Assembly: GCA_007693955.1 (NCBI GenBank) | Contig: RECR01000112.1 | Location: forward strand, 1 to 64,000 | DNA length: 64,000 nt | Source of the DNA: Gloeocapsa sp. DLM2.Bin57 | GTDB taxonomy: Bacteria > Cyanobacteriota > Cyanobacteriia > Cyanobacteriales > Gloeocapsaceae | Direction: 5' to 3' | Shown here: in pieces, positions 1-64,000 of the stretch | How positions within the stretch are numbered: position 1 is the first letter of the stretch | Layout of the letters: each line of letters begins with the position of its first letter | The notes under the pieces: model-generated | Seen by the model: the letters and a program-made list of their open reading frames with translations, nothing else | Told to the model about the DNA's origin: nothing | Databases searched by the model: none | Program-made: the position numbers and the translations under genes

Positions 1-75
1 TCTTCCTTGTCTCACCTTCGCCAGAATCTCATTGTCAAAAACCTACACCTGTGAGCTCTCCCCTTCTCCCTCTTC

Positions 76-720
76 TTAAGGAGCGAGTCTCTCTCTTATC
101 CACTCATCCTCTTTAAGTTGATAACGAAGGCGATCGTGTAAACGATTAGGGCGACCTTGCCAAAATTCGATTAGCATAGGTTTAAGCAGAAATCCCCCCC
201 AATGAGGAGGACGTGGGATATCTTGTTCTTGATATTTGATCTCAAGATTGGCTAATTCTTGTTCTAAAACTTCTCGATTAGGAATGACGCTACTTTGATT
301 AGATACCCAAGCGCCTAATTGAGAGCCTCGGGGACGACTAGAGAAATACTCGTCTGACTCTTCTGGTGTAGTTTGAGTTATTGTTCCTTCGATACGGACT
401 TGACGTTCTAATTCTGACCACCAAAATACTAAAGCTGCCTGGGGATTAGCCAGGAGTTGTTGGGCTTTGTCACTGTTATAATTAGTATAGAAGACGAAAC
501 CTCTGTGATCGAAGCCTTTGAGTAAAACCATTCTCGCTACTGGATAACCAGCTGAGTTAGTTGTAGCTAAAGTCATACTATTAGGTTCTAAGATTTCAGC
601 GGCGATCGCCTGAGATAACCACAAGTCAAATAACTCTATCGGGTTAAGGGGGGCTTCGGCTTCCATTAACCCTGCCCGAGTGTAGTTTTGTCGTAAATCA
701 GCTACAGATAACTTATTCAT
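76..720 (-). CDS. pdxH: Pyridoxamine 5'-phosphate oxidase
   Basis: FMN-dependent enzyme that oxidises pyridoxine/pyridoxamine 5'-phosphate to pyridoxal phosphate, the last step and salvage step of vitamin B6 synthesis. The 214-residue length is normal for the family. Recognisable blocks are RMVLLKG (63-69), FYTNYNSDKA (77-86), the FMN/substrate segment around SRPRGSQLGAWVS (128-140), and the C-terminal EFWQGRPNRLHDR (185-197) that holds PLP-contacting arginine and histidine. It is divergent from menF with a 107-bp gap that must hold both promoters. pdxA and dxs of the same pathway lie elsewhere in the window. Confidence 0.95.
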   Translation of the reverse strand: MNKLSVADLRQNYTRAGLMEAEAPLNPIELFDLWLSQAIAAEILEPNSMTLATTNSAGYPVARMVLLKGFDHRGFVFYTNYNSDKAQQLLANPQAALVFWWSELERQVRIEGTITQTTPEESDEYFSSRPRGSQLGAWVSNQSSVIPNREVLEQELANLEIKYQEQDIPRPPHWGGFLLKPMLIEFWQGRPNRLHDRLRYQLKEDEWIRERLAP

Positions 721-827
721 TTTCTGAGTATTTTTGTGCTAAAGTTAAGAAATTACTAATAAACTAAGATAAATTTAATAAATTTTAACATAAACTTTTA
801 CTCAAAGCCTAACAGGTATTTGCTTCA

Positions 828-2228
828 ATGACGCAATTTCGGATTTCTCAATCAATCAATAACTCCTCTCCTGGGTTTCAAGGAGAAGTTAAGGAATTAG
901 AAGGATTGCTCAGGGATATTCAACCTCAACATCATCCGAAAATAATCAGTTTTTCCCAAAGAATAGATAACCTTGATCCTCTCGATTTTTTAGCGACAAT
1001 CTCTCTAACCAAACAGTTATATTTTTATTGGGAAAATCCCCGTCAGTCAGAAGCTATCATCGCTTATGGGACGATTAGATGTTTAAAGTTAAATTCAGCA
1101 GATAGATTTAGGCGATCGCAACAATTTATTAACAACTGTTTAACCGAAATTCTCACAATTGGGGACTTACAACTTCCTGGTAGTGGTCCTCATTTTTTTT
1201 GCAGTTTTAGTTTTTTTGAGCAACAAAGAAAAGAGGCTCAATTTCCTAGTGCAACAATATTTTTACCAGAGATACAAATTTATTGCCAAAAAAATAGTAC
1301 GGTTTTAGTAATCAATACTTTAGCCAAAAACTTAAATAAGATAAACTTGATAATTAGTAAAATTAAAGCTAAAGTCAATACTAAAATAACGATTAATCAT
1401 GAGAAGAAAAACACTTATCTAACTATTCAAGATAAAGATAGAGAATTTAAACAATCAGTCAACTCAGCCTTAACATCAATTGAGCAGAAAAAGTTTAGTA
1501 AAATAGTATTAGCTCACGCTATAGACTTAACAGCATCTCAACCATTTAACCTGATAAAATCCTTACAAAACTTGCGTCAACAACATCCCGATTGTTACTT
1601 ATTTGCCACTAGTAATGGTGAAGATATTCATTTTATAGGAGCAAGTCCTGAAAGACTATTAACTATTAATAATAAACAACTAATCACTGATGCTTTAGCT
1701 GGTTCAGCCCCTAGAGGTAAAACAGTAGAAGAAGACAAACAAATTGGTGAATTACTATTAAATAACGAAAAAGAAAGAAGGGAACATGAAGCAGTAAGAG
1801 AATTTATTCAACAACGCTTGCGTCAATTAGGTTTAGAACCAAAAATTATGCCACTAGAACTACTACAATTAGCTAACATTCAACATTTGTGGACAGCTAT
1901 TTACGCAGAAATTCCCCCCAGACTTCACCCCTTAGACATTGTCGCACAACTGCACCCCACTCCAGCAGTAGCAGGAGTCCCCACAGAAACAGCTTGTCAA
2001 GAAATCAGACGCTATGAATCTTTTGAACGTTCCCTTTATGCAGCCCCCATAGGTTGGCTAGATTACCAAGGTAATAGTAAATTTATCGTGGGGATTCGTT
2101 CGGCTTTAATACAAGGTAATCAAGCTAGATTATACGGTGGAGCAGGGATAGTAGCGGGTTCAACCCCTGACAAAGAGTATGCGGAAGTACAACTTAAGTT
2201 ACAGTCTTTATTAAAGACTTTAGTTTAG
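828..2228 (+). CDS. menF: Isochorismate synthase
   Basis: Converts chorismate to isochorismate, the entry step of phylloquinone (vitamin K1) synthesis for photosystem I. The C-terminal half (about residues 210-460) is the chorismate-binding fold: GASPERLL, ITDALAGSAPRG, the EHEAVREFI helix, LHPTPAVAGVPTE and the terminal RLYGGAGIVAGSTPDKEYAE. The PTPAVAG segment and the EHE motif mark isochorismate synthases of the MenF/EntC type rather than anthranilate synthase. The N-terminal 200 residues are less conserved, as usual. Length (466 aa) fits cyanobacterial MenF. It appears monocistronic; a low-complexity tail follows the stop codon. Confidence 0.92.
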   Translation: MTQFRISQSINNSSPGFQGEVKELEGLLRDIQPQHHPKIISFSQRIDNLDPLDFLATISLTKQLYFYWENPRQSEAIIAYGTIRCLKLNSADRFRRSQQFINNCLTEILTIGDLQLPGSGPHFFCSFSFFEQQRKEAQFPSATIFLPEIQIYCQKNSTVLVINTLAKNLNKINLIISKIKAKVNTKITINHEKKNTYLTIQDKDREFKQSVNSALTSIEQKKFSKIVLAHAIDLTASQPFNLIKSLQNLRQQHPDCYLFATSNGEDIHFIGASPERLLTINNKQLITDALAGSAPRGKTVEEDKQIGELLLNNEKERREHEAVREFIQQRLRQLGLEPKIMPLELLQLANIQHLWTAIYAEIPPRLHPLDIVAQLHPTPAVAGVPTETACQEIRRYESFERSLYAAPIGWLDYQGNSKFIVGIRSALIQGNQARLYGGAGIVAGSTPDKEYAEVQLKLQSLLKTLV

Positions 2229-2244
2229 GATAAGTTAGGTATTA

Positions 2245-2271
2245 GGTGGAACGGTGGAACGGTTGAACGGT
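2245..2271. repeat. Short tandem repeat, GGTRGAAC family
   Basis: Three near-identical 9-bp units of the form GGTGGAAC(G) stand directly after menF. The same unit occurs in reverse orientation at 21192-21213, so this is a dispersed short tandemly repeated sequence and not a local accident. Such short repeats are common in cyanobacterial intergenic DNA and have no assigned function. Confidence 0.6.
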
Positions 2272-2354
2272 GCTATTATTCCTATATAATATGCTCAGAA
2301 GCTCCCACTCTCCCCCTCTCCCACTCTCTTCCCTCAAAGGATAACTTTTGAGTC

Positions 2355-3311
2355 CTAATTTAAGTCTCTATTACTATATAACCATTCCCATTCCTGAGTC
2401 AAACCATTAGTAAGGGAGACTTGAGGTTGATAATTAAGGATTTTTTGCGCTTTAGAAATATCAGCACTGGTATGACGCGCGTCACCCCTAGCGGGAGATA
2501 GATAATTACGGATCAGAGGTTGATTAATAATTTTTTCAATTTGATCGAGTACTTCTGTTAAAACTACCCTACTACCACCACCGATATTAAATACCTCTCC
2601 GACAGCATCTTTAACGTTAGCAGCAGCTAAATTAGCAGCTACGATATCACTAATAAAGGTAAAATCCCGGGTTTGTTGTCCATCTCCATAGACATCAATT
2701 GGTTGAGAATTTAACGCAGCTTTAAAGAACTTGTGAAAAGCCATATCAGGACGTTGACGCGGTCCATAAACGGTAAAATAGCGTAAAGCAGTAACAGGTA
2801 CACCAAAATTTTGCTGATATAACCAACACATTCTCTCTGCAGCTAGTTTAGTAATACCATAAGGTGAGACTGGTTGAGGACATACTGACTCAGGAGTAGG
2901 GAAAGTTTCCGCATTACCATAGACAGAGGATGTAGAAGCAAATACCAGACGTTGAAGAGACTTACTTTCTTTAGCAGCTTCTAGGATAATTTGAGTCGCG
3001 TTAATATTTCTGGTGGTATAGTCAGAGAAGCTTTTACCCCAACTCGCCCTTACTCCCGCTTGTGCAGCTTGATGATACAGATATTCGACTGAGTCTAATA
3101 ACTCCAACCAGTTCAAGTGTAGGATATCTCCCTCAATCAGCTTAAATGAATCATATTTAGTTAAATTACTAACATTTTGGCGTTTAAGTTTGGGGTTATA
3201 ATAATCATTAAAGCTATCAATGCCAATAACTCGTTCTCCTTGATTAAGTAGAGTTTCAGCTAAATTAGAGCCAATAAAACCCGCTACACCAGTTACTAAG
3301 TGAATCGCCAT
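2355..3311 (-). CDS. NAD-dependent sugar-nucleotide epimerase (UDP-glucuronate/UDP-glucose 4-epimerase family)
   Basis: Extended short-chain dehydrogenase/reductase. The Rossmann motif TGVAGFIG is at residues 7-14, the catalytic serine lies in ASTSSVYG (125-132) and the Tyr-Lys pair in YGITK (151-155). Sequence around DARHTSADISKA near the C-terminus is typical of UDP-glucuronate 4-epimerase-like enzymes. The 318-residue length is normal. It is the last gene of a minus-strand run, 39 bp after the hydrolase at 3351-4985, so it may supply an activated sugar for a polysaccharide or glycosylated product. The exact nucleotide-sugar substrate cannot be told from sequence alone. Confidence 0.85.
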   Translation of the reverse strand: MAIHLVTGVAGFIGSNLAETLLNQGERVIGIDSFNDYYNPKLKRQNVSNLTKYDSFKLIEGDILHLNWLELLDSVEYLYHQAAQAGVRASWGKSFSDYTTRNINATQIILEAAKESKSLQRLVFASTSSVYGNAETFPTPESVCPQPVSPYGITKLAAERMCWLYQQNFGVPVTALRYFTVYGPRQRPDMAFHKFFKAALNSQPIDVYGDGQQTRDFTFISDIVAANLAAANVKDAVGEVFNIGGGSRVVLTEVLDQIEKIINQPLIRNYLSPARGDARHTSADISKAQKILNYQPQVSLTNGLTQEWEWLYSNRDLN

Positions 3312-3350
3312 CTAAAATTTATTCCTAAAACTTCCATAATAACAGAAACG

Positions 3351-4985
3351 CTATATTTTTAATCGGTCAATAGTTTCTCTTACCTCATCAGCAGAAGCTT
3401 TAGTAATCAAACTAACTTTAAAGCTCTCATCTTGACTAAGATATTCAGCATAAGCTGACTGTAAATAGGGTCGATAATCCTGATTATTTAACAGATGAAC
3501 CTGAAAAAAAGCTAGAGAAATAGCATTGACATAACTACCAATCAGACTTTGACTTGGGAAACTCAAATGATTAGTCGCGTTAAGTGCTTCTTGAATTCCA
3601 CCATCGAGTTTAGTAAAATTAACGTGAGCTTGTCCTTCAATTAATCCCCAATATTTATCAGCACTACTTAACCAAGTAAAAGGTACAGCTTGTTCAAAAA
3701 TAGGAGGAGCAGCAGGATCTTTTGAACCAGATAAGAAGATAACGGGAATATCGATGTTACTAATACCAGTTTCTCCAAAAATATAGCGATTTACGGGATT
3801 ACCAACTAAAACAGCTTTAACACGATGATCACGAAACTGATAATTTTCTCGGGGTAATTCTAAAGCTTGACATTGTAGCAATAAAGCAACATCTACAGCG
3901 CCATAAAGACGATCACACCCTTGCTGAAGGTAATTAAAATCTATTGTAGCACCAGCTGTAGCTAAGGCAGTATAACCACCAAAAGAATGACCACCTACCC
4001 CTACACTTTCTACATCAAGTTTACCCTGAAATTGTTCTTGATTACGTTGAGTTAATTCATCGATAACAAAGCTAATATCTAAAGGACGATTGATAAACTC
4101 ATCTCTATCAAAGATATCTCTATGGTATCCCTGAAACATTTCTTCTAGATAAATTATATCACTACCAACATGTTGAGGAGCTGCTACTAAATAACCATAG
4201 GATGCTAAATGATTAAGTCCTTCTTCGTAATCTTCTGGACGTGATGATAAACCATGAGAAAAGATAACTACAGGAATTTTTGCGGTAGATACCTCTTGAG
4301 GGAGATAAACATCAACATAAAAACTACGGTTGCGATTGGTATCGGTTAAATTCCAAACTTGTTTTTCTACCTGATATTCACCTTCTTGACGAATATCTCT
4401 TAAACCAGCATAATCAACCACAGGGTTAGTCTCCGCTTCTGTTGATGTCCAAAGTTGCATTTGTTCTACTAATTCTTGTGTAGCTCTAGCAGCTCTTTCT
4501 GTTTCTTCAGCTAATCCCTGGATTAATAATCCTTGTAACTGAAGATTAGTAGGAAATTGTTTGAGGACATTTAATAATGTTAAACCCTCTGGTGCAAAGC
4601 TAGCTTGAACGATCGCTCCTCTTAAAGCGTATCCCCCATTGCTTCCTCCCTCAAGAGTAATCCCTTTTCCTAAACGCATTAGGATAGATTCTCCCATTTT
4701 AGTATTAAAAAAGCGGGAAACTAAAACAGGTTCTAGATCTATTTTTTTAGTTAGTGATTCTTGAAACTCTTGCTGTTGTTCAGGAGTAACTCGATTTAAA
4801 AAGAAGGCTAAATCTGGATTAATTGTCCCATTAACAGCAAAAGCTTCTAAAGATTCTACCTTCACAGAAAACATTAAAGGTGGATAAGATAGCAATATTT
4901 TTTCAGCAGCTTTAAGAGGAATTGAGGTTAGAATAACTAAACAAAAGCTTAATAAACCCAAAATAATCTTCTTGTTTTTTAACAT
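3351..4985 (-). CDS. Exported alpha/beta hydrolase with N-terminal DUF1400 domain
   Basis: Starts with a signal peptide (lysines, then a hydrophobic stretch to about residue 26). Residues 27-150 look like the cyanobacterial DUF1400 domain. The remainder is a dienelactone hydrolase/PAF-acetylhydrolase-like alpha/beta fold: oxyanion loop HGLSS (244-248), nucleophile in GHSFGG (Ser334), likely acid Asp423 in SGSKDPAAP and base His454 in GQAHVNF. A carboxyl-ester or lipid substrate outside the cytoplasm is likely, but unknown. It follows the sulfotransferase gene by only 5 bp and so is probably translated from the same mRNA. Confidence 0.8.
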   Translation of the reverse strand: MLKNKKIILGLLSFCLVILTSIPLKAAEKILLSYPPLMFSVKVESLEAFAVNGTINPDLAFFLNRVTPEQQQEFQESLTKKIDLEPVLVSRFFNTKMGESILMRLGKGITLEGGSNGGYALRGAIVQASFAPEGLTLLNVLKQFPTNLQLQGLLIQGLAEETERAARATQELVEQMQLWTSTEAETNPVVDYAGLRDIRQEGEYQVEKQVWNLTDTNRNRSFYVDVYLPQEVSTAKIPVVIFSHGLSSRPEDYEEGLNHLASYGYLVAAPQHVGSDIIYLEEMFQGYHRDIFDRDEFINRPLDISFVIDELTQRNQEQFQGKLDVESVGVGGHSFGGYTALATAGATIDFNYLQQGCDRLYGAVDVALLLQCQALELPRENYQFRDHRVKAVLVGNPVNRYIFGETGISNIDIPVIFLSGSKDPAAPPIFEQAVPFTWLSSADKYWGLIEGQAHVNFTKLDGGIQEALNATNHLSFPSQSLIGSYVNAISLAFFQVHLLNNQDYRPYLQSAYAEYLSQDESFKVSLITKASADEVRETIDRLKI

Positions 4986-4990
4986 TGCAT

Positions 4991-6130
4991 TTATTTAGTA
5001 AAATTATACTCAGTAAAAACATCTGGCATAAAATCATAAATCGTTTCTTGAGTTAAACCAAATTGTTCTAGAGAATATTTATGTTTACTTTTATATCCTT
5101 GTTGTGCTGCTTGAATTTGGGTTTTAAATTTAGTCAAAGTTTCAGTAGTTAAAGATAGGTCAAATTGACTATAAATCTGCTCAATAACCTCCAGAGTATT
5201 GGTAATTAAATCTTCGTATCTAACCTCTAAAAACCTTTCTGGCTGTTTTTGGCGCAATTTTTGGAAAATTTGCAGTCTTTGACGGTAATAATCAGCGTAT
5301 AGCTTTGCTAGAGCTTTACTACTATCAAAATTGTTGCGTGTTTGGGGAACAAAACTATTCCAGGAAGCATTATACATACTCAAGAGAGAGGGAATCGCTT
5401 GATAAGGATGACGAATAAGGTGAATAACCTTTAAATCTGGTATAGCGTCTAACATGGTTTGCAATCTTCCTGTACAAGTAGTATTTTTAATCAGTAGGGT
5501 TTTATCTCTACCTATTGCGTATAAATGTCTTTGCAAACAATCTAGATAATGAGACATTAATTTTTCGCGGGTTGAAATTGGTAATCTATCTACCCAACCA
5601 GACTCCTCAAGTTCATTAAAAAAGGGAAATAAGAGAGTAATGACTGGGGATAACATCGTAAAGACAAAGAATTGTTCGTCTTCTTCCGCTTCATTTAATT
5701 TAGTAGTGTGAATCGTTTCCCAACCACTAAAACCTTTTTTTTCTAAAGATGTCAGCATATTGGTAAATATCTTTAACTTTTCTAACCTATCCAAAAGCTG
5801 ATAGATGCTGATAGAGGGAAAAATAGTGTGATAGAGTTTAGTATAGGTAAACTGCTCATCCTCACAGAGTAAACGATGTAAAAAAGTTGTACCACTGCGA
5901 GGGTTACCAGTGATATAAATAGGAGCTATAATCGGTTGTTGACGATAAGAAGAATAGGGGATGCTCTCTAATTTACGCACTAGAGAGACAAAAGAATGTA
6001 ACCCTAAAAAAGCACTACTAAAAAGAGTAACGTAGGTAGCGTGGAGAGGGTGGAAATGTTGTCTAGAGAAACTGGTTTTAATCGCTTTCCAGAATAGTTG
6101 CTGGTTTAAATACATACTTGTTAAGCTCAA
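4991..6130 (-). CDS. PAPS-dependent sulfotransferase family protein
   Basis: The 5'-phosphosulfate-binding loop PRSGTTFLHRLL begins at residue 77, and the 3'-phosphate-binding segment VIHLIRHPYQAIPSLLSMY is near residue 235; both are diagnostic of the sulfotransferase fold. The family moves a sulfuryl group from PAPS to a hydroxyl or amine on a sugar, lipid or small molecule. The length (379 aa) suits the bacterial Sulfotransfer_3 type. It lies between the ATP-grasp gene (66 bp upstream) and the DUF1400 hydrolase (5 bp downstream), which suggests a common product. The APS kinase gene cysC, 7 kb away, makes PAPS. An alternative start is Met6. Confidence 0.82.
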   Translation of the reverse strand: MSLTSMYLNQQLFWKAIKTSFSRQHFHPLHATYVTLFSSAFLGLHSFVSLVRKLESIPYSSYRQQPIIAPIYITGNPRSGTTFLHRLLCEDEQFTYTKLYHTIFPSISIYQLLDRLEKLKIFTNMLTSLEKKGFSGWETIHTTKLNEAEEDEQFFVFTMLSPVITLLFPFFNELEESGWVDRLPISTREKLMSHYLDCLQRHLYAIGRDKTLLIKNTTCTGRLQTMLDAIPDLKVIHLIRHPYQAIPSLLSMYNASWNSFVPQTRNNFDSSKALAKLYADYYRQRLQIFQKLRQKQPERFLEVRYEDLITNTLEVIEQIYSQFDLSLTTETLTKFKTQIQAAQQGYKSKHKYSLEQFGLTQETIYDFMPDVFTEYNFTK

Positions 6131-6196
6131 AGAGATTTAATTAACTTTACCCTATCTCTAGCATATTTATGCTTTTCTGAACATCCACCCTGAATA

Positions 6197-7462
6197 TTAA
6201 TTGCTAACTATTCGTAAACCTTTTTGGGCTAATTTTTCCTCAACTAATAACATTTCTTTAGTATCTTCTCCAGCAACTATACCGTAGATATCTGTATAGA
6301 TTTTACCATACTTAACCTTTTCTAAAGCAGATAAGATCAAGAAATCTTTCTTGTCTAATTCTGGTTTTAAGGTAACTAGTATTTCATCTAAAGTACCATT
6401 CATCTGATAATCTCCTGAATATTTAGCTACATTTTTACCCGACTCAAGCAAGCGATGACGTTGTAAACATAAAGGAGTTGAACCATTGACGCGATAATTA
6501 ATATCAATCACGTGTAATCCTCCGTCTTTATCTTCTAAAACATCGCAACCAATCACCCCAAAATAACCTTTTTCATGAGCATAAGCAGATACTTTAGTAA
6601 TAATGGTTGTAAATTTACTCATATCTACTCCTTCATAGTGAATCAATCCTCCAAGGAATTTACCTTCACTAGTTACCATTTGACTAGTTGCACCAATCAA
6701 CGTAACTTGACCAGATTTAGAGACATAAAATTGCACACAATAGTTTTGGACTTCATTCTTAACAAAATCAGAGATAATAATATAGTCTAGTAACTGATTA
6801 TAATAATATTTTTTCATTTCTCGGATACAATAATCTAAATCACTGGCTGATTTAATAATATACGTTCCTTCTCCTGATAATCCATGTGATACCTTAACTA
6901 AATAGGGAAAATTATGAGTAATTTTTATCTCGTCTATTGGAGTTTCATTAACATCATAGATATCGTATTTAGGTGCTTGAACTCCTGTTTCAGCTAAACT
7001 AGTTTTGCTCAATAACTGATAATGAACATCAGGATCTACTGCGTGTTTTTTTGGTAAAAGAGAATCAAAAGGAAACAGAGTGATTAACTTATCATATTTG
7101 GGACTTTGGTTGAGATAATCTAAGTAAATTTTACGCTCTAAGGTTTCGATGTTATTATATTTATAACCAAATTGTTCTTGCCAATAGCTAACTAAGACGT
7201 TACGAGGAGATTTAAAAATAATGCCAGTAATATCATCTCCTAATACAGCCAAATTTTTCCAAGGTTCTTTTTGACAGAGTTTATCATAAGATGCTTTAGT
7301 AGCTTCCTCGCTTCCGTCTTGAATGAAATACTTTTTATAATTAGGATAAATAGCCCAACTAGCCGTAGAAGGATAATTAAGAATAAAACCATAGTTACCG
7401 TCGCTAATATCTTCAGCAAATAAGCTAGAGAAAGAACCTTCTTTAAAATAGGTAAATGACAT
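6197..7462 (-). CDS. ATP-grasp domain protein, substrate unknown
   Basis: A 421-residue protein with an N-terminal region of about 140 residues that I do not recognise, then an ATP-grasp fold: the nucleotide lid VSHGLSGEGT (191-200), GVIGCDV (302-308) and the metal-binding strand DINYRVNGS (320-328), which stands where most family members have an E-x-N-x-R-x-x-G motif. ATP-grasp enzymes join a carboxylate to an amine or thiol through an acyl-phosphate. It heads the run ATP-grasp, sulfotransferase, hydrolase, epimerase and lies downstream of two CphA2-type ATP-grasp genes. An amide-bonded small molecule or peptide product is possible, but this is inference. Confidence 0.75.
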   Translation of the reverse strand: MSFTYFKEGSFSSLFAEDISDGNYGFILNYPSTASWAIYPNYKKYFIQDGSEEATKASYDKLCQKEPWKNLAVLGDDITGIIFKSPRNVLVSYWQEQFGYKYNNIETLERKIYLDYLNQSPKYDKLITLFPFDSLLPKKHAVDPDVHYQLLSKTSLAETGVQAPKYDIYDVNETPIDEIKITHNFPYLVKVSHGLSGEGTYIIKSASDLDYCIREMKKYYYNQLLDYIIISDFVKNEVQNYCVQFYVSKSGQVTLIGATSQMVTSEGKFLGGLIHYEGVDMSKFTTIITKVSAYAHEKGYFGVIGCDVLEDKDGGLHVIDINYRVNGSTPLCLQRHRLLESGKNVAKYSGDYQMNGTLDEILVTLKPELDKKDFLILSALEKVKYGKIYTDIYGIVAGEDTKEMLLVEEKLAQKGLRIVSN

Positions 7463-7563
7463 TTATTTTTCCTCTGAATCTCAATAAGATGATTAATGGC
7501 TGCTATTTTACAGTTGAGAGATCTCAGCAAAAGTTCCTGATGAACATTAGGCTCTTTCGGCAT

Positions 7564-7960
7564 TATGCTATGGATTATTACTTATATACTGAATATTCTG
7601 ACTCGTGAATGCTACTTTATAATACGATTTTAGGTGCGGAATGGTGATAAGCTTTCACTTATCGTTTATAGACACGAGATGCAAAAGAGAAGAAAATGTA
7701 ACTTTAGATACAATTAACCCCATAATGCCGAGAGAGCCGATATATAGCACTACCTACGTGCAAAGCACTCATGCACTCACGCAAAAGTAGATTAGTACTG
7801 GGTTTCATAACTTTAAAATGTTCTAATCTTAACTTGTACTGCTGTAAAAGGTCAACTTCGACTGCTGTAGTATTAGCAGGAAAAGTAGCTGTAATAGGAT
7901 ATGGGCAAATTTAGAGACAATAATAATTCTTCATTCTTCATTCTTTTATTTACCTACTCC
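7564..7960. other. 397-bp intergenic region with a possible decayed reading frame
   Basis: The stretch between the ATP-grasp gene and the first cphA2-like gene has no complete convincing gene. On the minus strand 7910-7704 is open for 68 codons and has protein-like composition, but it lacks ATG, GTG or TTG until an internal Met codon at 7808; translated from there it gives 34 residues. A small hairpin, GATAAG/CTTATC, lies in 7640-7670 and may sit in the leader of the ATP-grasp gene. The part next to 7961 is low-complexity (ATTCTTC repeats). Confidence 0.4.
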
Positions 7961-9823
7961 CTATTCCCTATCCCGTAGCGCTATATCTAAAATACTTTGA
8001 TAACAAATATCTAAATATTGCTCAAGATTATCTAGTTGAAAAGTTTTTCTACCTTGTGGAGTGTGTTTAACAATATTATCACCAGTTTGGGTTAGTAAAA
8101 TACCATTAGGTAATAAAGATGATGCTAACATAGTTTCTTTACTAGTAGGTTCAACTAGAATAACTAAATCACTACCTTGATAAAATAACCCTTCATTTTC
8201 AAAAATTGTCTCTGGATATTCAGCGATTAATAAATCTAAGTGAGGATGACGTAACAAACTCTGAATATTAACATTATAGGGTTGTTGTTGGATGCGTTGG
8301 CGTTGGTTTAAATAAACACCTTCTTGACAAATACCGCCGATTAAATAATCAGGATAACTAGTTAAAATAGATTGAATCAGTTCAGCTAATTCTTGTTGAC
8401 TTAAACGATTAAAAGTAACAATAGGAATTCGCGAAGGTTTATCCTTAGGGAAAAAGAAATTAAAAATATGACGGGGAACATCAATACTGTTACCTTGTGC
8501 GGGTTTAAGGTGCATAAAAACCCCAGGAGAAGCGTTAATTTCAATTATCCCAAAATTGCCCTCTTTCCAGGATTTAGAGATATCCGTAGCAATGACATCA
8601 ATACCTAAACAAGCAAGACCAAGATATTGGGCGATATCTTCAGCTAATTGTCGATTATCGGGATGAATCTCACTAGTGCAATCGATACTAACTCCACCCG
8701 CGGAAATATTAGCGACTTTGCGTAAATAAACCGTTTGGTTAAGAGGAATTACTGTATCTAAAGATAAACCTTGTTCTTGTATATAACTTTCTAAGATCTC
8801 ATCAACTAAGATTTTAGTTAGAGGGGAAATAGGTGTATCTTTACGTATTTCTTTTTTGTTTTCTTCTGTAATTAATTCAGCCAAAGTTTGAGCCCCATTA
8901 CCTATTACATAGGGAGGACGGCGTTCCACCGCAGCGACAAATTGTTCACCAACACAAACCAGACGAAAATCTGAACCTGTTAAACTTTCTTCGATTACAA
9001 TAGGATTAGTGGTAGAGGTAGCTTGGGCTTTTTCAAAAGCATTAATTAAGCTATTTTTATCGTTAATTTGTGCAGTAACACCGATTCCTTCATGTCCCGC
9101 TACTGGTTTAATAGCTACTGGATAACCAATCTCTTCAATAACAGCTAAAGCGGATGCTAGGGTATAAACAATTTTACCTTTAGGTACAGGAAAACCGAGA
9201 TTAATCAGAAAATCTTTAGAATCGTCTTTTTGTGTGGTTAAATCTGAATCCAAAAGACTATCACAGTCAAAAATAGTAGATAATCCCCGAATTTGATATT
9301 TACCATAACCATATTGTATTAATCCTTCTTCCCAGACAAGAAAAGTAGGAATATCCATCTGGTAAGCTGTATTTAATAAAGAATAGATAGTCGGATTTCC
9401 ATAAATAGAATTACCAAATTTTTGTTGTAAAATCTGTAATTGTTGCTCAAAATCAAAATCTTTACCCAGAGTAATATTCTCTAACCATTGATAAACTGTT
9501 TCTACGATCGCGCGACTAGTAGCATAATGCAGAGATTGTAAAGCTATACGTTCAAAATCAGGATAATTATGTTTACTCACACGGTTTAAATACAAGTCCA
9601 TATCTAATTGGCTAAAGTAATAAAGCGTCTCGGTGAGTAATTCTCCATAACCGTTAAGTTTTAACTTTTGTAAAGCTGGTAAATATTGACTCATCTTATC
9701 TTGATAAGTTTCCACACTCAGAGGTTTAGCTTGATGAGATAGGCTAAAGTCAAAAACTAATGCTCCCGTATTAAGATAGGGATTAGGACCGAGATAATAT
9801 TTAAAATTAGTTATGGTAAACAC
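7961..9823 (-). CDS. cphA2: CphA2-type cyanophycin synthetase, copy 1
   Basis: 620 residues resembling the first two-thirds of cyanophycin synthetase. N-terminal domain with GPNPYLNTG (12-20); ATP-grasp domain about 200-460 with GHEGIGVTA (243-251), GSDFRLVCVG (283-292), LRKVANISAGGVSID (367-381), IHPDN (386-390) and the metal-binding IIEINASPG (426-434). Where CphA1 has the Mur-ligase P-loop (GTNGKT), near residue 471, this protein reads TFNRLSQQEL, so the second ATP site is gone and the Mur-like domain is shortened. That matches CphA2, which polymerises beta-Asp-Arg dipeptides with a single ATP site. It starts with GTG at 9823. Strongly similar to the next copy upstream. No cphB (cyanophycinase) is in the window. 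Confidence 0.78.
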   Translation of the reverse strand: MFTITNFKYYLGPNPYLNTGALVFDFSLSHQAKPLSVETYQDKMSQYLPALQKLKLNGYGELLTETLYYFSQLDMDLYLNRVSKHNYPDFERIALQSLHYATSRAIVETVYQWLENITLGKDFDFEQQLQILQQKFGNSIYGNPTIYSLLNTAYQMDIPTFLVWEEGLIQYGYGKYQIRGLSTIFDCDSLLDSDLTTQKDDSKDFLINLGFPVPKGKIVYTLASALAVIEEIGYPVAIKPVAGHEGIGVTAQINDKNSLINAFEKAQATSTTNPIVIEESLTGSDFRLVCVGEQFVAAVERRPPYVIGNGAQTLAELITEENKKEIRKDTPISPLTKILVDEILESYIQEQGLSLDTVIPLNQTVYLRKVANISAGGVSIDCTSEIHPDNRQLAEDIAQYLGLACLGIDVIATDISKSWKEGNFGIIEINASPGVFMHLKPAQGNSIDVPRHIFNFFFPKDKPSRIPIVTFNRLSQQELAELIQSILTSYPDYLIGGICQEGVYLNQRQRIQQQPYNVNIQSLLRHPHLDLLIAEYPETIFENEGLFYQGSDLVILVEPTSKETMLASSLLPNGILLTQTGDNIVKHTPQGRKTFQLDNLEQYLDICYQSILDIALRDRE

Positions 9824-9828
9824 TGTTT

Positions 9829-9833
9829 AGGAG
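9829..9833 (+). promoter_or_regulatory. Ribosome binding site AGGAG for the small plus-strand ORF
   Basis: A perfect AGGAG lies 7 nt upstream of the GTG at 9841. Most genes in this window have poor Shine-Dalgarno sequences, so this is the main reason for accepting the 62-codon ORF as translated. Confidence 0.5.
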
Positions 9834-9840
9834 AATAACT

Positions 9841-10029
9841 GTGATCAATGAAGATAACCTCTCTGGTACTAGTTTTCCGCTTCAGTCTGAAGATGAATTA
9901 GCTAGACTAATGCAAATCAAAGAAACTAAAGCGAAAAAACTAATAGCGAACAGAGAGTGTACCCAATGTACCTATTTATATACCCTCAAAGGGCAAAAAG
10001 TTCGACGTACAGCCCTAATCATAGAGTAG
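9841..10029 (+). CDS. Small protein of unknown function between the two cphA2-like genes
   Basis: A 62-codon GTG-started ORF that fills the 207-bp gap between two tandem cphA2-like genes but is read on the opposite strand. The product is charged in its first half (acidic start, then KETKAKKL), carries one Cys-x-x-Cys pair (CTQC near residue 41) and ends in a basic-hydrophobic tail. It has no signal peptide or membrane segment and I recognise no family. Its start is 17 bp from the divergent start of copy 1, and its stop abuts the stop of copy 2. It could be a regulator, an accessory peptide or a substrate; it could also be chance, although the AGGAG site argues for translation. Confidence 0.5.
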   Translation: MINEDNLSGTSFPLQSEDELARLMQIKETKAKKLIANRECTQCTYLYTLKGQKVRRTALIIE

Positions 10030-10030
10030 T

Positions 10031-11911
10031 TCAACACGTCAGTAAACGGGTAATTTCTTTGAGATAGACGTAACTAAAGGATTCCGATTCAGCTAGAGTA
10101 TAACTCTCCATCATTCCTTGAACCTTAACAGAAATAGAGTCACCTTGTTTAATAATCAGGGTTTTATTGGGGAGTAAATCTCTGGCTAAAATCATCTCTG
10201 TTTCTGTAGGCTCATCTAAAACGATTAAATCGCTTCCTTCATAAACCATACCATCTTCAGAGAAAACCCGTTCTGGATATTCAGCGATTAAAAGATCTAA
10301 TTTGGGATGACGTAGTAAACTTTTGATATTACTATTGTAATCTTTGTTAATCACTTTTTCAGAACGATTGAGAAACATCGCGTCTTGACAAACCGAACCA
10401 ATCAACCAATCAGGATGACGTAAGAGAATATGATCGACGATTTCGTAGATTTCCTCTCGGTAAAGTTTATTAAAGGTAATAATGGGAACGCGACAGGGTT
10501 GAGTGGAAGGAAATAGATAGTCAAGAATATAGCCTGGAACATCTACACTCTCACCTACAGCAGGATTTAGGTGCATAAAGATACCTGGTGCGGCGTTAAT
10601 CTCAATGATCCCAAAATTCCCCTCTTTCCAAGAACGAGAAATATCTTCAGCGATGACATCAACACCCATACAAACCAGACGGAAGTATTGAGCGATATCT
10701 TGAGCTAGAATCATATTATCTGGGTGAATATTGCTAGTAGAATCAATACTCACACCACCAGAAGAGAGATTAGCTACTTTACGTAAATAAACAACTTCTC
10801 CTGATTCAAGAATGGTATCTAGGTATAAACCCTGTTCCTCTAGGTATTTATCCATGACCTCATCGGTGATAATTTTACCTAAAGCTGAAGTAGGAGTGTC
10901 TTGACGCGCTTCGGTAGCGTTCTCTTTCTCGATTAATTCTTCAATTGTCGATTTACCGTCACCTGTAACAAAAGCGGGACGACGTTCTACCGCTGCTGCG
11001 AATTTCCCTCCTACACAGAGAAGACGAAAATCAGAACCAGTGATACTCTGTTCAACGATAATAGAAGATGATCCTTCTTCGGTAGCTTCTTTAGCTTTAC
11101 CAAAAGCGAATTCTAAACCGCGATCGTCTCTAACGTTAGCGGTAACCCCAATCCCTTTATGTCCGACTACTGGTTTAACCGCTACAGGGTAACCGATTTC
11201 TTTAACCGCGTCAAAAGCTTCGTCTAGGGTATAGACAATTTCTCCCTTGGGTACAGGAAAACCACAGGTAGCTAAAAAAGCTTTACAGTCGTCTTTCTGG
11301 GTGGTAAAGTCTGAGTCTAGTTGACTATCACAGTTAAAGGTTGTCGCTACCCCTCTGATTTGATATTTACCATAACCGTATTGAATTAAACGTTCATCAG
11401 GTAGGTAAAAGGTGGGTATCTGACGATGATAAGCTGTCTGTAGAATAGAGTAAAGGGTTGGACCACCATAAGTGGAGTCGCGAAATAATTCTTGGAGATA
11501 GGTTAATTCACGGTGAAAGTCGAAGTTTTTATCTCTGGTAATTGCTTCGAGACAATCCCAGACTAAATTAATTACTCCTCTGGTGGTTTCGTGGTGTATC
11601 GATTGAATAGCGATGGTAAATTTATCGGTTTCGGGTTTAATGCTGAACCTTTCAACATATAATCCCATTTCTAATTGACTAACTTCTGACATAGTTGCTG
11701 CCAACATTTCGGCGTGGGTTTTAACCTTTAATCCTCGTAATTGAGGTAAATAATCACCCATTTCTTGCAAATATTCTTTAACCTTTAAGGGTTTAGCATC
11801 TTGGCCAAAGGTAAAATCAAATACTACAGCACGTGTATTGAGATAAGGGTTTGGACCTTCGTATTCTTTAATGTTAAAAATATCAAAGGTTTCGGCTCGT
11901 TTTTTACTCAC
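10031..11911 (-). CDS. cphA2: CphA2-type cyanophycin synthetase, copy 2
   Basis: 626 residues with the same architecture as copy 1: N-terminal GPNPYLNTR block, ATP-grasp domain with GHKGIGVTA, GSDFRLLCVG, GDGKSTIEELI, LRKVANLSSGGVSID, IHPDN and IIEINAAPG, then a shortened Mur-ligase-like remnant in which the P-loop is replaced by ITFNKLYREEI. The remnant still shows the CphA1-like segments LLRHPKLDLLIAEYPE and GSDLIVLDEPTE. The protein therefore has one ATP site, as in CphA2. Two full-length, divergent copies in tandem are unusual and suggest different acceptors, a hetero-oligomer, or duplication with drift. Copy 2 is upstream of copy 1 in the reading direction. Confidence 0.78.
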   Translation of the reverse strand: MSKKRAETFDIFNIKEYEGPNPYLNTRAVVFDFTFGQDAKPLKVKEYLQEMGDYLPQLRGLKVKTHAEMLAATMSEVSQLEMGLYVERFSIKPETDKFTIAIQSIHHETTRGVINLVWDCLEAITRDKNFDFHRELTYLQELFRDSTYGGPTLYSILQTAYHRQIPTFYLPDERLIQYGYGKYQIRGVATTFNCDSQLDSDFTTQKDDCKAFLATCGFPVPKGEIVYTLDEAFDAVKEIGYPVAVKPVVGHKGIGVTANVRDDRGLEFAFGKAKEATEEGSSSIIVEQSITGSDFRLLCVGGKFAAAVERRPAFVTGDGKSTIEELIEKENATEARQDTPTSALGKIITDEVMDKYLEEQGLYLDTILESGEVVYLRKVANLSSGGVSIDSTSNIHPDNMILAQDIAQYFRLVCMGVDVIAEDISRSWKEGNFGIIEINAAPGIFMHLNPAVGESVDVPGYILDYLFPSTQPCRVPIITFNKLYREEIYEIVDHILLRHPDWLIGSVCQDAMFLNRSEKVINKDYNSNIKSLLRHPKLDLLIAEYPERVFSEDGMVYEGSDLIVLDEPTETEMILARDLLPNKTLIIKQGDSISVKVQGMMESYTLAESESFSYVYLKEITRLLTC

Positions 11912-12087
11912 AACTTTATTACTTTCTTGACTACTAATTTACTCTGAATTTTATTCTTACTCGATTATTGTATCTGAGTGAGAATCTTTATAAAAAATAA
12001 ATTTTTGCCTAAATTGTAAATTTCGATACATTTTTTTGGAGGAAAAAAGCATCTAATTATTGAGAATTATAGCTATAAATAGTTAGT

Positions 12088-13476
12088 ATGAATAAGTTTA
12101 AATTACCAGATACACTTGTAATTGCTTCTGCCATTTTATTAATAACAATTGTACTAACTTGGATAGTTCCTGGTGGGGAATTTGCTAAAGAAGTAGTAGA
12201 TGGTCGGGAAGTGATAGTACCAGGTACGTTCCAAACTATAGAGCCGGCCCCCCAAAGTATTCTCACCTTTTTTACTGCCCCTTATCTGGGTTTTAAAGAA
12301 GCAGTAGGAGTAATAGCTTTTATTTTCTTCATTGGTGGTGCTTTTGGGATGATTAACGCCACTGGTGCAATTAACGCAGGATTATTAAAGTTAGTAGGTT
12401 TTACTTTGAGTAATCCACTATATAAATGGGTGGTTATTCCATTATTAATTCTCGCTTTTGCTTTAGCAGGTGGTACTTTTGGCATGAGTGAGGAAGTATT
12501 GGTATTTGTTCTGATTACTATACCTTTGGCTATCTCCTTGGGATACGATCGCCTAGTGGGTGTAGCTATTCCTTTAGTTGGTGCTGGTGCAGGTTTTGCC
12601 GGAGCATTTTTAAACCCTTTTACCGTGGGTGTAGCTCAAGGAATCGCGGGAATACCTTTATTTAGTGGTATGGCTTATCGTATCTTTGCTTGGGTGGTTT
12701 TTTCTTTGTTGACCATCGCCTACATCATGTTTTATATTTCTAGATTAGAAAAAGATAAAACCATTAGTCCGATTTATTCAGAAGACGATACCCTAGATAT
12801 TGACACAACTCAACCTAGAGAACTACCTTTAACTAGCAACCGCATCATTATCCTGTTGTTATTTGCTCTGGCTATAGTAGTATTAGCTTGGGGAGTAACC
12901 CAAAGAGATTGGTATATCACCGAAATCTCAGGTTTATTTTTTGGTTTGGGGATCTTTTCAGCTTTAATTGGGGGATTATCTATGTCAACCATGGTTAAAG
13001 CTTTTAGCGATGGGGCTAAAGAAATGATGGGTGCTTGTTTAGTGGTGGCTTTCTGTAGAGGTATTTTGGTGATAGCCGAAGACGCTAATATTATTGATAC
13101 CATCCTCAACTCTATGTCCAATGTACTTTCTGATATGCCTCCTGTGATCTCAGCACAAGCAATGTTTATCCTGCAATCCTTCTTGAATTTCTTTGTACCC
13201 TCTGGTTCAGGTCAAGCTGCTTTAACTATGCCCATTATGGCGCCTTTAGGAGACTTGTTGGGAGTTTCTCGTCAAACCGCGGTGTTAGCTTTCCAGTTTG
13301 GTGATGGTCTTAGTAATATGGTTCTTCCTACTAGTGGGGTAACCATGGGTGTACTTTCCATTGCACGGATTCCCTATGACGTTTGGCTACGTTGGATGAT
13401 TCCTTTGATGATTATTTACTTTATCGCTGCAATGCTTTTATTAGCAGGTCCTACAGTTTTCTTTGAATGGAATTAA
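12088..13476 (+). CDS. YfcC/DcuC-family integral membrane carrier (C4-dicarboxylate or basic amino acid type)
   Basis: A 462-residue protein with about 12 hydrophobic segments, of the YfcC/ArcD-like branch of the C4-dicarboxylate anaerobic carrier family. Typical features are the N-terminal TWIVPGGEF segment, the glycine-rich AGGTFGMSEE loop near residue 130 and the FVPSGSGQAALTMPIMAPLGD motif near residue 370. Members move dicarboxylates, arginine/ornithine or small peptides. It is divergent from the cphA2 pair with a 176-bp gap, so transport of aspartate, arginine or the Asp-Arg dipeptide is an attractive but unproven idea. A GGAGG at about 12040 is too far upstream to serve this ATG. Confidence 0.8.
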   Translation: MNKFKLPDTLVIASAILLITIVLTWIVPGGEFAKEVVDGREVIVPGTFQTIEPAPQSILTFFTAPYLGFKEAVGVIAFIFFIGGAFGMINATGAINAGLLKLVGFTLSNPLYKWVVIPLLILAFALAGGTFGMSEEVLVFVLITIPLAISLGYDRLVGVAIPLVGAGAGFAGAFLNPFTVGVAQGIAGIPLFSGMAYRIFAWVVFSLLTIAYIMFYISRLEKDKTISPIYSEDDTLDIDTTQPRELPLTSNRIIILLLFALAIVVLAWGVTQRDWYITEISGLFFGLGIFSALIGGLSMSTMVKAFSDGAKEMMGACLVVAFCRGILVIAEDANIIDTILNSMSNVLSDMPPVISAQAMFILQSFLNFFVPSGSGQAALTMPIMAPLGDLLGVSRQTAVLAFQFGDGLSNMVLPTSGVTMGVLSIARIPYDVWLRWMIPLMIIYFIAAMLLLAGPTVFFEWN

Positions 13477-13544
13477 GCAAAAGTGTCCAGAAACGTTTAT
13501 GATGTTTTAAGATTTTTGTTAACTTTTTTTACAGTAATCAACAA

Positions 13545-14096
13545 ATGAAACAACGCGGTGTAACAGTTTGGTTTACAGGTCTCAGTGGCGCAGGCAAAAC
13601 TACTATAACCACAGCAGTGGCTCAGTTTTTAAGAGAACAGGGATATCCTCTAGAGGTTCTCGATGGTGATATCGTCAGGGAAAATCTCACTAAAGGTTTA
13701 GGATTTAGTAAAGCAGATCGCGATGAGAATATACGCCGTATTGGATTTGTAGCTAATTTGTTAACTCGTCATGGTGTAATTGTCCTAGTTTCGGCTATCT
13801 CTCCCTATCGTGAGATTCGCGAAGAAGTACGCGGAAAAATAGGTGATTTCGTCGAAGTCTTTGTCAATGCACCTTTAGCTGTGTGTGAAGGAAGAGACGT
13901 TAAAGGTCTGTATAAACGTGCTAGAGCAGGAGAAATTAAATCTTTTACAGGAATCGATGACCCCTATGAACCTCCTGTTAATCCTGAAGTAGAATGTCGT
14001 ACCGATTTAGAAGAACTTTCAGAAAGTATCAATAAAGTTTTAGCAAAATTACAAGAGTTAGGTTATATTGCTGAACATAGTCCCGTTTCTGTATAA
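13545..14096 (+). CDS. cysC: Adenylyl-sulfate (APS) kinase
   Basis: Phosphorylates APS to PAPS, the sulfuryl donor for sulfotransferases and for sulfate reduction. The P-loop GLSGAGKTT is at residues 12-20; [10 protein letters not shown] and the [22 protein letters not shown] segment are family hallmarks. Length 183 aa is complete for the stand-alone kinase. It lies 68 bp after the carrier gene and 39 bp before the DUF92 gene. Given the sulfotransferase in the same region, it may supply that enzyme as well as general assimilation. Confidence 0.95.
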
Positions 14097-14135
14097 TTTT
14101 CAACAGTAACTAAGGTTCTGCCACAGAGGTAAATT

Positions 14136-14879
14136 ATGCTATCAGAGTTAGGGTTATCCAATCCCTGGTTAATAGGAACAGCAATTAATACCCTGCTATT
14201 AGCGATCGCTTTGATTGCTCCAAAAAAATTACTAACTCTTGGTGGTTTAGCTAACGCTTGGTTACTAGGCGTAATTATCTGGGGTACTCTGGGTTTACCA
14301 GGTTACCTCGTGGTTATGTTCTATTTTTTAGTGGGATCTGCAGTCACTAAAGTTGGTCTAGCCCAAAAAGAAGCAGAGGGAATCGCTGAAAAGCGCTCAG
14401 GTGCAAGAGGTCCAGAAAATGTCTGGGGTTCGGCTTTAATTGCTGCTCTTTGTGCTTTAGCGATCATCTGGTTACCAGACTACCAACCCTTATTATTATT
14501 AGGTTATGTCGCTAGTTTTAGTACTAAATTATCTGATACTACTGCTAGTGAAATTGGTAAAGCCTATGGTAAAACCACCTTTTTAATTACTACCCTTAAA
14601 CCCGTTCCTCGGGGAACTGAAGGAGCAGTTAGTCTAGAAGGTACTCTCGCAGGAATCCTAGGCTCAGTGGCGATCGCTCTAGTAGCTTGGGGAGTAGGTT
14701 TAATCAACCTTAGAGAAATTATTTATTGTGTTATCGCTGCATTTATAGCAACTACTATAGAAAGTTTAATCGGTGCTACCTTACAATCTAGATTAACTTG
14801 GCTAAGTAATGAATTAGTCAATGTGATTAATACTTTTTTAGGAGCGGCGATCGCTATTGGTTTAGGTTTAAGTTTTTAG
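14136..14879 (+). CDS. DUF92/TIGR00297 membrane protein (phytyl-phosphate kinase-like)
   Basis: A 247-residue polytopic protein of the DUF92 family, recognisable by VWGSALIAALCAL, the SFSTKLSDTTASEIGKAYGK segment and PVPRGTEGAVSLEGT. The plant member VTE6 phosphorylates phytyl phosphate to phytyl diphosphate in tocopherol and phylloquinone salvage, so the same reaction is plausible for this thylakoid-bearing organism. The stop codon is immediately followed by the ATG of the next gene, so the two are probably translationally coupled. Confidence 0.8.
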   Translation: MLSELGLSNPWLIGTAINTLLLAIALIAPKKLLTLGGLANAWLLGVIIWGTLGLPGYLVVMFYFLVGSAVTKVGLAQKEAEGIAEKRSGARGPENVWGSALIAALCALAIIWLPDYQPLLLLGYVASFSTKLSDTTASEIGKAYGKTTFLITTLKPVPRGTEGAVSLEGTLAGILGSVAIALVAWGVGLINLREIIYCVIAAFIATTIESLIGATLQSRLTWLSNELVNVINTFLGAAIAIGLGLSF

Positions 14880-15314
14880 ATGTCTAACATAGTACAATTA
14901 AGAGCTGCTAAAATTCCTCTAGTTGGCAATATAGCTGTACATTATTGGCTCGTCATCTGGCAAAATCAAAGTGTAGAACGTTGGGAAGTATGGCAAAGAG
15001 CTAATTGTTGTCAATATAGTTGGGGTCATTTGCATAAAAATTTACTGCAATATTCCCAAGGAGTAGGAAATGGTGACAGTTGGCTAGAAGCCCAATGGTT
15101 AGATAGTGAAGCTGATTTATTAATAAATACTATCAAAAATAGTCCTGAAATTTATCCCTATAAGTATAAGTATAGATATTGGCCCGGTCCTAATAGTAAT
15201 ACTTACGTTCAATGGGTTTTAAATGAAGCTAAAACCAACCATTACTTAAGTTATTTAGGTCTTGGTAAAAATTATCAACCAGGTAAAATCTTTAATTTTT
15301 TGAGCACAAATTAG
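14880..15314 (+). CDS. Conserved-looking small protein, possibly DUF3750-like
   Basis: 144 residues starting at the base after the stop of the DUF92 gene, with no gap. The centre and C-terminus (YRYWPGPNSNTYVQWVL, then a YLGLGKNY segment) recall DUF3750 proteins, but the match is by eye and the protein is shorter than the proteobacterial members. Rich in Trp, Tyr and Asn, with no signal peptide and no clear membrane helix. The function is unknown; tight coupling to the DUF92 gene suggests co-expression. Confidence 0.6.
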   Translation: MSNIVQLRAAKIPLVGNIAVHYWLVIWQNQSVERWEVWQRANCCQYSWGHLHKNLLQYSQGVGNGDSWLEAQWLDSEADLLINTIKNSPEIYPYKYKYRYWPGPNSNTYVQWVLNEAKTNHYLSYLGLGKNYQPGKIFNFLSTN

Positions 15315-15366
15315 GCTCTCCTGACACAGGGGTGTAAACTGTACATTAAGTTACAAAAAAGATAAA

Positions 15367-15432
15367 GTGGGTTACGGCGCTCCCTGGAAAACTTTACTAG
15401 AATTCACAAATTATGACCCGCGCCTAACCCAC
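15367..15432. repeat. Interspersed palindromic repeat (GTGGGTTA...TAACCCAC)
   Basis: Left arm GTGGGTTACGGCGC (15367-15380) pairs with right arm GCGCCTAACCCAC (15420-15432), with one bulged base and a loop of about 39 bp. Repeats with these GTGGGTTAGGCGC-type ends are widespread in cyanobacterial intergenic DNA and resemble small non-autonomous mobile elements. No second copy was noticed in this window. Confidence 0.55.
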
Positions 15433-15554
15433 CCTACGATATCTAAAATTTACTTATCACCACAGGTGCACCGAGAGGCTAAAAAGAGCTAAAATAACCT
15501 GAGTTCGGGAGCAAAAATCGGGACAAAAAAAGGAGAGATAAACTGAGGTTATTT

Positions 15555-15573
15555 AGGTTAAGGAAAAGTTAAG
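15555..15573. promoter_or_regulatory. Candidate Pho box upstream of pstS
   Basis: Two 8-bp direct repeats, AGGTTAAG and AAGTTAAG, are separated by 3 bp (11-bp period). On the opposite strand they read CTTAACTT and CTTAACCT, close to the cyanobacterial Pho-box unit CTTAACCT. They lie about 37 bp upstream of the -35 of the pstS promoter, which suits a response-regulator (SphR/PhoB) site. Confidence 0.55.
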
Positions 15574-15609
15574 AAACCCAGGTTATTTTCAAGGGATTTA
15601 TTAAGTCAG

Positions 15610-15637
15610 TTGACTTATGATTTTTTTACAGTAAAAT
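15610..15637 (+). promoter_or_regulatory. Candidate pstS promoter
   Basis: TTGACT at 15610-15615 and TAAAAT at 15632-15637 are separated by 16 bp. Start of transcription would fall near 15645, leaving a leader of about 45 nt before the ATG. Confidence 0.4.
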
Positions 15638-15687
15638 AACAAAGACAAGATAATATATAGTCAAATTTTGTAAGGATTATCATATCA

Positions 15688-16854
15688 ATGCTCAATCTAA
15701 TAACAACAAAAACCTCACGTTATCGCGTCGTCAGTTGGTTATCTTTTTTAGCTATTACCATGGGATTAGCCGCTTGTGGGGGAGGAGAACAAACCACTGG
15801 AGGTGGTGGAGGTGGTCAACCCCCAGCTCAAACAGCCCAAAGTGATTTTCCCGCCATTGATCTTCCCTTTACTGGTAATGCTTCCGTAAATGGAGGGGGT
15901 GCAAGCTTCCCAGCACCTCTATATCAAGGTTGGTTTTCCAACTTAAGTAGAGAAGTCCCCCAATTGCGTTTTAACTATGCTTCTATCGGTAGTGGTGCGG
16001 GTATAGAACAATTTATCCAAGGTACATTAGACTTTGGCGCTAGTGATATTGGGATGACACAAGAACAAATTGATCAGGTCAGTAGAGGAGTAATCTTATT
16101 ACCCATGACCGCAGGAAAGATTGTTCTAGCTTATAATCTACCAGGAATAGATAACTTAAATCTTACCAGAGAGGCTTATGTAGAGATTTTCCAGGGTAAG
16201 ATTACCAGATGGAATGATCCTAAAATAGCTGCAGCTAATCCTGGTGTAGATTTACCAGACCGAGACATTATCGTAGTTCATAGGTCTGATGGTAGTGGTA
16301 CAACAGCGGTATTTACCAATCACTTGAGTGAAGTTAGCTCCGACTGGGCAAATACTATCGGTGGGGGAACAGCGGTACAATGGCCAACAGGTGGTAATTT
16401 TGTGGGAGCCAGAGGAAATGAAGGGGTAACCGCAGCTGTATCCACAACCGCAGATTCAATCGGCTTTATTGAGTATAGTTTTGCGAAAAATAACAATCTA
16501 ACCATGGCATCTTTAGAAAATAAAGCCGGTAATTTTATCCTTCCTACTCCTGAATCTGGTTCAGCTACCCTAGCTGCGGTAGAATTACCAGATAATTTAC
16601 TAGCTTTTATCACCGATCCCGATGGGGAAGATTCCTATCCAATCGTTACCTACTCTTGGATGATGTTATTTAAAGAATACGATGATCCCAATAAACCGAT
16701 CGCCCTAGAAGCGATGATTCAATACGGTTTAAACCAAGGTCAAGTACAAGCAGAACAATTAGGCTATATTCCTCTTCCTCCTGAAGTGAAAGCCAAAGTA
16801 GCAGAAGCAGCAGACCAACTCAGCCCTGATTTTACCATTGAGTTAGCGGATTAA
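15688..16854 (+). CDS. pstS: Phosphate ABC transporter substrate-binding lipoprotein
   Basis: High-affinity phosphate-binding protein. A lipoprotein signal peptide ends at the lipobox GLAAC with Cys30, followed by a flexible Gly-rich linker. Mature-domain signatures include GGGASFPAPLYQGWF, GSGAGIEQF, DFGASDIGMT, and VVHRSDGSGTTAVFTNHL, the phosphate-contacting loop. Length 388 aa is normal. No pstCAB follows: the next gene is folB, convergent and overlapping by 4 bp, so the permease genes must be elsewhere. Likely induced by phosphate starvation through the upstream Pho-box-like repeats. Confidence 0.93.
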   Translation: MLNLITTKTSRYRVVSWLSFLAITMGLAACGGGEQTTGGGGGGQPPAQTAQSDFPAIDLPFTGNASVNGGGASFPAPLYQGWFSNLSREVPQLRFNYASIGSGAGIEQFIQGTLDFGASDIGMTQEQIDQVSRGVILLPMTAGKIVLAYNLPGIDNLNLTREAYVEIFQGKITRWNDPKIAAANPGVDLPDRDIIVVHRSDGSGTTAVFTNHLSEVSSDWANTIGGGTAVQWPTGGNFVGARGNEGVTAAVSTTADSIGFIEYSFAKNNNLTMASLENKAGNFILPTPESGSATLAAVELPDNLLAFITDPDGEDSYPIVTYSWMMLFKEYDDPNKPIALEAMIQYGLNQGQVQAEQLGYIPLPPEVKAKVAEAADQLSPDFTIELAD

Positions 16855-17210
16855 GATTTCTCTCTGGTGAGTTCAATAGTAATTGAGCCACCAAAATCAG
16901 GAATAGGAGGAGCTAATTTACACAACTGTACACGTACTTTGCTAACTCCTGTGAGTTTGAGTATTTCTGTAGCAATAACCGAGGCTAATTTTTCTACTAA
17001 AGCAAATTTAGTCTGGGTTATTTGCTGTTTAACTAGATCAATAGCTTGACGATAATCGAGAGTGTCTTCTAGGCGATCGCTAGTTCCCGCGGGAGTTAAA
17101 TCTAACCAGAGAGTCAAATGAACGCTAAACCATTGACCTAATACCTGTTCCTCAGGAAGAAACCCAGTATAACCGTAGGCGCGAATTTCGTTGATAATAA
17201 TTTTATCCAT
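16851..17210 (-). CDS. folB: Dihydroneopterin aldolase
   Basis: Cleaves dihydroneopterin to 6-hydroxymethyl-dihydropterin in folate synthesis. The 119-residue length and the FolB pattern are present: an N-terminal NEIRAYGYTGFLPEEQ, LEDTLDYRQA in the middle, VEKLASVIATEIL, and a C-terminal segment with KLAPPIPDFGGSITIEL. It is 3 bp after dnaA on the same strand, so it is probably at the end of the egtC-egtB-dnaA-folB transcript, and it overlaps the 3' end of pstS by 4 bp. Confidence 0.92.
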   Translation of the reverse strand: MDKIIINEIRAYGYTGFLPEEQVLGQWFSVHLTLWLDLTPAGTSDRLEDTLDYRQAIDLVKQQITQTKFALVEKLASVIATEILKLTGVSKVRVQLCKLAPPIPDFGGSITIELTREKS

Positions 17211-17213
17211 GAT

Positions 17214-18551
17214 TTATCTATGATTGAGGATACCAATGCGATCGTTTAATTGAGAGATTTTTTGGGCAATTTGTTGATCATTTTGTTGAAGTTGATTAAT
17301 TTTTTCACAACTATAAAGAACTGTTGTATGATCTTTTCCCCCAAAAACTTGACCAATGCGAGGGAAACTCAAATCAGTATATTGACGCATAACATACATC
17401 CCTATTTGTCTAGCTAAACTAATCTCACGACGACGAGAACTGCTTTTTAACTCCTCTATGGAGATATTAAAGGTTTCTGAGAGAGCTTGTAAAATAATTT
17501 CTGGGGTAGTCATCAGAGGTTGTACCACTGGACACAAAATAGAAGCCACATTCTCTACATTCATCGGTAACCCCGAGATAGATAAATGAGTAATCGCGCG
17601 AATAAACGCCCCTTCGAGTTCTCTAATATTAGAAGTGTATTGAGTAGCGATATATTCTACTATCTCTCTAGAGAGTTTAATTTTTTCATATTGTGCTTTT
17701 TTTTGCAAAATCGCTATACGAGTTTCTAAATCTGGTACTTGTATATCGGCGATTAAACCCATGGAAAAACGAGAGATTAAACGCGCTTGTAAAGTAGGAA
17801 TTTGATGAGGAGGGCGATCGCTAGCTAAGACGATTTGTTTACCCGCTTCGTGGAGAGTATTAAAAGTATGAAAAAACTCTTCTTGAGTATATTCTTTCCC
17901 TTCAATAAACTGAATATCATCGATTAACAAAATATCCGCACTGCGATAATGTTCTCGAAAATTCGCCATTTGATCATTACGAATAGCAGCGATTAAATCA
18001 TTAGTAAACTGTTCTGTAGAAACATAAAAAACCTTAGCAGAGGTACTAATTTCTAGATGATAATGTCCAATCGCTTGCATCAGGTGAGTTTTCCCCAAAC
18101 CAACCCCACCACAGAGAAACAAAGGGTTAAAATCTCGTCCGGGAGATTCCGCTACAGCTAGAGAAGCAGCGTGAGCCATACGATTAGTTGGACCAACTAC
18201 AAAGCGATAAAAAGTATATTTAGGGTTTAACTTCGTTGGTAAAGTTTGATGTAAACCTTGTTTTTCACTCAAACCCACATAACTACTGAGATTATCCCCA
18301 TCATTGGTAATTAACTGAACCTCTACCGACTCAGAAGCGATCGCTTCTACCGTTGACCGAATAATATTGAGATAATTTTTTTGCACATGATTAAGAATAA
18401 AACGATTAGGTATGCGCAAAACCAAGATATTATCTTGCCAATATTCAGGGGTAGCAGTTTCAATCCAAGTTTCATAAGTAGGACTATTTAACTGCTGACG
18501 GAGACTTTCTAAAACCTGAGTCCAGAGCTGTGTAATTGTTAACTCACTCAA
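17214..18551 (-). CDS. dnaA: Chromosomal replication initiator protein DnaA
   Basis: 445 residues with the four usual parts: N-terminal DnaB-interacting domain (1-80), short linker, AAA+ ATPase domain with Walker A GGVGLGKTH (148-156) and Walker B ILLIDDIQF, then the C-terminal DNA-binding domain with the GGKDHTTVLYSCEKI signature. The start is TTG at 18551. Only 16 bp separate it from egtB upstream on the same strand, so it has no space for its own promoter or an origin directly upstream, and dnaN is not adjacent. No cluster of DnaA boxes was seen nearby. Confidence 0.95.
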   Translation of the reverse strand: MSELTITQLWTQVLESLRQQLNSPTYETWIETATPEYWQDNILVLRIPNRFILNHVQKNYLNIIRSTVEAIASESVEVQLITNDGDNLSSYVGLSEKQGLHQTLPTKLNPKYTFYRFVVGPTNRMAHAASLAVAESPGRDFNPLFLCGGVGLGKTHLMQAIGHYHLEISTSAKVFYVSTEQFTNDLIAAIRNDQMANFREHYRSADILLIDDIQFIEGKEYTQEEFFHTFNTLHEAGKQIVLASDRPPHQIPTLQARLISRFSMGLIADIQVPDLETRIAILQKKAQYEKIKLSREIVEYIATQYTSNIRELEGAFIRAITHLSISGLPMNVENVASILCPVVQPLMTTPEIILQALSETFNISIEELKSSSRRREISLARQIGMYVMRQYTDLSFPRIGQVFGGKDHTTVLYSCEKINQLQQNDQQIAQKISQLNDRIGILNHR

Positions 18552-18567
18552 AATAATACAATCCCTC

Positions 18568-19791
18568 TTAACTAGCGCAGCGAAATCCAGCTAATATTTG
18601 TCGCACTCCCATATTATACCAATTACGAAAACTAGCGCGCAACGCCCAACTACGGGTAGCCCAACTTCCCCCGCGCAATACCTTATGTTGTCCATCAAAA
18701 TAAGCTTGAGAATAACCGTGATAGGGATAACTAACAAAACCTGGGTAACCTGAAAAATCAGAACAAGTCCATTCCCAAACATTACCGAGAAGATCCTCAC
18801 AACCCGTAGGAGACTTACCCAAAGGATAAGCATTAACAGGGGTAGTCTGTCTCAAATTCAGATGATAATTACAGTAATTAGCATTAGGTAAGTGATCACC
18901 CCAAGGATAAAGATACTGTTGTTGTGCTTGATGATTCCATCTAGCCGCTTTTTCCCATTCTATCTCAGTAGGGAGACGCTTACCGACGAAACGAGCATAA
19001 GCTTCAGCTTCATAATAACTAACACCATAAACGGGAGTATAACTATTAATACAGGTTTCATCCCAGTAAAGAGGTTGAGTGATAGAGTGAGACTGTTTCC
19101 ATAGCCATCCTGGTTTACTCCACCAGTGAGGATGATCATAGCCCCCTGAGAGCATAAATTGATCATATTCTGCACAAGTAACAGGATATTGAGCCAAATA
19201 ATAACTATCTACATAGACTAAATTGATAGGACGTTCGTTATCTTGAGAGTAAATCTCCTCACTACCTAGGAGAAACTCTCCCGCGGGAATCTCCACCATT
19301 GTCGGGATAGGTGGGGGTAAGTGGAATTGAGTTTTAGCTGTGCGCACCCCCAACAGATGTAGAATGATCTCGATAGTTTCACCGTGTTGACTTTCGTGTT
19401 GAAGCAACCAACGCCATAAACGCTCTTGTTGTACAAAAGGTGCTTTTTCAAGATAGACTAGTACTTTATCTCTGACGATATGGAGATAATCGCGGATAAA
19501 TTGGGGTGAGGGTAGGTTTTGACGTTCAGCTTTGGGTAAGCCATCAGCCGCGAATAAACGTTTATATTCAGTAAAAATAGGCTCATTACCAGCTAAACGT
19601 TCTAAAATCCAATAAGCTTCCGTAAAGGCGATATGTCCTAAATGCCAACCGATTGGGCTAAAATCGGGGTGAGCTTGTTGTGAAAATTGTTCTAATTCTA
19701 GTTGCTCAAAGATATTCAGAGTCAACTGACGACAAAGGTATAAATCTTGCTCAATCTCTGTTTTAACAGATTGATTGTAACTGAACTTCAA
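18568..19791 (-). CDS. egtB: EgtB-type nonheme iron sulfoxide synthase
   Basis: Ergothioneine-pathway enzyme joining a cysteine-type sulfur donor to trimethylhistidine with O2. The N-terminal DinB-like domain includes WHLGHIAF (49-56) and the iron-ligand motif H-x3-H-x-E at 132-138. The C-terminal formylglycine-generating-enzyme-like domain shows [32 protein letters not shown] and [10 protein letters not shown], ending in GFRCAS. The length of 407 aa is normal. It overlaps egtC by 29 bp. The methyltransferase EgtD is not in the window, so whether the pathway ends in ergothioneine depends on genes elsewhere. Confidence 0.88.
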
Positions 19792-20554
19792 GGGTTTCTC
19801 CTACGGTAATAATTGTATTTTCAGGACAACTCAACCATTTTCCCTCAAATAATGGTTCAGAGGCTATAATCACTCCATCAGGATAGTTTAAGTCATCTTT
19901 AACCCAATAGAGACTAGGTGCAAGAGAACGGTTAGAATAGCGAGAAGCTACCATTTGTTGACCATCACTAATCAGAATATTGGCTGAGAAATAAACTTGA
20001 TGAGTACGAGCTAATTGTGTTAAATAAGTTAGGGATTGACTTAAAACTTCTGTCAAGTTAAGGTGGGGTGATTGTCGCCATTGTTCGATAATCAGTGCAA
20101 AAATATGCTCAGAATCGGTTGTTCCGTGGATTAATTGATAGATATCATCACTGAGACTATTACGCAGAGGACGATAGAGGCTACTACGGAAGTTATTAAT
20201 AAAACCGTTATGAATAAATAGTATTTGTTGGTGAGTAAAGGGTTGACAGTTGCTTAAATCTACCGCCAATGGGGGGGTAGCACTACGTACATAACCCAAA
20301 AAACATTGAGAATCTACATAACGACTCAGATGAGGAAGATTAATATCAGTCCAAATCGGTAGAGTGTTTTTATATATATAGGGTGAATCTTGTTTATGGG
20401 GATGATACCAACCTAAACCAAACCCATCAGCGTTTAGTAAACCCGCGGTCATTTCTTTGGGTTGGTAACTTTGAACGATGAGAGAATGTTTAGGTTGATA
20501 GAGAAGCTGATGTAGTTGTGTTTTGTTACCAATGTAACCTAATAAACGACACAT
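19763..20554 (-). CDS. egtC: EgtC-type class II glutamine amidotransferase
   Basis: Ntn-hydrolase fold amidohydrolase that removes glutamate from the gamma-glutamyl intermediate in ergothioneine synthesis. I choose the ATG at 20554 over the longer TTG start at 20560, because it puts Cys at position 2, where it becomes the N-terminal nucleophile after Met removal (MCRLLGYIG). Other family blocks are [20 protein letters not shown] and [13 protein letters not shown]. First gene of the minus-strand run egtC-egtB-dnaA-folB. Presence of EgtC implies a gamma-glutamylcysteine donor, and gshA lies in the same window. Confidence 0.87.
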
Positions 20555-20722
20555 GGGCAATGATTAGATAATAATTATTATACATACTAGCAAAGGTACT
20601 TTATACTAAGTTGTGTTCTCTGAGCAAAATAGGGAAAAAGTAATACAAGGAGAATCTAGTAAAGTAGTAACTGCCACAACTATTAGGACGGAAAAACCTT
20701 TACTCACTTTGAGGATAGCATT

Positions 20723-21016
20723 ATGTCAAATGAAGAACTACAAAAACTGGTAGAGTCTAACTCTAAATCGATTCAAGCTTTAACCGACGCGATCACTGCT
20801 GACAGAGAAGAACTCAAACAATTTAAAAGACAGTGGAGACAAGACCGCCGTCCAGTATTTGAATGGATGAGTCGCCTTGCAGCTGCCGAGGCAGATTTTT
20901 ATGAAGCTCAAGCAGAACACTACAATATACTCGAAAAAATCGAAGAGAAGCAAGCACAGATGCCGAGTCAAATTTTAGATATTTTAGCTCAATTGGCTAG
21001 AAAGGACGAGCAATAA
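20723..21016 (+). CDS. Small helical coiled-coil protein, unknown function
   Basis: 97 residues, almost wholly predicted helical: charged heptad-like segments at 1-45, then a WMSRLAAAEADFYEAQAEHYNILEKIEEKQ-type helix interrupted only by short turns. No signal peptide, membrane helix or catalytic motif. It stands alone between the egtC promoter region and a low-complexity repeat region. I do not recognise the family. Confidence 0.6.
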   Translation: MSNEELQKLVESNSKSIQALTDAITADREELKQFKRQWRQDRRPVFEWMSRLAAAEADFYEAQAEHYNILEKIEEKQAQMPSQILDILAQLARKDEQ

Positions 21017-21060
21017 TATCGAATGGACTAAAAGAAAGCTAAAAATGTAAGAAAAGGGTG

Positions 21061-21230
21061 CAGGGTGTAGGGTGTAGGGAGTAGGGAGACTTCGGAGAGG
21101 GGGAGACTTCGGAGAAGGGGAGATGGGGAGAGGGGGAATGTGCGAAAAAATAATTAATTCGCGCATTCGCGCATTTGGCATAACACCTAATACCGTTCTA
21201 CCGTTCTACCTAACCCCTAACTCCGAAGTC
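21061..21230. repeat. Low-complexity intergenic repeats
   Basis: Contains GTAGGGTGTAGGG-type runs, two copies of GGGAGACTTCGGAGA (21084-21098 and 21101-21115), an inverted copy of the core as CTCCGAAGTC (21221-21230), a tandem CGCGCATT, and at 21192-21213 two units of ACCGTTCT, the reverse complement of the repeat at 2245-2271. No gene is visible. Confidence 0.6.
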
Positions 21231-21231
21231 T

Positions 21232-22140
21232 TTAAGGAGTATTAACTGAATTTAATAAATTGGCTACGACGGTTTTAGCTTTACGTCCTGGCGCGGGTAT
21301 GAGACGATGAGAAAGGACATGAGGGGCTAATTCTTTGACGTCGTCGTCGATCGCATAGTCACGATTATCTAAAAAGGCGATCGCCATAGCTGCTTTTTGT
21401 AGAACTACTGTTCCCCGAGGACTTACACCGAGAACGATATCTTCATGTTGACGAGAAGCTCTAACTAGACGCACTATATACTCTTGTAGGGGTTGTTCTA
21501 CTCTAACTTGATTAACTTGGTTACGTAAATCTATTACTTCTTCTAGACTAATACAGGGTTGCAGTTTTTCTACTTCTAGGCGATTTTTTTGTTGTTGAAG
21601 CATTTGTAACTCTTCACTGGCACTAGGATACCCTAAACTTAAAGATAAAGCAAAACGATCCATCTGAGCTTCAGGTAAAGGGAAAGTTCCCTGATACTCA
21701 ATCGGGTTTTGGGTAGCAATCACAAAAAAAGGTAAAGGTACTACTCTAGCTTCACCATCTACCGTTACCTGTTTCTCCTCCATTACCTCTAACAAGGCTG
21801 ATTGAGTTCTTGGTGTGGCGCGATTAATTTCATCTGCTAATAATACATTAGCAAAGACAGGACCTGAGAGAAACTCAAATTCTCTCGTACTCGGATTCCA
21901 GATGTTTGTTCCTGTTATATCTGTGGGGAGTAAATCGGGGGTACATTGAATCCGTTGGAATTTACCGTTTATGGATTTAGCTAATGATTTAGCGAGTAAG
22001 GTTTTACCCACCCCGGGAACGTCTTCTAACAGCGCGTGACCACCGCTAAGTAAGGCTACTAGAACTAAACGAATGGCGTCATCTTTACCAACTATAGTTT
22101 TACTAAGATTTTCTGTAAGTCGTTTGAGAGAGTTAGTCAT
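21232..22140 (-). CDS. MoxR-family AAA+ ATPase
   Basis: 302 residues with Walker A in LEDVPGVGKTLLAKS (near 38-52), Walker B VLLADEINRA, the sensor region VIATQNPIEYQGTFPLPEAQMDRF and the C-terminal lid with GVSPRGTVVLQKAAMA. MoxR ATPases act as chaperones that mature or assemble partner complexes, often encoded beside VWA-domain and DUF58 genes. Such partners are absent here. The gene overlaps ribF by 8 bp and is read after it. Confidence 0.9.
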   Translation of the reverse strand: MTNSLKRLTENLSKTIVGKDDAIRLVLVALLSGGHALLEDVPGVGKTLLAKSLAKSINGKFQRIQCTPDLLPTDITGTNIWNPSTREFEFLSGPVFANVLLADEINRATPRTQSALLEVMEEKQVTVDGEARVVPLPFFVIATQNPIEYQGTFPLPEAQMDRFALSLSLGYPSASEELQMLQQQKNRLEVEKLQPCISLEEVIDLRNQVNQVRVEQPLQEYIVRLVRASRQHEDIVLGVSPRGTVVLQKAAMAIAFLDNRDYAIDDDVKELAPHVLSHRLIPAPGRKAKTVVANLLNSVNTP

Positions 22141-23104
22141 AGGAGATGGTTAATTCGCGGGCTATTTGAATATCTGTACTAATTTGGTTAATTAAGGCTT
22201 CTAGAGAGTCAAATTTGCGCTCAGGGCGGAGAAATTTGACTAGGTTAAGGGATATATCTTGATTATATAAATCACCCGAGAAGTCCAGAATATGGGTTTC
22301 TACGGTCAGTTGTTGACCATTAACAGTGGGACGATAACCAACATTGGTTAAACCCCAATATATCCTTTCTGGTTGTTCTAGTAAGCTTACTCGCACTAAA
22401 TATACTCCATATTTGGGTAAAAATTTAATGCTCGGTATTTCTAGGTTAGCAGTAGGAAAACCTAATTTTTGTCCTAATTGTTGCCCTTTAATTACTTTAC
22501 CTCTAATTTGATATTCTCGCCCCAACATGGCGTTGGCTGTTTCTATCTTCCCTGTTGTTAAAGCTTGACGTATTTGGGAGCTACTTATTCTCGTTGCTTT
22601 TAAGTTTTGTAAATGGGTAATATTCACCTCTACTCCGTAATTATGGGCGATCGCTTTGAGGGTTTGTGCATTTCCTGTTCTTTGATAACCAAAGCGAAAG
22701 TCTTCCCCGACGCTGATTAAACGTGCTCCTATTTTGTCTATCAGTAATTTTTCGACAAATTCTTGAGGACTCAATGAGGCTAATTCGCGGTCAAATGGTA
22801 GTAAGATTAGTTGTTCTATCCCCAATTCTTCTAAATAGCTCACTTTTTCTGCTAGAGGAGTTAACAACTTCTTCTGTTGACCTGTAAAGTATTCTTGGGG
22901 ATGGGGTGTAAAACTAACTACTGTTTTGTATAAGGATTGCTTTTCCCAATTGCTAGGATTACTACCTTTCTGACACCCAATCACTTCTGTTGCTTTGAGC
23001 ACTGGCTGCAAAACTTCTTTGTGACCTTTATGTATTCCGTCAAAGTTCCCAAGAGCGATCGCGTTTGGTTGCAGAATTTGATTATGTAATGATGTTACCC
23101 ACAC
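22133..23104 (-). CDS. ribF: Bifunctional riboflavin kinase/FAD synthetase
   Basis: Makes FMN from riboflavin and then FAD. N-terminal nucleotidyltransferase domain begins with IALGNFDGIHKGH and has SVGEDFRFGYQRTG, ATRISSSQIRQAL; the C-terminal kinase domain shows GQKLGFPTANLEI, KFLPKYGVYLVRV, NVGYRPT and ETHILDF. The 323-residue length is typical. It starts with GTG at 23104. Co-transcribed with the downstream moxR-like gene (8-bp overlap). It is divergent from acsF across a 165-bp gap. Confidence 0.94.
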   Translation of the reverse strand: MWVTSLHNQILQPNAIALGNFDGIHKGHKEVLQPVLKATEVIGCQKGSNPSNWEKQSLYKTVVSFTPHPQEYFTGQQKKLLTPLAEKVSYLEELGIEQLILLPFDRELASLSPQEFVEKLLIDKIGARLISVGEDFRFGYQRTGNAQTLKAIAHNYGVEVNITHLQNLKATRISSSQIRQALTTGKIETANAMLGREYQIRGKVIKGQQLGQKLGFPTANLEIPSIKFLPKYGVYLVRVSLLEQPERIYWGLTNVGYRPTVNGQQLTVETHILDFSGDLYNQDISLNLVKFLRPERKFDSLEALINQISTDIQIARELTISYD

Positions 23105-23216
23105 ATTGATTATTTACTGTAAAATTGATTTTTGATAACATATAATTTATTGACTTATTTATATTCTTAACATAAATTGACAATCTGTTGTAACTTTTAA
23201 TAAAAAGAATGTTCCT

Positions 23217-23255
23217 AAGCTTGTTAAGCTAAAATTAATGGTGAACAAGCTTGTT
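23217..23255. promoter_or_regulatory. Direct repeat AAGCTTGTT in the acsF leader
   Basis: AAGCTTGTT occurs at 23217-23225 and again at 23247-23255, exactly 30 bp apart; the second copy is the right half of a perfect palindrome AACAAGCTTGTT (23244-23255). A TTGACA at 23177-23182 lies upstream. The spacing of about three helix turns fits binding of a regulator on one face of the DNA just before acsF, but this is by eye only. Confidence 0.35.
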
Positions 23256-23269
23256 GCAAAAATATAGAT

Positions 23270-24346
23270 ATGGTAAACACCCTTAACAAACCTGAATTTG
23301 ACGAATTGCGTCCTGGAGTCAAGACTCCCGCTAAAGAAACTATCCTCACCCCTAGATTTTACACCACAGATTTTGACGCTATGGCAGAAATGGATATTTC
23401 TGTTAATGAAGATGAGTTAAGAGCGATTCTCGAAGAGTTTCGCACCGACTATAATCGTCATCATTTCGTGCGCAACGAGCTATTTGACCAATCTTGGGAA
23501 CATATCGACGGAGAAAAACGCCGTTTATTTGTAGAATTTTTAGAGCGCTCTTGTACCGCTGAATTCTCTGGTTTCCTACTCTACAAAGAATTAGGACGTC
23601 GTCTCAAGGATAAAAACCCCCTCTTAGCTGAATGCTTTACCCTTATGTCTCGCGATGAAGCACGTCACGCGGGATTTTTAAATAAAGCGATGTCAGATTT
23701 TAATCTATCTCTTGATTTAGGTTTTTTAACCAAAAGCCGTAAATATACCTTCTTTAAACCCAAATTTATCTTTTACGCTACCTATCTCTCTGAAAAAATC
23801 GGCTATTGGCGCTATATCACTATCTATCGTCATTTACAAGCTCATCCCGAAGATCAAATCTATCCTATCTTCAGTTTCTTTGAAAACTGGTGTCAAGATG
23901 AAAACAGACACGGTGACTTTTTCGATGCTTTGATGAAAGCACAACCAGATATTCTCAACGACTGGAAAGCTAGATTATGGTGTCGCTTCTTCCTCCTCTC
24001 TGTTTTCGCTACTATGTATCTCAACGATATCCAACGCTCTGATTTTTACAAAGCGATCGGTTTAGACGCTCGTAGCTATGATAAAGAGGTGATCGAGAAA
24101 ACTAACGAAACCGCAGGGAGAGTTTTCCCCATTACTCTAGACGTGGATAACCCCGAATTCTATAACCGTTTAGAAACTTGCGTTAATAATAACGAGAAAT
24201 TAAGAGAGATTGATGCTAGCAACAATCCTGGAGTGATTAAAGTCTTACGCAAATTACCTATCTTTGTTTCTAATGGTTGGCAATTTGTGCGCTTATATCT
24301 AATGAGTCCTATTCCTGTAGAGCATTTACAGGGAAGCGTGCGTTAG
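23270..24346 (+). CDS. acsF: Mg-protoporphyrin IX monomethyl ester oxidative cyclase (aerobic)
   Basis: Oxygen-dependent di-iron enzyme that forms the fifth (E) ring of chlorophyll, yielding divinyl protochlorophyllide. The ferritin-like di-iron ligands are in the [20 protein letters not shown] helix, [15 protein letters not shown], and [14 protein letters not shown]. Length 358 aa matches cyanobacterial AcsF (ChlA). The small exported protein gene begins 2 bp after the stop codon. The leader carries a repeated AAGCTTGTT element. Confidence 0.96.
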
Positions 24347-24348
24347 GT

Positions 24349-25041
24349 TTGCTCTTGAATTCTTATTCTGGGTTGAGTTTTTTACTTAACCCTTTCTTAT
24401 TGGCTGTATGTAGTTGCCTGACTTGGGTACGTCAACCAGTTTGGGCTGATGAATTGGCTTTACCCCCTGACATAAAAGAAAACAGCCCTGTATTACAGCG
24501 CTGGTTAGAAAAAACACCTGATGTGTTTAAAGATATTCAAAATCGACCGCGTTTCTCTAGTCGTTTCCGCTTAGGTTATACTCAATTACCTTCTAATACT
24601 AGGGGTTGGTTAATAGGTGTCGAAGATGTAGGTATAAATCGCGGTAAGTTAACTTTTAGTGCGGATTATCAAGATTCAGTTTCAGGAGATTATACAGCAT
24701 TAGGAGCACAAGTACAATATTATTTATTACCCCTAGGGAAAAACGTCAATATAGCTCCTGTTTTGGGTTATCGTTATCTCCAAATTGAAGATTATAGTAC
24801 TAATGGGGCTAATCTTGGTGCTAGACTAGTATTAGTACTCTCTTCTCAAGGATCTGCTGATCTGTTTGTGACGCAGAATTTCGTTATCTCAGGGAGTGGA
24901 GAGCAGGTGGGGATAACTACTGTTTCCTTGGGTTATGCTCTTACTCCTCAAGTACGAATTTCTACAGATATAGAACAGGTTAACTCAGTCGCTCTTAAAG
25001 ATACTCGTTGGGGTATAATTATTGAAGTACTAAGGTTTTAG
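24349..25041 (+). CDS. Exported, probably beta-barrel protein of unknown function
   Basis: The TTG at 24349 (or 24355) is the most likely start, because translation then begins directly with a signal peptide: a hydrophobic stretch ending near the QPVWADE cleavage site. An upstream ATG at 24277 would overlap acsF by 70 bp and spoil the signal peptide. The mature part of about 200 residues is rich in alternating strands ending in aromatic residues (for instance FSADYQDSVSGDYTALGAQVQYYL) and closes with IIIEVLRF, consistent with a small outer-membrane barrel. No family recognised. Probably co-transcribed with acsF; its 3' end overlaps the DUF1816 gene by 4 bp. Confidence 0.7.
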   Translation: MLLNSYSGLSFLLNPFLLAVCSCLTWVRQPVWADELALPPDIKENSPVLQRWLEKTPDVFKDIQNRPRFSSRFRLGYTQLPSNTRGWLIGVEDVGINRGKLTFSADYQDSVSGDYTALGAQVQYYLLPLGKNVNIAPVLGYRYLQIEDYSTNGANLGARLVLVLSSQGSADLFVTQNFVISGSGEQVGITTVSLGYALTPQVRISTDIEQVNSVALKDTRWGIIIEVLRF

Positions 25042-25310
25042 CTAAATTTAGGTATTATACTTTGAGTTTTTTTTACCTCATATTCATCAAAAACAGTCAG
25101 TTCACCAGGTTTACAGCGTTTTACTGTTACCTTAATACCTGTTGCTCCCTCATTCTTGAGATCTTCTAAATAACCCTCACTCGCATCCTCAGCTATCTTG
25201 GCTTGTAGAAAAGGACCAAAATAATAAGTACATTTAGGATTATCGGTGATAATTTCCACCCAAAAAGCCAACCCGAGAAAATTTAAAAGTTCAATCAACA
25301 ACTCTTTCAT
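25038..25310 (-). CDS. DUF1816 domain protein
   Basis: 90 residues matching the cyanobacteria-specific DUF1816 pattern: the FWVEIITDNPKCTYYFGPF segment, AEDASEGYLEDLKNEGA, and the C-terminal RCKPGELTVFDE. Related sequences resemble the small CpcD-like linker fold, which suggests a phycobilisome or photosynthesis link, but the function is not established. Convergent with, and overlapping by 4 bp, the exported protein gene after acsF. Confidence 0.82.
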   Translation of the reverse strand: MKELLIELLNFLGLAFWVEIITDNPKCTYYFGPFLQAKIAEDASEGYLEDLKNEGATGIKVTVKRCKPGELTVFDEYEVKKTQSIIPKFS

Positions 25311-25392
25311 TATGAAATCCTCTAAATAAGTATTTTTTTAAAGGCTATTGTAACCAGGTTTTATAGATTTTTGCTTAATCTAGTTATAGCCT

Positions 25393-26277
25393 CTAGTTCT
25401 CTGTTTGAAAAGTATTCTCTAACACAGATTCTAAATAAACTTTATCCATTGCTCTTTGACGATTGACTTCATAGAGAGCGATCGCCGTAGCTACTGAAGC
25501 GTTAAGACTAGGGGTTTTACCCAACAGAGGGATAGATACCAAGACATCGCAGTAACGTTGGGTTAACAAACTTAATCCTTTTCCTTCTGAGCCAATAACT
25601 AAACCAATCGGACCTTTACTATCAATAGCTTCTAGAGGTTGACCCTGATCAGCTACTGTCCCATAAATCCAGAATCCTGCTTCTTTAAGTTGTTCGAGAG
25701 CACGAGAAAGATTGACTACACGAGCTACGGATAAATGTTCTAATGCTCCTGCTGCAGCTTTAACCACTGCTGAGGTAATCCCCGCGGCTCTGCGTTGGGG
25801 TATAATCACTCCTTGTGCTCCTAACGCTTCTGTAGAGCGAATAATTGCTCCGAGATTTTGGGGATCATTAATCCCGTCGAGGATAACAATTACGGGTGCT
25901 TCTTTTTGGCTTTTAGCCTTAGTAATTAAGTCTTCTAATTCTGTATAGACATAAGGAGAAACTTGAGCAGCTATCCCTTGATGATTACCATTATTGGTAA
26001 TTTGGGATAGACGCAGCATTTCTACTTCATCGATAATCGTCCCACGGGATTTAGCCGCGGTGAGAAGGGAATAGAAGCGGGGATCATAGTGTAACTTTTC
26101 AGTAACCCAAATGCGATTAATTTGGCGATCGCTATTTAATAAAGACAGTACAGAATGTTTACCATAGACAAGATCCAAGTCTTCTGGTGGGTTAGGGGTT
26201 GTTTCCTGTACTGGTGTTTGGGGTTTAGGAAAATTCTTTCTAGGTTTTAGTTTAAGATTTTTAGTATATTCACTCAT
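25393..26277 (-). CDS. rlmB: 23S rRNA 2'-O-ribose methyltransferase, TrmH/RlmB family
   Basis: SPOUT-class methyltransferase. I use the ATG at 26277 rather than a longer start at 26301; its start overlaps the TGA of the upstream gene (ATGAGTGA), giving 294 residues. N-terminal substrate-binding domain ([20 protein letters not shown], then the [11 protein letters not shown] strand), C-terminal knot with [33 protein letters not shown]-like [12 protein letters not shown], and [23 protein letters not shown]. These are the three SPOUT motifs for SAM binding. The rRNA target (equivalent of G2251) is inferred from the family. Confidence 0.9.
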
Positions 26278-26701
26278 TTTGTTGCAGATTAAACAATTCA
26301 AATACCTGACGACAGAAGTTTTTAAGTCTGGTAGCTATTTCTGGAACGGGTAGAGCAGATCCTTCTAACTCCCAGTCAGCCACAGTTGACAGTCGCCAAG
26401 CTTGTCCTTGGTGGTTAAACCCGATAATTTCTATACCAATTAATTTAAGTTCCTGTTCTATTATATCACGATAAAAACGGATTTGGACTAAAAGGCTACG
26501 GCTTTGCAGACGAGGACTCCAACCTGGAAAATGAAAGCCAATGTCAATGGAATCGGGATCAACTGTTTTACGGGTATCATAGTCATCTTTCCAGGGTTTG
26601 AGATCAGCTTTAGCATCGGGAAAATGAGTTTTAAATAAATTTACTGTGGTGGCTATTTTACTAGTCATATCTAAACTTTTAGCTTGTTCTGAAGCATTCA
26701 T
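26270..26701 (-). CDS. Unknown protein translationally coupled to rlmB
   Basis: 143 residues with no signal peptide or membrane helix. Notable segments are [19 protein letters not shown], a [24 protein letters not shown] strand-rich stretch and [17 protein letters not shown] near the C-terminus. I do not recognise the family, although the well-ordered sequence looks conserved. Its TGA overlaps the rlmB ATG, so the two are probably expressed together, and a role in RNA or ribosome modification could be tested first. Confidence 0.65.
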
Positions 26702-26819
26702 AATCTGATTACCTCTAGGAATGGACTTATTTAAAATTATTTATAGCGATTTTCTAGGTTTGTGCAACCAAAATTTTTTGATAAACTAAATTTAAGCTAA
26801 TTGGGAGTGAAGAACGAGA

Positions 26820-28760
26820 GTGTCATACAGCACAGTAGAGGAAAAGAGTGAGCACAGTTGGTTACCACAGTGGCGACCTTTTTTAAAAGGTGTAGCCAAA
26901 ACCGCGGGTATAACTTTATTAGGTACAACAACCCTAGTCAGCGCAGTGATGGCTGGGGGAGTATTAGGTTTAGCGATCAGTTTTCGCAATTTACCAGACG
27001 TAAGGATGTTAAAAACTTATGTACCGAAACAAACTAGTTATATTTATGATATCAAAGGAAGACTTTTAAGTACTTTTCATGGTGAAGAAAATCGTAAACT
27101 AGTTACCCTAGATCAGGTTTCACCCCATCTTAAATTGGCGGTAGTAGCGATCGAAGATAGTCACTTTTATGAGCATGAGGGGATTAATCCTAACAGTGTT
27201 GTCAGAGCATTACGAGCAAATTGGCAAAAAGGTGTAGTAGCAGAAGGAGCATCCACCATTACTATGCAGTTGGTGAAAAACCTGTTTCTGTCTCGGGAGA
27301 GAACCTTTAATCGTAAACTTCCTGAAGCGGTTTTAGCTGTTCGATTAGAGCAAGTTTTTAGTAAAGATGAGATTTTAGAATTTTATTTAAATAATATTTA
27401 TTGGGGTCATAATAGTTACGGTGTGCAAACCGCAGCTGAGAGTTATTTTGGAAAATCAGCTGCTGAGTTAACCTTAGCTGAAGCCGCGATGATGGCGGGT
27501 TTAATCCAAGCACCTGAACAATATAGCCCTTTTATTGACTACGCAGCAACCAAAAGACGGCAAGCAGTAGTATTAAGGAGAATGCGCGAATTAGGCTGGA
27601 TTTCTCCTGAACAAGAGCAAGAGGCTTTAGCAGAGCCATTATTAGTAGCTAGACCAACGGCTTGGTCTCAAAGTACACTACCTTATGTAACCGATGCTGT
27701 CCAAAAAGAATTAGAGAACTATTTTACTCCCGCAGAAATCGAACAAGGGGGATTATACATTCAAACGACTATTGATTATGATTTACAACGTATGGCTGAA
27801 GTGTTAATACGTGAAGAAATCAAAAGTTTACAAGCAAGAGGAGTCAACGCGGATCAAGTAGCTTTAGTAGCGGTAGATCCTCGTACTCACTTTGTCAAAG
27901 TTTTAGTAGGTGGAGTTGACCATAGGAAGAGTCAGTTTAATCGTGCTACCCAATCTAATCGTCAACCTGGATCATCTTTTAAACCTTTTGTTTATTATGC
28001 AGCTTTAGCTACTGGTCAATTTAAACCTGAGACGATTGTCGAGGATAAAGAAGTAGTCTATCAAGACATCCAAGGTCCTTATGAGCCCAAAAACTATGAT
28101 GATGAGTTCCTCGGTGATATTTCTTTTGAGAGATCCTTGGTCATTTCTCGTAATATTCCTGCGGTTAATTTAGGTCAAATTAGGTGGGGAGAAGAGAACG
28201 AAATTTTATTAACAAAAGTGATTGAGGTTTGTGAGAGTTTGGGTATAGAGAGTGAATTAATCCCCATTATTTCTCTCCCCTTGGGTTCGATGGGTATTAC
28301 TCCCTTAGAAATGGCGGGAGCTTATGCTACTTTTGCTAGTAATGGTTGGCATTCTGATACTACCTTAATTTTACGAGTTACTAATAGACAGGGAGAATTA
28401 TTAGTAGATAATACACCAGAACCAGAATTAGTACTCAATCCTTGGGCGACTGCTACTTTAAATCAAATGTTGCAAAAAGTAATTACAGAAGGTACGGGAA
28501 TGTCTGCTAATATAGGACGTCCAGCCGCGGGTAAAACCGGGACAACTAGTTCAGAAAGGGACGTTTGGTTTGTGGGTTATGTACCACAATTAGCTGTAGC
28601 AGTTTGGGTGGGGAATGACCAATTTGAACCTCTTGGGAAGGATGTAACAGGAGGTCAACACGCAGCACCGATCTGGAGGAAGTTTATGCTTAATGCTTTG
28701 CAAAATGAACCGATCGAAAATTTCCGTGATCCTCAAGATTTTCCTGTTCCCGAAGATTAA
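26820..28760 (+). CDS. Class A penicillin-binding protein (PBP1A-type)
   Basis: Bifunctional peptidoglycan glycosyltransferase/transpeptidase, 646 residues, GTG start. Short cytoplasmic tail, one membrane helix at about 27-53, then GT51 domain with catalytic glutamate in AIEDSHFYEHEG (Glu112) and EGASTITMQLVKNL, and a transpeptidase domain with the SxxK serine in PGSSFKPF, SRN of VISRNIPAVNLG and KTG in AGKTGTTSSERD. All active-site motifs are present. Typical cyanobacteria have several such paralogues. It is convergent with the DUF1825 gene (4-bp overlap). Confidence 0.93.
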   Translation: MSYSTVEEKSEHSWLPQWRPFLKGVAKTAGITLLGTTTLVSAVMAGGVLGLAISFRNLPDVRMLKTYVPKQTSYIYDIKGRLLSTFHGEENRKLVTLDQVSPHLKLAVVAIEDSHFYEHEGINPNSVVRALRANWQKGVVAEGASTITMQLVKNLFLSRERTFNRKLPEAVLAVRLEQVFSKDEILEFYLNNIYWGHNSYGVQTAAESYFGKSAAELTLAEAAMMAGLIQAPEQYSPFIDYAATKRRQAVVLRRMRELGWISPEQEQEALAEPLLVARPTAWSQSTLPYVTDAVQKELENYFTPAEIEQGGLYIQTTIDYDLQRMAEVLIREEIKSLQARGVNADQVALVAVDPRTHFVKVLVGGVDHRKSQFNRATQSNRQPGSSFKPFVYYAALATGQFKPETIVEDKEVVYQDIQGPYEPKNYDDEFLGDISFERSLVISRNIPAVNLGQIRWGEENEILLTKVIEVCESLGIESELIPIISLPLGSMGITPLEMAGAYATFASNGWHSDTTLILRVTNRQGELLVDNTPEPELVLNPWATATLNQMLQKVITEGTGMSANIGRPAAGKTGTTSSERDVWFVGYVPQLAVAVWVGNDQFEPLGKDVTGGQHAAPIWRKFMLNALQNEPIENFRDPQDFPVPED

Positions 28761-29077
28761 GGTTTTTCGATTTGTGCTTTCATGGTTTCTAGGGTTTGCT
28801 GCATTTGTTTGAACATCTGATCGGGAGTAATTCCGAATTGGTTTAATTGAGTTTTCATTTGTTCTACGGTCATTTGCGCCATAAAATCCTCAGAAAGCTC
28901 AAAACGTTTCATAAAGATTTGATAACGTTCCATCAGGGTTTCCATTTTGTCGATAAAAATTTTTTTACCCTCGCGATCAAATTTACCGTACTCAGCGCCT
29001 AACTGCATGAGGTTTTGATAATCTTGAAACAATTCTTTGGCTTCTTGTTGGACAATTTCCGAATCAAAAAATCCCAT
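28757..29077 (-). CDS. DUF1825 family protein
   Basis: 106 residues, a helical cyanobacterial family recognised by the N-terminal MGFFDSEIVQQEAKELFQDY, YGKFDREGKKIFIDKME and the C-terminal FGITPDQMFKQM. No enzymatic motif; function unknown. The protein is likely a small soluble helical bundle. The gene is single, overlapping the 3' end of the PBP gene by 4 bp. Confidence 0.82.
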   Translation of the reverse strand: MGFFDSEIVQQEAKELFQDYQNLMQLGAEYGKFDREGKKIFIDKMETLMERYQIFMKRFELSEDFMAQMTVEQMKTQLNQFGITPDQMFKQMQQTLETMKAQIEKP

Positions 29078-29163
29078 AGTATTTTACTTAAGTTAAACTA
29101 GATATCATTATATTTTTATTTTAGGGCAAAGCCAAAAAGCAAAACAATACGGAAAACCCTATT

Positions 29164-29553
29164 ATGTTTTTAGAACCTAAACGTCGTGAAATCGCTATAA
29201 TTTTAGCTTTAGTTGGGGTGATTTCCCCAATTCCTCTAGCAGGATTACATAAGTTTTATTTGGGACAACCAGTGTGGGGTTTGGTGTATTTCTTGTTATG
29301 GTCAACACCAATTCCTAGGATTGCTGCTACTATTGACGCGGTGTGGTATTTTGTCCAAAATACAGCTCAGTTTGATTACTGTTTTAATCAGAATACTATT
29401 GCTGCTAGTTCGGTTACTCTACTTCCTGATCATTCTAATCCAGTGCAGGATATCCCGACAACGATTAGAGAATTAGATAAGTTACGGGAAGAGGGATTAA
29501 TTTCCGAGGGAGAATTTGAACAAAAACGTCGGAAGTTATTAGAATTGCTCTGA
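29164..29553 (+). CDS. TM2-domain protein with C-terminal SHOCT motif
   Basis: 129 residues. Two hydrophobic segments joined by a short turn form the TM2 domain (residues about 10-62, with GLHKFYLGQPVWGLVYFL), followed by a soluble part and a SHOCT-like terminal helix (IRELDKLREEGLISEGEFEQKRRKLLELL, about 100-128). SHOCT segments are thought to bind nucleic acid or mediate oligomerisation. Its stop overlaps the ATG of the next gene by one base (TGATG), so the pair is coupled. Confidence 0.85.
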   Translation: MFLEPKRREIAIILALVGVISPIPLAGLHKFYLGQPVWGLVYFLLWSTPIPRIAATIDAVWYFVQNTAQFDYCFNQNTIAASSVTLLPDHSNPVQDIPTTIRELDKLREEGLISEGEFEQKRRKLLELL

Positions 29554-29966
29554 TGAAGAAAATCGACGTTAATCGCGCCACAGTAGATGATTGGCTCAAA
29601 TTACCAGGTATTTCTATCCGCCAAGCCCAATATCTCGTAGAATTAGTGGGTATGGGGGTACAGATGTTGTCTCTAGAAGATTTAGCAGCAGCTTTGTCTA
29701 TGTCGGTGACACAGGTAAAAGCCTGGGAATCTGCCTTATGTTTTTATTATTATGATTTAGAGGGTATCCCGGTGCAAGTTAATCCTAATTTAGCTTCTCA
29801 AGAGCAATTAGGCAAAATTCCGGGAATTAGTGAGTATTTAGCGATTAAAATCGTGGAAAATCGCCAAGAAAAGGGTAAATATCGTAATTTAGTTGATTTT
29901 GCTCAACGTTTGGGTTTGGAGAAAGAGGCGATCGCTGATTTGATGCACTATCTCAAATTCCGCTGA
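29553..29966 (+). CDS. ComEA-like helix-hairpin-helix protein
   Basis: 137 residues with two helix-hairpin-helix DNA-binding repeats: one around IDVNRATVDDWLKLPGISIRQAQYLVELV (3-31), another around VNPNLASQEQLGKIPGISEYLAIKIVENR (78-106). The repeats resemble the C-terminal domain of ComEA, but there is no signal peptide or membrane anchor, so a periplasmic DNA-uptake role is not supported. The gene is translationally coupled to the TM2 gene and convergent with ispD (19-bp overlap). Confidence 0.78.
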   Translation: MKKIDVNRATVDDWLKLPGISIRQAQYLVELVGMGVQMLSLEDLAAALSMSVTQVKAWESALCFYYYDLEGIPVQVNPNLASQEQLGKIPGISEYLAIKIVENRQEKGKYRNLVDFAQRLGLEKEAIADLMHYLKFR

Positions 29967-30643
29967 TGTAGAATAAATTCAGCAATGGCTAAATCAACAG
30001 GGGTAGTAACCTTTAAATTGGTTTCCTCTCCCATGACAATTTTAACTGGTATAGAGCATTTTTCTAGTAAAGCAGCATCGTCAGTGACTTCCCATCCCTG
30101 TTGACGTCCATAATTGTGACATTGTTTGAGAATATCTACCTTAAATCCTTGGGGAGTTTGGGCGGCCCATAGTTGACGGCGATCTGGTGTATCAATAATA
30201 TAGTTGCGATCGTCAACAATTTTAATGGTATCTTTGACGGGAATCGCAGCGATTAAACCATCACAGGTAGTTAAAGCTTGTGCACAATCATTGAATAGTT
30301 GAGGAGTAGCTAAACAACGCGCACCATCATGGATTAAAACTCGTGTAGCTATGTCAGGAAGGGCTTGTAAACCATTATTAACAGATTCTTGGCGAGTTTC
30401 TCCCCCAATAATTAATTCTACTGGTTTAGTAAGGTTTAACCTTTGGATAATCTGCTTAAACTCAGTCAAGTCATAGGGTTGACCAATTACCCCAATCCAA
30501 GTAATCTCTGTTGCAGCTTCAGCCGCTAAAAGAGTCCAAGCCAGTAAGGGTTTATCTTGTAGGGTGAGTAACAATTTATTGCGATCGCTGCCCATACGAC
30601 GTCCTGATCCTGCAGCAGGAATTAGTAAATACATAATCTTCAT
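29948..30643 (-). CDS. ispD: 2-C-methyl-D-erythritol 4-phosphate cytidylyltransferase
   Basis: Third-step enzyme of the non-mevalonate isoprenoid pathway, adding CMP to methylerythritol phosphate. Nucleotidyltransferase signature LIPAAGSGRRMGSDRNK at residues 7-23, then VLIHDGARCLATPQL, AAIPVKDTIKIV, and WAAQTPQGFKVDIL with TDDAALLE. All lie in the expected order; the length of 231 aa is normal. Translation might begin at Met4 instead. dxs, the first enzyme of the pathway, is at 49542-51449. Confidence 0.95.
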   Translation of the reverse strand: MKIMYLLIPAAGSGRRMGSDRNKLLLTLQDKPLLAWTLLAAEAATEITWIGVIGQPYDLTEFKQIIQRLNLTKPVELIIGGETRQESVNNGLQALPDIATRVLIHDGARCLATPQLFNDCAQALTTCDGLIAAIPVKDTIKIVDDRNYIIDTPDRRQLWAAQTPQGFKVDILKQCHNYGRQQGWEVTDDAALLEKCSIPVKIVMGEETNLKVTTPVDLAIAEFILHQRNLR

Positions 30644-30717
30644 TAAGATAATTGTCCATCTAGGTCTATCTTCTAATAGAATTGACGTGATAGTTATGGT
30701 CTATTTTAAAAAATCCG

Positions 30718-31680
30718 ATGAGAATACTAGCACTTGTACCTGGTGGAATTGGTGATCAGATTCTATTTTTACCAACTCTTAGAGATCTTAAAGAACAATA
30801 TCCTCAAGCTGTCATTGACGTTATCGTTGAACCTAGGGCTAAAAGCGCTTATCGCGTTTGCAATATAGTTAACGAAGTTTTGACCTTTGATTATAAAGAT
30901 CGTAACAGTATGGCTGATTATCTGAATTTACTAGGGATAATCCGCGATCGCGAATATGAATTAGCTCTAGCTTTAGGACAACGTTGGACTGTTGGGTTAT
31001 TATTATGGTTAAATGGTATTCCTAATCGCGTTGGTTATCAAGGAGGTAATTCTTGGTTTATTTCCAATCCTGTTCCCTTGAAAACAGAACAATACGCAGC
31101 CTATATGTACCATGATTTACTCCAGGGAGTAGGGATAAATAAACCCTGTCCTCCCTTGAGTATAGATATTCTCCCTGAAGATCTCGATTGGGGAACAACT
31201 GAAAAACAACGTTTAGATCTCCAAAGGGATAATTATATCTTGATTCACGGTGGTTGTAGTCAATTAGCCCAACTCAAAGGTATAGATAAAATTTATCCTG
31301 TCACTAAATGGCAAATTGTCGTACAAGATATTCAAAGACAAAAACCCGAATTACCTATTGTTATAGTCAAAGGTCCAGAAGATGAAGTCTGGGTAGAACA
31401 AATGCTGAAAAATTCCAGTAACTTAAAAGTTACCTCACCCCCAGATATCGGTAAACTAGCAGCGATGATTAAAAATGCTCGTTTAATGTTATGTACTGAT
31501 AGTGCACCAATGCACCTAGCTATTGCTTTAAAAACCCCGACTATCGCTTTATTTGGACCAACAGAAGCTAATAAACTCATTCCCCCGGATAGTGATAGAG
31601 TGATACCTATACAATCTCCTACTAAGAAAATTTCTGATATCGTTCCTGAAAGTATTCTAGACAAAATCAGCAATGTCTAA
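30718..31680 (+). CDS. Glycosyltransferase family 9 (heptosyltransferase-like)
   Basis: 320 residues. N-terminal RILALVPGGIGDQILFLPTLRDL is the GT9 entry motif, and the C-terminal nucleotide-sugar domain shows LMLCTDSAPMHLAIALKTPTIALFGPT. GT9 enzymes extend lipopolysaccharide or related surface glycans from an activated heptose or related sugar. It overlaps the HAD phosphatase gene by 8 bp, so both act in one surface-glycan process. Cyanobacterial LPS generally lacks heptose, so the true donor is uncertain. Confidence 0.85.
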   Translation: MRILALVPGGIGDQILFLPTLRDLKEQYPQAVIDVIVEPRAKSAYRVCNIVNEVLTFDYKDRNSMADYLNLLGIIRDREYELALALGQRWTVGLLLWLNGIPNRVGYQGGNSWFISNPVPLKTEQYAAYMYHDLLQGVGINKPCPPLSIDILPEDLDWGTTEKQRLDLQRDNYILIHGGCSQLAQLKGIDKIYPVTKWQIVVQDIQRQKPELPIVIVKGPEDEVWVEQMLKNSSNLKVTSPPDIGKLAAMIKNARLMLCTDSAPMHLAIALKTPTIALFGPTEANKLIPPDSDRVIPIQSPTKKISDIVPESILDKISNV

Positions 31681-32260
31681 ACCGGGCGTCTTTTTTGATC
31701 GAGATGGGGTTCTCAACGTGGAAAAAGGATATCTTTACTCTTGTGAAGATTTAATCCTGATTCCAGGGGCAGCCCAAGGAGTACGCACACTGAATGAACA
31801 ACAGATATTTTGTTGTTTAATTTCTAATCAATCAGGACCTGCGCGCAACTACTACCCCATCAGTCACGTTGAAGCCTTACATCAACGTCTTGCTGAGTTA
31901 CTTTGGCAAGAAGCCCAAGCAAAATTAGACGCTTATTACTATTGTCCTTATTTAAGTCCCAACAACGGAGGTATTCACCCCGAATACGCGCGCTGGAGTA
32001 GCTGGCGCAAACCTAATACAGGAATGCTGCTAGCTGCTGCTTGGGATTATGATTTAGATTTAACTAAAAGTTTTGTCCTCGGGGATAAAGCTACAGATAT
32101 AGATTTAGCTCATAATGCTGGTGCTAAGGGTATTCTAGTACAAACTGGTTATGGTACTCAAGTTATTAAACAACAGTATCAACACCAAACCTACCCCGAT
32201 TATGTTGCCGTTGATGTTGCTGACGGGGTTAATTGGGTAATTAGACAAATAAATAATTAA
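31673..32260 (+). CDS. HAD-IIIA phosphatase, GmhB-like
   Basis: 195 residues. HAD motif I FFDRDGVLN (8-16), motif II LISNQSG, motif III/IV WRKPNTGML and VLGDKATDIDLAHNAG. These match D-glycero-D-manno-heptose 1,7-bisphosphate phosphatase and histidinol-phosphatase relatives. The zinc-binding loop of canonical GmhB (two Cys/His pairs) is reduced to one Cys (YYCPYLSPNNGG), so the structural zinc is probably lost. Coupled to the GT9 gene, as expected if both process a sugar phosphate for surface glycans. Confidence 0.8.
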   Translation: MSKPGVFFDRDGVLNVEKGYLYSCEDLILIPGAAQGVRTLNEQQIFCCLISNQSGPARNYYPISHVEALHQRLAELLWQEAQAKLDAYYYCPYLSPNNGGIHPEYARWSSWRKPNTGMLLAAAWDYDLDLTKSFVLGDKATDIDLAHNAGAKGILVQTGYGTQVIKQQYQHQTYPDYVAVDVADGVNWVIRQINN

Positions 32261-32283
32261 ATCTTATTACTTTAATAATCTTA

Positions 32284-32457
32284 ATGAATAATGAATCTCA
32301 ACGCATTATCAATGCTCAGGAACTTTATAATTTACTAAGGCAACAAAATATTATCGGTAGCAATGGAGAAATAATATTTAACTTGCTTAATCTGACTATT
32401 AAAATTAATCAAAAAAGTGCTATTGGTGATTTATTTCAGGAATGGTTAGCAGAATGA
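32284..32457 (+). pseudogene. N-terminal remnant of a probable type II restriction endonuclease
   Basis: A 57-codon ORF whose end (KSAIGDLFQEWLAE) looks like an early block of type II restriction enzymes. After its TGA the +1 frame continues as EDWLAIVTNNYLEHTGEM before another stop, so a frameshift has probably cut a longer gene. It sits head-to-tail against the 3' end of the methyltransferase gene below, in the convergent arrangement of many restriction-modification pairs. The enzyme identity is inferred from context and one motif only. Confidence 0.45.
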
Positions 32458-32517
32458 GGATTGGCTAGCAATTGTCACCAATAATTACTTGGAACATACA
32501 GGAGAAATGTGATAAGG

Positions 32518-33819
32518 TCAAGGATTAATTAACCTGAATTCTTGCCTAAGCATACATTTAGTTATTTCTTTAATAATTGTTACAACAACTGTATTTCCTA
32601 ATAAATCAAATGCTTTCTTAGTAGGTAAATCGATTTGATAGTTATCGGGAAAGCCAAAGAGATTTAATCCTTCTCTAATGGTTAATTTTCTTAAACCTTG
32701 ACCATCAACAACAACAATTTTATCCAGATCAGTTGCTACTAAAGTTGGGGCAAGATCATTAGAATCAAGAATTTTATTGATTTCAAAACTAAGTTTACCG
32801 ACAACTATATTATATCCTTTGGGTAAATCAGTCCGATATTCTCTTTCTTTGGTAATTGTACCATTAATGTTAGTAACTGTTATAAGATCTTTAGGATATT
32901 CGTATCTGAGATAACCTTTAGTAACTAAATCATCTAGAATTTCTTTGAGGTTATTACTTGTAAAAAAACTAGAAATTTCTTCTAAAGTTAATGGCATTCC
33001 ATCCATCCAGTGAATACCTTTTTTGTGTGCCCAAATTTTTTTACGTCTTTCTTTCAGAAGTTGATTGAGTAATAATTTTTGTGTGGTACTAATTTTTCCT
33101 TTCAATTCTAAATCCCAACTATGAATATTATTTTGACCTCCTCTTTTATCTTTAATAGCTTTTCCCTGTAATTCCTTAATTGTATAATAGCTTAACAGGC
33201 GTTGAGTAAAAGGCGTTTCTAAGCAAGGATGTCCAACCTCTAGAATGTCAGAGAGTTTAACAGGTGGATATGTAGAAAAATCTAAAGATATAGGATAATT
33301 TTTAGTTCCAATAATATAAATTCTTTTTCTATCTTGAGGAATACCAAAATCTTTAGCATTAATAACTTTCCAAGTAACCTGATAACCAAGACATTCTAAA
33401 TGAGTTAAAATTGTTTTTAAAGTTTTACCTTGATTGTGTTTAACTAAACCTTCTACATTTTCTAAAATAAAGCCTAGAGGAGATTTAGCTTGTCAAATTC
33501 TTTCTATCTCAAAAAATAATGTTCCCCTAGTATCTAAAAATCCTTTTCTTGTTCCTGCGCTACTAAAAGGTTGACAAGGAAATTCGGCTAAAAGAATATC
33601 AAAATCAGGCAGATTATTACTAGCAATTTTGGTAATATCTCCCCAATTTTTTTCACCGGTAAAATTTTGTTGATATACTTGTATAGCTGACTGTTTAATT
33701 TCTGAAGTAAAAACACATTGTGAATCGAGTTTCAATTCCTGACAAGCTTGTTCTAGCCCTATTCTCATACCTCCTAATCCCGCGAATAAATCAATAAATT
33801 TAATGGTTGTTTTACTCAT
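32518..33819 (-). pseudogene. DNA (cytosine-5) methyltransferase with one in-frame stop codon
   Basis: Reading from ATG at 33819 to the stop at 32518 gives 433 codons in one frame, interrupted only by a TGA at 33493-33495 (codon 109). Before the stop are motif I FIDLFAGLGGMRIG and motif IV EFPCQPFSSAG (Cys82 is the catalytic residue); after it lie motif VI ILENVEGL, motif VIII QDRKRIYIIGT and the terminal GNTVVV of motif X. Every catalytic motif thus survives around a single nonsense codon. In related enzymes this position is usually Leu or another hydrophobic residue, so TTA to TGA is the simplest change. A sequencing error is also possible. It lies 4 bp downstream of dnaG. Confidence 0.85.
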
Positions 33820-33823
33820 AATC

Positions 33824-35716
33824 TTATTGAATCAAGGTTGAGAGTGAACGTATTTTTTCTAATGCTTGCAATTTTTGTGAAACTGACTGAAAAAGAGAAT
33901 ATAAAGAGGTCATCTCTTCAATTTGCGTCTGAGGATCTAGTTTTTGCCATTTAGCTAAACAATAATTACGTTGTTTGATTAAGCTAACTTGTTCAACTGA
34001 AGCGATCGCCGCTTGAATAAGTACAGGTAGTCTCGATTCTTCCTCCCAGAGGGTTTTTTCGTCCATATTAAAGAGTTTTTTTATTTCTGTTGGGATTTCC
34101 TGTTGTTGAAGATAGTATTCTTGTAAAATAGCGAGTAAATGTTCTGGTGGTGTAGCGTTTTCTTCTAACTCAACTATCTTAAACCATAATTGACGGTGAG
34201 GATTGAGGGTAAAGAGTAATTCTCGATTAGCTAAATTTTCACTAATCAATAAACGATAATCCTGATGATGGAGATAAATACGCAATAAAATAGATTCTGC
34301 TTCACAAAGAATAGTTTGTTCAGGAGTAGAGGGGAGTTCTACTGTTTGTCCTACTTGGGGTTTTTTGAGTTGAACTTGTAATTTTTCAGCGTAGAGACGA
34401 ACTAGTTGAGGGTTTCCCTGACTTAGTAATTCAGCGCAATAACCTAAATAATGGGCTTGTAAGTCAAAATTGGTGAGTTTAGCGAGAATTTTGACGATTT
34501 TGCTAGCAACTTGTTGAAATTGGTCTCCTTGTGCGAGATCGCAGCCTTTGAGAACTTGTTCTAACTGCCAATCCAACCACAAAGGGGCGTTAGCTACTGC
34601 TTGAGAGTAGTTATCAGCAGCTTGAGAGTCTTGTTGGAGATATTCTGCTGCGTCTTTACCTTCTGGTAGATGTAAGACTCTGAGTTGGATTTGTCCTGCG
34701 TAAACTAGAGGGGCGACGTTTTCGATAATTCTTTCTGTAGCTTGAGTACCTGCTTGATCCGTATCAAAGTTGAGAATAACTCGTTTAGAGGGGGTATAGC
34801 GTAAAACTTTTTTCAGGTGAGATTGAGTTAATGCTGTTCCTAGAGAAGCGACAACGTTATTGATTTTAGCTTGATGGAGGGCGATCGCGTCAAAATAACC
34901 CTCAACGATGATTACTTGGTCTTGATCGCTGATATAGCGGTAAGCTTGGTCTAAAGCAAACAGAGTCTGACTTTTATTAAATAAGGGAGTCTCAGGAGAG
35001 TTGAGATATTTAGGTTCATCGTTAGTGAGAGTACGACTTCCAAAAGCGATGACTCTACCTTGTACATCTCGAATAGGAATAATCAAACGGTTACGAAAGC
35101 GATCGTAATAACTGCTTTGTTGGGATTCCCGTTGTTGGATTAACCCCGCTGCGAGGACTAATCCCACGGGATAGCGTTTAACATCTACAAGATAACGATA
35201 GAGAGTCTCCCAAGCATCAGGTGCGTAACCTAATTGAAACTTTTGTATAGTAGTATGTTCTAACCCTCTTTCTTTGCTTAAATAATTTAAAGCTATTTTT
35301 CCCTCTGACTCAAACAAAGTATGTTGATAAAAATTAGCTGCTACTGCGACTATTTCTCTGAGTTGTTCTTTCAGGGAGAGTTGACGTTCTAATTGTTGTC
35401 TTTGCTCAGGTTGAAGGGTTTTAACGGGAAGGTGATAACGTTGGGCTAATTCTAGGACTATATCACTAAAACTGCTTTTGTTTATTTCCATCAGGAAGTT
35501 GAAGACGTTACCACCTGCACCACAACCGAAACAATGGTAGAATTGCTTCTCGGGATTGACACTAAAACTCGGGGTTTTTTCGGAATGAAAGGGACATAAC
35601 CCCAGATAGTTTTTACCGCGTTTTTTTAAAACTACGTAATCAGAAACAACATCGACAAGATCGACTTTTTCTTTAACCGCGGTGATAGTCTCTGGGTGAA
35701 GACGGGGAATCTCCAT
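33824..35716 (-). CDS. dnaG: DNA primase
   Basis: Synthesises RNA primers for lagging-strand replication. Zinc-binding CHC2 module with Cys41, His44, Cys62 and Cys65 (CPFHSEKTPSF...HCFGCGAGG), TOPRIM polymerase domain with VIIVEGYFDAIALHQ and VILNFDTDQAGTQATER, then a C-terminal DnaB-interacting region. 630 residues, a normal length. It follows ctpA by 4 bp on the same strand. The methyltransferase pseudogene follows after 4 bp, so that remnant may be carried on the dnaG transcript. Confidence 0.95.
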   Translation of the reverse strand: MEIPRLHPETITAVKEKVDLVDVVSDYVVLKKRGKNYLGLCPFHSEKTPSFSVNPEKQFYHCFGCGAGGNVFNFLMEINKSSFSDIVLELAQRYHLPVKTLQPEQRQQLERQLSLKEQLREIVAVAANFYQHTLFESEGKIALNYLSKERGLEHTTIQKFQLGYAPDAWETLYRYLVDVKRYPVGLVLAAGLIQQRESQQSSYYDRFRNRLIIPIRDVQGRVIAFGSRTLTNDEPKYLNSPETPLFNKSQTLFALDQAYRYISDQDQVIIVEGYFDAIALHQAKINNVVASLGTALTQSHLKKVLRYTPSKRVILNFDTDQAGTQATERIIENVAPLVYAGQIQLRVLHLPEGKDAAEYLQQDSQAADNYSQAVANAPLWLDWQLEQVLKGCDLAQGDQFQQVASKIVKILAKLTNFDLQAHYLGYCAELLSQGNPQLVRLYAEKLQVQLKKPQVGQTVELPSTPEQTILCEAESILLRIYLHHQDYRLLISENLANRELLFTLNPHRQLWFKIVELEENATPPEHLLAILQEYYLQQQEIPTEIKKLFNMDEKTLWEEESRLPVLIQAAIASVEQVSLIKQRNYCLAKWQKLDPQTQIEEMTSLYSLFQSVSQKLQALEKIRSLSTLIQ

Positions 35717-35720
35717 GAGT

Positions 35721-36929
35721 TTAGCTATTTATTAATAATTCTTTGGCTTTTTGGTATTGGAGATCTGCTTCTGTACCTACTTCGTTGAGTCTAATAGCTG
35801 CTTGGGATACAATAATATCGGGAATAATGCCTAATTTATTGATGTCTTTGTGTGCTGGTGTTTCGTATTTAGCTACAGTTACGGCTAAACCTGAACCATC
35901 GGGGAGTTCAAACAGGGATTGAATTAAACCTTTTCCGAAGGTTTTCTCTCCTACTAAAAGGGCCCGGTGTTGGTCTTGTAGTGCTCCTGCAAGTATTTCT
36001 GAAGCGCTTGCTGTTCCCTTGTTAACTAGTAAAACTAGAGGTGTGTCAGTAATTGCGGTATAATTAGCGTCGTAACTGTCTAAGATTCCTTGACGGTTGA
36101 CGGTATAAACGATTACTCCATCTTCTAACCAGAGTCTAGCGATTTCAATACCTGCTTGTAGTAATCCTCCTGGGTTGTTACGCAGATCGAGAATATAACC
36201 TTGAGCACCTTCTTGGCTCATTCTAACAATAGAGTGAGCAATTTCGGTACTTGCGTTGGCGCTAAATTGACTTAAACGTAGATAAGCGATCGGTTTTTCG
36301 GGGTTACTTTGATCTAAATAACTATAGACTGGATTTAAGGAAATGCGATCGCGGATCAGTTTAATGATTCTGGATTCGGTTTGTGGAGGTGATTGAATGG
36401 TTAAAGATACGGGTGTACCCACAGGTCCACGCATTAACATCGCTGCTTGATCTAAAGTTAGATTAGTGGTGTTTTTATCGTCGATAGCCAGAATGCGATC
36501 GCGTGCTTGTATTCCTGCTGCTTCCGCGGGTGATCCAGCTAGGGGGGCGACTACTTCTAATTGTTTTGTGTTTGGTTCTAAATCTATTTGTAAACCAACA
36601 CCAGATAATTCACCACTAGTATTTACCTTTAAGCTACGGTATTCTTGAGGAGGTAGTAATCTGGTATAAGGATCTTCTAGAGACGCTAACATCTCTTTGA
36701 TGGTTTGATAAGTCTCTTCGCGATTAGCCAGGGGTTTTTTAAGTAGTTTTTGTCTGAGTAACCACCAATTCTGATGATTAAAGCTTTCATCTATATAAGC
36801 TTGGTTGACAATGCGCCAGGATTGTAACAAGAGATCTTGTTCTGTTGTATAAGCTAAGGCTACTGGAGTTCTTACCAAAGCGATCGCTAATATGAATACA
36901 CAAATGACTACCCAGATTTTTTTGACCAT
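35721..36929 (-). CDS. ctpA: Carboxyl-terminal processing protease (S41)
   Basis: 402 residues. N-terminal signal/anchor (VVICVFILAIALVRT), a helical region, a PDZ domain (about 100-195, GVGLQIDLEPNTKQLEVVAPLAGSPAEAAG), and the S41 protease core with the Ser nucleophile in NKGTASASEILAGALQD and the Lys base in VGEKTFGKGLIQ. The family in cyanobacteria includes CtpA, which trims the D1 protein C-terminus for photosystem II assembly; which paralogue this is cannot be decided by eye. It is directly upstream of dnaG. Confidence 0.9.
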   Translation of the reverse strand: MVKKIWVVICVFILAIALVRTPVALAYTTEQDLLLQSWRIVNQAYIDESFNHQNWWLLRQKLLKKPLANREETYQTIKEMLASLEDPYTRLLPPQEYRSLKVNTSGELSGVGLQIDLEPNTKQLEVVAPLAGSPAEAAGIQARDRILAIDDKNTTNLTLDQAAMLMRGPVGTPVSLTIQSPPQTESRIIKLIRDRISLNPVYSYLDQSNPEKPIAYLRLSQFSANASTEIAHSIVRMSQEGAQGYILDLRNNPGGLLQAGIEIARLWLEDGVIVYTVNRQGILDSYDANYTAITDTPLVLLVNKGTASASEILAGALQDQHRALLVGEKTFGKGLIQSLFELPDGSGLAVTVAKYETPAHKDINKLGIIPDIIVSQAAIRLNEVGTEADLQYQKAKELLINS

Positions 36930-37057
36930 AGAAATTTAATCAGCAATTATCAGTTACTATTTTTAGTATAGTCATTTCAAACCAAACATGCTATGACCTT
37001 AAGTTTTCTCAAACATTTATAATTTCTTAATAAAAATTAAGGTCAAATTTTCTTCAA

Positions 37058-37867
37058 TTACCCATCAGTTTCTTCTATCTCAGCATCAAATTTTTCTTTT
37101 GGCAATACAGCAATAGTGTCCTTCCAGGAAAGATATAAATTATATCCTTTTTTACTCATATACTGATAGCATTCTAATCTTGTTTTTGGCGTCAAATTAC
37201 AATGTTCAAATTGTATTATTAAGGGTTGATATTTATCAAAGTTAATCTGTTTAAGTATCTCAAAATCATAACCTTCAGTATCAATTATAATTATCGGCAA
37301 TGAATTAACATTATGCTTGTTTAGAAGAGATTCTATGCTAGTAGCTGGTAATGTTAAATTTATAATATTTGCTTGAAGATTTAGATTTTTTTTGACCTTT
37401 TCTAACCTGGCTTTATCACTCGTCGTAAAAACATCAAGTCTAACTAACTCACCTTCATCTTGTTTATCAAAAGTATATAGTTGAATCTCTTTCTGTTCAT
37501 CTGATGCAATAGCTACATTTTCAAATATTAGTGTGTCTGCATAATCTTTATAATTTAATTTAAGTTTTTCAAAGAGTTCTGGTAATGGTTCAACTAGAAT
37601 TCCTTTCAAGTTGAATTCTTTAATACATCTGTTAAAATTATCGTCATAAACGCCATCATTAGCTCCAATTTGCATAAAAAAGGGGTCTTGATTTTTTTCG
37701 TTGAGACTAGCTACTACTTTTTCTAAAAAAAGCTCAAAAATATTTAATTCTCTCTGTTTCTCTACATATGAATATACATCATGCAACTCAATAATTGTTT
37801 TTGAGGTTATGTCTAACCCTCTTGAAGAAAGTATTTTTCTTAGTATTAGGTTTAAGTATTTTTTCAC
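37058..37867 (-). CDS. FkbM-family methyltransferase
   Basis: 269 residues with the FkbM SAM-binding pattern: FFMQIGANDGVYDDNFNRCI near the start of the domain, GILVEPLPELFEKLK, and LPIIIIDTEGYDFEILKQINFDKYQPLIIQFEH with the acidic strand. These methylate hydroxyl groups on sugars or secondary metabolites. The gene is isolated between mdh and ctpA, with AT-rich flanks, and has lower GC and more Lys/Asn codons than its neighbours, hinting at transfer. The substrate is unknown. Confidence 0.8.
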   Translation of the reverse strand: MKKYLNLILRKILSSRGLDITSKTIIELHDVYSYVEKQRELNIFELFLEKVVASLNEKNQDPFFMQIGANDGVYDDNFNRCIKEFNLKGILVEPLPELFEKLKLNYKDYADTLIFENVAIASDEQKEIQLYTFDKQDEGELVRLDVFTTSDKARLEKVKKNLNLQANIINLTLPATSIESLLNKHNVNSLPIIIIDTEGYDFEILKQINFDKYQPLIIQFEHCNLTPKTRLECYQYMSKKGYNLYLSWKDTIAVLPKEKFDAEIEETDG

Positions 37868-37930
37868 TGAAAACCCACCTATGATTTAATAGTTGTTTTG
37901 CATTTTAACCAGATCATGGTTGTCCATATT

Positions 37931-38896
37931 CTACAAGACTGATAAGGCTACGTCAATATTTTGGCGTACGGACTCAGCGGAAGCTTGTAAAGCTCGAGAT
38001 TCTGCTTCAGTCAAATCAACTTCTAAAATCTTTTCTACACCGCGACAACTGATCCGACAGGGAACACCGAGAAATAAATCATTAATCCCATATTCTCCTT
38101 GTAGATAGGTTGCAGCTGGTAACAGACGAGATTGATTGCGTATAATTGCTTCTACCATTAAACAAGCAGAAGAAGCGGGAGCAAAATAAGCGCCACCTGT
38201 TTGTAACAGCTTAACAATTTCGGCTCCACCATGACGCGTTCTTTCTACCAATTCATTAATAGTGGTTTCATCCATTAACTCGGTAATGGGAACACCTCTT
38301 ACTGTACAATAACGAGGTAGGGGTAACATTAAATCACCGTGACCTCCTAAAACCATGGCTGAGACATCAGCAGTATAGACTCCTAGTTTCATAGCGATAA
38401 AAGCTTGTAAACGTGAGGAGTCTAACACCCCCGCCATCCCCATAACTCTATAAGTAGGTAATCCTGTGACTTTCCAGACTAGATAGGTCATCACATCTAA
38501 GGGATTAGTAATGACAATATAGATAGCATGGGGGGAGTGTTGGATGGTTTCTTTAGCGATATCGGCGACAATTTTAGCGTTGATTAAGGTTAAATCATCC
38601 CTAGTCATATTAGGTTTGCGCGCCATTCCCGCTGTAATAACAATTATATCAGAATTGGCGGTTGCCCCATAGTCATTAGTCCCGATAATCTGGCTATCGT
38701 GTAATTCTATCCCTTGGGCTGCCATTAAGTCTAGGGCGATACCTTGGGGTAATCCTTCGACGATATCTACTAAGACTACGTCAGCGAGGTTTTTTTCAGC
38801 TATGCGTTGGGTTAATGTACTACCAACTTTACCTGCGCCGATTACCGAAACCTTAATAGATGCACAGCTTGGGAGTAAAGTAGGGGCAAGTTCCAT
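37931..38896 (-). CDS. mdh: Malate dehydrogenase
   Basis: 321 residues of the lactate/malate dehydrogenase family. NAD-binding VIGAGKVGSTLTQ near residue 19, ITAGMARKPNMTRDDL (substrate loop; the Arg-containing MARKP is the malate-type discriminator), GMAGVLDSSRLQ, and the catalytic His in LGGHGDLMLPLPRY. Typical of cyanobacterial Mdh. It follows ndhO by 10 bp on the same strand. The first 14 residues before SVIGAG are longer than in some members, so a start at a later codon cannot be excluded. Confidence 0.93.
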   Translation of the reverse strand: MELAPTLLPSCASIKVSVIGAGKVGSTLTQRIAEKNLADVVLVDIVEGLPQGIALDLMAAQGIELHDSQIIGTNDYGATANSDIIVITAGMARKPNMTRDDLTLINAKIVADIAKETIQHSPHAIYIVITNPLDVMTYLVWKVTGLPTYRVMGMAGVLDSSRLQAFIAMKLGVYTADVSAMVLGGHGDLMLPLPRYCTVRGVPITELMDETTINELVERTRHGGAEIVKLLQTGGAYFAPASSACLMVEAIIRNQSRLLPAATYLQGEYGINDLFLGVPCRISCRGVEKILEVDLTEAESRALQASAESVRQNIDVALSVL

Positions 38897-38906
38897 GATT
38901 CTATCC

Positions 38907-39110
38907 TTATGCTAATTCTAATTGGTCAAGACGAAGCCAAACACTAGGAGTAGGAACATAAAATTTAACTAGGGCGTATTCTGCATCAACTTCTAGGATT
39001 TCCCCTTTGCTGTTAAATAGATAATCGGGGAAGCGTGAATCGCTGGCTTTGGCTTCGAGGCTATTTTCTAATTTTTCTCTGACTACACGTACTAGTGAAC
39101 CTTTTTTCAT
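38907..39110 (-). CDS. ndhO: NAD(P)H-quinone oxidoreductase subunit O
   Basis: 67-residue cyanobacterial NDH-1 subunit, normal length for the family (about 70). Recognised by [36 protein letters not shown], and [18 protein letters not shown]. NdhO is an oxygenic-photosynthesis-specific peripheral subunit of NDH-1 involved in cyclic electron flow and binding to the complex. It heads a likely operon with mdh. The next gene on the other strand starts 106 bp away. Confidence 0.92.
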
Positions 39111-39215
39111 CTTAACTAACCTTTGAGCTTAAACTTCTAGTATTATAAATTGGCTAGGTTAGAATAATTATTTCAGTTCTCGACGTTTATTTTCTCCTTT
39201 ATCTATTCTATCATC

Positions 39216-40010
39216 ATGAACATCGCTTTACTCACCGATTTTGGGTTACAAGATATCTATGTAGGTGTTCTTAAAGGAGTTATCAGTAACATTAGTCGTG
39301 ATTTGACGATCGTTGATTTAACCCACAATATACCACCCCAAGATGTATTTAAAGCTAGTTTTTGTCTAGGGAATGCTTTTGCTTATTTTCCTGCTGATAC
39401 TGTCTATGTAGCAGTGGTAGATCCTGGAGTAGGTAGTCAGAGAAGAGCAATTGCCCTTGAATGTGCTAATGGCGCATATTTGGTTGGACCTGACAACGGT
39501 ATATTTACGGGTATTTTGAACCAAATTAAGGTAATAGCTGCCAGAGAGTTAACTAATCCTGATTATTGGCGTAGTCATAACCCTAGTTATACTTTTCATG
39601 GTAGAGATATTTTTGCACCTGTGGGAGCACATTTGGCTAGTGGGGTAGCTTTTACTGAGTTGGGTAATTCTATTGAGGTAGATAGTTTAGTGAGACTTCC
39701 TCTACCGAGTTATCAGCTAACCTCTGAGGGAATAAGGGGAGTAATTCAAGATATAGACCATTTTGGTAATTTAATCAGTAATATTCCAGCAAAGGTGGTG
39801 GAGGGTAAAACTTGGTTTGTGGAAGTTGTAGGGATAATGATTAAGTCTCAAACTAGTTATAGTGGACAGAAACTAGGAGAATTATTGGCTTTAATTAATA
39901 GCGAGGGTTGGCTAGAAATCGCGGTTAATGGTGGTAATGCAGCCCACAGGTTAAAATTAAAGTTGGGAGATTGTATTTTAGTTAAAATAGAAGAAAAAAA
40001 CAACAGATAG
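39216..40010 (+). CDS. SAM hydroxide adenosyltransferase (DUF62)
   Basis: 264 residues. The N-terminal block ALLTDFGLQDIYVGVLKG, VDLTHNIPPQDVFKA, and FHGRDIFAPVGAHLA are characteristic, and DHFGNLISNIP occurs in the C-terminal domain. The family hydrolyses S-adenosylmethionine to adenosine and methionine and is related to fluorinases and chlorinases; the lack of the halide-pocket insert suggests the hydrolase. Its TAG overlaps the GTG of rnz by one base, so the two are coupled. Confidence 0.88.
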   Translation: MNIALLTDFGLQDIYVGVLKGVISNISRDLTIVDLTHNIPPQDVFKASFCLGNAFAYFPADTVYVAVVDPGVGSQRRAIALECANGAYLVGPDNGIFTGILNQIKVIAARELTNPDYWRSHNPSYTFHGRDIFAPVGAHLASGVAFTELGNSIEVDSLVRLPLPSYQLTSEGIRGVIQDIDHFGNLISNIPAKVVEGKTWFVEVVGIMIKSQTSYSGQKLGELLALINSEGWLEIAVNGGNAAHRLKLKLGDCILVKIEEKNNR

Positions 40011-40963
40011 TGGAAATAACATTTTTAGGAACTAGTTCAGGAGTACCAACGCGATCGCGCAATGTCTCTAGTATTGCTTTACGTCTTCCCCAAAGAGCAG
40101 AAATGTGGTTATTTGACTGTGGAGAAGGAACACAACATCAAGTCTTACGGAGTGATTTAAAAGTTTCCCAACTCAGACGTATTTTTATTACCCATTTACA
40201 CGGTGATCATATTTTTGGTCTCATGGGGTTATTAGCTAGTTGTGGTATGGCGGGACACGCTCAAGAGATTGATATCTATGGACCAGAAGGTTTAGAAGCA
40301 TATTTAAGCGCTTGTACGAAGTATTCCCAGACTCATTTTGCCTATACTATTAGAGTACACACTGTCAAAGGTGGCTTAATCTACGAAGACGAAGAATTTA
40401 GCGTCAGTTGTCAACTGTTAAAACATCGTATTCCCGCTTATGGTTATCGGGTTGTGGAAAAAGATAAACCAGGTAAATTTAACCAAGAGAAAGCTAAAGC
40501 TTTAGGTATCCCTCCAGGACCTATCTATAGTAACCTCAAACGTGGGGAAATAGTTACTCTTGCTGATGGGAGAAAAATACACGGAAAACAATTGTGTGGA
40601 CCTGTAGAAATAGGACGCAAAATGGCTTATTGTACAGATACGGTTTTTTGTGAAGGGGCGATCGCCTTAGCTGAGAAGGTTGATGTCTTGATTCATGAGG
40701 CAACTTTTGCTCATCAAGACGCACAAATGGCGTTTGAACGTTTACATTCTACCTCAACTATGGCAGCTCAAGTAGCTTTAGCCGCCCAAGTTAAACTTTT
40801 ACTGATGACTCATTTTAGTCCTCGTTATGGTCCTGCAAATGCTTTGAGTTTAAATGATCTTTTAGCAGAAGCTAGGGCGATTTTTCCTAATACTAAATTA
40901 GCTTATGATTTTTTGAGCTATGAGATACCAAGAAATCGTACTAATCAACTAGTTACCTTCTAA
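40010..40963 (+). CDS. rnz: Ribonuclease Z
   Basis: tRNA 3'-processing endonuclease of the metallo-beta-lactamase fold, 317 residues, GTG start. Metal-binding HLHGDH is at 62-67. Other ligands lie in LLKHRIPAYGYRV, the AYCTDTVFCEG strand, HEATFAHQD and LLMTHFSPRY. The length fits the short-form RNase Z (about 310). The 3' end overlaps the unknown gene on the other strand by 15 bp. Confidence 0.95.
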   Translation: MEITFLGTSSGVPTRSRNVSSIALRLPQRAEMWLFDCGEGTQHQVLRSDLKVSQLRRIFITHLHGDHIFGLMGLLASCGMAGHAQEIDIYGPEGLEAYLSACTKYSQTHFAYTIRVHTVKGGLIYEDEEFSVSCQLLKHRIPAYGYRVVEKDKPGKFNQEKAKALGIPPGPIYSNLKRGEIVTLADGRKIHGKQLCGPVEIGRKMAYCTDTVFCEGAIALAEKVDVLIHEATFAHQDAQMAFERLHSTSTMAAQVALAAQVKLLLMTHFSPRYGPANALSLNDLLAEARAIFPNTKLAYDFLSYEIPRNRTNQLVTF

Positions 40964-41377
40964 TTCTTTAGCTTGTAAGCGTTGAGTAAGTTTATCGAGA
41001 TGTTGGTGTGTATTAATGGGTGCGCGAGGAGAGGGTAACTCTTGATTGGGCCAGCTATCCATATCAGCGCAAGGACAACTAGGAGAAATAAACCCTAGAT
41101 TAATCATCGGTACTGGCATATTACAGCGCGCACAGGGTATGATATCCCATTTAGGGGAAAGTAACTCCGAGATGGTTTGATAAGTACCCTCAAGATGAGG
41201 GTTTTCTTCGGGGTGAGAGATAATCTCTTCCCAACAAGAGAGAAATTCAGCACAATAGCGATCGCCTTCGTAAACTTTATGGGGTAAAAGAGTGCGATCG
41301 CTTTTGCTGAGAATCATTTTTTTGCCTAACTGAAACCAGTAGGCTAAATATTGTTGTACTTCTGTCATTGATGCCAT
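40949..41377 (-). CDS. Unknown protein with a zinc-ribbon-like cysteine cluster
   Basis: 142 residues, of which the first 90 are mostly helical and the rest carry CARCNMPVPMINLG followed by CPCADMD, a spacing compatible with a four-Cys zinc site (Cys-x-x-Cys...Cys-x-Cys). Translation may start at Met4 instead of Met1. No enzyme motif was found. It is the last gene of the run serS-lpxD-cobU on the minus strand. Family not recognised, and probably cyanobacterial. Confidence 0.65.
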   Translation of the reverse strand: MASMTEVQQYLAYWFQLGKKMILSKSDRTLLPHKVYEGDRYCAEFLSCWEEIISHPEENPHLEGTYQTISELLSPKWDIIPCARCNMPVPMINLGFISPSCPCADMDSWPNQELPSPRAPINTHQHLDKLTQRLQAKELEGN

Positions 41378-41394
41378 ATTGACCAGCCAAATTT

Positions 41395-41940
41395 TTATTC
41401 TAACGAACTAGATAAAGGGGTAGCAATTTTAGTAAGATTAAGAACATGACCTGCGGTAACTAGATAAGTAGTATTAGCGATTTGTCCTAACTCTCTTACC
41501 AATGTACCTAAGCGATCGCGAAATTGGCGACCAAGAGGATAAGAGGGGACTACTCCCCATCCCGTTTCTTCTGCTACTAATATAATCGTTAAGGGGGATG
41601 ATTGGAGAGTGATTAACAATTCTGTTTGGATTTGTTGCCAACTTAACTCATCTTCTTCTAAAAGATTAGCGATCCAAGTTCCTAGAGAATCAACTAAAAG
41701 ACAACCAGGAGGTTTAGCTTGAGTAATAGCTGTACTTAAATCCTGGGGTATTTCCCAAGTTTGCCAATTTTGGGGTCTTCTTTGCTGGTGCAGAGTAATT
41801 CTGTTATTCCATTCTGCATCATCGGGAGTCAGTATAGCAGTAGCAATATAAGTAACCCTTGGGTATTGTTGAGCTAGGCTTTCTGCCCATTCGCTTTTAC
41901 CAGAACGAGCAGGTCCTGTAACTAAGATAATTGTACTCAT
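41395..41940 (-). CDS. cobU: Adenosylcobinamide kinase/guanylyltransferase
   Basis: 181-residue bifunctional enzyme of cobalamin synthesis that phosphorylates and then guanylylates adenosylcobinamide. Walker A VTGPARSGKS (7-16), YIATAILTPDDAEWNNRI, CLLVDSLGTWIANLL, and VAEETGWGVVPSYPLGRQFRD are all normal. Cyanobacteria make pseudocobalamin, so the enzyme likely acts in lower-ligand assembly. It follows lpxD by 10 bp on the same strand. Confidence 0.93.
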   Translation of the reverse strand: MSTIILVTGPARSGKSEWAESLAQQYPRVTYIATAILTPDDAEWNNRITLHQQRRPQNWQTWEIPQDLSTAITQAKPPGCLLVDSLGTWIANLLEEDELSWQQIQTELLITLQSSPLTIILVAEETGWGVVPSYPLGRQFRDRLGTLVRELGQIANTTYLVTAGHVLNLTKIATPLSSSLE

Positions 41941-41950
41941 AATCTGGTGA

Positions 41951-42976
41951 TTATTTCTGTTTATCCCGAAAGAATTGATAAATATCAGGAAGACGTAGGG
42001 TAATAGCCGCTATTTTGAGATAAGTTTTATGGTTAATAGCAGGACTACCCGAGACTATTTCTCCTGCTTTAATATCATTATGAATACCTGCTTGTGCAGA
42101 AGCGATCGCCCCATCTCCTATGTTAGCTTGATTGGCTATACCTACTTGTCCTGCGAGAATCACTCGATTACCTATAGTTACACCTCCTGCTAAGCCTACT
42201 TGTCCTGCTAAAGCACAATTTTCACCGATAGTACAACCATGTCCTATATGCACTTGATTATCTATTTTGGTTTGTTTACCGATACGGGTTTGTCCTACCG
42301 CAGGGCGATCGATGGCGCTATTACAACCTACTTCTACCCCCTCTTCTAAAACTGTTATGCCAGATTGCTGCATTTTATACCATCCCGTGGGAGTAGGCAC
42401 AAAACCGAATCCTTCAGCACCGATTACAGCGCCACTATGGATAACACAATCTTTACCTATTTGACTGCGTTCGTGGATAGTACAATTAGCGTGGAGGATA
42501 GTGCGATCGCCTATAGTTACCTCCGGATAAATCACCACATTAGGATAAATACAAACATCATCCCCGAGAAAAACATCTTGTTCGATAACTACGTGAGCAC
42601 CTATATAAGTATTTTTCCTTAACCTAACCGAAGGGTGAATGACTGCAGTAGGATGGACACCAGGTTGAGGGCGAAAGGGTTGATAGAATAAAGCAATAAC
42701 CTGAGCAAAACTCAAGCGTGGTTCACGACTAGTTAACCAAGGAATCTGACGTTCAGAAGCGATCGCCTCTAAGGCTGGATCAGGAGGTATAATCAGAGCG
42801 GAAGCGTTAGTTTTAGCTACCCAATGAGCGTATTTTTTTCCCTCTATATAACTGATAGTCCCTGTCACTGCTTCATCTATAGCAGAGATTCCGCTTAGTT
42901 CTGGGTCAATTTCGGGATTATTAGTTAAACTATGTGCTAGATGGCTAACTTTAGGGACAATTTGGCTTAATTTCAT
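41951..42976 (-). CDS. lpxD: UDP-3-O-acylglucosamine N-acyltransferase
   Basis: Lipid A biosynthesis enzyme that adds the N-linked acyl chain. 341 residues: N-terminal uridine-binding domain (to about 105) then a left-handed beta-helix of hexapeptide repeats ([20 protein letters not shown] onward) with HAD-free catalytic His in [10 protein letters not shown] and [11 protein letters not shown]-terminal helix FFRDKQK. The start overlaps the end of serS by 26 bp on the same strand. Confirms a Gram-negative outer membrane with lipid A. Confidence 0.92.
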
Positions 42977-44255
42977 CTCTTTTTAGATATGGTTGTAAGA
43001 CTTCAGGAACTTTAATAGTTCCATCGGGTTGTTGATAATTTTCTAAGATAGCAGACATAGTTCTACCTACAGCTAAACCAGATCCATTGAGAGTATGGAC
43101 AAACTGAGTACCTTTTTTCCCTGCTTGTTTAAAACGAATATTTGCCCGTCTAGCTTGAAAGTCTGTACAATTAGAACAACTAGAGATTTCCCGATATTTA
43201 CCCGCAGAGGGTAACCAAACTTCCAAATCATAACATTTAGCCGCACTAAAACCGATATCTCCTGTACAGAGTTCAATGATTCTATAGGGTAACTGCAAAG
43301 CTTCTAAAATAGCGCTAGCATTTTTAACCATCTTTTGGTGTTCAACTTCTGAAGTATCAGGGTGAACAATTTTCACCAATTCCACCTTATTAAACTGGTG
43401 TAGTCGAATTAATCCTCGGGTGTCTTTCCCATAACTTCCCGCTTCTCTACGAAAACAGGGAGTGTAAGCACAATGTAAAATAGGTAATTGACTCTCTTCT
43501 AAAATTTCCTCTCGATAGAGATTGGTTAGGGGAACTTCAGCTGTAGGAGTTAACCATAAATCATCCTGGGCACATTTAAAACTTTCTTCAGCAAATTTGG
43601 GTAATTGTCCAGTTCCTGTTAAACTTTTACTATTGACTAGTACTGGTGGCATTACTTCTACATAACCTGCAGCGATTTGCCTATCTAGCATAAAGTTAAT
43701 TAAAGCACGTTCTAAAGCTGCACCTACTCCAATCAGATTGACAAAGCGACTTTGAGATATTTTGACGGCTTTTTCAAATTCGAGAAGACCTAATTTTTCG
43801 CCTATTTCCCAATGAGGTAGGATACTGGGGTTAGGGTTTTTATATTCATCTCCCCAAGTAGTAATTTCTATGTTATCTGCTTCACTTTTACCGATAGGGG
43901 TTGAGATACTAGGTAAATTAGGTAACTGTAATAATAAATCTTCTATTTGGCTTTTTAATTCTTTCTCTTGGGGTTCTAACTCGCTCAATTGTGCTTTAAT
44001 TTGATTACCCTCGGCTTTGAGTTCTGTAATTTCGTTACTTTGAGGGGTAGCACCTTTTTGCATTTTTTGCCCAATCAACTTACCAATTTCGTTACTACGA
44101 GACTGTAAACTGGTACGAGTAGCTTCTAATTCTAGTTGTGCTTGATCTAGCTTGAGTATTGCGGCTAAATCATAGACTGATGTGTTAGCTGTCCGCAAGT
44201 TTAAGCGATTTTGTACCTCTTGAGGATTATTTCTAATTTGTTTGAGATCTAACAC
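42951..44255 (-). CDS. serS: Seryl-tRNA synthetase
   Basis: Class II aminoacyl-tRNA synthetase, 434 residues. N-terminal coiled-coil tRNA-binding arm (about 30-100), motif 2 [23 protein letters not shown] and motif 3 [19 protein letters not shown]. Residues in GTGQLPKF and [10 protein letters not shown] contact serine. It is the first gene of the minus-strand run serS-lpxD-cobU. Confidence 0.96.
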
Positions 44256-44367
44256 TAATTTTTGACTCCATGATTTAGTTGAAAATTTATTTTAAGGTAT
44301 TTTCGCGCTAATTTGATTAGCCTAAAAAATTGTAGAATATTCTTTATTCTAGTCAAATCTTATAACC

Positions 44368-45180
44368 ATGGTCAGAATAGAACCTATTAATAGCAATATT
44401 GACAAACAAAGACGTAAAGAGTTGCGTTGGCGTCGTAGTCTTAATTTTTGGCAAGCTACTTGGCGATTAGTGTTTTTTAGTAGCTTGACTGCTGGGGTAT
44501 TTTGGGGATTGAAGTTACCCTATTGGATGGTTGAAACTAATCAACAAATCGAAGTTAGGGGTAATCGGTTAATGGGTGAGGATGATGTGCGTTCTCTGAT
44601 TGCTCTGGATTACCCTGAATATTTGTGGCGTCTGAATATTAATAATCTTATTGAACAATTAGAATCTAGTCAACCAATTATTGATGCTGAAATTACACGT
44701 CAGGTACTTCCTGTGCGTGTTAATGTTTATATTCAAGAGAGACAACCCGTTGCTTTAGTCTTGGCTTCGGAGTTAAATCAACAAACCCTTTCACCTAGTA
44801 AAATCTTATTGGGGTTTTTAGATAGAGAAGGGGTGTTTATTCCTGAGCATTTTTATCGCGATGGTGATGATTTTACTCAACCTACCCTGACTGTGATTGG
44901 GTTTTCTCCTCAATATCAGTCTTATTGGGTGGATATTTTTAATTTTAGTCAAAATTCGGGAGTGAGAATCTTTGAGGTTGAGTGGACAAGTTCTACAGTG
45001 ATCATGTTAAAAACTGAGTTAGGGTTATTTTATCTTGGTAATTATCCTACTCAGCTGGAATCACAGTTAGAAGTAATTAGACTCATGAAAGGAGCTAGAG
45101 AACCTTTGGATTTTAGTAAGATAGAGTATATTGATTTGAGTAATCCCCAATTGCCCTCTGTGAAGCTAAAATCTTCTTAA
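44368..45180 (+). CDS. ftsQ: FtsQ-type cell-division protein
   Basis: 270 residues with a short cytoplasmic tail, one membrane helix at about 29-49 (RLVFFSSLTAGVFWGLKLP), a POTRA domain (about 57-125, containing IEVRGNRLMGEDDVRSLI and QPIIDAEITRQVLPVRVNVYIQERQP), and the FtsQ beta domain to the C-terminus. It links the cytoplasmic and periplasmic parts of the divisome. It is not next to ftsZ or mur genes here; it is followed by petM on the other strand. Confidence 0.88.
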   Translation: MVRIEPINSNIDKQRRKELRWRRSLNFWQATWRLVFFSSLTAGVFWGLKLPYWMVETNQQIEVRGNRLMGEDDVRSLIALDYPEYLWRLNINNLIEQLESSQPIIDAEITRQVLPVRVNVYIQERQPVALVLASELNQQTLSPSKILLGFLDREGVFIPEHFYRDGDDFTQPTLTVIGFSPQYQSYWVDIFNFSQNSGVRIFEVEWTSSTVIMLKTELGLFYLGNYPTQLESQLEVIRLMKGAREPLDFSKIEYIDLSNPQLPSVKLKSS

Positions 45181-45199
45181 AGAGGGCAAAATTGCTAAA

Positions 45200-45313
45200 T
45201 TATTCAGCTTGACTTCCTTGGATTTTGAGTAGTAGAAAACCCCAAGCTAAACCAAAGAGAATCAAAACAGGGCATAAAATTGTACCCCATAGTAACATAC
45301 TTTCTGCTGTCAT
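45200..45313 (-). CDS. petM: Cytochrome b6f complex subunit 7 (PetM)
   Basis: A 37-residue ORF missed by length cut-offs: ATG at 45313, stop at 45200. The sequence begins [10 protein letters not shown], has one membrane helix and ends [14 protein letters not shown], the C-terminal signature of PetM. PetM is a small single-helix subunit of the cytochrome b6f complex in thylakoid membranes. It lies alone between ftsQ and pdxA, in the opposite orientation to both. Confidence 0.9.
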
Positions 45314-45364
45314 TAACTTTACTCCTAAGATATCATACTTATTTTAAAGCAGTTCAGACACAAT

Positions 45365-46393
45365 ATGCCTAAATCATTTTTACCTAATCTAGCTATTACT
45401 ATGGGCGATCCTGCGGGGATAGGTCCAGAAATTATTCTACAAGCTTTGAGTAACCCTCAATTTCAGACTGAGTGCAATATTACTGTGATTGGTAGTTTAG
45501 AGGTACTGAAAAATACTTATCAACGCTTACACAAACAATTAAACTTAGTCAATCCCGAGGATATCTTAGTCTGGGATGTCCCCTTAGAGAGTAAGATTGA
45601 ACCTGGAAAGGGAACAGCAGCTACAGGAGAAGCTAGTTTTATTTATTTAGAAAAAGCGATCGCCGCTACTCTTGAGGGGAAGTTTGCAGGGATTGTAACA
45701 GCACCCATTGCTAAATCTTTATGGCAAAAAGCGGGGTATAATTATCCAGGACAAACAGAGGTTTTAGCGAGTAGAGCAGGTGTGAGTAAATATGGAATGT
45801 TATTTGTGGGGCGATCGCCCTATAGTAACTGGGTGTTGAGAACTCTTCTGGCTACTACTCATATCCCTTTAGCAGAAGTTCCCCTAAGACTTAACCCCCA
45901 ACTCCTGACAGAGAAACTAGAGTTATTAATTGATTGTTTAGTTCAAGATTTTGGGATTACTCACCCCGAGATTATGATTTCTGGATTAAACCCCCACAGT
46001 GGAGAGGAAGGGAAATTAGGAACAGAGGAACAAGATTGGTTAATACCTTGGTTAGCAGAACAAACCCAAAGTTATCAGAATATTAAATTAAGCGGTCCAA
46101 TACCACCTGATACTCTGTGGGTGAAACCTGGTCAAGCTTGGTATCAAAATACCGAAACCATTAAGACTGCTGACGCTTATCTAGCACTATACCACGACCA
46201 AGGTTTAATTCCTGTCAAGTTAATGGCTTTTGCCCAAGCGGTTAATACTACTATTGGGTTGCCTTTTGTAAGAACTTCCCCTGATCATGGTACAGCTTTT
46301 GATATTGCAGGTTGTGGTCAAGCCGATGCTACTAGTTTTCAAGAAGCGATTAAATGGGGGATTAGCCTAGTTAACTCCCGCTTTTTGCTCTAA
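45365..46393 (+). CDS. pdxA: 4-hydroxythreonine-4-phosphate dehydrogenase
   Basis: 342 residues. N-terminal [15 protein letters not shown] and the catalytic/metal region with [32 protein letters not shown]. The enzyme oxidises 4-phosphohydroxythreonine in the DXP-dependent PLP pathway, whose other genes dxs and pdxH are in this window. The 3' end overlaps the convergent glycosidase-like gene by 27 bp. Confidence 0.95.
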
Positions 46394-48085
46394 ATAATCA
46401 ATAATATCCAAAAGAGCTTGATATTTAGGTGCTTCGCTAATAGCTTGGTCTTGATATTCTAATACACCCCAACTACCAAAGTGAGTAGGAGTACCTACAT
46501 TAGAGAAATTAGCAAAAACTCCTCCTCCTACTGTATCAAACCAGTTTTTGAGATACTCCCGATATAAATCACCCATACGTGGATGTCTATTAGCTTCAAT
46601 CATGGTTTGTGTTAATTGAGTTTGTCTTTGCATAGGACGTGGCACTAAATGTTGTCCACCTTCATAGGCGATTAAAGCAACATTGTACTTATCGGCTATT
46701 TGTTTTTGTTGCAAGGCGAATTCTAAAACCCTAGTTTCTATATGTTCTTGAGCTAAGTCTAGCAACTCATCAACAGTAATGTTTTCGTCAACTTTTTCCG
46801 CTCGATCTGCTCTAAAAGCAAAATAAGGAGCAACCGCTAATGCTGCAGGTTTATATCCTTGAGGATTAAGCTTAGGATTACTGAAGCGTTCTAATAGTTG
46901 CTCTGATAGATAAGGGCCAACCGCTTGAGAAGCAGCAACTATAATAATGCGATCTTCAAAGTTCTCTTGAAAAACTTCATCGAATATTTCAGCTATTCTT
47001 GCTAACCTTTGCACATGAAAATTAACACTGGATAAAAAATCATCACATCCTGCTATTCCCCAATCATTATTACCTTGATTTGCTACAAAAGTATCAGGAT
47101 TATCACAGCCCACTTGGTACAACCATTGAGTTTGTCGAAACTGACCATTCCAAACTTCATTAGAATACTCTACATAAATTTTCTTATCTGGATTTAATTC
47201 TTGTTTTAATAATGTAGCCAATTCTCTGATATAGTTATCGTCGGCTTGATGTGGCATATTGATCCAAATATCAGCTTGTGTTCTATTAGCAAGTTGAGGA
47301 ATATATTCAGGAGCCATACCATAGCCATTTCTGGCTTGGGTGTAAGTATCAGTCCTTGTGCGGTCTTCCCAGGTTATTACTTGATTATTATTGGTATTCA
47401 TTAAATTCATAAAACGTAGTACTGCAAAAGGTTGTAATCGCTCTAGGAAAAGTGGATGAAAGATTTGTTCTGCGTAATTATCCTCAAATCCTGGCATAAT
47501 CAAACGCATATTACGGATATGATTACCTTTAACAGATTTAACAATAGCGATATTAATTCTATCCCCATCGGTTCGAGTGATTCTATAACGTCCTGGTCCT
47601 TCTTGTCGATAACTCAGGTTTCTGCCAAATATTTCTATTTCTCCCTCTCCGTCAAATAATAAGATATAATCTCCTGATGGATAGCTTGGATTACCTGTTA
47701 AGGTAATAACTCTTTGAGGAGTACCATCAGGTGCAATAAAGGGAAGTTCTAAAGGATAACCGTTTTCATCCAGGGGAATCTGATCAATCATTTGTGTATT
47801 CCCAGGACCTCCTGGAGTCACATTTTGAGTAATCCATTCTGAACCTTGTTTCATTAAGTCAACAAACACCCATTGAGTAGAATAATAAGCTAGTCCACCT
47901 ATATCATTGCCTAAAGCTGGTTTAGCTGCTATACTAGCCTGATTGCTTGGATTTTGAGCCATTGTTTTAGATTCGACCAATCCCGCTGAATTGTTTTGAG
48001 GTTGAGTCACACTGTTTAACAAAATAATAGACAAAAGTGTAATCAAGAATAAAGCGATTATTATATAGTTTTTTTTCGCAAGCAT
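46367..48085 (-). CDS. Exported glycoside-hydrolase-like protein
   Basis: 572 residues. An N-terminal membrane anchor or signal segment (about 6-25) is followed by a short linker. Then comes a beta-rich module ([22 protein letters not shown]) and a barrel-like region with [12 protein letters not shown], a motif typical of clan-A glycosidases where Asn-Glu holds the acid/base glutamate. Similar proteins are annotated as cellulose-binding or glycosidase-like. It may trim or bind an extracellular polysaccharide. It is divergent from the GT4 gene and overlaps pdxA by 27 bp. Substrate not assigned. Confidence 0.65.
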
Positions 48086-48144
48086 TATTTTGAATATTTA
48101 CAAAACTTTATTGACATAAACATAATAACAGGTTATTTCATAAA

Positions 48145-48172
48145 TTGACTTGTTCATAATATGGTATATACT
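48145..48172 (+). promoter_or_regulatory. Candidate promoter for the GT4 gene
   Basis: TTGACT (48145-48150) and TATACT (48167-48172) are separated by 16 bp, a good sigma-70-type match. Transcription would start near 48180, about 25 nt before the ATG at 48205. Confidence 0.5.
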
Positions 48173-48204
48173 GGAGTCAGTTTTATTAGTCTGTAATAGT
48201 AGTT

Positions 48205-49497
48205 ATGTTTAGGCAAAAAATAAAAACTTTATTGGTCTGTGAACAGTGTAACCCAACTTTTTCTTCAGTTCCATTAGAAGGTTATCAGGTATTTGAGCAT
48301 CTAAGCAAGCTTGTCGATCTAACTCTTGTGACTCATGAACGAAATAAAGATGCACTAGAAAAAATTCGTAACAATAGAGATATAGTTTACATAGAAGAAT
48401 CTAAAACTATTAAGCAGTATTATAAATTAGCAGCCAAACTCAGTACTTTTAAAAATAGGACTATTTGGCCAATACATCACACTCTTACATATCCTGTTTA
48501 CGAAGAATTTAATAATATTGTTTATAATCAATTTAAACAACCTATTCTTCAAGGGGAATATAATTTAGTTCATTTCTTTACTCCTATGATGCCACGTTAT
48601 CCTTTAAAGCTGATTAGGGTATGTCAGAATACTCCTGTCGTTATTGGTCCTGTTAATGGAGGTGTACCTTATCCAAAAGGATTACAAGAAGTGGCTAAGC
48701 AAGAATTTAGTGATTTCAATTTTTTGCGTTCAGTAGGAAGATTTATTATTCCTGGATATAGAGAAACTTACGAAAAAGCTAATTATATATTTGCTGGTTC
48801 TACTTATACTTTAAACTTAGTTAAAGAATTATTTAACATTGAAGATGAACGTTTAGAATTGCTATATGAAAATGGATTAACTGAATCGTTTTTTAAATAT
48901 CCAGAGTCAAAAGAAGAAGCCAAGGATCAAGAAGGTGAAAAACGAACTATCAAGCTATTATTTGTGGGGAGGCTAGTTCCTTATAAAGGTGCTGACATGG
49001 TCATAGAAGCTATTGGTAATTTAAAGCAATTAGTGCAAGAAAAAATCTTGTTAACTATTGTTGGAGACGGATCAGAACGACAGAAACTAGAAGAACAAAT
49101 TAGACAGTTAAACTTAGAATCAAAGGTCTTATTTAGTGGTTGGGTTCCTCAAGAGCAAACAGTAGATTATTATCGAAATGCTGATATTTTTTGTTTCCCT
49201 TCGGTTCGGGAATTTGGCGGGGCAGTTGTTTTAGAAGCATTCGCTAATGGTCTGCCTGCAATTGTAGTTAACAATGGGGGGATTGGTGAATATGTCACTG
49301 AAGAAACAGGGTTTAAGATTGAGCCGAACTCTAGAGAATTTATTGTAACAAAACTTAAAGAAAATATTGAGACATTAGTAGAAAATCCTTCCTTAAGAGA
49401 AGCAATGTCTGTTAATGCTGTTAAGCGTGCCCAAGAGTTTACTTGGACTGCAAAAGCTCAGAGAATGGTAGAAGTTTATGAGCAGTTACTGAAGTAA
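48205..49497 (+). CDS. Glycosyltransferase family 4
   Basis: 430 residues with a two-Rossmann GT-B fold. The C-terminal donor domain shows LLFVGRLVPYKGADMVIEAI, LTIVGDGSERQKLEEQI, LFSGWVPQEQTVDYYRNADIFCFPSVREFGGAVVLEAFANGLP, that is the E-x7-E pattern of GT4. It transfers a sugar from a nucleotide-sugar onto a glycan. It is divergent from the glycosidase-like gene and probably part of a surface polysaccharide process. The acceptor is unknown. Confidence 0.88.
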   Translation: MFRQKIKTLLVCEQCNPTFSSVPLEGYQVFEHLSKLVDLTLVTHERNKDALEKIRNNRDIVYIEESKTIKQYYKLAAKLSTFKNRTIWPIHHTLTYPVYEEFNNIVYNQFKQPILQGEYNLVHFFTPMMPRYPLKLIRVCQNTPVVIGPVNGGVPYPKGLQEVAKQEFSDFNFLRSVGRFIIPGYRETYEKANYIFAGSTYTLNLVKELFNIEDERLELLYENGLTESFFKYPESKEEAKDQEGEKRTIKLLFVGRLVPYKGADMVIEAIGNLKQLVQEKILLTIVGDGSERQKLEEQIRQLNLESKVLFSGWVPQEQTVDYYRNADIFCFPSVREFGGAVVLEAFANGLPAIVVNNGGIGEYVTEETGFKIEPNSREFIVTKLKENIETLVENPSLREAMSVNAVKRAQEFTWTAKAQRMVEVYEQLLK

Positions 49498-49508
49498 GTT
49501 AAAGATTA

Positions 49509-49534
49509 GCTTCAGAATTAATTCTGAAGCCATT
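49509..49534. terminator. Bidirectional terminator between GT4 and dxs
   Basis: A perfect 22-bp palindrome, GCTTCAGAATT/AATTCTGAAGC (49509-49530), followed on the plus strand by CATTTT. It sits between convergent stop codons and can stop both transcripts. Confidence 0.7.
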
Positions 49535-49541
49535 TTGATAA

Positions 49542-51449
49542 CTAACTAACAGTAGATAATTGCTCTTTAAAGAAAACCTCTCTAATTTCTTGAGCAATTT
49601 GAGGACTAGTTAAACCTAAATCAGCTTTAGATTGATTAGGCTCGGCGTGTTCTACTAATTTATCAGGGATACCAAAGCGTTTAAGTGGAACAAGAATATT
49701 ATTATCCATTAACGCTTCGGCTACTGCTGAACCGAATCCACCCATTAAACAACCCTCTTCTAGGGTAACCACTTTACCGATACGTTGAGCTAAAGGTAAA
49801 ATTAACTCAGTATCTAAGGGTTTGACAAAACGAGCATTAATCACAGTAGCTTCTATACCGTGTTCGCTGAGAACTTCGGCGGTTTGCATAGCCGTATAAA
49901 CCATTGAACCGTAACCTAGCAATAAGACATCTTCCCCATTGCGCAGAATTTCGGCTTTACCTATGGGTAATCCTTCCCATCCTTCTTCCATGAGTGGAAC
50001 ACCGAAACCACTACCACGAGGATAACGCATGGCGATCGGTCCTGTGGTGTAATTAATTCCTGTGACGATCATTTCTTGTAATTCTGCTTCGTCTTTCGGA
50101 GCCATGATCACCATGTTAGGAATACAACGTAAATAGGCTATATCGTACATTCCCTGGTGAGTAGGACCATCAGCCCCAACGATTCCCGCGCGATCTAAAC
50201 AGAAGAAGACGGGTAAATTTTGAATACAAACGTCGTGAATAATCTGGTCGTAAGCACGTTGTAGGAAAGTAGAATAAATAGCTACAACGGGGCGCATTCC
50301 TTCACAAGCTAAACCTGCGGCTAGGGTGACGGCGTGTTGTTCAGCTATACCCACGTCTATATACTGTTTCGGTAATTTAGCGTGTAATTTATCTAAACCT
50401 GTACCAGTAGCCATAGCTGCGGTGATCGCCATAATTTTGGGATTATCTTCAGCTAGTTTGGTGAGTGTATGACCAAATACTTTGGAATAACCTGGGGGTT
50501 TGGGTTTATTGGAGGGTATAGGTTTACCGGTAGAGAGATTAAAGGGGTTTTGTGCGTGATAACCGACTTGATCTTGTTCGGCGAGTTCGTAACCTTTCCC
50601 TTTAACTGTAGCTACGTGAACAAGTACAGGACCTTTGATGCGGTGTCCTTGTTTAAAGGTATTGATTAATTCTTCGAGGTTATGTCCATCGATTGGTCCA
50701 AAGTAGGTAAAACCTAGTTCTTCAATAACTGCACCAACTTTAGAAACCGCTAAACGCTTCATCCCTTCTTTGACTCTCTCCATTTCTGGTGTCAAAGATT
50801 CTCCTAAAAAGGGGAGGTGTTTAAATTGTTCTTCTAAATTATCCGAGAGAAATTGTATAGGATCGCTTAAACGAACTTTATTAAGATAACGAGAGATAGC
50901 CCCAACATTGGGAGAAATAGACATTTCATTGTCGTTAAGTACAACCATCAGGTTAGTATGGGGTAGGTGTCCTGCGTGGTTGATTGCTTCTAAAGCCATT
51001 CCACCTGTTAAAGCACCATCTCCGATGACTGAAACAACTTTGTAATCTTCTCCTTGGGCGTCTCTAGCTAAAGCCATACCGAGACCTGCTGAGATACTGG
51101 TAGAAGCGTGTCCGGCGCCAAAATGGTCAAATTTGCTCTCACAGCGTTTGAGATAACCGGCTATTCCTTCTTTTTGACGTAGGGTATGGAATTCGTGGTA
51201 TCTTCCTGTGAGCATTTTGTGGGGATAGGCTTGATGTCCTACATCCCAGATTACTTTGTCTCTGTCTAGGTCTAGGGTTTGGTAAAGTGCTATGGTTAAT
51301 TCTACTACTCCTAATCCTGGTCCTAGATGTCCACCGCTAGTGGCTACGGTTTGTAAATGTTTTTCGCGAATTTGCCGTGCTATGGTTTCGAGTTGACGAA
51401 CCGACAAGCCATGTAACTGGTTCGGGTGAGTAATTTCACTTAGGTGCAT
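49542..51449 (-). CDS. dxs: 1-deoxy-D-xylulose-5-phosphate synthase
   Basis: 635 residues, TPP-dependent enzyme joining pyruvate and glyceraldehyde 3-phosphate; it feeds isoprenoids, and through DXP also PLP. TPP motif [18 protein letters not shown] and the downstream [12 protein letters not shown] are in the N-terminal half; the C-terminal half has the [15 protein letters not shown] (catalytic Glu) and the transketolase-like VILC-free [18 protein letters not shown] segment. Single gene flanked by a terminator downstream. ispD and sds of the same pathway are in the window. Confidence 0.96.
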
Positions 51450-51536
51450 ATCGGCCTATTGAATTTAGATCTACTATTTAACACTTTAACTTTTTTTTAA
51501 GATTAGGATGGTTAATAATAATAACAAAATAGTTGT

Positions 51537-52154
51537 TTACAGTTTTTCTTTGACGGTGATACCATTTCTTTTCAGGACATAAGCGGGTATTCCCACTACA
51601 ACACAGTCATCGGGAACGTCTTTGACTACTACTGCGTTAGCTCCTACGGTTACGTTGTTACCTATTTGTATGTTACCTAGTACTTTCGCTCCTGCGGTTA
51701 TTCTCACGTTATCACCTATTTTAGGTCTTCCTGTTTTGTCTTTATAACCAATGGTTACTTGTTGATTAATCCAGCAGTTGGCCCCTAACTCCGCCATAAT
51801 AATTGTACTAAACCCGTGTTGGATGAATAACCCTGGTCCAATTTCACAGGATAAGTCAAGAAATAAGTAGGGACAAGGTGGGTAGAATATTTTTAGGCAA
51901 AACATGGCTAGTTTACCTGCTATATTACCCTTGAAGAGACGATAGTAATAGAGATTACGGAATTCTTGGGCTTCTTGGAGTAATGCTAAGAGTTGTTTAA
52001 GGGGCGATCGCTTTGACCAAGATAAACAATCCTCCCATCTGTCAATGTCTTGGCGAATTATTGCTTGTTGATCAGTAAGTAAAAAGGCTATTAATAGGGG
52101 GGATACCGAGATTATTTTTAAGTTAAAACAAATTTGTCTGAGAATTTTTGGCAT
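51537..52154 (-). CDS. Serine acetyltransferase-like hexapeptide-repeat protein
   Basis: 205 residues. The C-terminal half is a left-handed beta-helix acyltransferase domain with the EIGPGLFIQHGFSTIIMAEL and VTIGYKDKTGRPKIGDNVRITAGAKV repeats and the NAVVVKDVPDDCVVVGIPA terminal seal. The His in IQHG is the catalytic base. N-terminal 75 residues are hydrophobic/helical as in EpsC-like and colanic-acid acetyltransferases. True CysE is possible, but the context (GT2 divergent at the adjoining base) favours an O-acetyltransferase for glycans. The start ATG and that of GT2 overlap as CATATG. Confidence 0.7.
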   Translation of the reverse strand: MPKILRQICFNLKIISVSPLLIAFLLTDQQAIIRQDIDRWEDCLSWSKRSPLKQLLALLQEAQEFRNLYYYRLFKGNIAGKLAMFCLKIFYPPCPYLFLDLSCEIGPGLFIQHGFSTIIMAELGANCWINQQVTIGYKDKTGRPKIGDNVRITAGAKVLGNIQIGNNVTVGANAVVVKDVPDDCVVVGIPAYVLKRNGITVKEKL

Positions 52155-53105
52155 ATGACGTTAGAATTCGTTCCTACTGTTTCTGTAATTATTCCTATTT
52201 ATAACGGGGAAGCAGATTTACCAGGATTGTTAGAGGCTATTTATCAGCAACGTTATCCTGTGACTGCAGTAGAATATCTCTTGGTTGACAATAATAGTAG
52301 CGATCGCACTGCTGAAATATTAACTCAAGCTGTACAATACGCAACCGAAAAAGGTTTAAATCTACAATATCTTAGTGAAATGGAGATTCAAAGCGCTTAC
52401 GCTGCTCGTAATCGCGCGATTCGGGATGCTGTTGGTGAGATTCTCGTCTTTACCGACGCTGATTGTCGTCCTGATGCTGATTGGTTAACCGAAATAGTAC
52501 AACCTTTTGTTCAAGATAATATCGCTCTAGTTGTGGGGGAAATTCAAGCTTTACCAGGAAATACTTGGTTAGAGCAATACGCTGAACGTGTTAACATGAT
52601 GTCACAAAAGTGGTTAGTAGAGCATCCTTTTTCTCCCTATGGTCAAACTGCTAATTTAGCGATCAGACAAAAAGCGATCGCCGAGGTGGGTTTATTTCGT
52701 CCTTATTTAACATCAGGGGGTGATGCTGATTTATGTTGGCGTATTCAGAGTCAAACCCAATGGCAATTAGCATATGTTCCCCATGCCCTAGTTTACCATC
52801 GTCATCGTAGTAATCTGGGGGATTTTTACCAACAATGGCGACGTTATGGCAATTCTAATCGTTATCTACATGAGTTACACGGAGTGGAATTAGGACCAGA
52901 ATTAACCTTCAGTGCAACGGTTTACCGTTTAAGTCGTTGGTTACTTAAAGAATTACCCTTAGATACTCTGAAAATCGTCACAGGAGAAGGTCAACCCATT
53001 GATTTACTCAAAACACCAATTGGTTTAATCGGGTTTCAAGCTAGATCTATAGGTCAGAAACAGGCTAAATTACCTGAATTAGCTAGACGAATTGATTATA
53101 TCTAG
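52155..53105 (+). CDS. Glycosyltransferase family 2
   Basis: 316 residues from the ATG at 52155; a longer TTG start at 52134 would lie inside the divergent acetyltransferase gene. N-terminal VSVIIPIYNGEADL is the GT-A nucleotide-binding strand, LLVDNNSSDRTAE follows and the DxD-like VFTDADCRPDADW lies near residue 95. A C-terminal tail has short hydrophobic stretches. The starting ATG overlaps the divergent start as CATATG. Its stop overlaps the convergent sds gene by 4 bp. Substrate unknown. Confidence 0.85.
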   Translation: MTLEFVPTVSVIIPIYNGEADLPGLLEAIYQQRYPVTAVEYLLVDNNSSDRTAEILTQAVQYATEKGLNLQYLSEMEIQSAYAARNRAIRDAVGEILVFTDADCRPDADWLTEIVQPFVQDNIALVVGEIQALPGNTWLEQYAERVNMMSQKWLVEHPFSPYGQTANLAIRQKAIAEVGLFRPYLTSGGDADLCWRIQSQTQWQLAYVPHALVYHRHRSNLGDFYQQWRRYGNSNRYLHELHGVELGPELTFSATVYRLSRWLLKELPLDTLKIVTGEGQPIDLLKTPIGLIGFQARSIGQKQAKLPELARRIDYI

Positions 53106-54073
53106 TATAAACGACTTATCACATACTCTGGTAATTCTTGTAAGGTTTGCAAGGATGGACAGGGTTTTAACCCTTCTAAGTATTGCATGGCTAAGTTAGC
53201 TTGTTCTAGGGCTAAATTTCTGGTCTTTTCTAAACCTTTGCTTTCTCTGACTAATTCTAATGCTGTTTCTATGTCTCCTTCTTGACTAAATTCTCTTTCA
53301 ATCAATACCGTTAATGAGGGTTTTTCTGCTAAAGCGTAGATTACAGGTGCGGTTAAGTTACCACTGATTAAGTCTGAGCCTGCGGGTTTGCCTAGTATAT
53401 CTGTAGAACCAGTGAAATCTAAAAGATCATCGACAATTTGAAAAGCTAAACCGAGATGACGTCCATAGTGGTAAAGGTTATCAGCTATAGTTTCTGATGT
53501 ATCACTTAGCAAACAAGCGGATTTAGCGCTATTAGCAATCAGGGAAGCGGTTTTGTAATAACTTTTATCTAAATAGGTTTCCAAAGATAAACTTGTATCA
53601 AAACGATTGATTCCTTGTAAAATCTCTCCTTCGGCAAAGTCACGAATTACTTCTGAGAGAAGTTTAACTACTTCGAGATTGTCTAAATTAGCTAAATACC
53701 AAGAGGATTGAGCAAAAAGAAAATCTCCCGCTAATACCGCGATACGATTACCAAATAAATTATTAACCGTGGGGACATTCCGTCTTAATTCAGCTTCATC
53801 CACTATGTCGTCGTGAACCAAACTCGCGGTATGAATCATTTCGGTTATTTCCGCTAAACGTCTATGTCTCGGGGTAATCTCTTGATCTACCATCGTTGCT
53901 CTCGATACTAATAAGACGATCGCTGGTCTGATTCTTTTTCCTCCTGCGCTAAACAGGTGTTCTGCTGCTGCTTCTAGAATCGCGTGACGTGTACCAATTA
54001 GTTTCTTGAGGTTTTCTGTCAAAAGACTGAGGTCTTTATCTACGGGTGTAAACAGGGAAGTTGCTGATATCAT
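53102..54073 (-). CDS. sds: Solanesyl (polyprenyl) diphosphate synthase
   Basis: 323 residues of the trans-prenyltransferase family, first Asp-rich motif in LVHDDIVDEAELRRN and the second in VDDLLDFTGS. The FAEGEILQGINRFD segment and the length match long-chain (C40-C45) synthases that make the plastoquinone side chain in cyanobacteria. It is preceded by the 735-bp region without a clear gene, which must hold its promoter. Confidence 0.88.
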   Translation of the reverse strand: MISATSLFTPVDKDLSLLTENLKKLIGTRHAILEAAAEHLFSAGGKRIRPAIVLLVSRATMVDQEITPRHRRLAEITEMIHTASLVHDDIVDEAELRRNVPTVNNLFGNRIAVLAGDFLFAQSSWYLANLDNLEVVKLLSEVIRDFAEGEILQGINRFDTSLSLETYLDKSYYKTASLIANSAKSACLLSDTSETIADNLYHYGRHLGLAFQIVDDLLDFTGSTDILGKPAGSDLISGNLTAPVIYALAEKPSLTVLIEREFSQEGDIETALELVRESKGLEKTRNLALEQANLAMQYLEGLKPCPSLQTLQELPEYVISRLY

Positions 54074-54809
54074 TGATTAGCCCCATCTGGCAAAATAGTT
54101 ACGAAAGTTTACATATTCTTTAATTTATTTTAAGCTAATCTTTACAAGAGAGAAATTTTCTTGCCATTTTTTACTAAAAATTTTTTACCAAATTGGCAAA
54201 ATGTATGTTACTTTAAAAGTAAGGGATTTAAGTATTTAGAGAACAGCGCTCTAATTTTTGTCTCCTTGGGGAGATGAGGATAAAAGTGTATTCTAGGTCA
54301 CAGTTTACTGAGAGTTACAGACTTGGGTATGTAATGCGTGAGTTTAAGGAAAGTCAGAGTAATCTGATTTTGCTCAACGGAAGTAAACTACTAAAGTAAA
54401 CCCATCAACAAAGATTGAATATATTCCTAGGAACATCGTGGTTGTTTTAGGATAAGTATAGCTCTGCTAATGCGCTCTCAGGTAAGTAACAACCAGAGAG
54501 GGAGATGTCGCTATTATCTTATAGCGATTTCCTAAAGTACTTTATTCCAATCAAACAAGAAACGATGTATCCAGGGAATTAACCAAATCCTTAATGGATA
54601 GGTTGGTAAATTTATACTACCTAATCAACTTAGTGGTTGTGGTTGGGTAAGTTTGTGTTGACTGCATCAACGTTTTTCTTTCGCTCCTGATTTGTACACC
54701 TTACTTGAGAATGGGGAATATTGCCATGTTTATTGTCTTGCTTGCTACGCTTTATTTATGTACTATTTACTTATTACTATTATTTGCTCAACGTCTCAGA
54801 AGAGTTTAA
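54074..54809. other. 735-bp region without a recognised gene; possible structured RNA or tiny ORFs
   Basis: No gene product of known family can be seen. Minor features are a hairpin TCTCC-TTGG-GGAGA (54261-54274), the pair GGTTGTT/AACAACC flanking about 45 nt (54440-54492), the hairpin GCTAT/ATAGC (about 54510-54525), an ATG-started 41-codon ORF at 54274-54399 with a GGGGAG one base upstream of the ATG (too close for a normal ribosome binding site), and a 27-codon ORF at 54726-54809. None is diagnostic. RNase P RNA, tmRNA and known cyanobacterial small RNAs could not be matched by eye. Confidence 0.4.
54726..54809 (+). CDS. Possible 27-residue single-helix membrane peptide
   Basis: ATG at 54726, TAA at 54807-54809. 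The peptide is a single hydrophobic helix (MFIVLLATLYLCTIY...) with a basic end RLRRV, and a weak GGGGA site precedes the ATG by about 9 nt. Its shape is that of small thylakoid or membrane subunits, but it matches none I know. It stops one base before the transglutaminase gene's end. Confidence 0.3.
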   Translation: MFIVLLATLYLCTIYLLLLFAQRLRRV

Positions 54810-55682
54810 CTAGAGACAAACTAGGTCAATTTCTGCTTCGAGGGAAGATTCAGGACTTAGTTGGGTAACCAGAAAAGGTTGTACGGGGGTAAAACCTCCG
54901 TCAATAGGAGCAGCGTAACTGTATATGCTGCTAGCTACTAAGGCTATATGGCGATCGCTGACTAAGAGACCATGGGTAGGATCGTAACCGCGCCAACCTC
55001 CACCAGGGAGATAAACTTCGGCCCAAGCGTGTAAATCCCGTCGCTCTTGTTCGCGATCGCCCTCTTGATAGCCACTGACAAAACGACTAGGTAATCCCAC
55101 GGTTCGACATACTTCCATAAACAGAACAGCGAAATCACGACAAGAACCCTGTTGAGAATTCCAGGTAATCCCTGGAGGGAGAGGATCTCCTGTTTCCCTA
55201 TGGAGATAACGACAATGATTATAAATATGTTGATTCAGAGTAGATAAAAAAGCTGTGACATCACCGTTTACCTGTAGGGAGATTTCTTGAGCTAATTTTA
55301 AGGATACAGGGTCAACAAAACCCTGATAAAATTCCAGATAGGGAGTAATTAGACTTTTGAAAGAACTAGGGTAATCTAAGGGGAGTTGTATTGACCAGGG
55401 TTCAAGCAGATAATCAAAAGGATTTGCCTTATAGGTTTCTACCTCTGACTCTAGATTAATTACTAATTGCTCTGTAGGTTTAGTAAACCAAACTTGAATC
55501 AAATAATTACCATCGAGATCCGTAGTGTGAGAGATACCCTCTGGTTGTGGATCTATATTTAACTCAAACCGCAATAATTTTTGCCAAGCATCGGATCGAG
55601 GTTGCAGGCGGATTACATGGGGCTTGAGAATTACTGATTGATTATATTGATAGGTTGTTTTATGTTTAATTAAATAGCGCAT
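54810..55682 (-). CDS. Transglutaminase-like cysteine protease family protein
   Basis: 290 residues. N-terminal bacterial transglutaminase-associated domain (YLIKHKTTYQYNQSVILKPH...LQPR), then the catalytic core with Cys in GSCRDFAVLFMEVCRTVGLPSRFVSGY, His in DLHAWAEVYLPGGGW and Asp in YDPTHG. Members cleave or crosslink peptides; the substrate is unknown. The first 13 bp overlap the end of the fur-like gene, so both are in one transcript. Confidence 0.88.
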   Translation of the reverse strand: MRYLIKHKTTYQYNQSVILKPHVIRLQPRSDAWQKLLRFELNIDPQPEGISHTTDLDGNYLIQVWFTKPTEQLVINLESEVETYKANPFDYLLEPWSIQLPLDYPSSFKSLITPYLEFYQGFVDPVSLKLAQEISLQVNGDVTAFLSTLNQHIYNHCRYLHRETGDPLPPGITWNSQQGSCRDFAVLFMEVCRTVGLPSRFVSGYQEGDREQERRDLHAWAEVYLPGGGWRGYDPTHGLLVSDRHIALVASSIYSYAAPIDGGFTPVQPFLVTQLSPESSLEAEIDLVCL

Positions 55683-56089
55683 AGATCACAGACACCATAG
55701 ATAGCTAACTCATAACTTTGAGCGCGTAAACCAGAAGGGAGTTTATCGAGATTAACACCATCGAGAATATCCCAATCCAGGTCAGATATCGCCCCACAGA
55801 CTTCACAACAAAAGTGGTGATGAGGTTCAATATTAGCATCATAACGACACACACCTTCGGACAATAAAACCTGTCTAACTAATCCTACCTCTTGTAGAGC
55901 TTGTAAGCAACTATAAACAGTCGCTTGAGAAGAAATGGGGCTATCTTGATTGAGATCCAAAAGAATTTGTTCAGCAGTAGGATGATCACGACGTCCTAAC
56001 AAATTAGCATAAACAGCGAATCGTTGTGGAGTAACGCGAAGTCCTCTAGACTTAAGAGCGTTAATAATTTGATGAGCTTTCATTATCAT
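55670..56089 (-). CDS. Fur-family regulator, probably PerR-like
   Basis: 139 residues. Winged-helix N-terminal domain (RGLRVTPQRFAVYANLL), DNA-recognition helix in TVYSCLQALQEVGLVRQV, metal site His90-His92 and Cys95-Cys98 in HHHFCCEVCG with a second pair Cys134 and Cys137. The two Cys pairs bind structural zinc. It is divergent from a peroxiredoxin gene and shares a 127-bp promoter region, the normal arrangement for a peroxide sensor of the PerR/FurC type, but Fur or Zur cannot be excluded by sequence. Confidence 0.85.
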   Translation of the reverse strand: MIMKAHQIINALKSRGLRVTPQRFAVYANLLGRRDHPTAEQILLDLNQDSPISSQATVYSCLQALQEVGLVRQVLLSEGVCRYDANIEPHHHFCCEVCGAISDLDWDILDGVNLDKLPSGLRAQSYELAIYGVCDLCAI

Positions 56090-56149
56090 CTTAAAGATTT
56101 TTCTTATTCTTTGATTATAACACTACTTTAAAATAAGTATTTATTACTA

Positions 56150-56178
56150 TTGACTTATTCCTAAATAAGAATTATTCT
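56150..56178 (+). promoter_or_regulatory. Candidate peroxiredoxin promoter with overlapping operator
   Basis: TTGACT (56150-56155) and TATTCT (56173-56178) are separated by 17 bp. An inverted repeat AATAA-GAA-TTATT (56164-56176) overlaps the -10 region, resembling Fur/PerR operators. Binding of the divergently encoded regulator here would repress the peroxiredoxin gene. Confidence 0.45.
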
Positions 56179-56216
56179 GAGATAGAGTCAAAAATAAATA
56201 TTTTAAAGAGGTAAAT

Positions 56217-56786
56217 ATGCCAGTACTAGACACCGTACCAGACGTAGTATTTAAAACCCGTGTTCGTGACGAATCAATCAAACCCAACCCTTACCGTTGG
56301 CAAGACACAACTACCAAAGAAATTTTTGGCGGTAAAAAAGTAATCGTATTTTCGTTACCTGGTGCATTTACCCCTACTTGTTCCTCAAATCACCTACCTC
56401 GTTACGAAGAACTTTACGAAGAGTTCAAAGCATTAGGAGTTGATGAAATCATGTGTATTTCAGTTAATGATGCTTTTGTAATGTTCAAATGGGGTAAAGA
56501 AATCGGAGCAGAGAAAGTAAAATTACTACCAGATGGTAACGGTGAATTTACCCGTAAAATGGGAATGCTCGTAGATAAATCCAACCTAGGGTTTGGTATG
56601 CGTTCTTGGCGTTACTCTATGTTTGTTAACGACTGCAAAATTGAGAAAATGTTTATCGAGCCAGATTTTGCTGACAACTGTCCTACAGATCCTTTTGAGG
56701 TATCCGATGCAGACACCATGTTAGCCTATCTCAAAGGTACTCAACCTACAGGAGTTTGTGAGCCTCGTAAAGCTTTTGTTGGTTAA
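56217..56786 (+). CDS. Type II peroxiredoxin
   Basis: 189 residues. Peroxidatic cysteine Cys55 in [18 protein letters not shown], and conserved Arg and Thr of the active site pocket; the [38 protein letters not shown] segment is typical of the Prx5/type II group. It reduces hydrogen peroxide and alkyl hydroperoxides using glutathione or glutaredoxin. It is divergent from the Fur-family regulator and followed by a terminator and glutathione reductase. Confidence 0.93.
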
Positions 56787-56817
56787 AGTCTGAAATAACA
56801 GTATTGTTAGAATACTA

Positions 56818-56845
56818 GGCAAAGAGTCTTTTCTTTGCCTTTTTT
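56818..56845 (+). terminator. Terminator after the peroxiredoxin gene
   Basis: Stem GGCAAAGA (56818-56825) with TCTTTGCC (56832-56839), 6-nt loop, then TTTTTT (56840-56845). It lies 32 bp after the stop codon and would separate this gene from gor. Confidence 0.75.
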
Positions 56846-56869
56846 AATATTAATAGGGGGAAATAACAG

Positions 56870-58228
56870 ATGAGTTATGATTTTGATTTATTCGTAATGG
56901 GAGCAGGATCTGGTGGAATAGCTACCGCTAGACGAGCTGCAGAATATGGAGCTAAAGTAGGAATAGCTGAACCAGATAGATTAGGGGGAACTTGCGTTAA
57001 TAGAGGGTGTGTACCCAAGAAATTAATGGTATTCGCTTCTCATTTTCCTGGACAATTTGAAGAAGCTGTAGGCTATGGATGGAGTCCTGTAAGTAGTACT
57101 CTAGACTGGTCAAAGATGATTACAGCGGTAAATGATGAAGTTACCCGACTCAACGGAATTTATCAAAAGATGTTAGATAATTCCCAAGTTGAGTTATTTC
57201 CCCACTATGCTAAATTATTAGACCCCCATACTCTAGAAGTTGGGGAGAAAAAAATCACTGCAGATAAGATTTTAATAGCAGTAGGAGGACATCCAGTTAA
57301 ACCAGATATTCCCGGAATCGAACACGCGATGGTTTCTGATGGAATGTTTACCCTACCAGAACAACCTAAAAATATTTTAATCATTGGTGCAGGCTATATT
57401 GGTGTAGAATTTGCCTGCATTATGCACAATTTGGGCACAACAGTAACTCAATTAGTAAGAAAAGATAAAATCTTGCGCGGTTTTGATGAAGATATTCGAA
57501 CCACGATTCAAGAAGAAATGATTAGACATGGTATTAATATCCTCACTCATACTATACCCAGCAAAATAGAAAAAACAGAGGAAGGATTAAAAGTATATAT
57601 TAAACAACAAGACCAAGAAGAAGAAGAAATCTTACTAGTGGATGCAGTGAGTTTAGCAGCTACAGGAAGGATTCCTAATATTGCTAACCTAGGATTAGAA
57701 AGCGCAGGAGTAGAAGTAAAAAATGGAGCGATCGCCGTTGACGAATATAGTCGCACTTCCCAACCCAATATATACGCCGTTGGAGATTGTACAGATCGGA
57801 TTAATTTAACTCCCGTAGCGATTAATGAAGGTCGCGCTTTTGCTGATACAGAATTTGGTGGAAAACCCAGATTAATGAGTCATGAAAATGTACCATCTGC
57901 TGTATTTAGTTATCCTGAAGCAGCTACAGTAGGTTTAACCGAAGAAGAGGCTAAATCTCGTTATGGAGAAGAGGCGATCGAGATTTACAAGACCAAATTC
58001 CGTCCCATGTATTACGTGTTACCAGGTAAACAAGAAAAAACCCTAATGAAACTAATAGTAGAGAAAGACACAGGAAAAGTGCTTGGAGCGCACATGGTAG
58101 GGGATTACGCAGCCGAAATTATTCAAGGAGTAGCGATCGCCGTGAAAATGGGAGCGACTAAAGCCGACTTTGACGCTACCGTAGGGATACATCCTAGTTC
58201 TGCTGAAGAATTTGTCACCATGAGGTAA
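56870..58228 (+). CDS. gor: Glutathione reductase
   Basis: 452-residue FAD/NADPH disulfide oxidoreductase. FAD-binding GAGSGGIATARRAAEYG at 11-27, redox pair Cys42 and Cys47 in GGTCVNRGCVPKK, NAD(P)H-binding GAGYIGVEFACIM, and C-terminal dimer interface HPSSAEEFVTM with the catalytic His. Glutathione reductase is favoured over other family members by the GCVPKKLM/active-site block. It works with gshA (61 kb) and the peroxiredoxin to keep a reduced glutathione pool. Confidence 0.92.
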   Translation: MSYDFDLFVMGAGSGGIATARRAAEYGAKVGIAEPDRLGGTCVNRGCVPKKLMVFASHFPGQFEEAVGYGWSPVSSTLDWSKMITAVNDEVTRLNGIYQKMLDNSQVELFPHYAKLLDPHTLEVGEKKITADKILIAVGGHPVKPDIPGIEHAMVSDGMFTLPEQPKNILIIGAGYIGVEFACIMHNLGTTVTQLVRKDKILRGFDEDIRTTIQEEMIRHGINILTHTIPSKIEKTEEGLKVYIKQQDQEEEEILLVDAVSLAATGRIPNIANLGLESAGVEVKNGAIAVDEYSRTSQPNIYAVGDCTDRINLTPVAINEGRAFADTEFGGKPRLMSHENVPSAVFSYPEAATVGLTEEEAKSRYGEEAIEIYKTKFRPMYYVLPGKQEKTLMKLIVEKDTGKVLGAHMVGDYAAEIIQGVAIAVKMGATKADFDATVGIHPSSAEEFVTMR

Positions 58229-58234
58229 AATCGG

Positions 58235-58888
58235 TTAATTTATACCTTCTAAAGAGATTAGCGCCGCTTGAGATACTTGAGGGTGAGGATCTTTGGCTAG
58301 GTATTTAAGAGCGGAAATGCTTTGAGGTGTGTTAAAATTCCCTAAAGCTTCCGCTAGTCTTTGTCTAATTAACCAGTCTTCTGATTGGGCAAATTTTAGC
58401 ATAGCCTCGATCGCTTCTACTGCTTTTATTTCCCCTAAAGCGGCGATCGCTCCTTGTTGTAAGACTGCTTCTGGACTATTTAAGGCTTCTAATAATACTG
58501 TTTTCGCTCTAATGTCTTGTAAATTCCCTAGTGATACTGCAGCACTAAAACGTACTAACCATTCTGTATCTTCGTAAAAAGCTCTCACTAGGGGTTCAAA
58601 AGCTCGATTATCCCCTAAATAACCCAATGCTCCTGCTGCATCGGCTCTAATCCCGTAATCTGGATCTGTCTCCAAAAATTTAACTAGTAAAGGGTAACAT
58701 TCTGGAGTAATTTTTAATCCTAAAGCAAATACCGCCATTGATTTAATTTGTAATACTTCGTCCTGCAGCACTTTTTTGATTAATGGTACTGCTGTTTCTG
58801 GAGGTACTTCTCTGAGAGCTACTAAAGCTAAAAGGCGATCGCGGGAATTGGGACTTTCTAATTGGGTGCTAATTTCTTCTATGGTCAT
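58235..58888 (-). CDS. HEAT-repeat protein (phycocyanobilin-lyase/IaiH-like)
   Basis: 217 residues built of about six HEAT/PBS-lyase repeats (for example IKSMAVFALGLK, GIRADAAGALGYLG, WLVRFSAAVSLGNL, DWLIRQRLAEALGNF). Similar cyanobacterial proteins were first called phycocyanin-lyase-related; one (IaiH) interacts with iron-sulfur assembly. The exact role is not readable from sequence. Overlaps the upstream 658-residue HEAT gene by 4 bp, so they are co-expressed. Confidence 0.72.
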   Translation of the reverse strand: MTIEEISTQLESPNSRDRLLALVALREVPPETAVPLIKKVLQDEVLQIKSMAVFALGLKITPECYPLLVKFLETDPDYGIRADAAGALGYLGDNRAFEPLVRAFYEDTEWLVRFSAAVSLGNLQDIRAKTVLLEALNSPEAVLQQGAIAALGEIKAVEAIEAMLKFAQSEDWLIRQRLAEALGNFNTPQSISALKYLAKDPHPQVSQAALISLEGIN

Positions 58889-60861
58889 ATTTCTTTTTGA
58901 GTTAATCTAGTTAATTCTTCTGTAGCTAAGGTTTTAACCTCTTCGTCAGGGTCGTTTTTGGCTCTATCTTCTAGTAGAGATTTGGTTTCTAAAGCATTGG
59001 GATAATATTTAATGATTAATTCTAGGGCAATTTGTCTAGGGTTAGATTCAAAGGGATATTGACGCTCAAAGCGATCGTTAATTGCTTTATCTATTAAGAA
59101 TTGTAACAAATCTGGGGTAAAACTATCTGTATGCTTAATTAATTCTTTGAGAGCAGTGCTTCTCATACCACTGTGTTCATCTTGTGTAGCTATTTCTGTA
59201 AGCCAGATAGCTAAATCTGGTTCAGTCTTGATATGTTTAGCTAATTCTTGTAAGGCGATTACCCGCACTTCTGAGATAGCATCAGTCAGGATTAATTGTT
59301 TTAACCAGGGTAACAAGGCGATGGTATGTTCTCCATATTGGAGCATACTTTGTAAAGCGACGATTCTGACTTCTACGTCTGTTTCTGTTAAAGCTCTTTT
59401 TTGTAACCAGAGAAAAATAGAGGTTTCTTGACGCCATTCCCTGGCGATCGCCTGTATCGCTGTACGTCTGATGCTAATTGATTTGTCTGTTTCGCTCAAT
59501 TCTTGCAACATTGCCAATATTCCCGCTTCTTGTTGCCATTCTTTGGCTAATTCTTGAATAGCTATTCCTCTGATATATTGATTATCATCGGTTTGCACGA
59601 TTTCTTTTAAGAATTTGAATATATCTTTTTTACCTTTCCACCGTTGTGATAAATATTGAATAGCTATACTTCTTACATATTCATCTTGGTCAAAAAAAGC
59701 CGCTTCTTTTAACCAGATAACCACTTGAGGTTGATCTCCCCATTCTGTAGCTAAGGCTTGAACAGCTATACTTCTTACATATTCATCTGGATCTAAAAAA
59801 GCTCTTTGTCTCAAGAGAATCAAAGTTTCTGGATTTTTAGACCATTTTTTGACAATCGTTTGTAATGCTATCCCTCTAACGTATGACTCTTCCTCATCTT
59901 CTGCTAAGGATTGCATTATTTTCAGGGTTTGTTCATTTTTTCCCCAAGCTTGAGCTATAGCTACTACTACTGTTTCTCGTAGATAGGAGTCATGAGTTGA
60001 TTGAACTAGATTTTTCAACCAGGTACGTATCTCTTCATGATTACGCCAACCAATAGCTAAAGCATTAATAGCAGTCTGTTGTACATAGGGATCTTCATCA
60101 GTTAGAGCACAGTATTTGAGTAATTGTCTAGTCTCTTCATGAGATTTTAAATAAGTTGAAATAGCTTCTATGGCTTTTTTTCTTACTTGTGCATCTTCGT
60201 CGTTTTGTGCTCTTTCTTTGAGTAAATTAAAAATCTGGTTTTCTGCTTCTGGTTGTTGTGTTTGCCAAGAATTTAAATTACTGGCAATAGCTTCTATTGC
60301 TGCTTGTCTTAAGTACCATTTCTGATCATGAATACTCAGATTTTTTAAAAGGTTAAAATTTTCCGGGAAAATCTTGACTAAACGACCTAGAGACAAGATT
60401 GCTAAAGATTGTATGGTTTGAACCAGGTTAGTAGCTTGAGAATCTAAATAAGGCTCATATTGATAATTTAGTTCATAATGGGTCAAATCTAAAAAATATT
60501 GTTGAAGTTTAATTAGGCTTGATAAGCTGGTTTGATATTCAGTTAAATCTTGCGCAAAATTAGCCGCTAAAAAAAGATTATTAAATTGATAGTTTTCGGG
60601 GGTTTCTATTTCGGTTAAAAAAGTTATCAGATATTCTAAAGCATCATCTTCTAGGAGAGTAAGCCAAAGTTTAATCAGAGTTTGCCATAAATCTTCTTGC
60701 CAAAAAAGTGGGACAATTTCTCCTAAGAGATTTTCTGTAGAATTGTCCTGTTGCTGATTGGTTAAAAATTCTCTGAGACTATCTAACCAAAATATCTGAT
60801 AAAATGGTAAATAACGATTATTTTTCAGTAACCACCAACAAAATGGTTGATTGTGATTCAT
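58885..60861 (-). CDS. Large HEAT-repeat protein resembling the C-terminal half of NACHT/STAND proteins
   Basis: 658 residues. Residues 1-180 are helical without a recognised motif, with an NLFLAANFA segment like that found after NACHT NTPase domains; the rest is a run of about 12 HEAT-like repeats, each close to 31 residues and carrying the DxxxxVRxxAIxAIAxxW pattern (DPDEYVRSIAVQALATEW, DQDEYVRSIAIQYLSQRW, DNQYIRGIAIQELAKEW). There is no P-loop, so it cannot be a complete STAND ATPase. Cyanobacteria commonly fuse such repeats to NACHT; here they stand alone in a gene coupled to a small HEAT gene. Function unknown; adapter or sensor scaffold is inference. Confidence 0.65.
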   Translation of the reverse strand: MNHNQPFCWWLLKNNRYLPFYQIFWLDSLREFLTNQQQDNSTENLLGEIVPLFWQEDLWQTLIKLWLTLLEDDALEYLITFLTEIETPENYQFNNLFLAANFAQDLTEYQTSLSSLIKLQQYFLDLTHYELNYQYEPYLDSQATNLVQTIQSLAILSLGRLVKIFPENFNLLKNLSIHDQKWYLRQAAIEAIASNLNSWQTQQPEAENQIFNLLKERAQNDEDAQVRKKAIEAISTYLKSHEETRQLLKYCALTDEDPYVQQTAINALAIGWRNHEEIRTWLKNLVQSTHDSYLRETVVVAIAQAWGKNEQTLKIMQSLAEDEEESYVRGIALQTIVKKWSKNPETLILLRQRAFLDPDEYVRSIAVQALATEWGDQPQVVIWLKEAAFFDQDEYVRSIAIQYLSQRWKGKKDIFKFLKEIVQTDDNQYIRGIAIQELAKEWQQEAGILAMLQELSETDKSISIRRTAIQAIAREWRQETSIFLWLQKRALTETDVEVRIVALQSMLQYGEHTIALLPWLKQLILTDAISEVRVIALQELAKHIKTEPDLAIWLTEIATQDEHSGMRSTALKELIKHTDSFTPDLLQFLIDKAINDRFERQYPFESNPRQIALELIIKYYPNALETKSLLEDRAKNDPDEEVKTLATEELTRLTQKEI

Positions 60862-60984
60862 CGGATCATAAACCCCTAGACAAGAATTTTGGCAAACCTC
60901 TGATTATTAATTTTAACAAAATGAGATACAGTCAGATTTCTGGTAAAGTAATTGATTAAGACATTCTTCTAAGGCAGAAAAATT

Positions 60985-62127
60985 GTGTTACTATCTAAAG
61001 GTGTAGAAGTAGAAATGTATACGGGAACTCCCACAGGAGATGTGGTAGGTTTCTCAGATAAGATTGTCAGAGATTTAGCAGGTTTCGTTAGAGAGCCAGA
61101 TAGTCGCAATGTAGAATATACAACAGCACCTCTGTGCTCTTACGATCGCCTGCTTTGTGCTCTACTAAAACCAAGACAACTGTTACGCAAATATTTAAAA
61201 GAACAAAATAATTATACAATAATTCCTGGCAGTACTCTAGCTCTAGGGAATAGCGATCGCTTTTATCGCTGTGATCCCGATAACCCCTATCATAGCTTTA
61301 TAGAGGCAACATATGGCACAAAAGTAGTCACCGCGAGTATCCATATTAATATTGGCATTAGTGATCCTGAAACCCTAATTCGTGCTTGTAGGTTAATACG
61401 CTTAGAAGCTCCTCTGTATCTAGCCTTGAGCGCTTCTTCCCCTTTTCTAGATAACCAGGTAACAGGGTATCACTCCACCCGTTGGCAAATGTTCCCCAAA
61501 ACTCCACAGGAAGTACCTCTATTTACTAGTCACCGTCATTTTATCGATTGGACAGAAGCACAACTACGCTTAGGTACAATGCGTAACGTACGTCACTTGT
61601 GGTCATCAGTAAGACCTAATGGCGATCGCCGCCCTTATCTACTCAATCGGTTAGAATTACGTATCTGTGATTTAATGGTAGATCCTGTGCAAATGCTCGG
61701 GGTAATTGCTCTGTTAGAAGCTCGTTTAACTCAATTAATGGAAAATCCCGAACTAGATCCACTGAGATTAAGTTCTCTATCAGCAGCAGAAATGTTGGAG
61801 TTAACTGATAGTAATGAACAAAAAGTAGCCGAAAACAGTCTAGAAGCTCAATTATACCATTGGCAAAATGGACAAACAATTATAGCTAGAGAATGGATTG
61901 AACAACTCTATTACGAAGTATATCCCCTAGCCAAACAAAAAGGGTTTAGTTGTTTTCTCTCTCCCGTTAAACAGATTCTCAGTCAGGGAAATCAAGCGCA
62001 ACAATGGTTAAAACAATACTCAGAAGGTTTATCCATAGCAGAAATTATCACCCTAGGCATAGAAACTATGGCTAAACAAGAACAAGAATTAGAAAGTAAA
62101 ATCTGTGCTCAACTTTTGGTAGCTTAA
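60985..62127 (+). CDS. gshA: Glutamate-cysteine ligase, cyanobacterial type
   Basis: First enzyme of glutathione synthesis. 380 residues from a GTG start, beginning MLLSKGVEVEMYTGTP as in cyanobacterial family members; an internal ATG at 61015 would lose this block. Other conserved parts are DKIVRDLAGFVREPDSRNVEYTTAP, HINIGISDPETLIRACRL, and YHSTRWQMFPKTP. It may also provide gamma-glutamylcysteine for the EgtB/EgtC route. trmL begins 1 bp after the stop. Confidence 0.9.
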   Translation: MLLSKGVEVEMYTGTPTGDVVGFSDKIVRDLAGFVREPDSRNVEYTTAPLCSYDRLLCALLKPRQLLRKYLKEQNNYTIIPGSTLALGNSDRFYRCDPDNPYHSFIEATYGTKVVTASIHINIGISDPETLIRACRLIRLEAPLYLALSASSPFLDNQVTGYHSTRWQMFPKTPQEVPLFTSHRHFIDWTEAQLRLGTMRNVRHLWSSVRPNGDRRPYLLNRLELRICDLMVDPVQMLGVIALLEARLTQLMENPELDPLRLSSLSAAEMLELTDSNEQKVAENSLEAQLYHWQNGQTIIAREWIEQLYYEVYPLAKQKGFSCFLSPVKQILSQGNQAQQWLKQYSEGLSIAEIITLGIETMAKQEQELESKICAQLLVA

Positions 62128-62128
62128 T

Positions 62129-62605
62129 ATGGTTCAGGTGGTTTTAGTTCAACCTCAAATCCCCCCTAATACAGGTAATATAGCGCGGACTTGTGCAGCA
62201 ACTCAAACGGAATTACATTTAGTAGGTCCATTGGGTTTTGAAATAAGCGATCGCCATCTCAAAAGAGCAGGTTTAGACTATTGGCCCTACGTTAATCTTC
62301 ATCATCACGAAGAATATCAAGACTTTAGCACCTTGCAACAACAAAGAGGAGGGAGATTACTAGGTTTTACCGTCTCAGGTAATCATAACTATCTAGACTG
62401 GAAATTCCAGTCAGGAGATTGGTTATTATTTGGGAGTGAAACTTCAGGATTACCTAAACCTATTTTAGAACTTTGTGACGCTAAACTTTATATACCCATG
62501 AGTCAACCCAAAGTACGTAGTTTAAATTTATCAGTAAGTGTGGCGATCGGTTTATTTGAAGCAAGACGTCAATTGAGTACAAAGTTAAGCAACGATAAAA
62601 AATAA
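62129..62605 (+). CDS. trmL: tRNA (cytidine(34)-2'-O)-methyltransferase
   Basis: 158-residue SPOUT methyltransferase. N-terminal VLVQPQIPPNTGNIARTCAATQTELHLVGPLGF, then the SAM-binding knot with LLFGSETSGLPKPIL and IPMSQPKVRSLNLSVSVAIGLFEA. Length and lack of an extra N-terminal domain fit TrmL rather than RlmB. It methylates the wobble base of some tRNA-Leu. Close to gshA (1-bp gap) and 39 bp before the exosortase. Confidence 0.93.
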   Translation: MVQVVLVQPQIPPNTGNIARTCAATQTELHLVGPLGFEISDRHLKRAGLDYWPYVNLHHHEEYQDFSTLQQQRGGRLLGFTVSGNHNYLDWKFQSGDWLLFGSETSGLPKPILELCDAKLYIPMSQPKVRSLNLSVSVAIGLFEARRQLSTKLSNDKK

Positions 62606-62644
62606 CATAGTTTATAATTTTGATAAACAAGAAATTAAAGCATC

Positions 62645-63523
62645 ATGAGCATAAATAATAAGCTACCAGAAGATATCTTACAAAAACCTTATTTTTGGCT
62701 TTTATTAATAGCAACAGCCCTATTTACCATTTATTTTGGCATATTGTGGCGATTAGACGACGTAGCTCATATAGGGATGAGTGCTTTATTTTTAGCAGGG
62801 GTTGGATCTTTGATTTGGGATCGTAAAGAAACCCTCAAATTTCAAACTAAACCATTAGCAATAGTTATCGCTGTCATCTTAATCTTAATAACTTTGTCTG
62901 GCTTGACTTTAGATATTGTTGTTAATACCATTGAAGTAATTGTTAGAGTTAGTCCTTTAATGTTTGGGATTAGTTTAGCTTTATTAGCCGCAGGGTTTAA
63001 GTGGTTTAAGGAATATTGGCGTGAATTAACTATTCTCTTCGGTTTAAGTATGCCTAGTGTAATACTTAGTCCCTGGGATTTATCACCTCTGACAGCTAAA
63101 GTAGCTAGTGTTTTTCTTTGGGCGATGGGTTATAATATCGCTGTAGATGGGATTAGACTTCATTTACCCCAAACCTCAGTTATAGTTGCCAGACAATGTT
63201 CAGGGGCTGAAGCTATGACTTATGTATTCGGGATATCCATCTTATTTTTAGTAATGTTTCCTATCAAAAGAATTCATAATTTTATAGTGCCAATCATAGC
63301 TGCAGCTATCGGCTATATAGTTAATCTGATTAGAGTGCTAGCCATGTGTTTATTGCTTAACTACGGTCAAAAAGAAGCTTTTGATTACTGGCATGAAGGA
63401 GATGGAGCATTACTTATAGGTGTAATCGCTGTCTTAATTTTCTCTGTCTTTTACTTTACTCTACTTAAATTTACTGTGGAGGATGAAGAAGAAGATAGCG
63501 AGGAAATCGAGTTAGCTAGCTAG
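62645..63523 (+). CDS. Exosortase (cyanoexosortase A type)
   Basis: 292-residue integral membrane cysteine transpeptidase with about eight helices. The catalytic triad is visible: Cys185 in VARQCSGAEAM, Arg230 in VNLIRVL and His250 in YWHEGDG. Exosortases process PEP-CTERM-tagged surface proteins, often with an adjacent system-associated protein, which is missing here, as is any PEP-CTERM substrate in the window. An acidic tail (EEDSEEIE) ends the protein. A terminator follows directly. Confidence 0.85.
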   Translation: MSINNKLPEDILQKPYFWLLLIATALFTIYFGILWRLDDVAHIGMSALFLAGVGSLIWDRKETLKFQTKPLAIVIAVILILITLSGLTLDIVVNTIEVIVRVSPLMFGISLALLAAGFKWFKEYWRELTILFGLSMPSVILSPWDLSPLTAKVASVFLWAMGYNIAVDGIRLHLPQTSVIVARQCSGAEAMTYVFGISILFLVMFPIKRIHNFIVPIIAAAIGYIVNLIRVLAMCLLLNYGQKEAFDYWHEGDGALLIGVIAVLIFSVFYFTLLKFTVEDEEEDSEEIELAS

Positions 63524-63539
63524 GTGAACAAAAATAAAA

Positions 63540-63568
63540 GGTAGGTAAATTACCTACCCTCTTTTTTT
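63540..63568. terminator. Bidirectional terminator after the exosortase gene
   Basis: Stem GGTAGGTAA (63540-63548) pairs with TTACCTACC (63550-63558), followed by TTTTTTT at 63562-63568. On the opposite strand a CTTTTATTTTT tract follows the same stem, so it can also end the convergent gene. Confidence 0.8.
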
Positions 63569-63580
63569 AGTTAAATCAAG

Positions 63581-63952
63581 TTATTTTTTGATATCCTTTG
63601 CCATTTGACGGAATAAATCTAAACTAGAGTCATTACCGCGACGAGCAGGTTTAGATTCAGGTTGAGATTGAGTTTCACTCTGAGATTGTACAGGGGTAGA
63701 AGGGGTATTGACTCGATTAGATTGATTCGATGGTGCAGATACTTCTAAAGAAGAAACCTCTTTAACTATTTCGGTAACTTGATTGGTGCGTGTTTTAGGG
63801 AAAGTGCGTCTGATTTTGTCAGAAGAGCGCATATATTCTAGATTTCCGAGAGTTTTCGCCTCATCTGGCTCTAGGAAAAAAGATCCTGTATTATTCTTAC
63901 CGTTGGCATTGTCTTTATTTTTACCACCAAATAGACCAAAAAGCCCAGCCAT
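63581..63952 (-). CDS. Small unknown protein with disordered C-terminal half
   Basis: 123 residues. The first part has a Gly/Asn-rich start, then FFLEPDEAKTLGNLEYMRSSDKIRRTFPKT, which looks like the conserved core; residues 70-105 are Ser/Pro/Gln-rich and likely disordered; a short helix LDLFRQMAKDIKK ends it. No signal peptide or membrane helix, and no known family recognised. Its start ATG is 48 bp from the window end. A shared terminator separates it from the exosortase. Confidence 0.65.
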   Translation of the reverse strand: MAGLFGLFGGKNKDNANGKNNTGSFFLEPDEAKTLGNLEYMRSSDKIRRTFPKTRTNQVTEIVKEVSSLEVSAPSNQSNRVNTPSTPVQSQSETQSQPESKPARRGNDSSLDLFRQMAKDIKK

Positions 63953-64000
63953 GATTTTATCCCTTGCTAAATTCTTAATAAAGTTAACCTATCTTAAATA

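Follow-up and report, generated by a model that had tools for sequence, protein, structure and literature searches.

A candidate beta-aspartyl-dipeptide ligase that accompanies CphA2 in cyanobacteria, encoded beside a tandem cphA2 pair in Gloeocapsa

Cyanophycin synthetase 2 (CphA2) is described as an enzyme that re-polymerises the beta-Asp-Arg obtained from degraded cyanophycin, and the purpose of this activity is not obvious. The staphylococcal enzyme LdmS (L-aspartate-L-methionine ligase, SAOUHSC_02373) is an ATP-grasp protein that joins aspartate and methionine as an alpha-dipeptide. The polymerisation of beta-Asp-Arg into cyanophycin by CphA2 has been documented (PMC10206079, PMC9427784), and isoaspartyl peptidases (IaaA) are known to split beta-aspartyl dipeptides, of which they accept many (PMC10206079).

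Here we describe a locus that brings CphA2 and a relative of LdmS together. It lies in a 64,000-nucleotide stretch of the Gloeocapsa sp. DLM2.Bin57 genome (contig RECR01000112.1, positions 1 to 64,000), the whole of which we call the window. The best explanation of the region is a small cyanophycin unit, made up of two cphA2 copies (a and b) and an LdmS-like ligase, that is followed by unrelated genes (Table 1). The ligase probably makes or recycles the building blocks of CphA2. This reading is based on its occurrence in CphA2-bearing genomes only, and on its frequent pairing with an enzyme of a dipeptide-splitting family.

Table 1. Features of the locus, with the evidence for each assignment
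Feature	Position	Strand	Evidence or remark
CphA2 copy a (cyanophycin synthetase 2, beta-Asp-Arg polymerase)	10031..11911	-	phmmer, motifs
CphA2 copy b, divergent tandem paralogue	7961..9823	-	identity to copy a, tree, motifs
Gap between CphA2-b and ligase, 498 bp	7463..7960	-	without recognisable gene or remnant
LdmS-like ATP-grasp protein, candidate beta-aspartyl-dipeptide ligase	6197..7462	-	NCBIfam LdmS 2.6e-25, below cut-off
Sulfotransfer_3 sulfotransferase, probable bystander	4991..6130	-	Pfam 2.9e-28
DUF1400 exported alpha/beta hydrolase, probable bystander	3351..4985	-	Pfam 1e-39
NAD-dependent sugar epimerase, probable bystander	2355..3311	-	Pfam Epimerase 2e-56
YfcC-type (YfcC/DcuC) carrier, putative basic amino acid antiporter	12088..13476	+	NCBIfam NF008611 8.7e-119, below cut-off
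cysC	13545-14096		directly after the YfcC carrier

The cphA2 pair and the ligase gene

The minus-strand genes are transcribed in the order CphA2-a, CphA2-b, ATP-grasp ligase, sulfotransferase, DUF1400 hydrolase and epimerase, with intergenic gaps of 207, 498, 66, 5 and 39 bp, and a further 176 bp separates the divergent YfcC carrier from CphA2-a. The original prediction for this DNA gave the gene positions, strand order and families correctly, including the carrier beside CphA2-a and the downstream cysC, and it rightly counted three ATP-grasp enzymes, two of which are CphA2. The source genome, of 3.45 Mb, carries CphA1 and CphB together on one other contig, as well as a nifH and one housekeeping IaaA.

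Both large ATP-grasp proteins are assigned to CphA2 because, like the enzymes of solved structure (7ta5, 8fxh), they lack the C-terminal part of CphA1, a Mur-ligase domain; they are 620 and 626 residues long, and in the tree both group on the side of CphA2. In full-length phmmer comparisons with the PDB, copy a matches 7ta5 at 1.1e-242 and 8fxh at 1.6e-239. What sets the window apart from these described enzymes is that it holds two copies in tandem, one of them divergent. The copies are 55% identical, and the pair branches outside the CphA2s from the sampled relatives. Among the genomes examined the tandem arrangement is unique to this one, and every other CphA2-bearing genome has a single copy. 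Copy a retains an intact glycine-rich loop and EIN motif. Copy b keeps the histidine and the EIN motif, with its loop changed from GHKGIG to GHEGIG, and it has a long branch (1.18) and an unusual composition. At 252 otherwise conserved columns, 62 are changed in copy b vs 31 in copy a. The fast evolution of copy b and the charge reversal in its glycine-rich loop mean that it is possibly degraded or altered, and from its sequence it may be either specialised or decaying.

The small ATP-grasp protein is the less familiar member of the unit. Its nearest curated family is LdmS, an NCBIfam equivalog, to which it is not assigned because its score of 89 bits falls short of the cut-off (475). A profile built from 17 of its homologues and compared with the PDB nevertheless places LdmS (7r8p) far ahead of all other entries, and an AlphaFold2 model (mean pLDDT 81.5) is closest in fold to the closed form of LdmS (7r8q, TM 0.70-0.72), with ATP-grasp peptide ligases next. 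The motifs NYCVQF, FGV.GFD and D.NFR.NGST are common to the ligase and LdmS, and the D.N.R.NGS ATP-grasp motif aligns between them; overall identity, in contrast, is only about 21%. Also unlike LdmS, the cyanobacterial proteins form a tight family (58-66% identical to the window protein, with a mean column identity of 79% that includes the D.N.R.NGS motif) tied to CphA2 and to the isoaspartyl-peptidase paralogue described below. The natural reading is that of a dipeptide ligase using aspartate. Since LdmS makes Asp-Met, a beta linkage and arginine are both guesses for the ligase, which we infer from its companions IaaA2 and CphA2. The family is about 100 or more cyanobacterial proteins strong. 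In a literature search that mostly lay outside the subscription journals, we found no paper linking it to cyanophycin.

The 498-bp gap upstream of the ligase was considered as the remnant of a lost IaaA2 or of another gene. This was dropped, as the only matches that blastx and blastn gave in the whole set of fetched loci were to itself. An NtcA-like palindrome, GTAAATTTCGATAC, occurs at 12016-12029 in the gap between CphA2-a and the YfcC gene; it was set aside as proof of nitrogen control, because the motif count for the window (21 vs 15.5 +/- 3.9) is within chance. Promoter and terminator scans gave a signal at or below shuffle level, and no RNA families were found in positions 1-20000.

Neighbouring genes in related genomes

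Do the genes of this run belong to one pathway? The original prediction took the whole co-directional run as a possible tailoring pathway without a named match, which would combine amide ligation with sulfation and export-side processing. The short gaps (66, 5 and 39 bp) in its last four genes, as well as the nearby cysC, speak for such a sulfated and exported amide product. The gaps are real, but they are weak evidence. Close homologues of the sulfotransferase occur in two of 59 relatives, and there it has other neighbours. In a congener (G001, 72% identical, genome 99% complete) it begins 4 bp after a gene that we named pyrR by eye, and in the other relative (G028, 49%) it comes after a ureD-like gene, also named by eye. 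Moreover, the first of these genomes has neither CphA2 nor the ligase. The proposed sulfation and export-side processing of an amide product finds no support.

The other genes are scattered likewise. Near about 100 fetched ligase and CphA2 loci there are no homologues of the DUF1400 hydrolase or of YfcC, and the epimerase is represented only by paralogues of 27-33% identity. The YfcC carrier was considered as a partner of CphA2 and rejected. It was found in just one of the 59 relatives, a second congener (G002), in the order YfcC-cysC-membrane protein-DUF3750-pstS-folB as in the window (the contig ends within YfcC), and in none of the CphA2-bearing relatives. Judged by this gene order, the carrier is part of a conserved block on the cysC side.

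A comparison of synteny across cyanobacteria, which had been proposed as a check, thus shows that the genes do not travel together. The single-pathway claim fails on this scattering, which the original prediction had itself named as refuting evidence; a single operon is rejected on the same grounds, and we regard a common sulfated product as barely credible. The sulfotransferase, DUF1400 hydrolase and epimerase are probable bystanders. What survives is the link between amide ligases, as the small ATP-grasp protein is tied to CphA2 across cyanobacteria; the other genes are not part of it, and the link runs via cyanophycin storage.

Co-occurrence of the ligase with CphA2 and IaaA2

The coupling between the ligase and CphA2 is well supported. 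Of 385 other cyanobacterial genomes, drawn evenly from across the phylum, 44 have CphA2; the ligase is present in 14, and every one of these is among the 44 (Fisher p = 8e-15). A separate sequence scan, with genomes picked across many genera, added 50 further ligase-bearing genomes, a few of which possibly duplicate genomes of the earlier draws, and CphA2 is present in 50/50. Among the 59 relatives, CphA2 is found in 20 and an intact ligase in nine, with a ligase fragment in one more. In G077, a CphA2-positive genome, the ligase (L104 4325-5542) is broken by stop codons and is likely a pseudogene.

Nitrogen fixation or genome size could be thought the sole cause of this pattern, but the association survives both stratifications. 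In the nifH-positive stratum 9/9 ligase genomes have CphA2 against a background of 30/58 (p = 0.0013), and in the nifH-negative stratum 5/5 against 14/327 (p = 6.6e-8). For relatives with genomes of at least 5 Mb, the ligase occurs in 9/18 with CphA2 and 0/14 without (p = 0.0017). These p-values do not correct for shared ancestry, but the carriers are spread over several families in at least two orders.

These distributions bear on the possibility that the ligase makes a free dipeptide, serving as a solute, signal or nitrogen shuttle, and that its link with CphA2 is ecological, arising from a shared lifestyle. Many carriers are indeed large-genome strains of Nostoc, Microcoleus, Scytonema and Leptolyngbya. 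The gene, besides, is mostly unlinked from cphA2 and is sometimes plasmid-borne; it lies near cphA2 only in the window and in two Nostoc genomes, in which cphB and a divergent cphA2 lie within a few kb of it (4.5 kb and 6.3 kb, respectively, in one of them). However, a shared lifestyle sits poorly with the presence of CphA2 in 64/64 ligase-bearing genomes of the phylum draw and the further set, when CphA2 is found in only about 11% of genomes, and with an association that persists within the nif strata and among large genomes. We therefore consider a free dipeptide distinctly unlikely. In one Nostoc genome (Nostoc sp. T09, L222 3365-5276), CphA2 is apparently split by a frameshift and the nearby ligase is intact.

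The second companion of the ligase is a paralogue of isoaspartyl peptidase, here called IaaA2. It adjoins the ligase in 41/80 loci, always in the same direction, at distances that range from an overlap of a few bases up to about 600 bp. Eight of the nine relatives whose ligase is intact have IaaA2, and it is missing from all relatives outside this group. It is also found in seven genomes of the phylum set, all seven with the ligase, in some of which the two genes are unlinked. Neither the relatives nor the phylum set yielded an IaaA2 without a ligase, and IaaA2 is absent from the window's own genome.

An alignment of 42 sequences shows that IaaA2 conserves the autocatalytic threonine of Ntn hydrolases and GRVGD, whose arginine and aspartate we take to be the aspartate-binding residues, and it is accordingly classed with the isoaspartyl aminopeptidases. 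With these and the TSTGG motif it resembles IaaA (isoaspartyl aminopeptidase/plant-type asparaginase). It differs in sharing only some 33% identity with the housekeeping form, as against 64-74% within the IaaA2s of the relatives, and in its confinement to ligase-bearing genomes. IaaA enzymes are promiscuous, and an asparaginase role could also be imagined. The pair also lies, adjacent and in one direction, on a large plasmid, pP742401, in Gloeothece citriformis PCC 7424 (L219 11986-14479), where both genes appear intact and are annotated as a 'hypothetical protein' (the ligase, WP_012599657.1) and an 'isoaspartyl peptidase/L-asparaginase family protein'. A plasmid of Gloeothece verrucosa (L220 10001-11468) carries a short ligase remnant next to an ISL3 transposase. 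In 7/80 loci a methyltransferase-like gene lies 3' of the ligase, e.g. L164 8365-9129.

The nature of this partner, an isoaspartyl peptidase, and of the nearest curated family, LdmS, also speaks against identifying the protein with the mycosporine-like amino acid (MAA) ligases reported from desiccation-tolerant cyanobacteria. Inspection of the listed neighbourhoods by eye showed no recognisable MAA core gene. New types of ATP-grasp ligase have been reported for complex MAAs in such cyanobacteria (Zhang 2021, as cited in PMC12157317), and Nostoc flagelliforme is among the ligase carriers. On balance an MAA ligase appears very improbable.

Proposed role of the ligase

With a confidence only a little better than even, we propose that the protein is an ATP-dependent beta-aspartyl-dipeptide ligase, probably joining aspartate and arginine into beta-Asp-Arg that feeds CphA2, and that IaaA2 hydrolyses the same dipeptide. 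ATP would activate a carboxylate of aspartate for coupling with the amino group of another amino acid, arginine being the most probable one (Asp + Arg + ATP -> beta-Asp-Arg + ADP + Pi). CphA2 would add the product to the polymer, a route to beta-Asp-Arg that would bypass the CphA1 polymer and cyanophycinase. In the many relatives that have it, IaaA2 would, going by its family, return beta-Asp-Arg to Asp + Arg. The substrate, the beta rather than alpha linkage and the direction of flow are all inferred here from the company that the ligase keeps.

The ligase and IaaA2 would thus form a pair for synthesis and breakdown, analogous to CphA/CphB. As with CphA1 and CphB, a synthetic enzyme would stand beside a degradative one for a single product; the difference is that the ligase and IaaA2 would act on the dipeptide, not on the polymer.

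An alternative is that the ligase joins aspartate to an amino acid other than arginine. The resulting beta-aspartyl dipeptide would be co-polymerised by CphA2, or would modify or terminate the polymer, and the outcome would be a variant cyanophycin. The co-occurrence with CphA2 and the pairing with IaaA2 fit this equally well, given that IaaA enzymes take many beta-aspartyl dipeptides (PMC10206079). Furthermore, the ligase-bearing relatives all have CphA1 too, so that a source of beta-Asp-Arg is already present in them. On the other hand, in two pairs of sister genomes (L023/L024, L031/L032) only one member has the ligase, and within each pair the CphA2s are nearly identical (branch lengths 0.03-0.06) and give no sign of a changed substrate. 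We judge a variant polymer unlikely, if still worth considering. The same sisters illustrate that the ligase has often been gained or lost, always on a CphA2 background.

Returning to the proposed synthesis of beta-Asp-Arg, the finding that the ligase occurs only with CphA2 offers a testable role for the latter, in that the dipeptide may be directly synthesised in some cyanobacteria. It is possible, though we hold it at somewhat less than an even chance, that the ligase, CphA2 and the dipeptide hydrolase together are a small, plasmid-capable module, providing a second route to cyanophycin or a variant of it that is independent of CphA1. Direct synthesis of the dipeptide would also give biotechnology a simple way to cyanophycin, or to variants of it, with just two enzymes. 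The proposed reading points, moreover, to a function for these ligases, whose Gloeothece member is still annotated as hypothetical.
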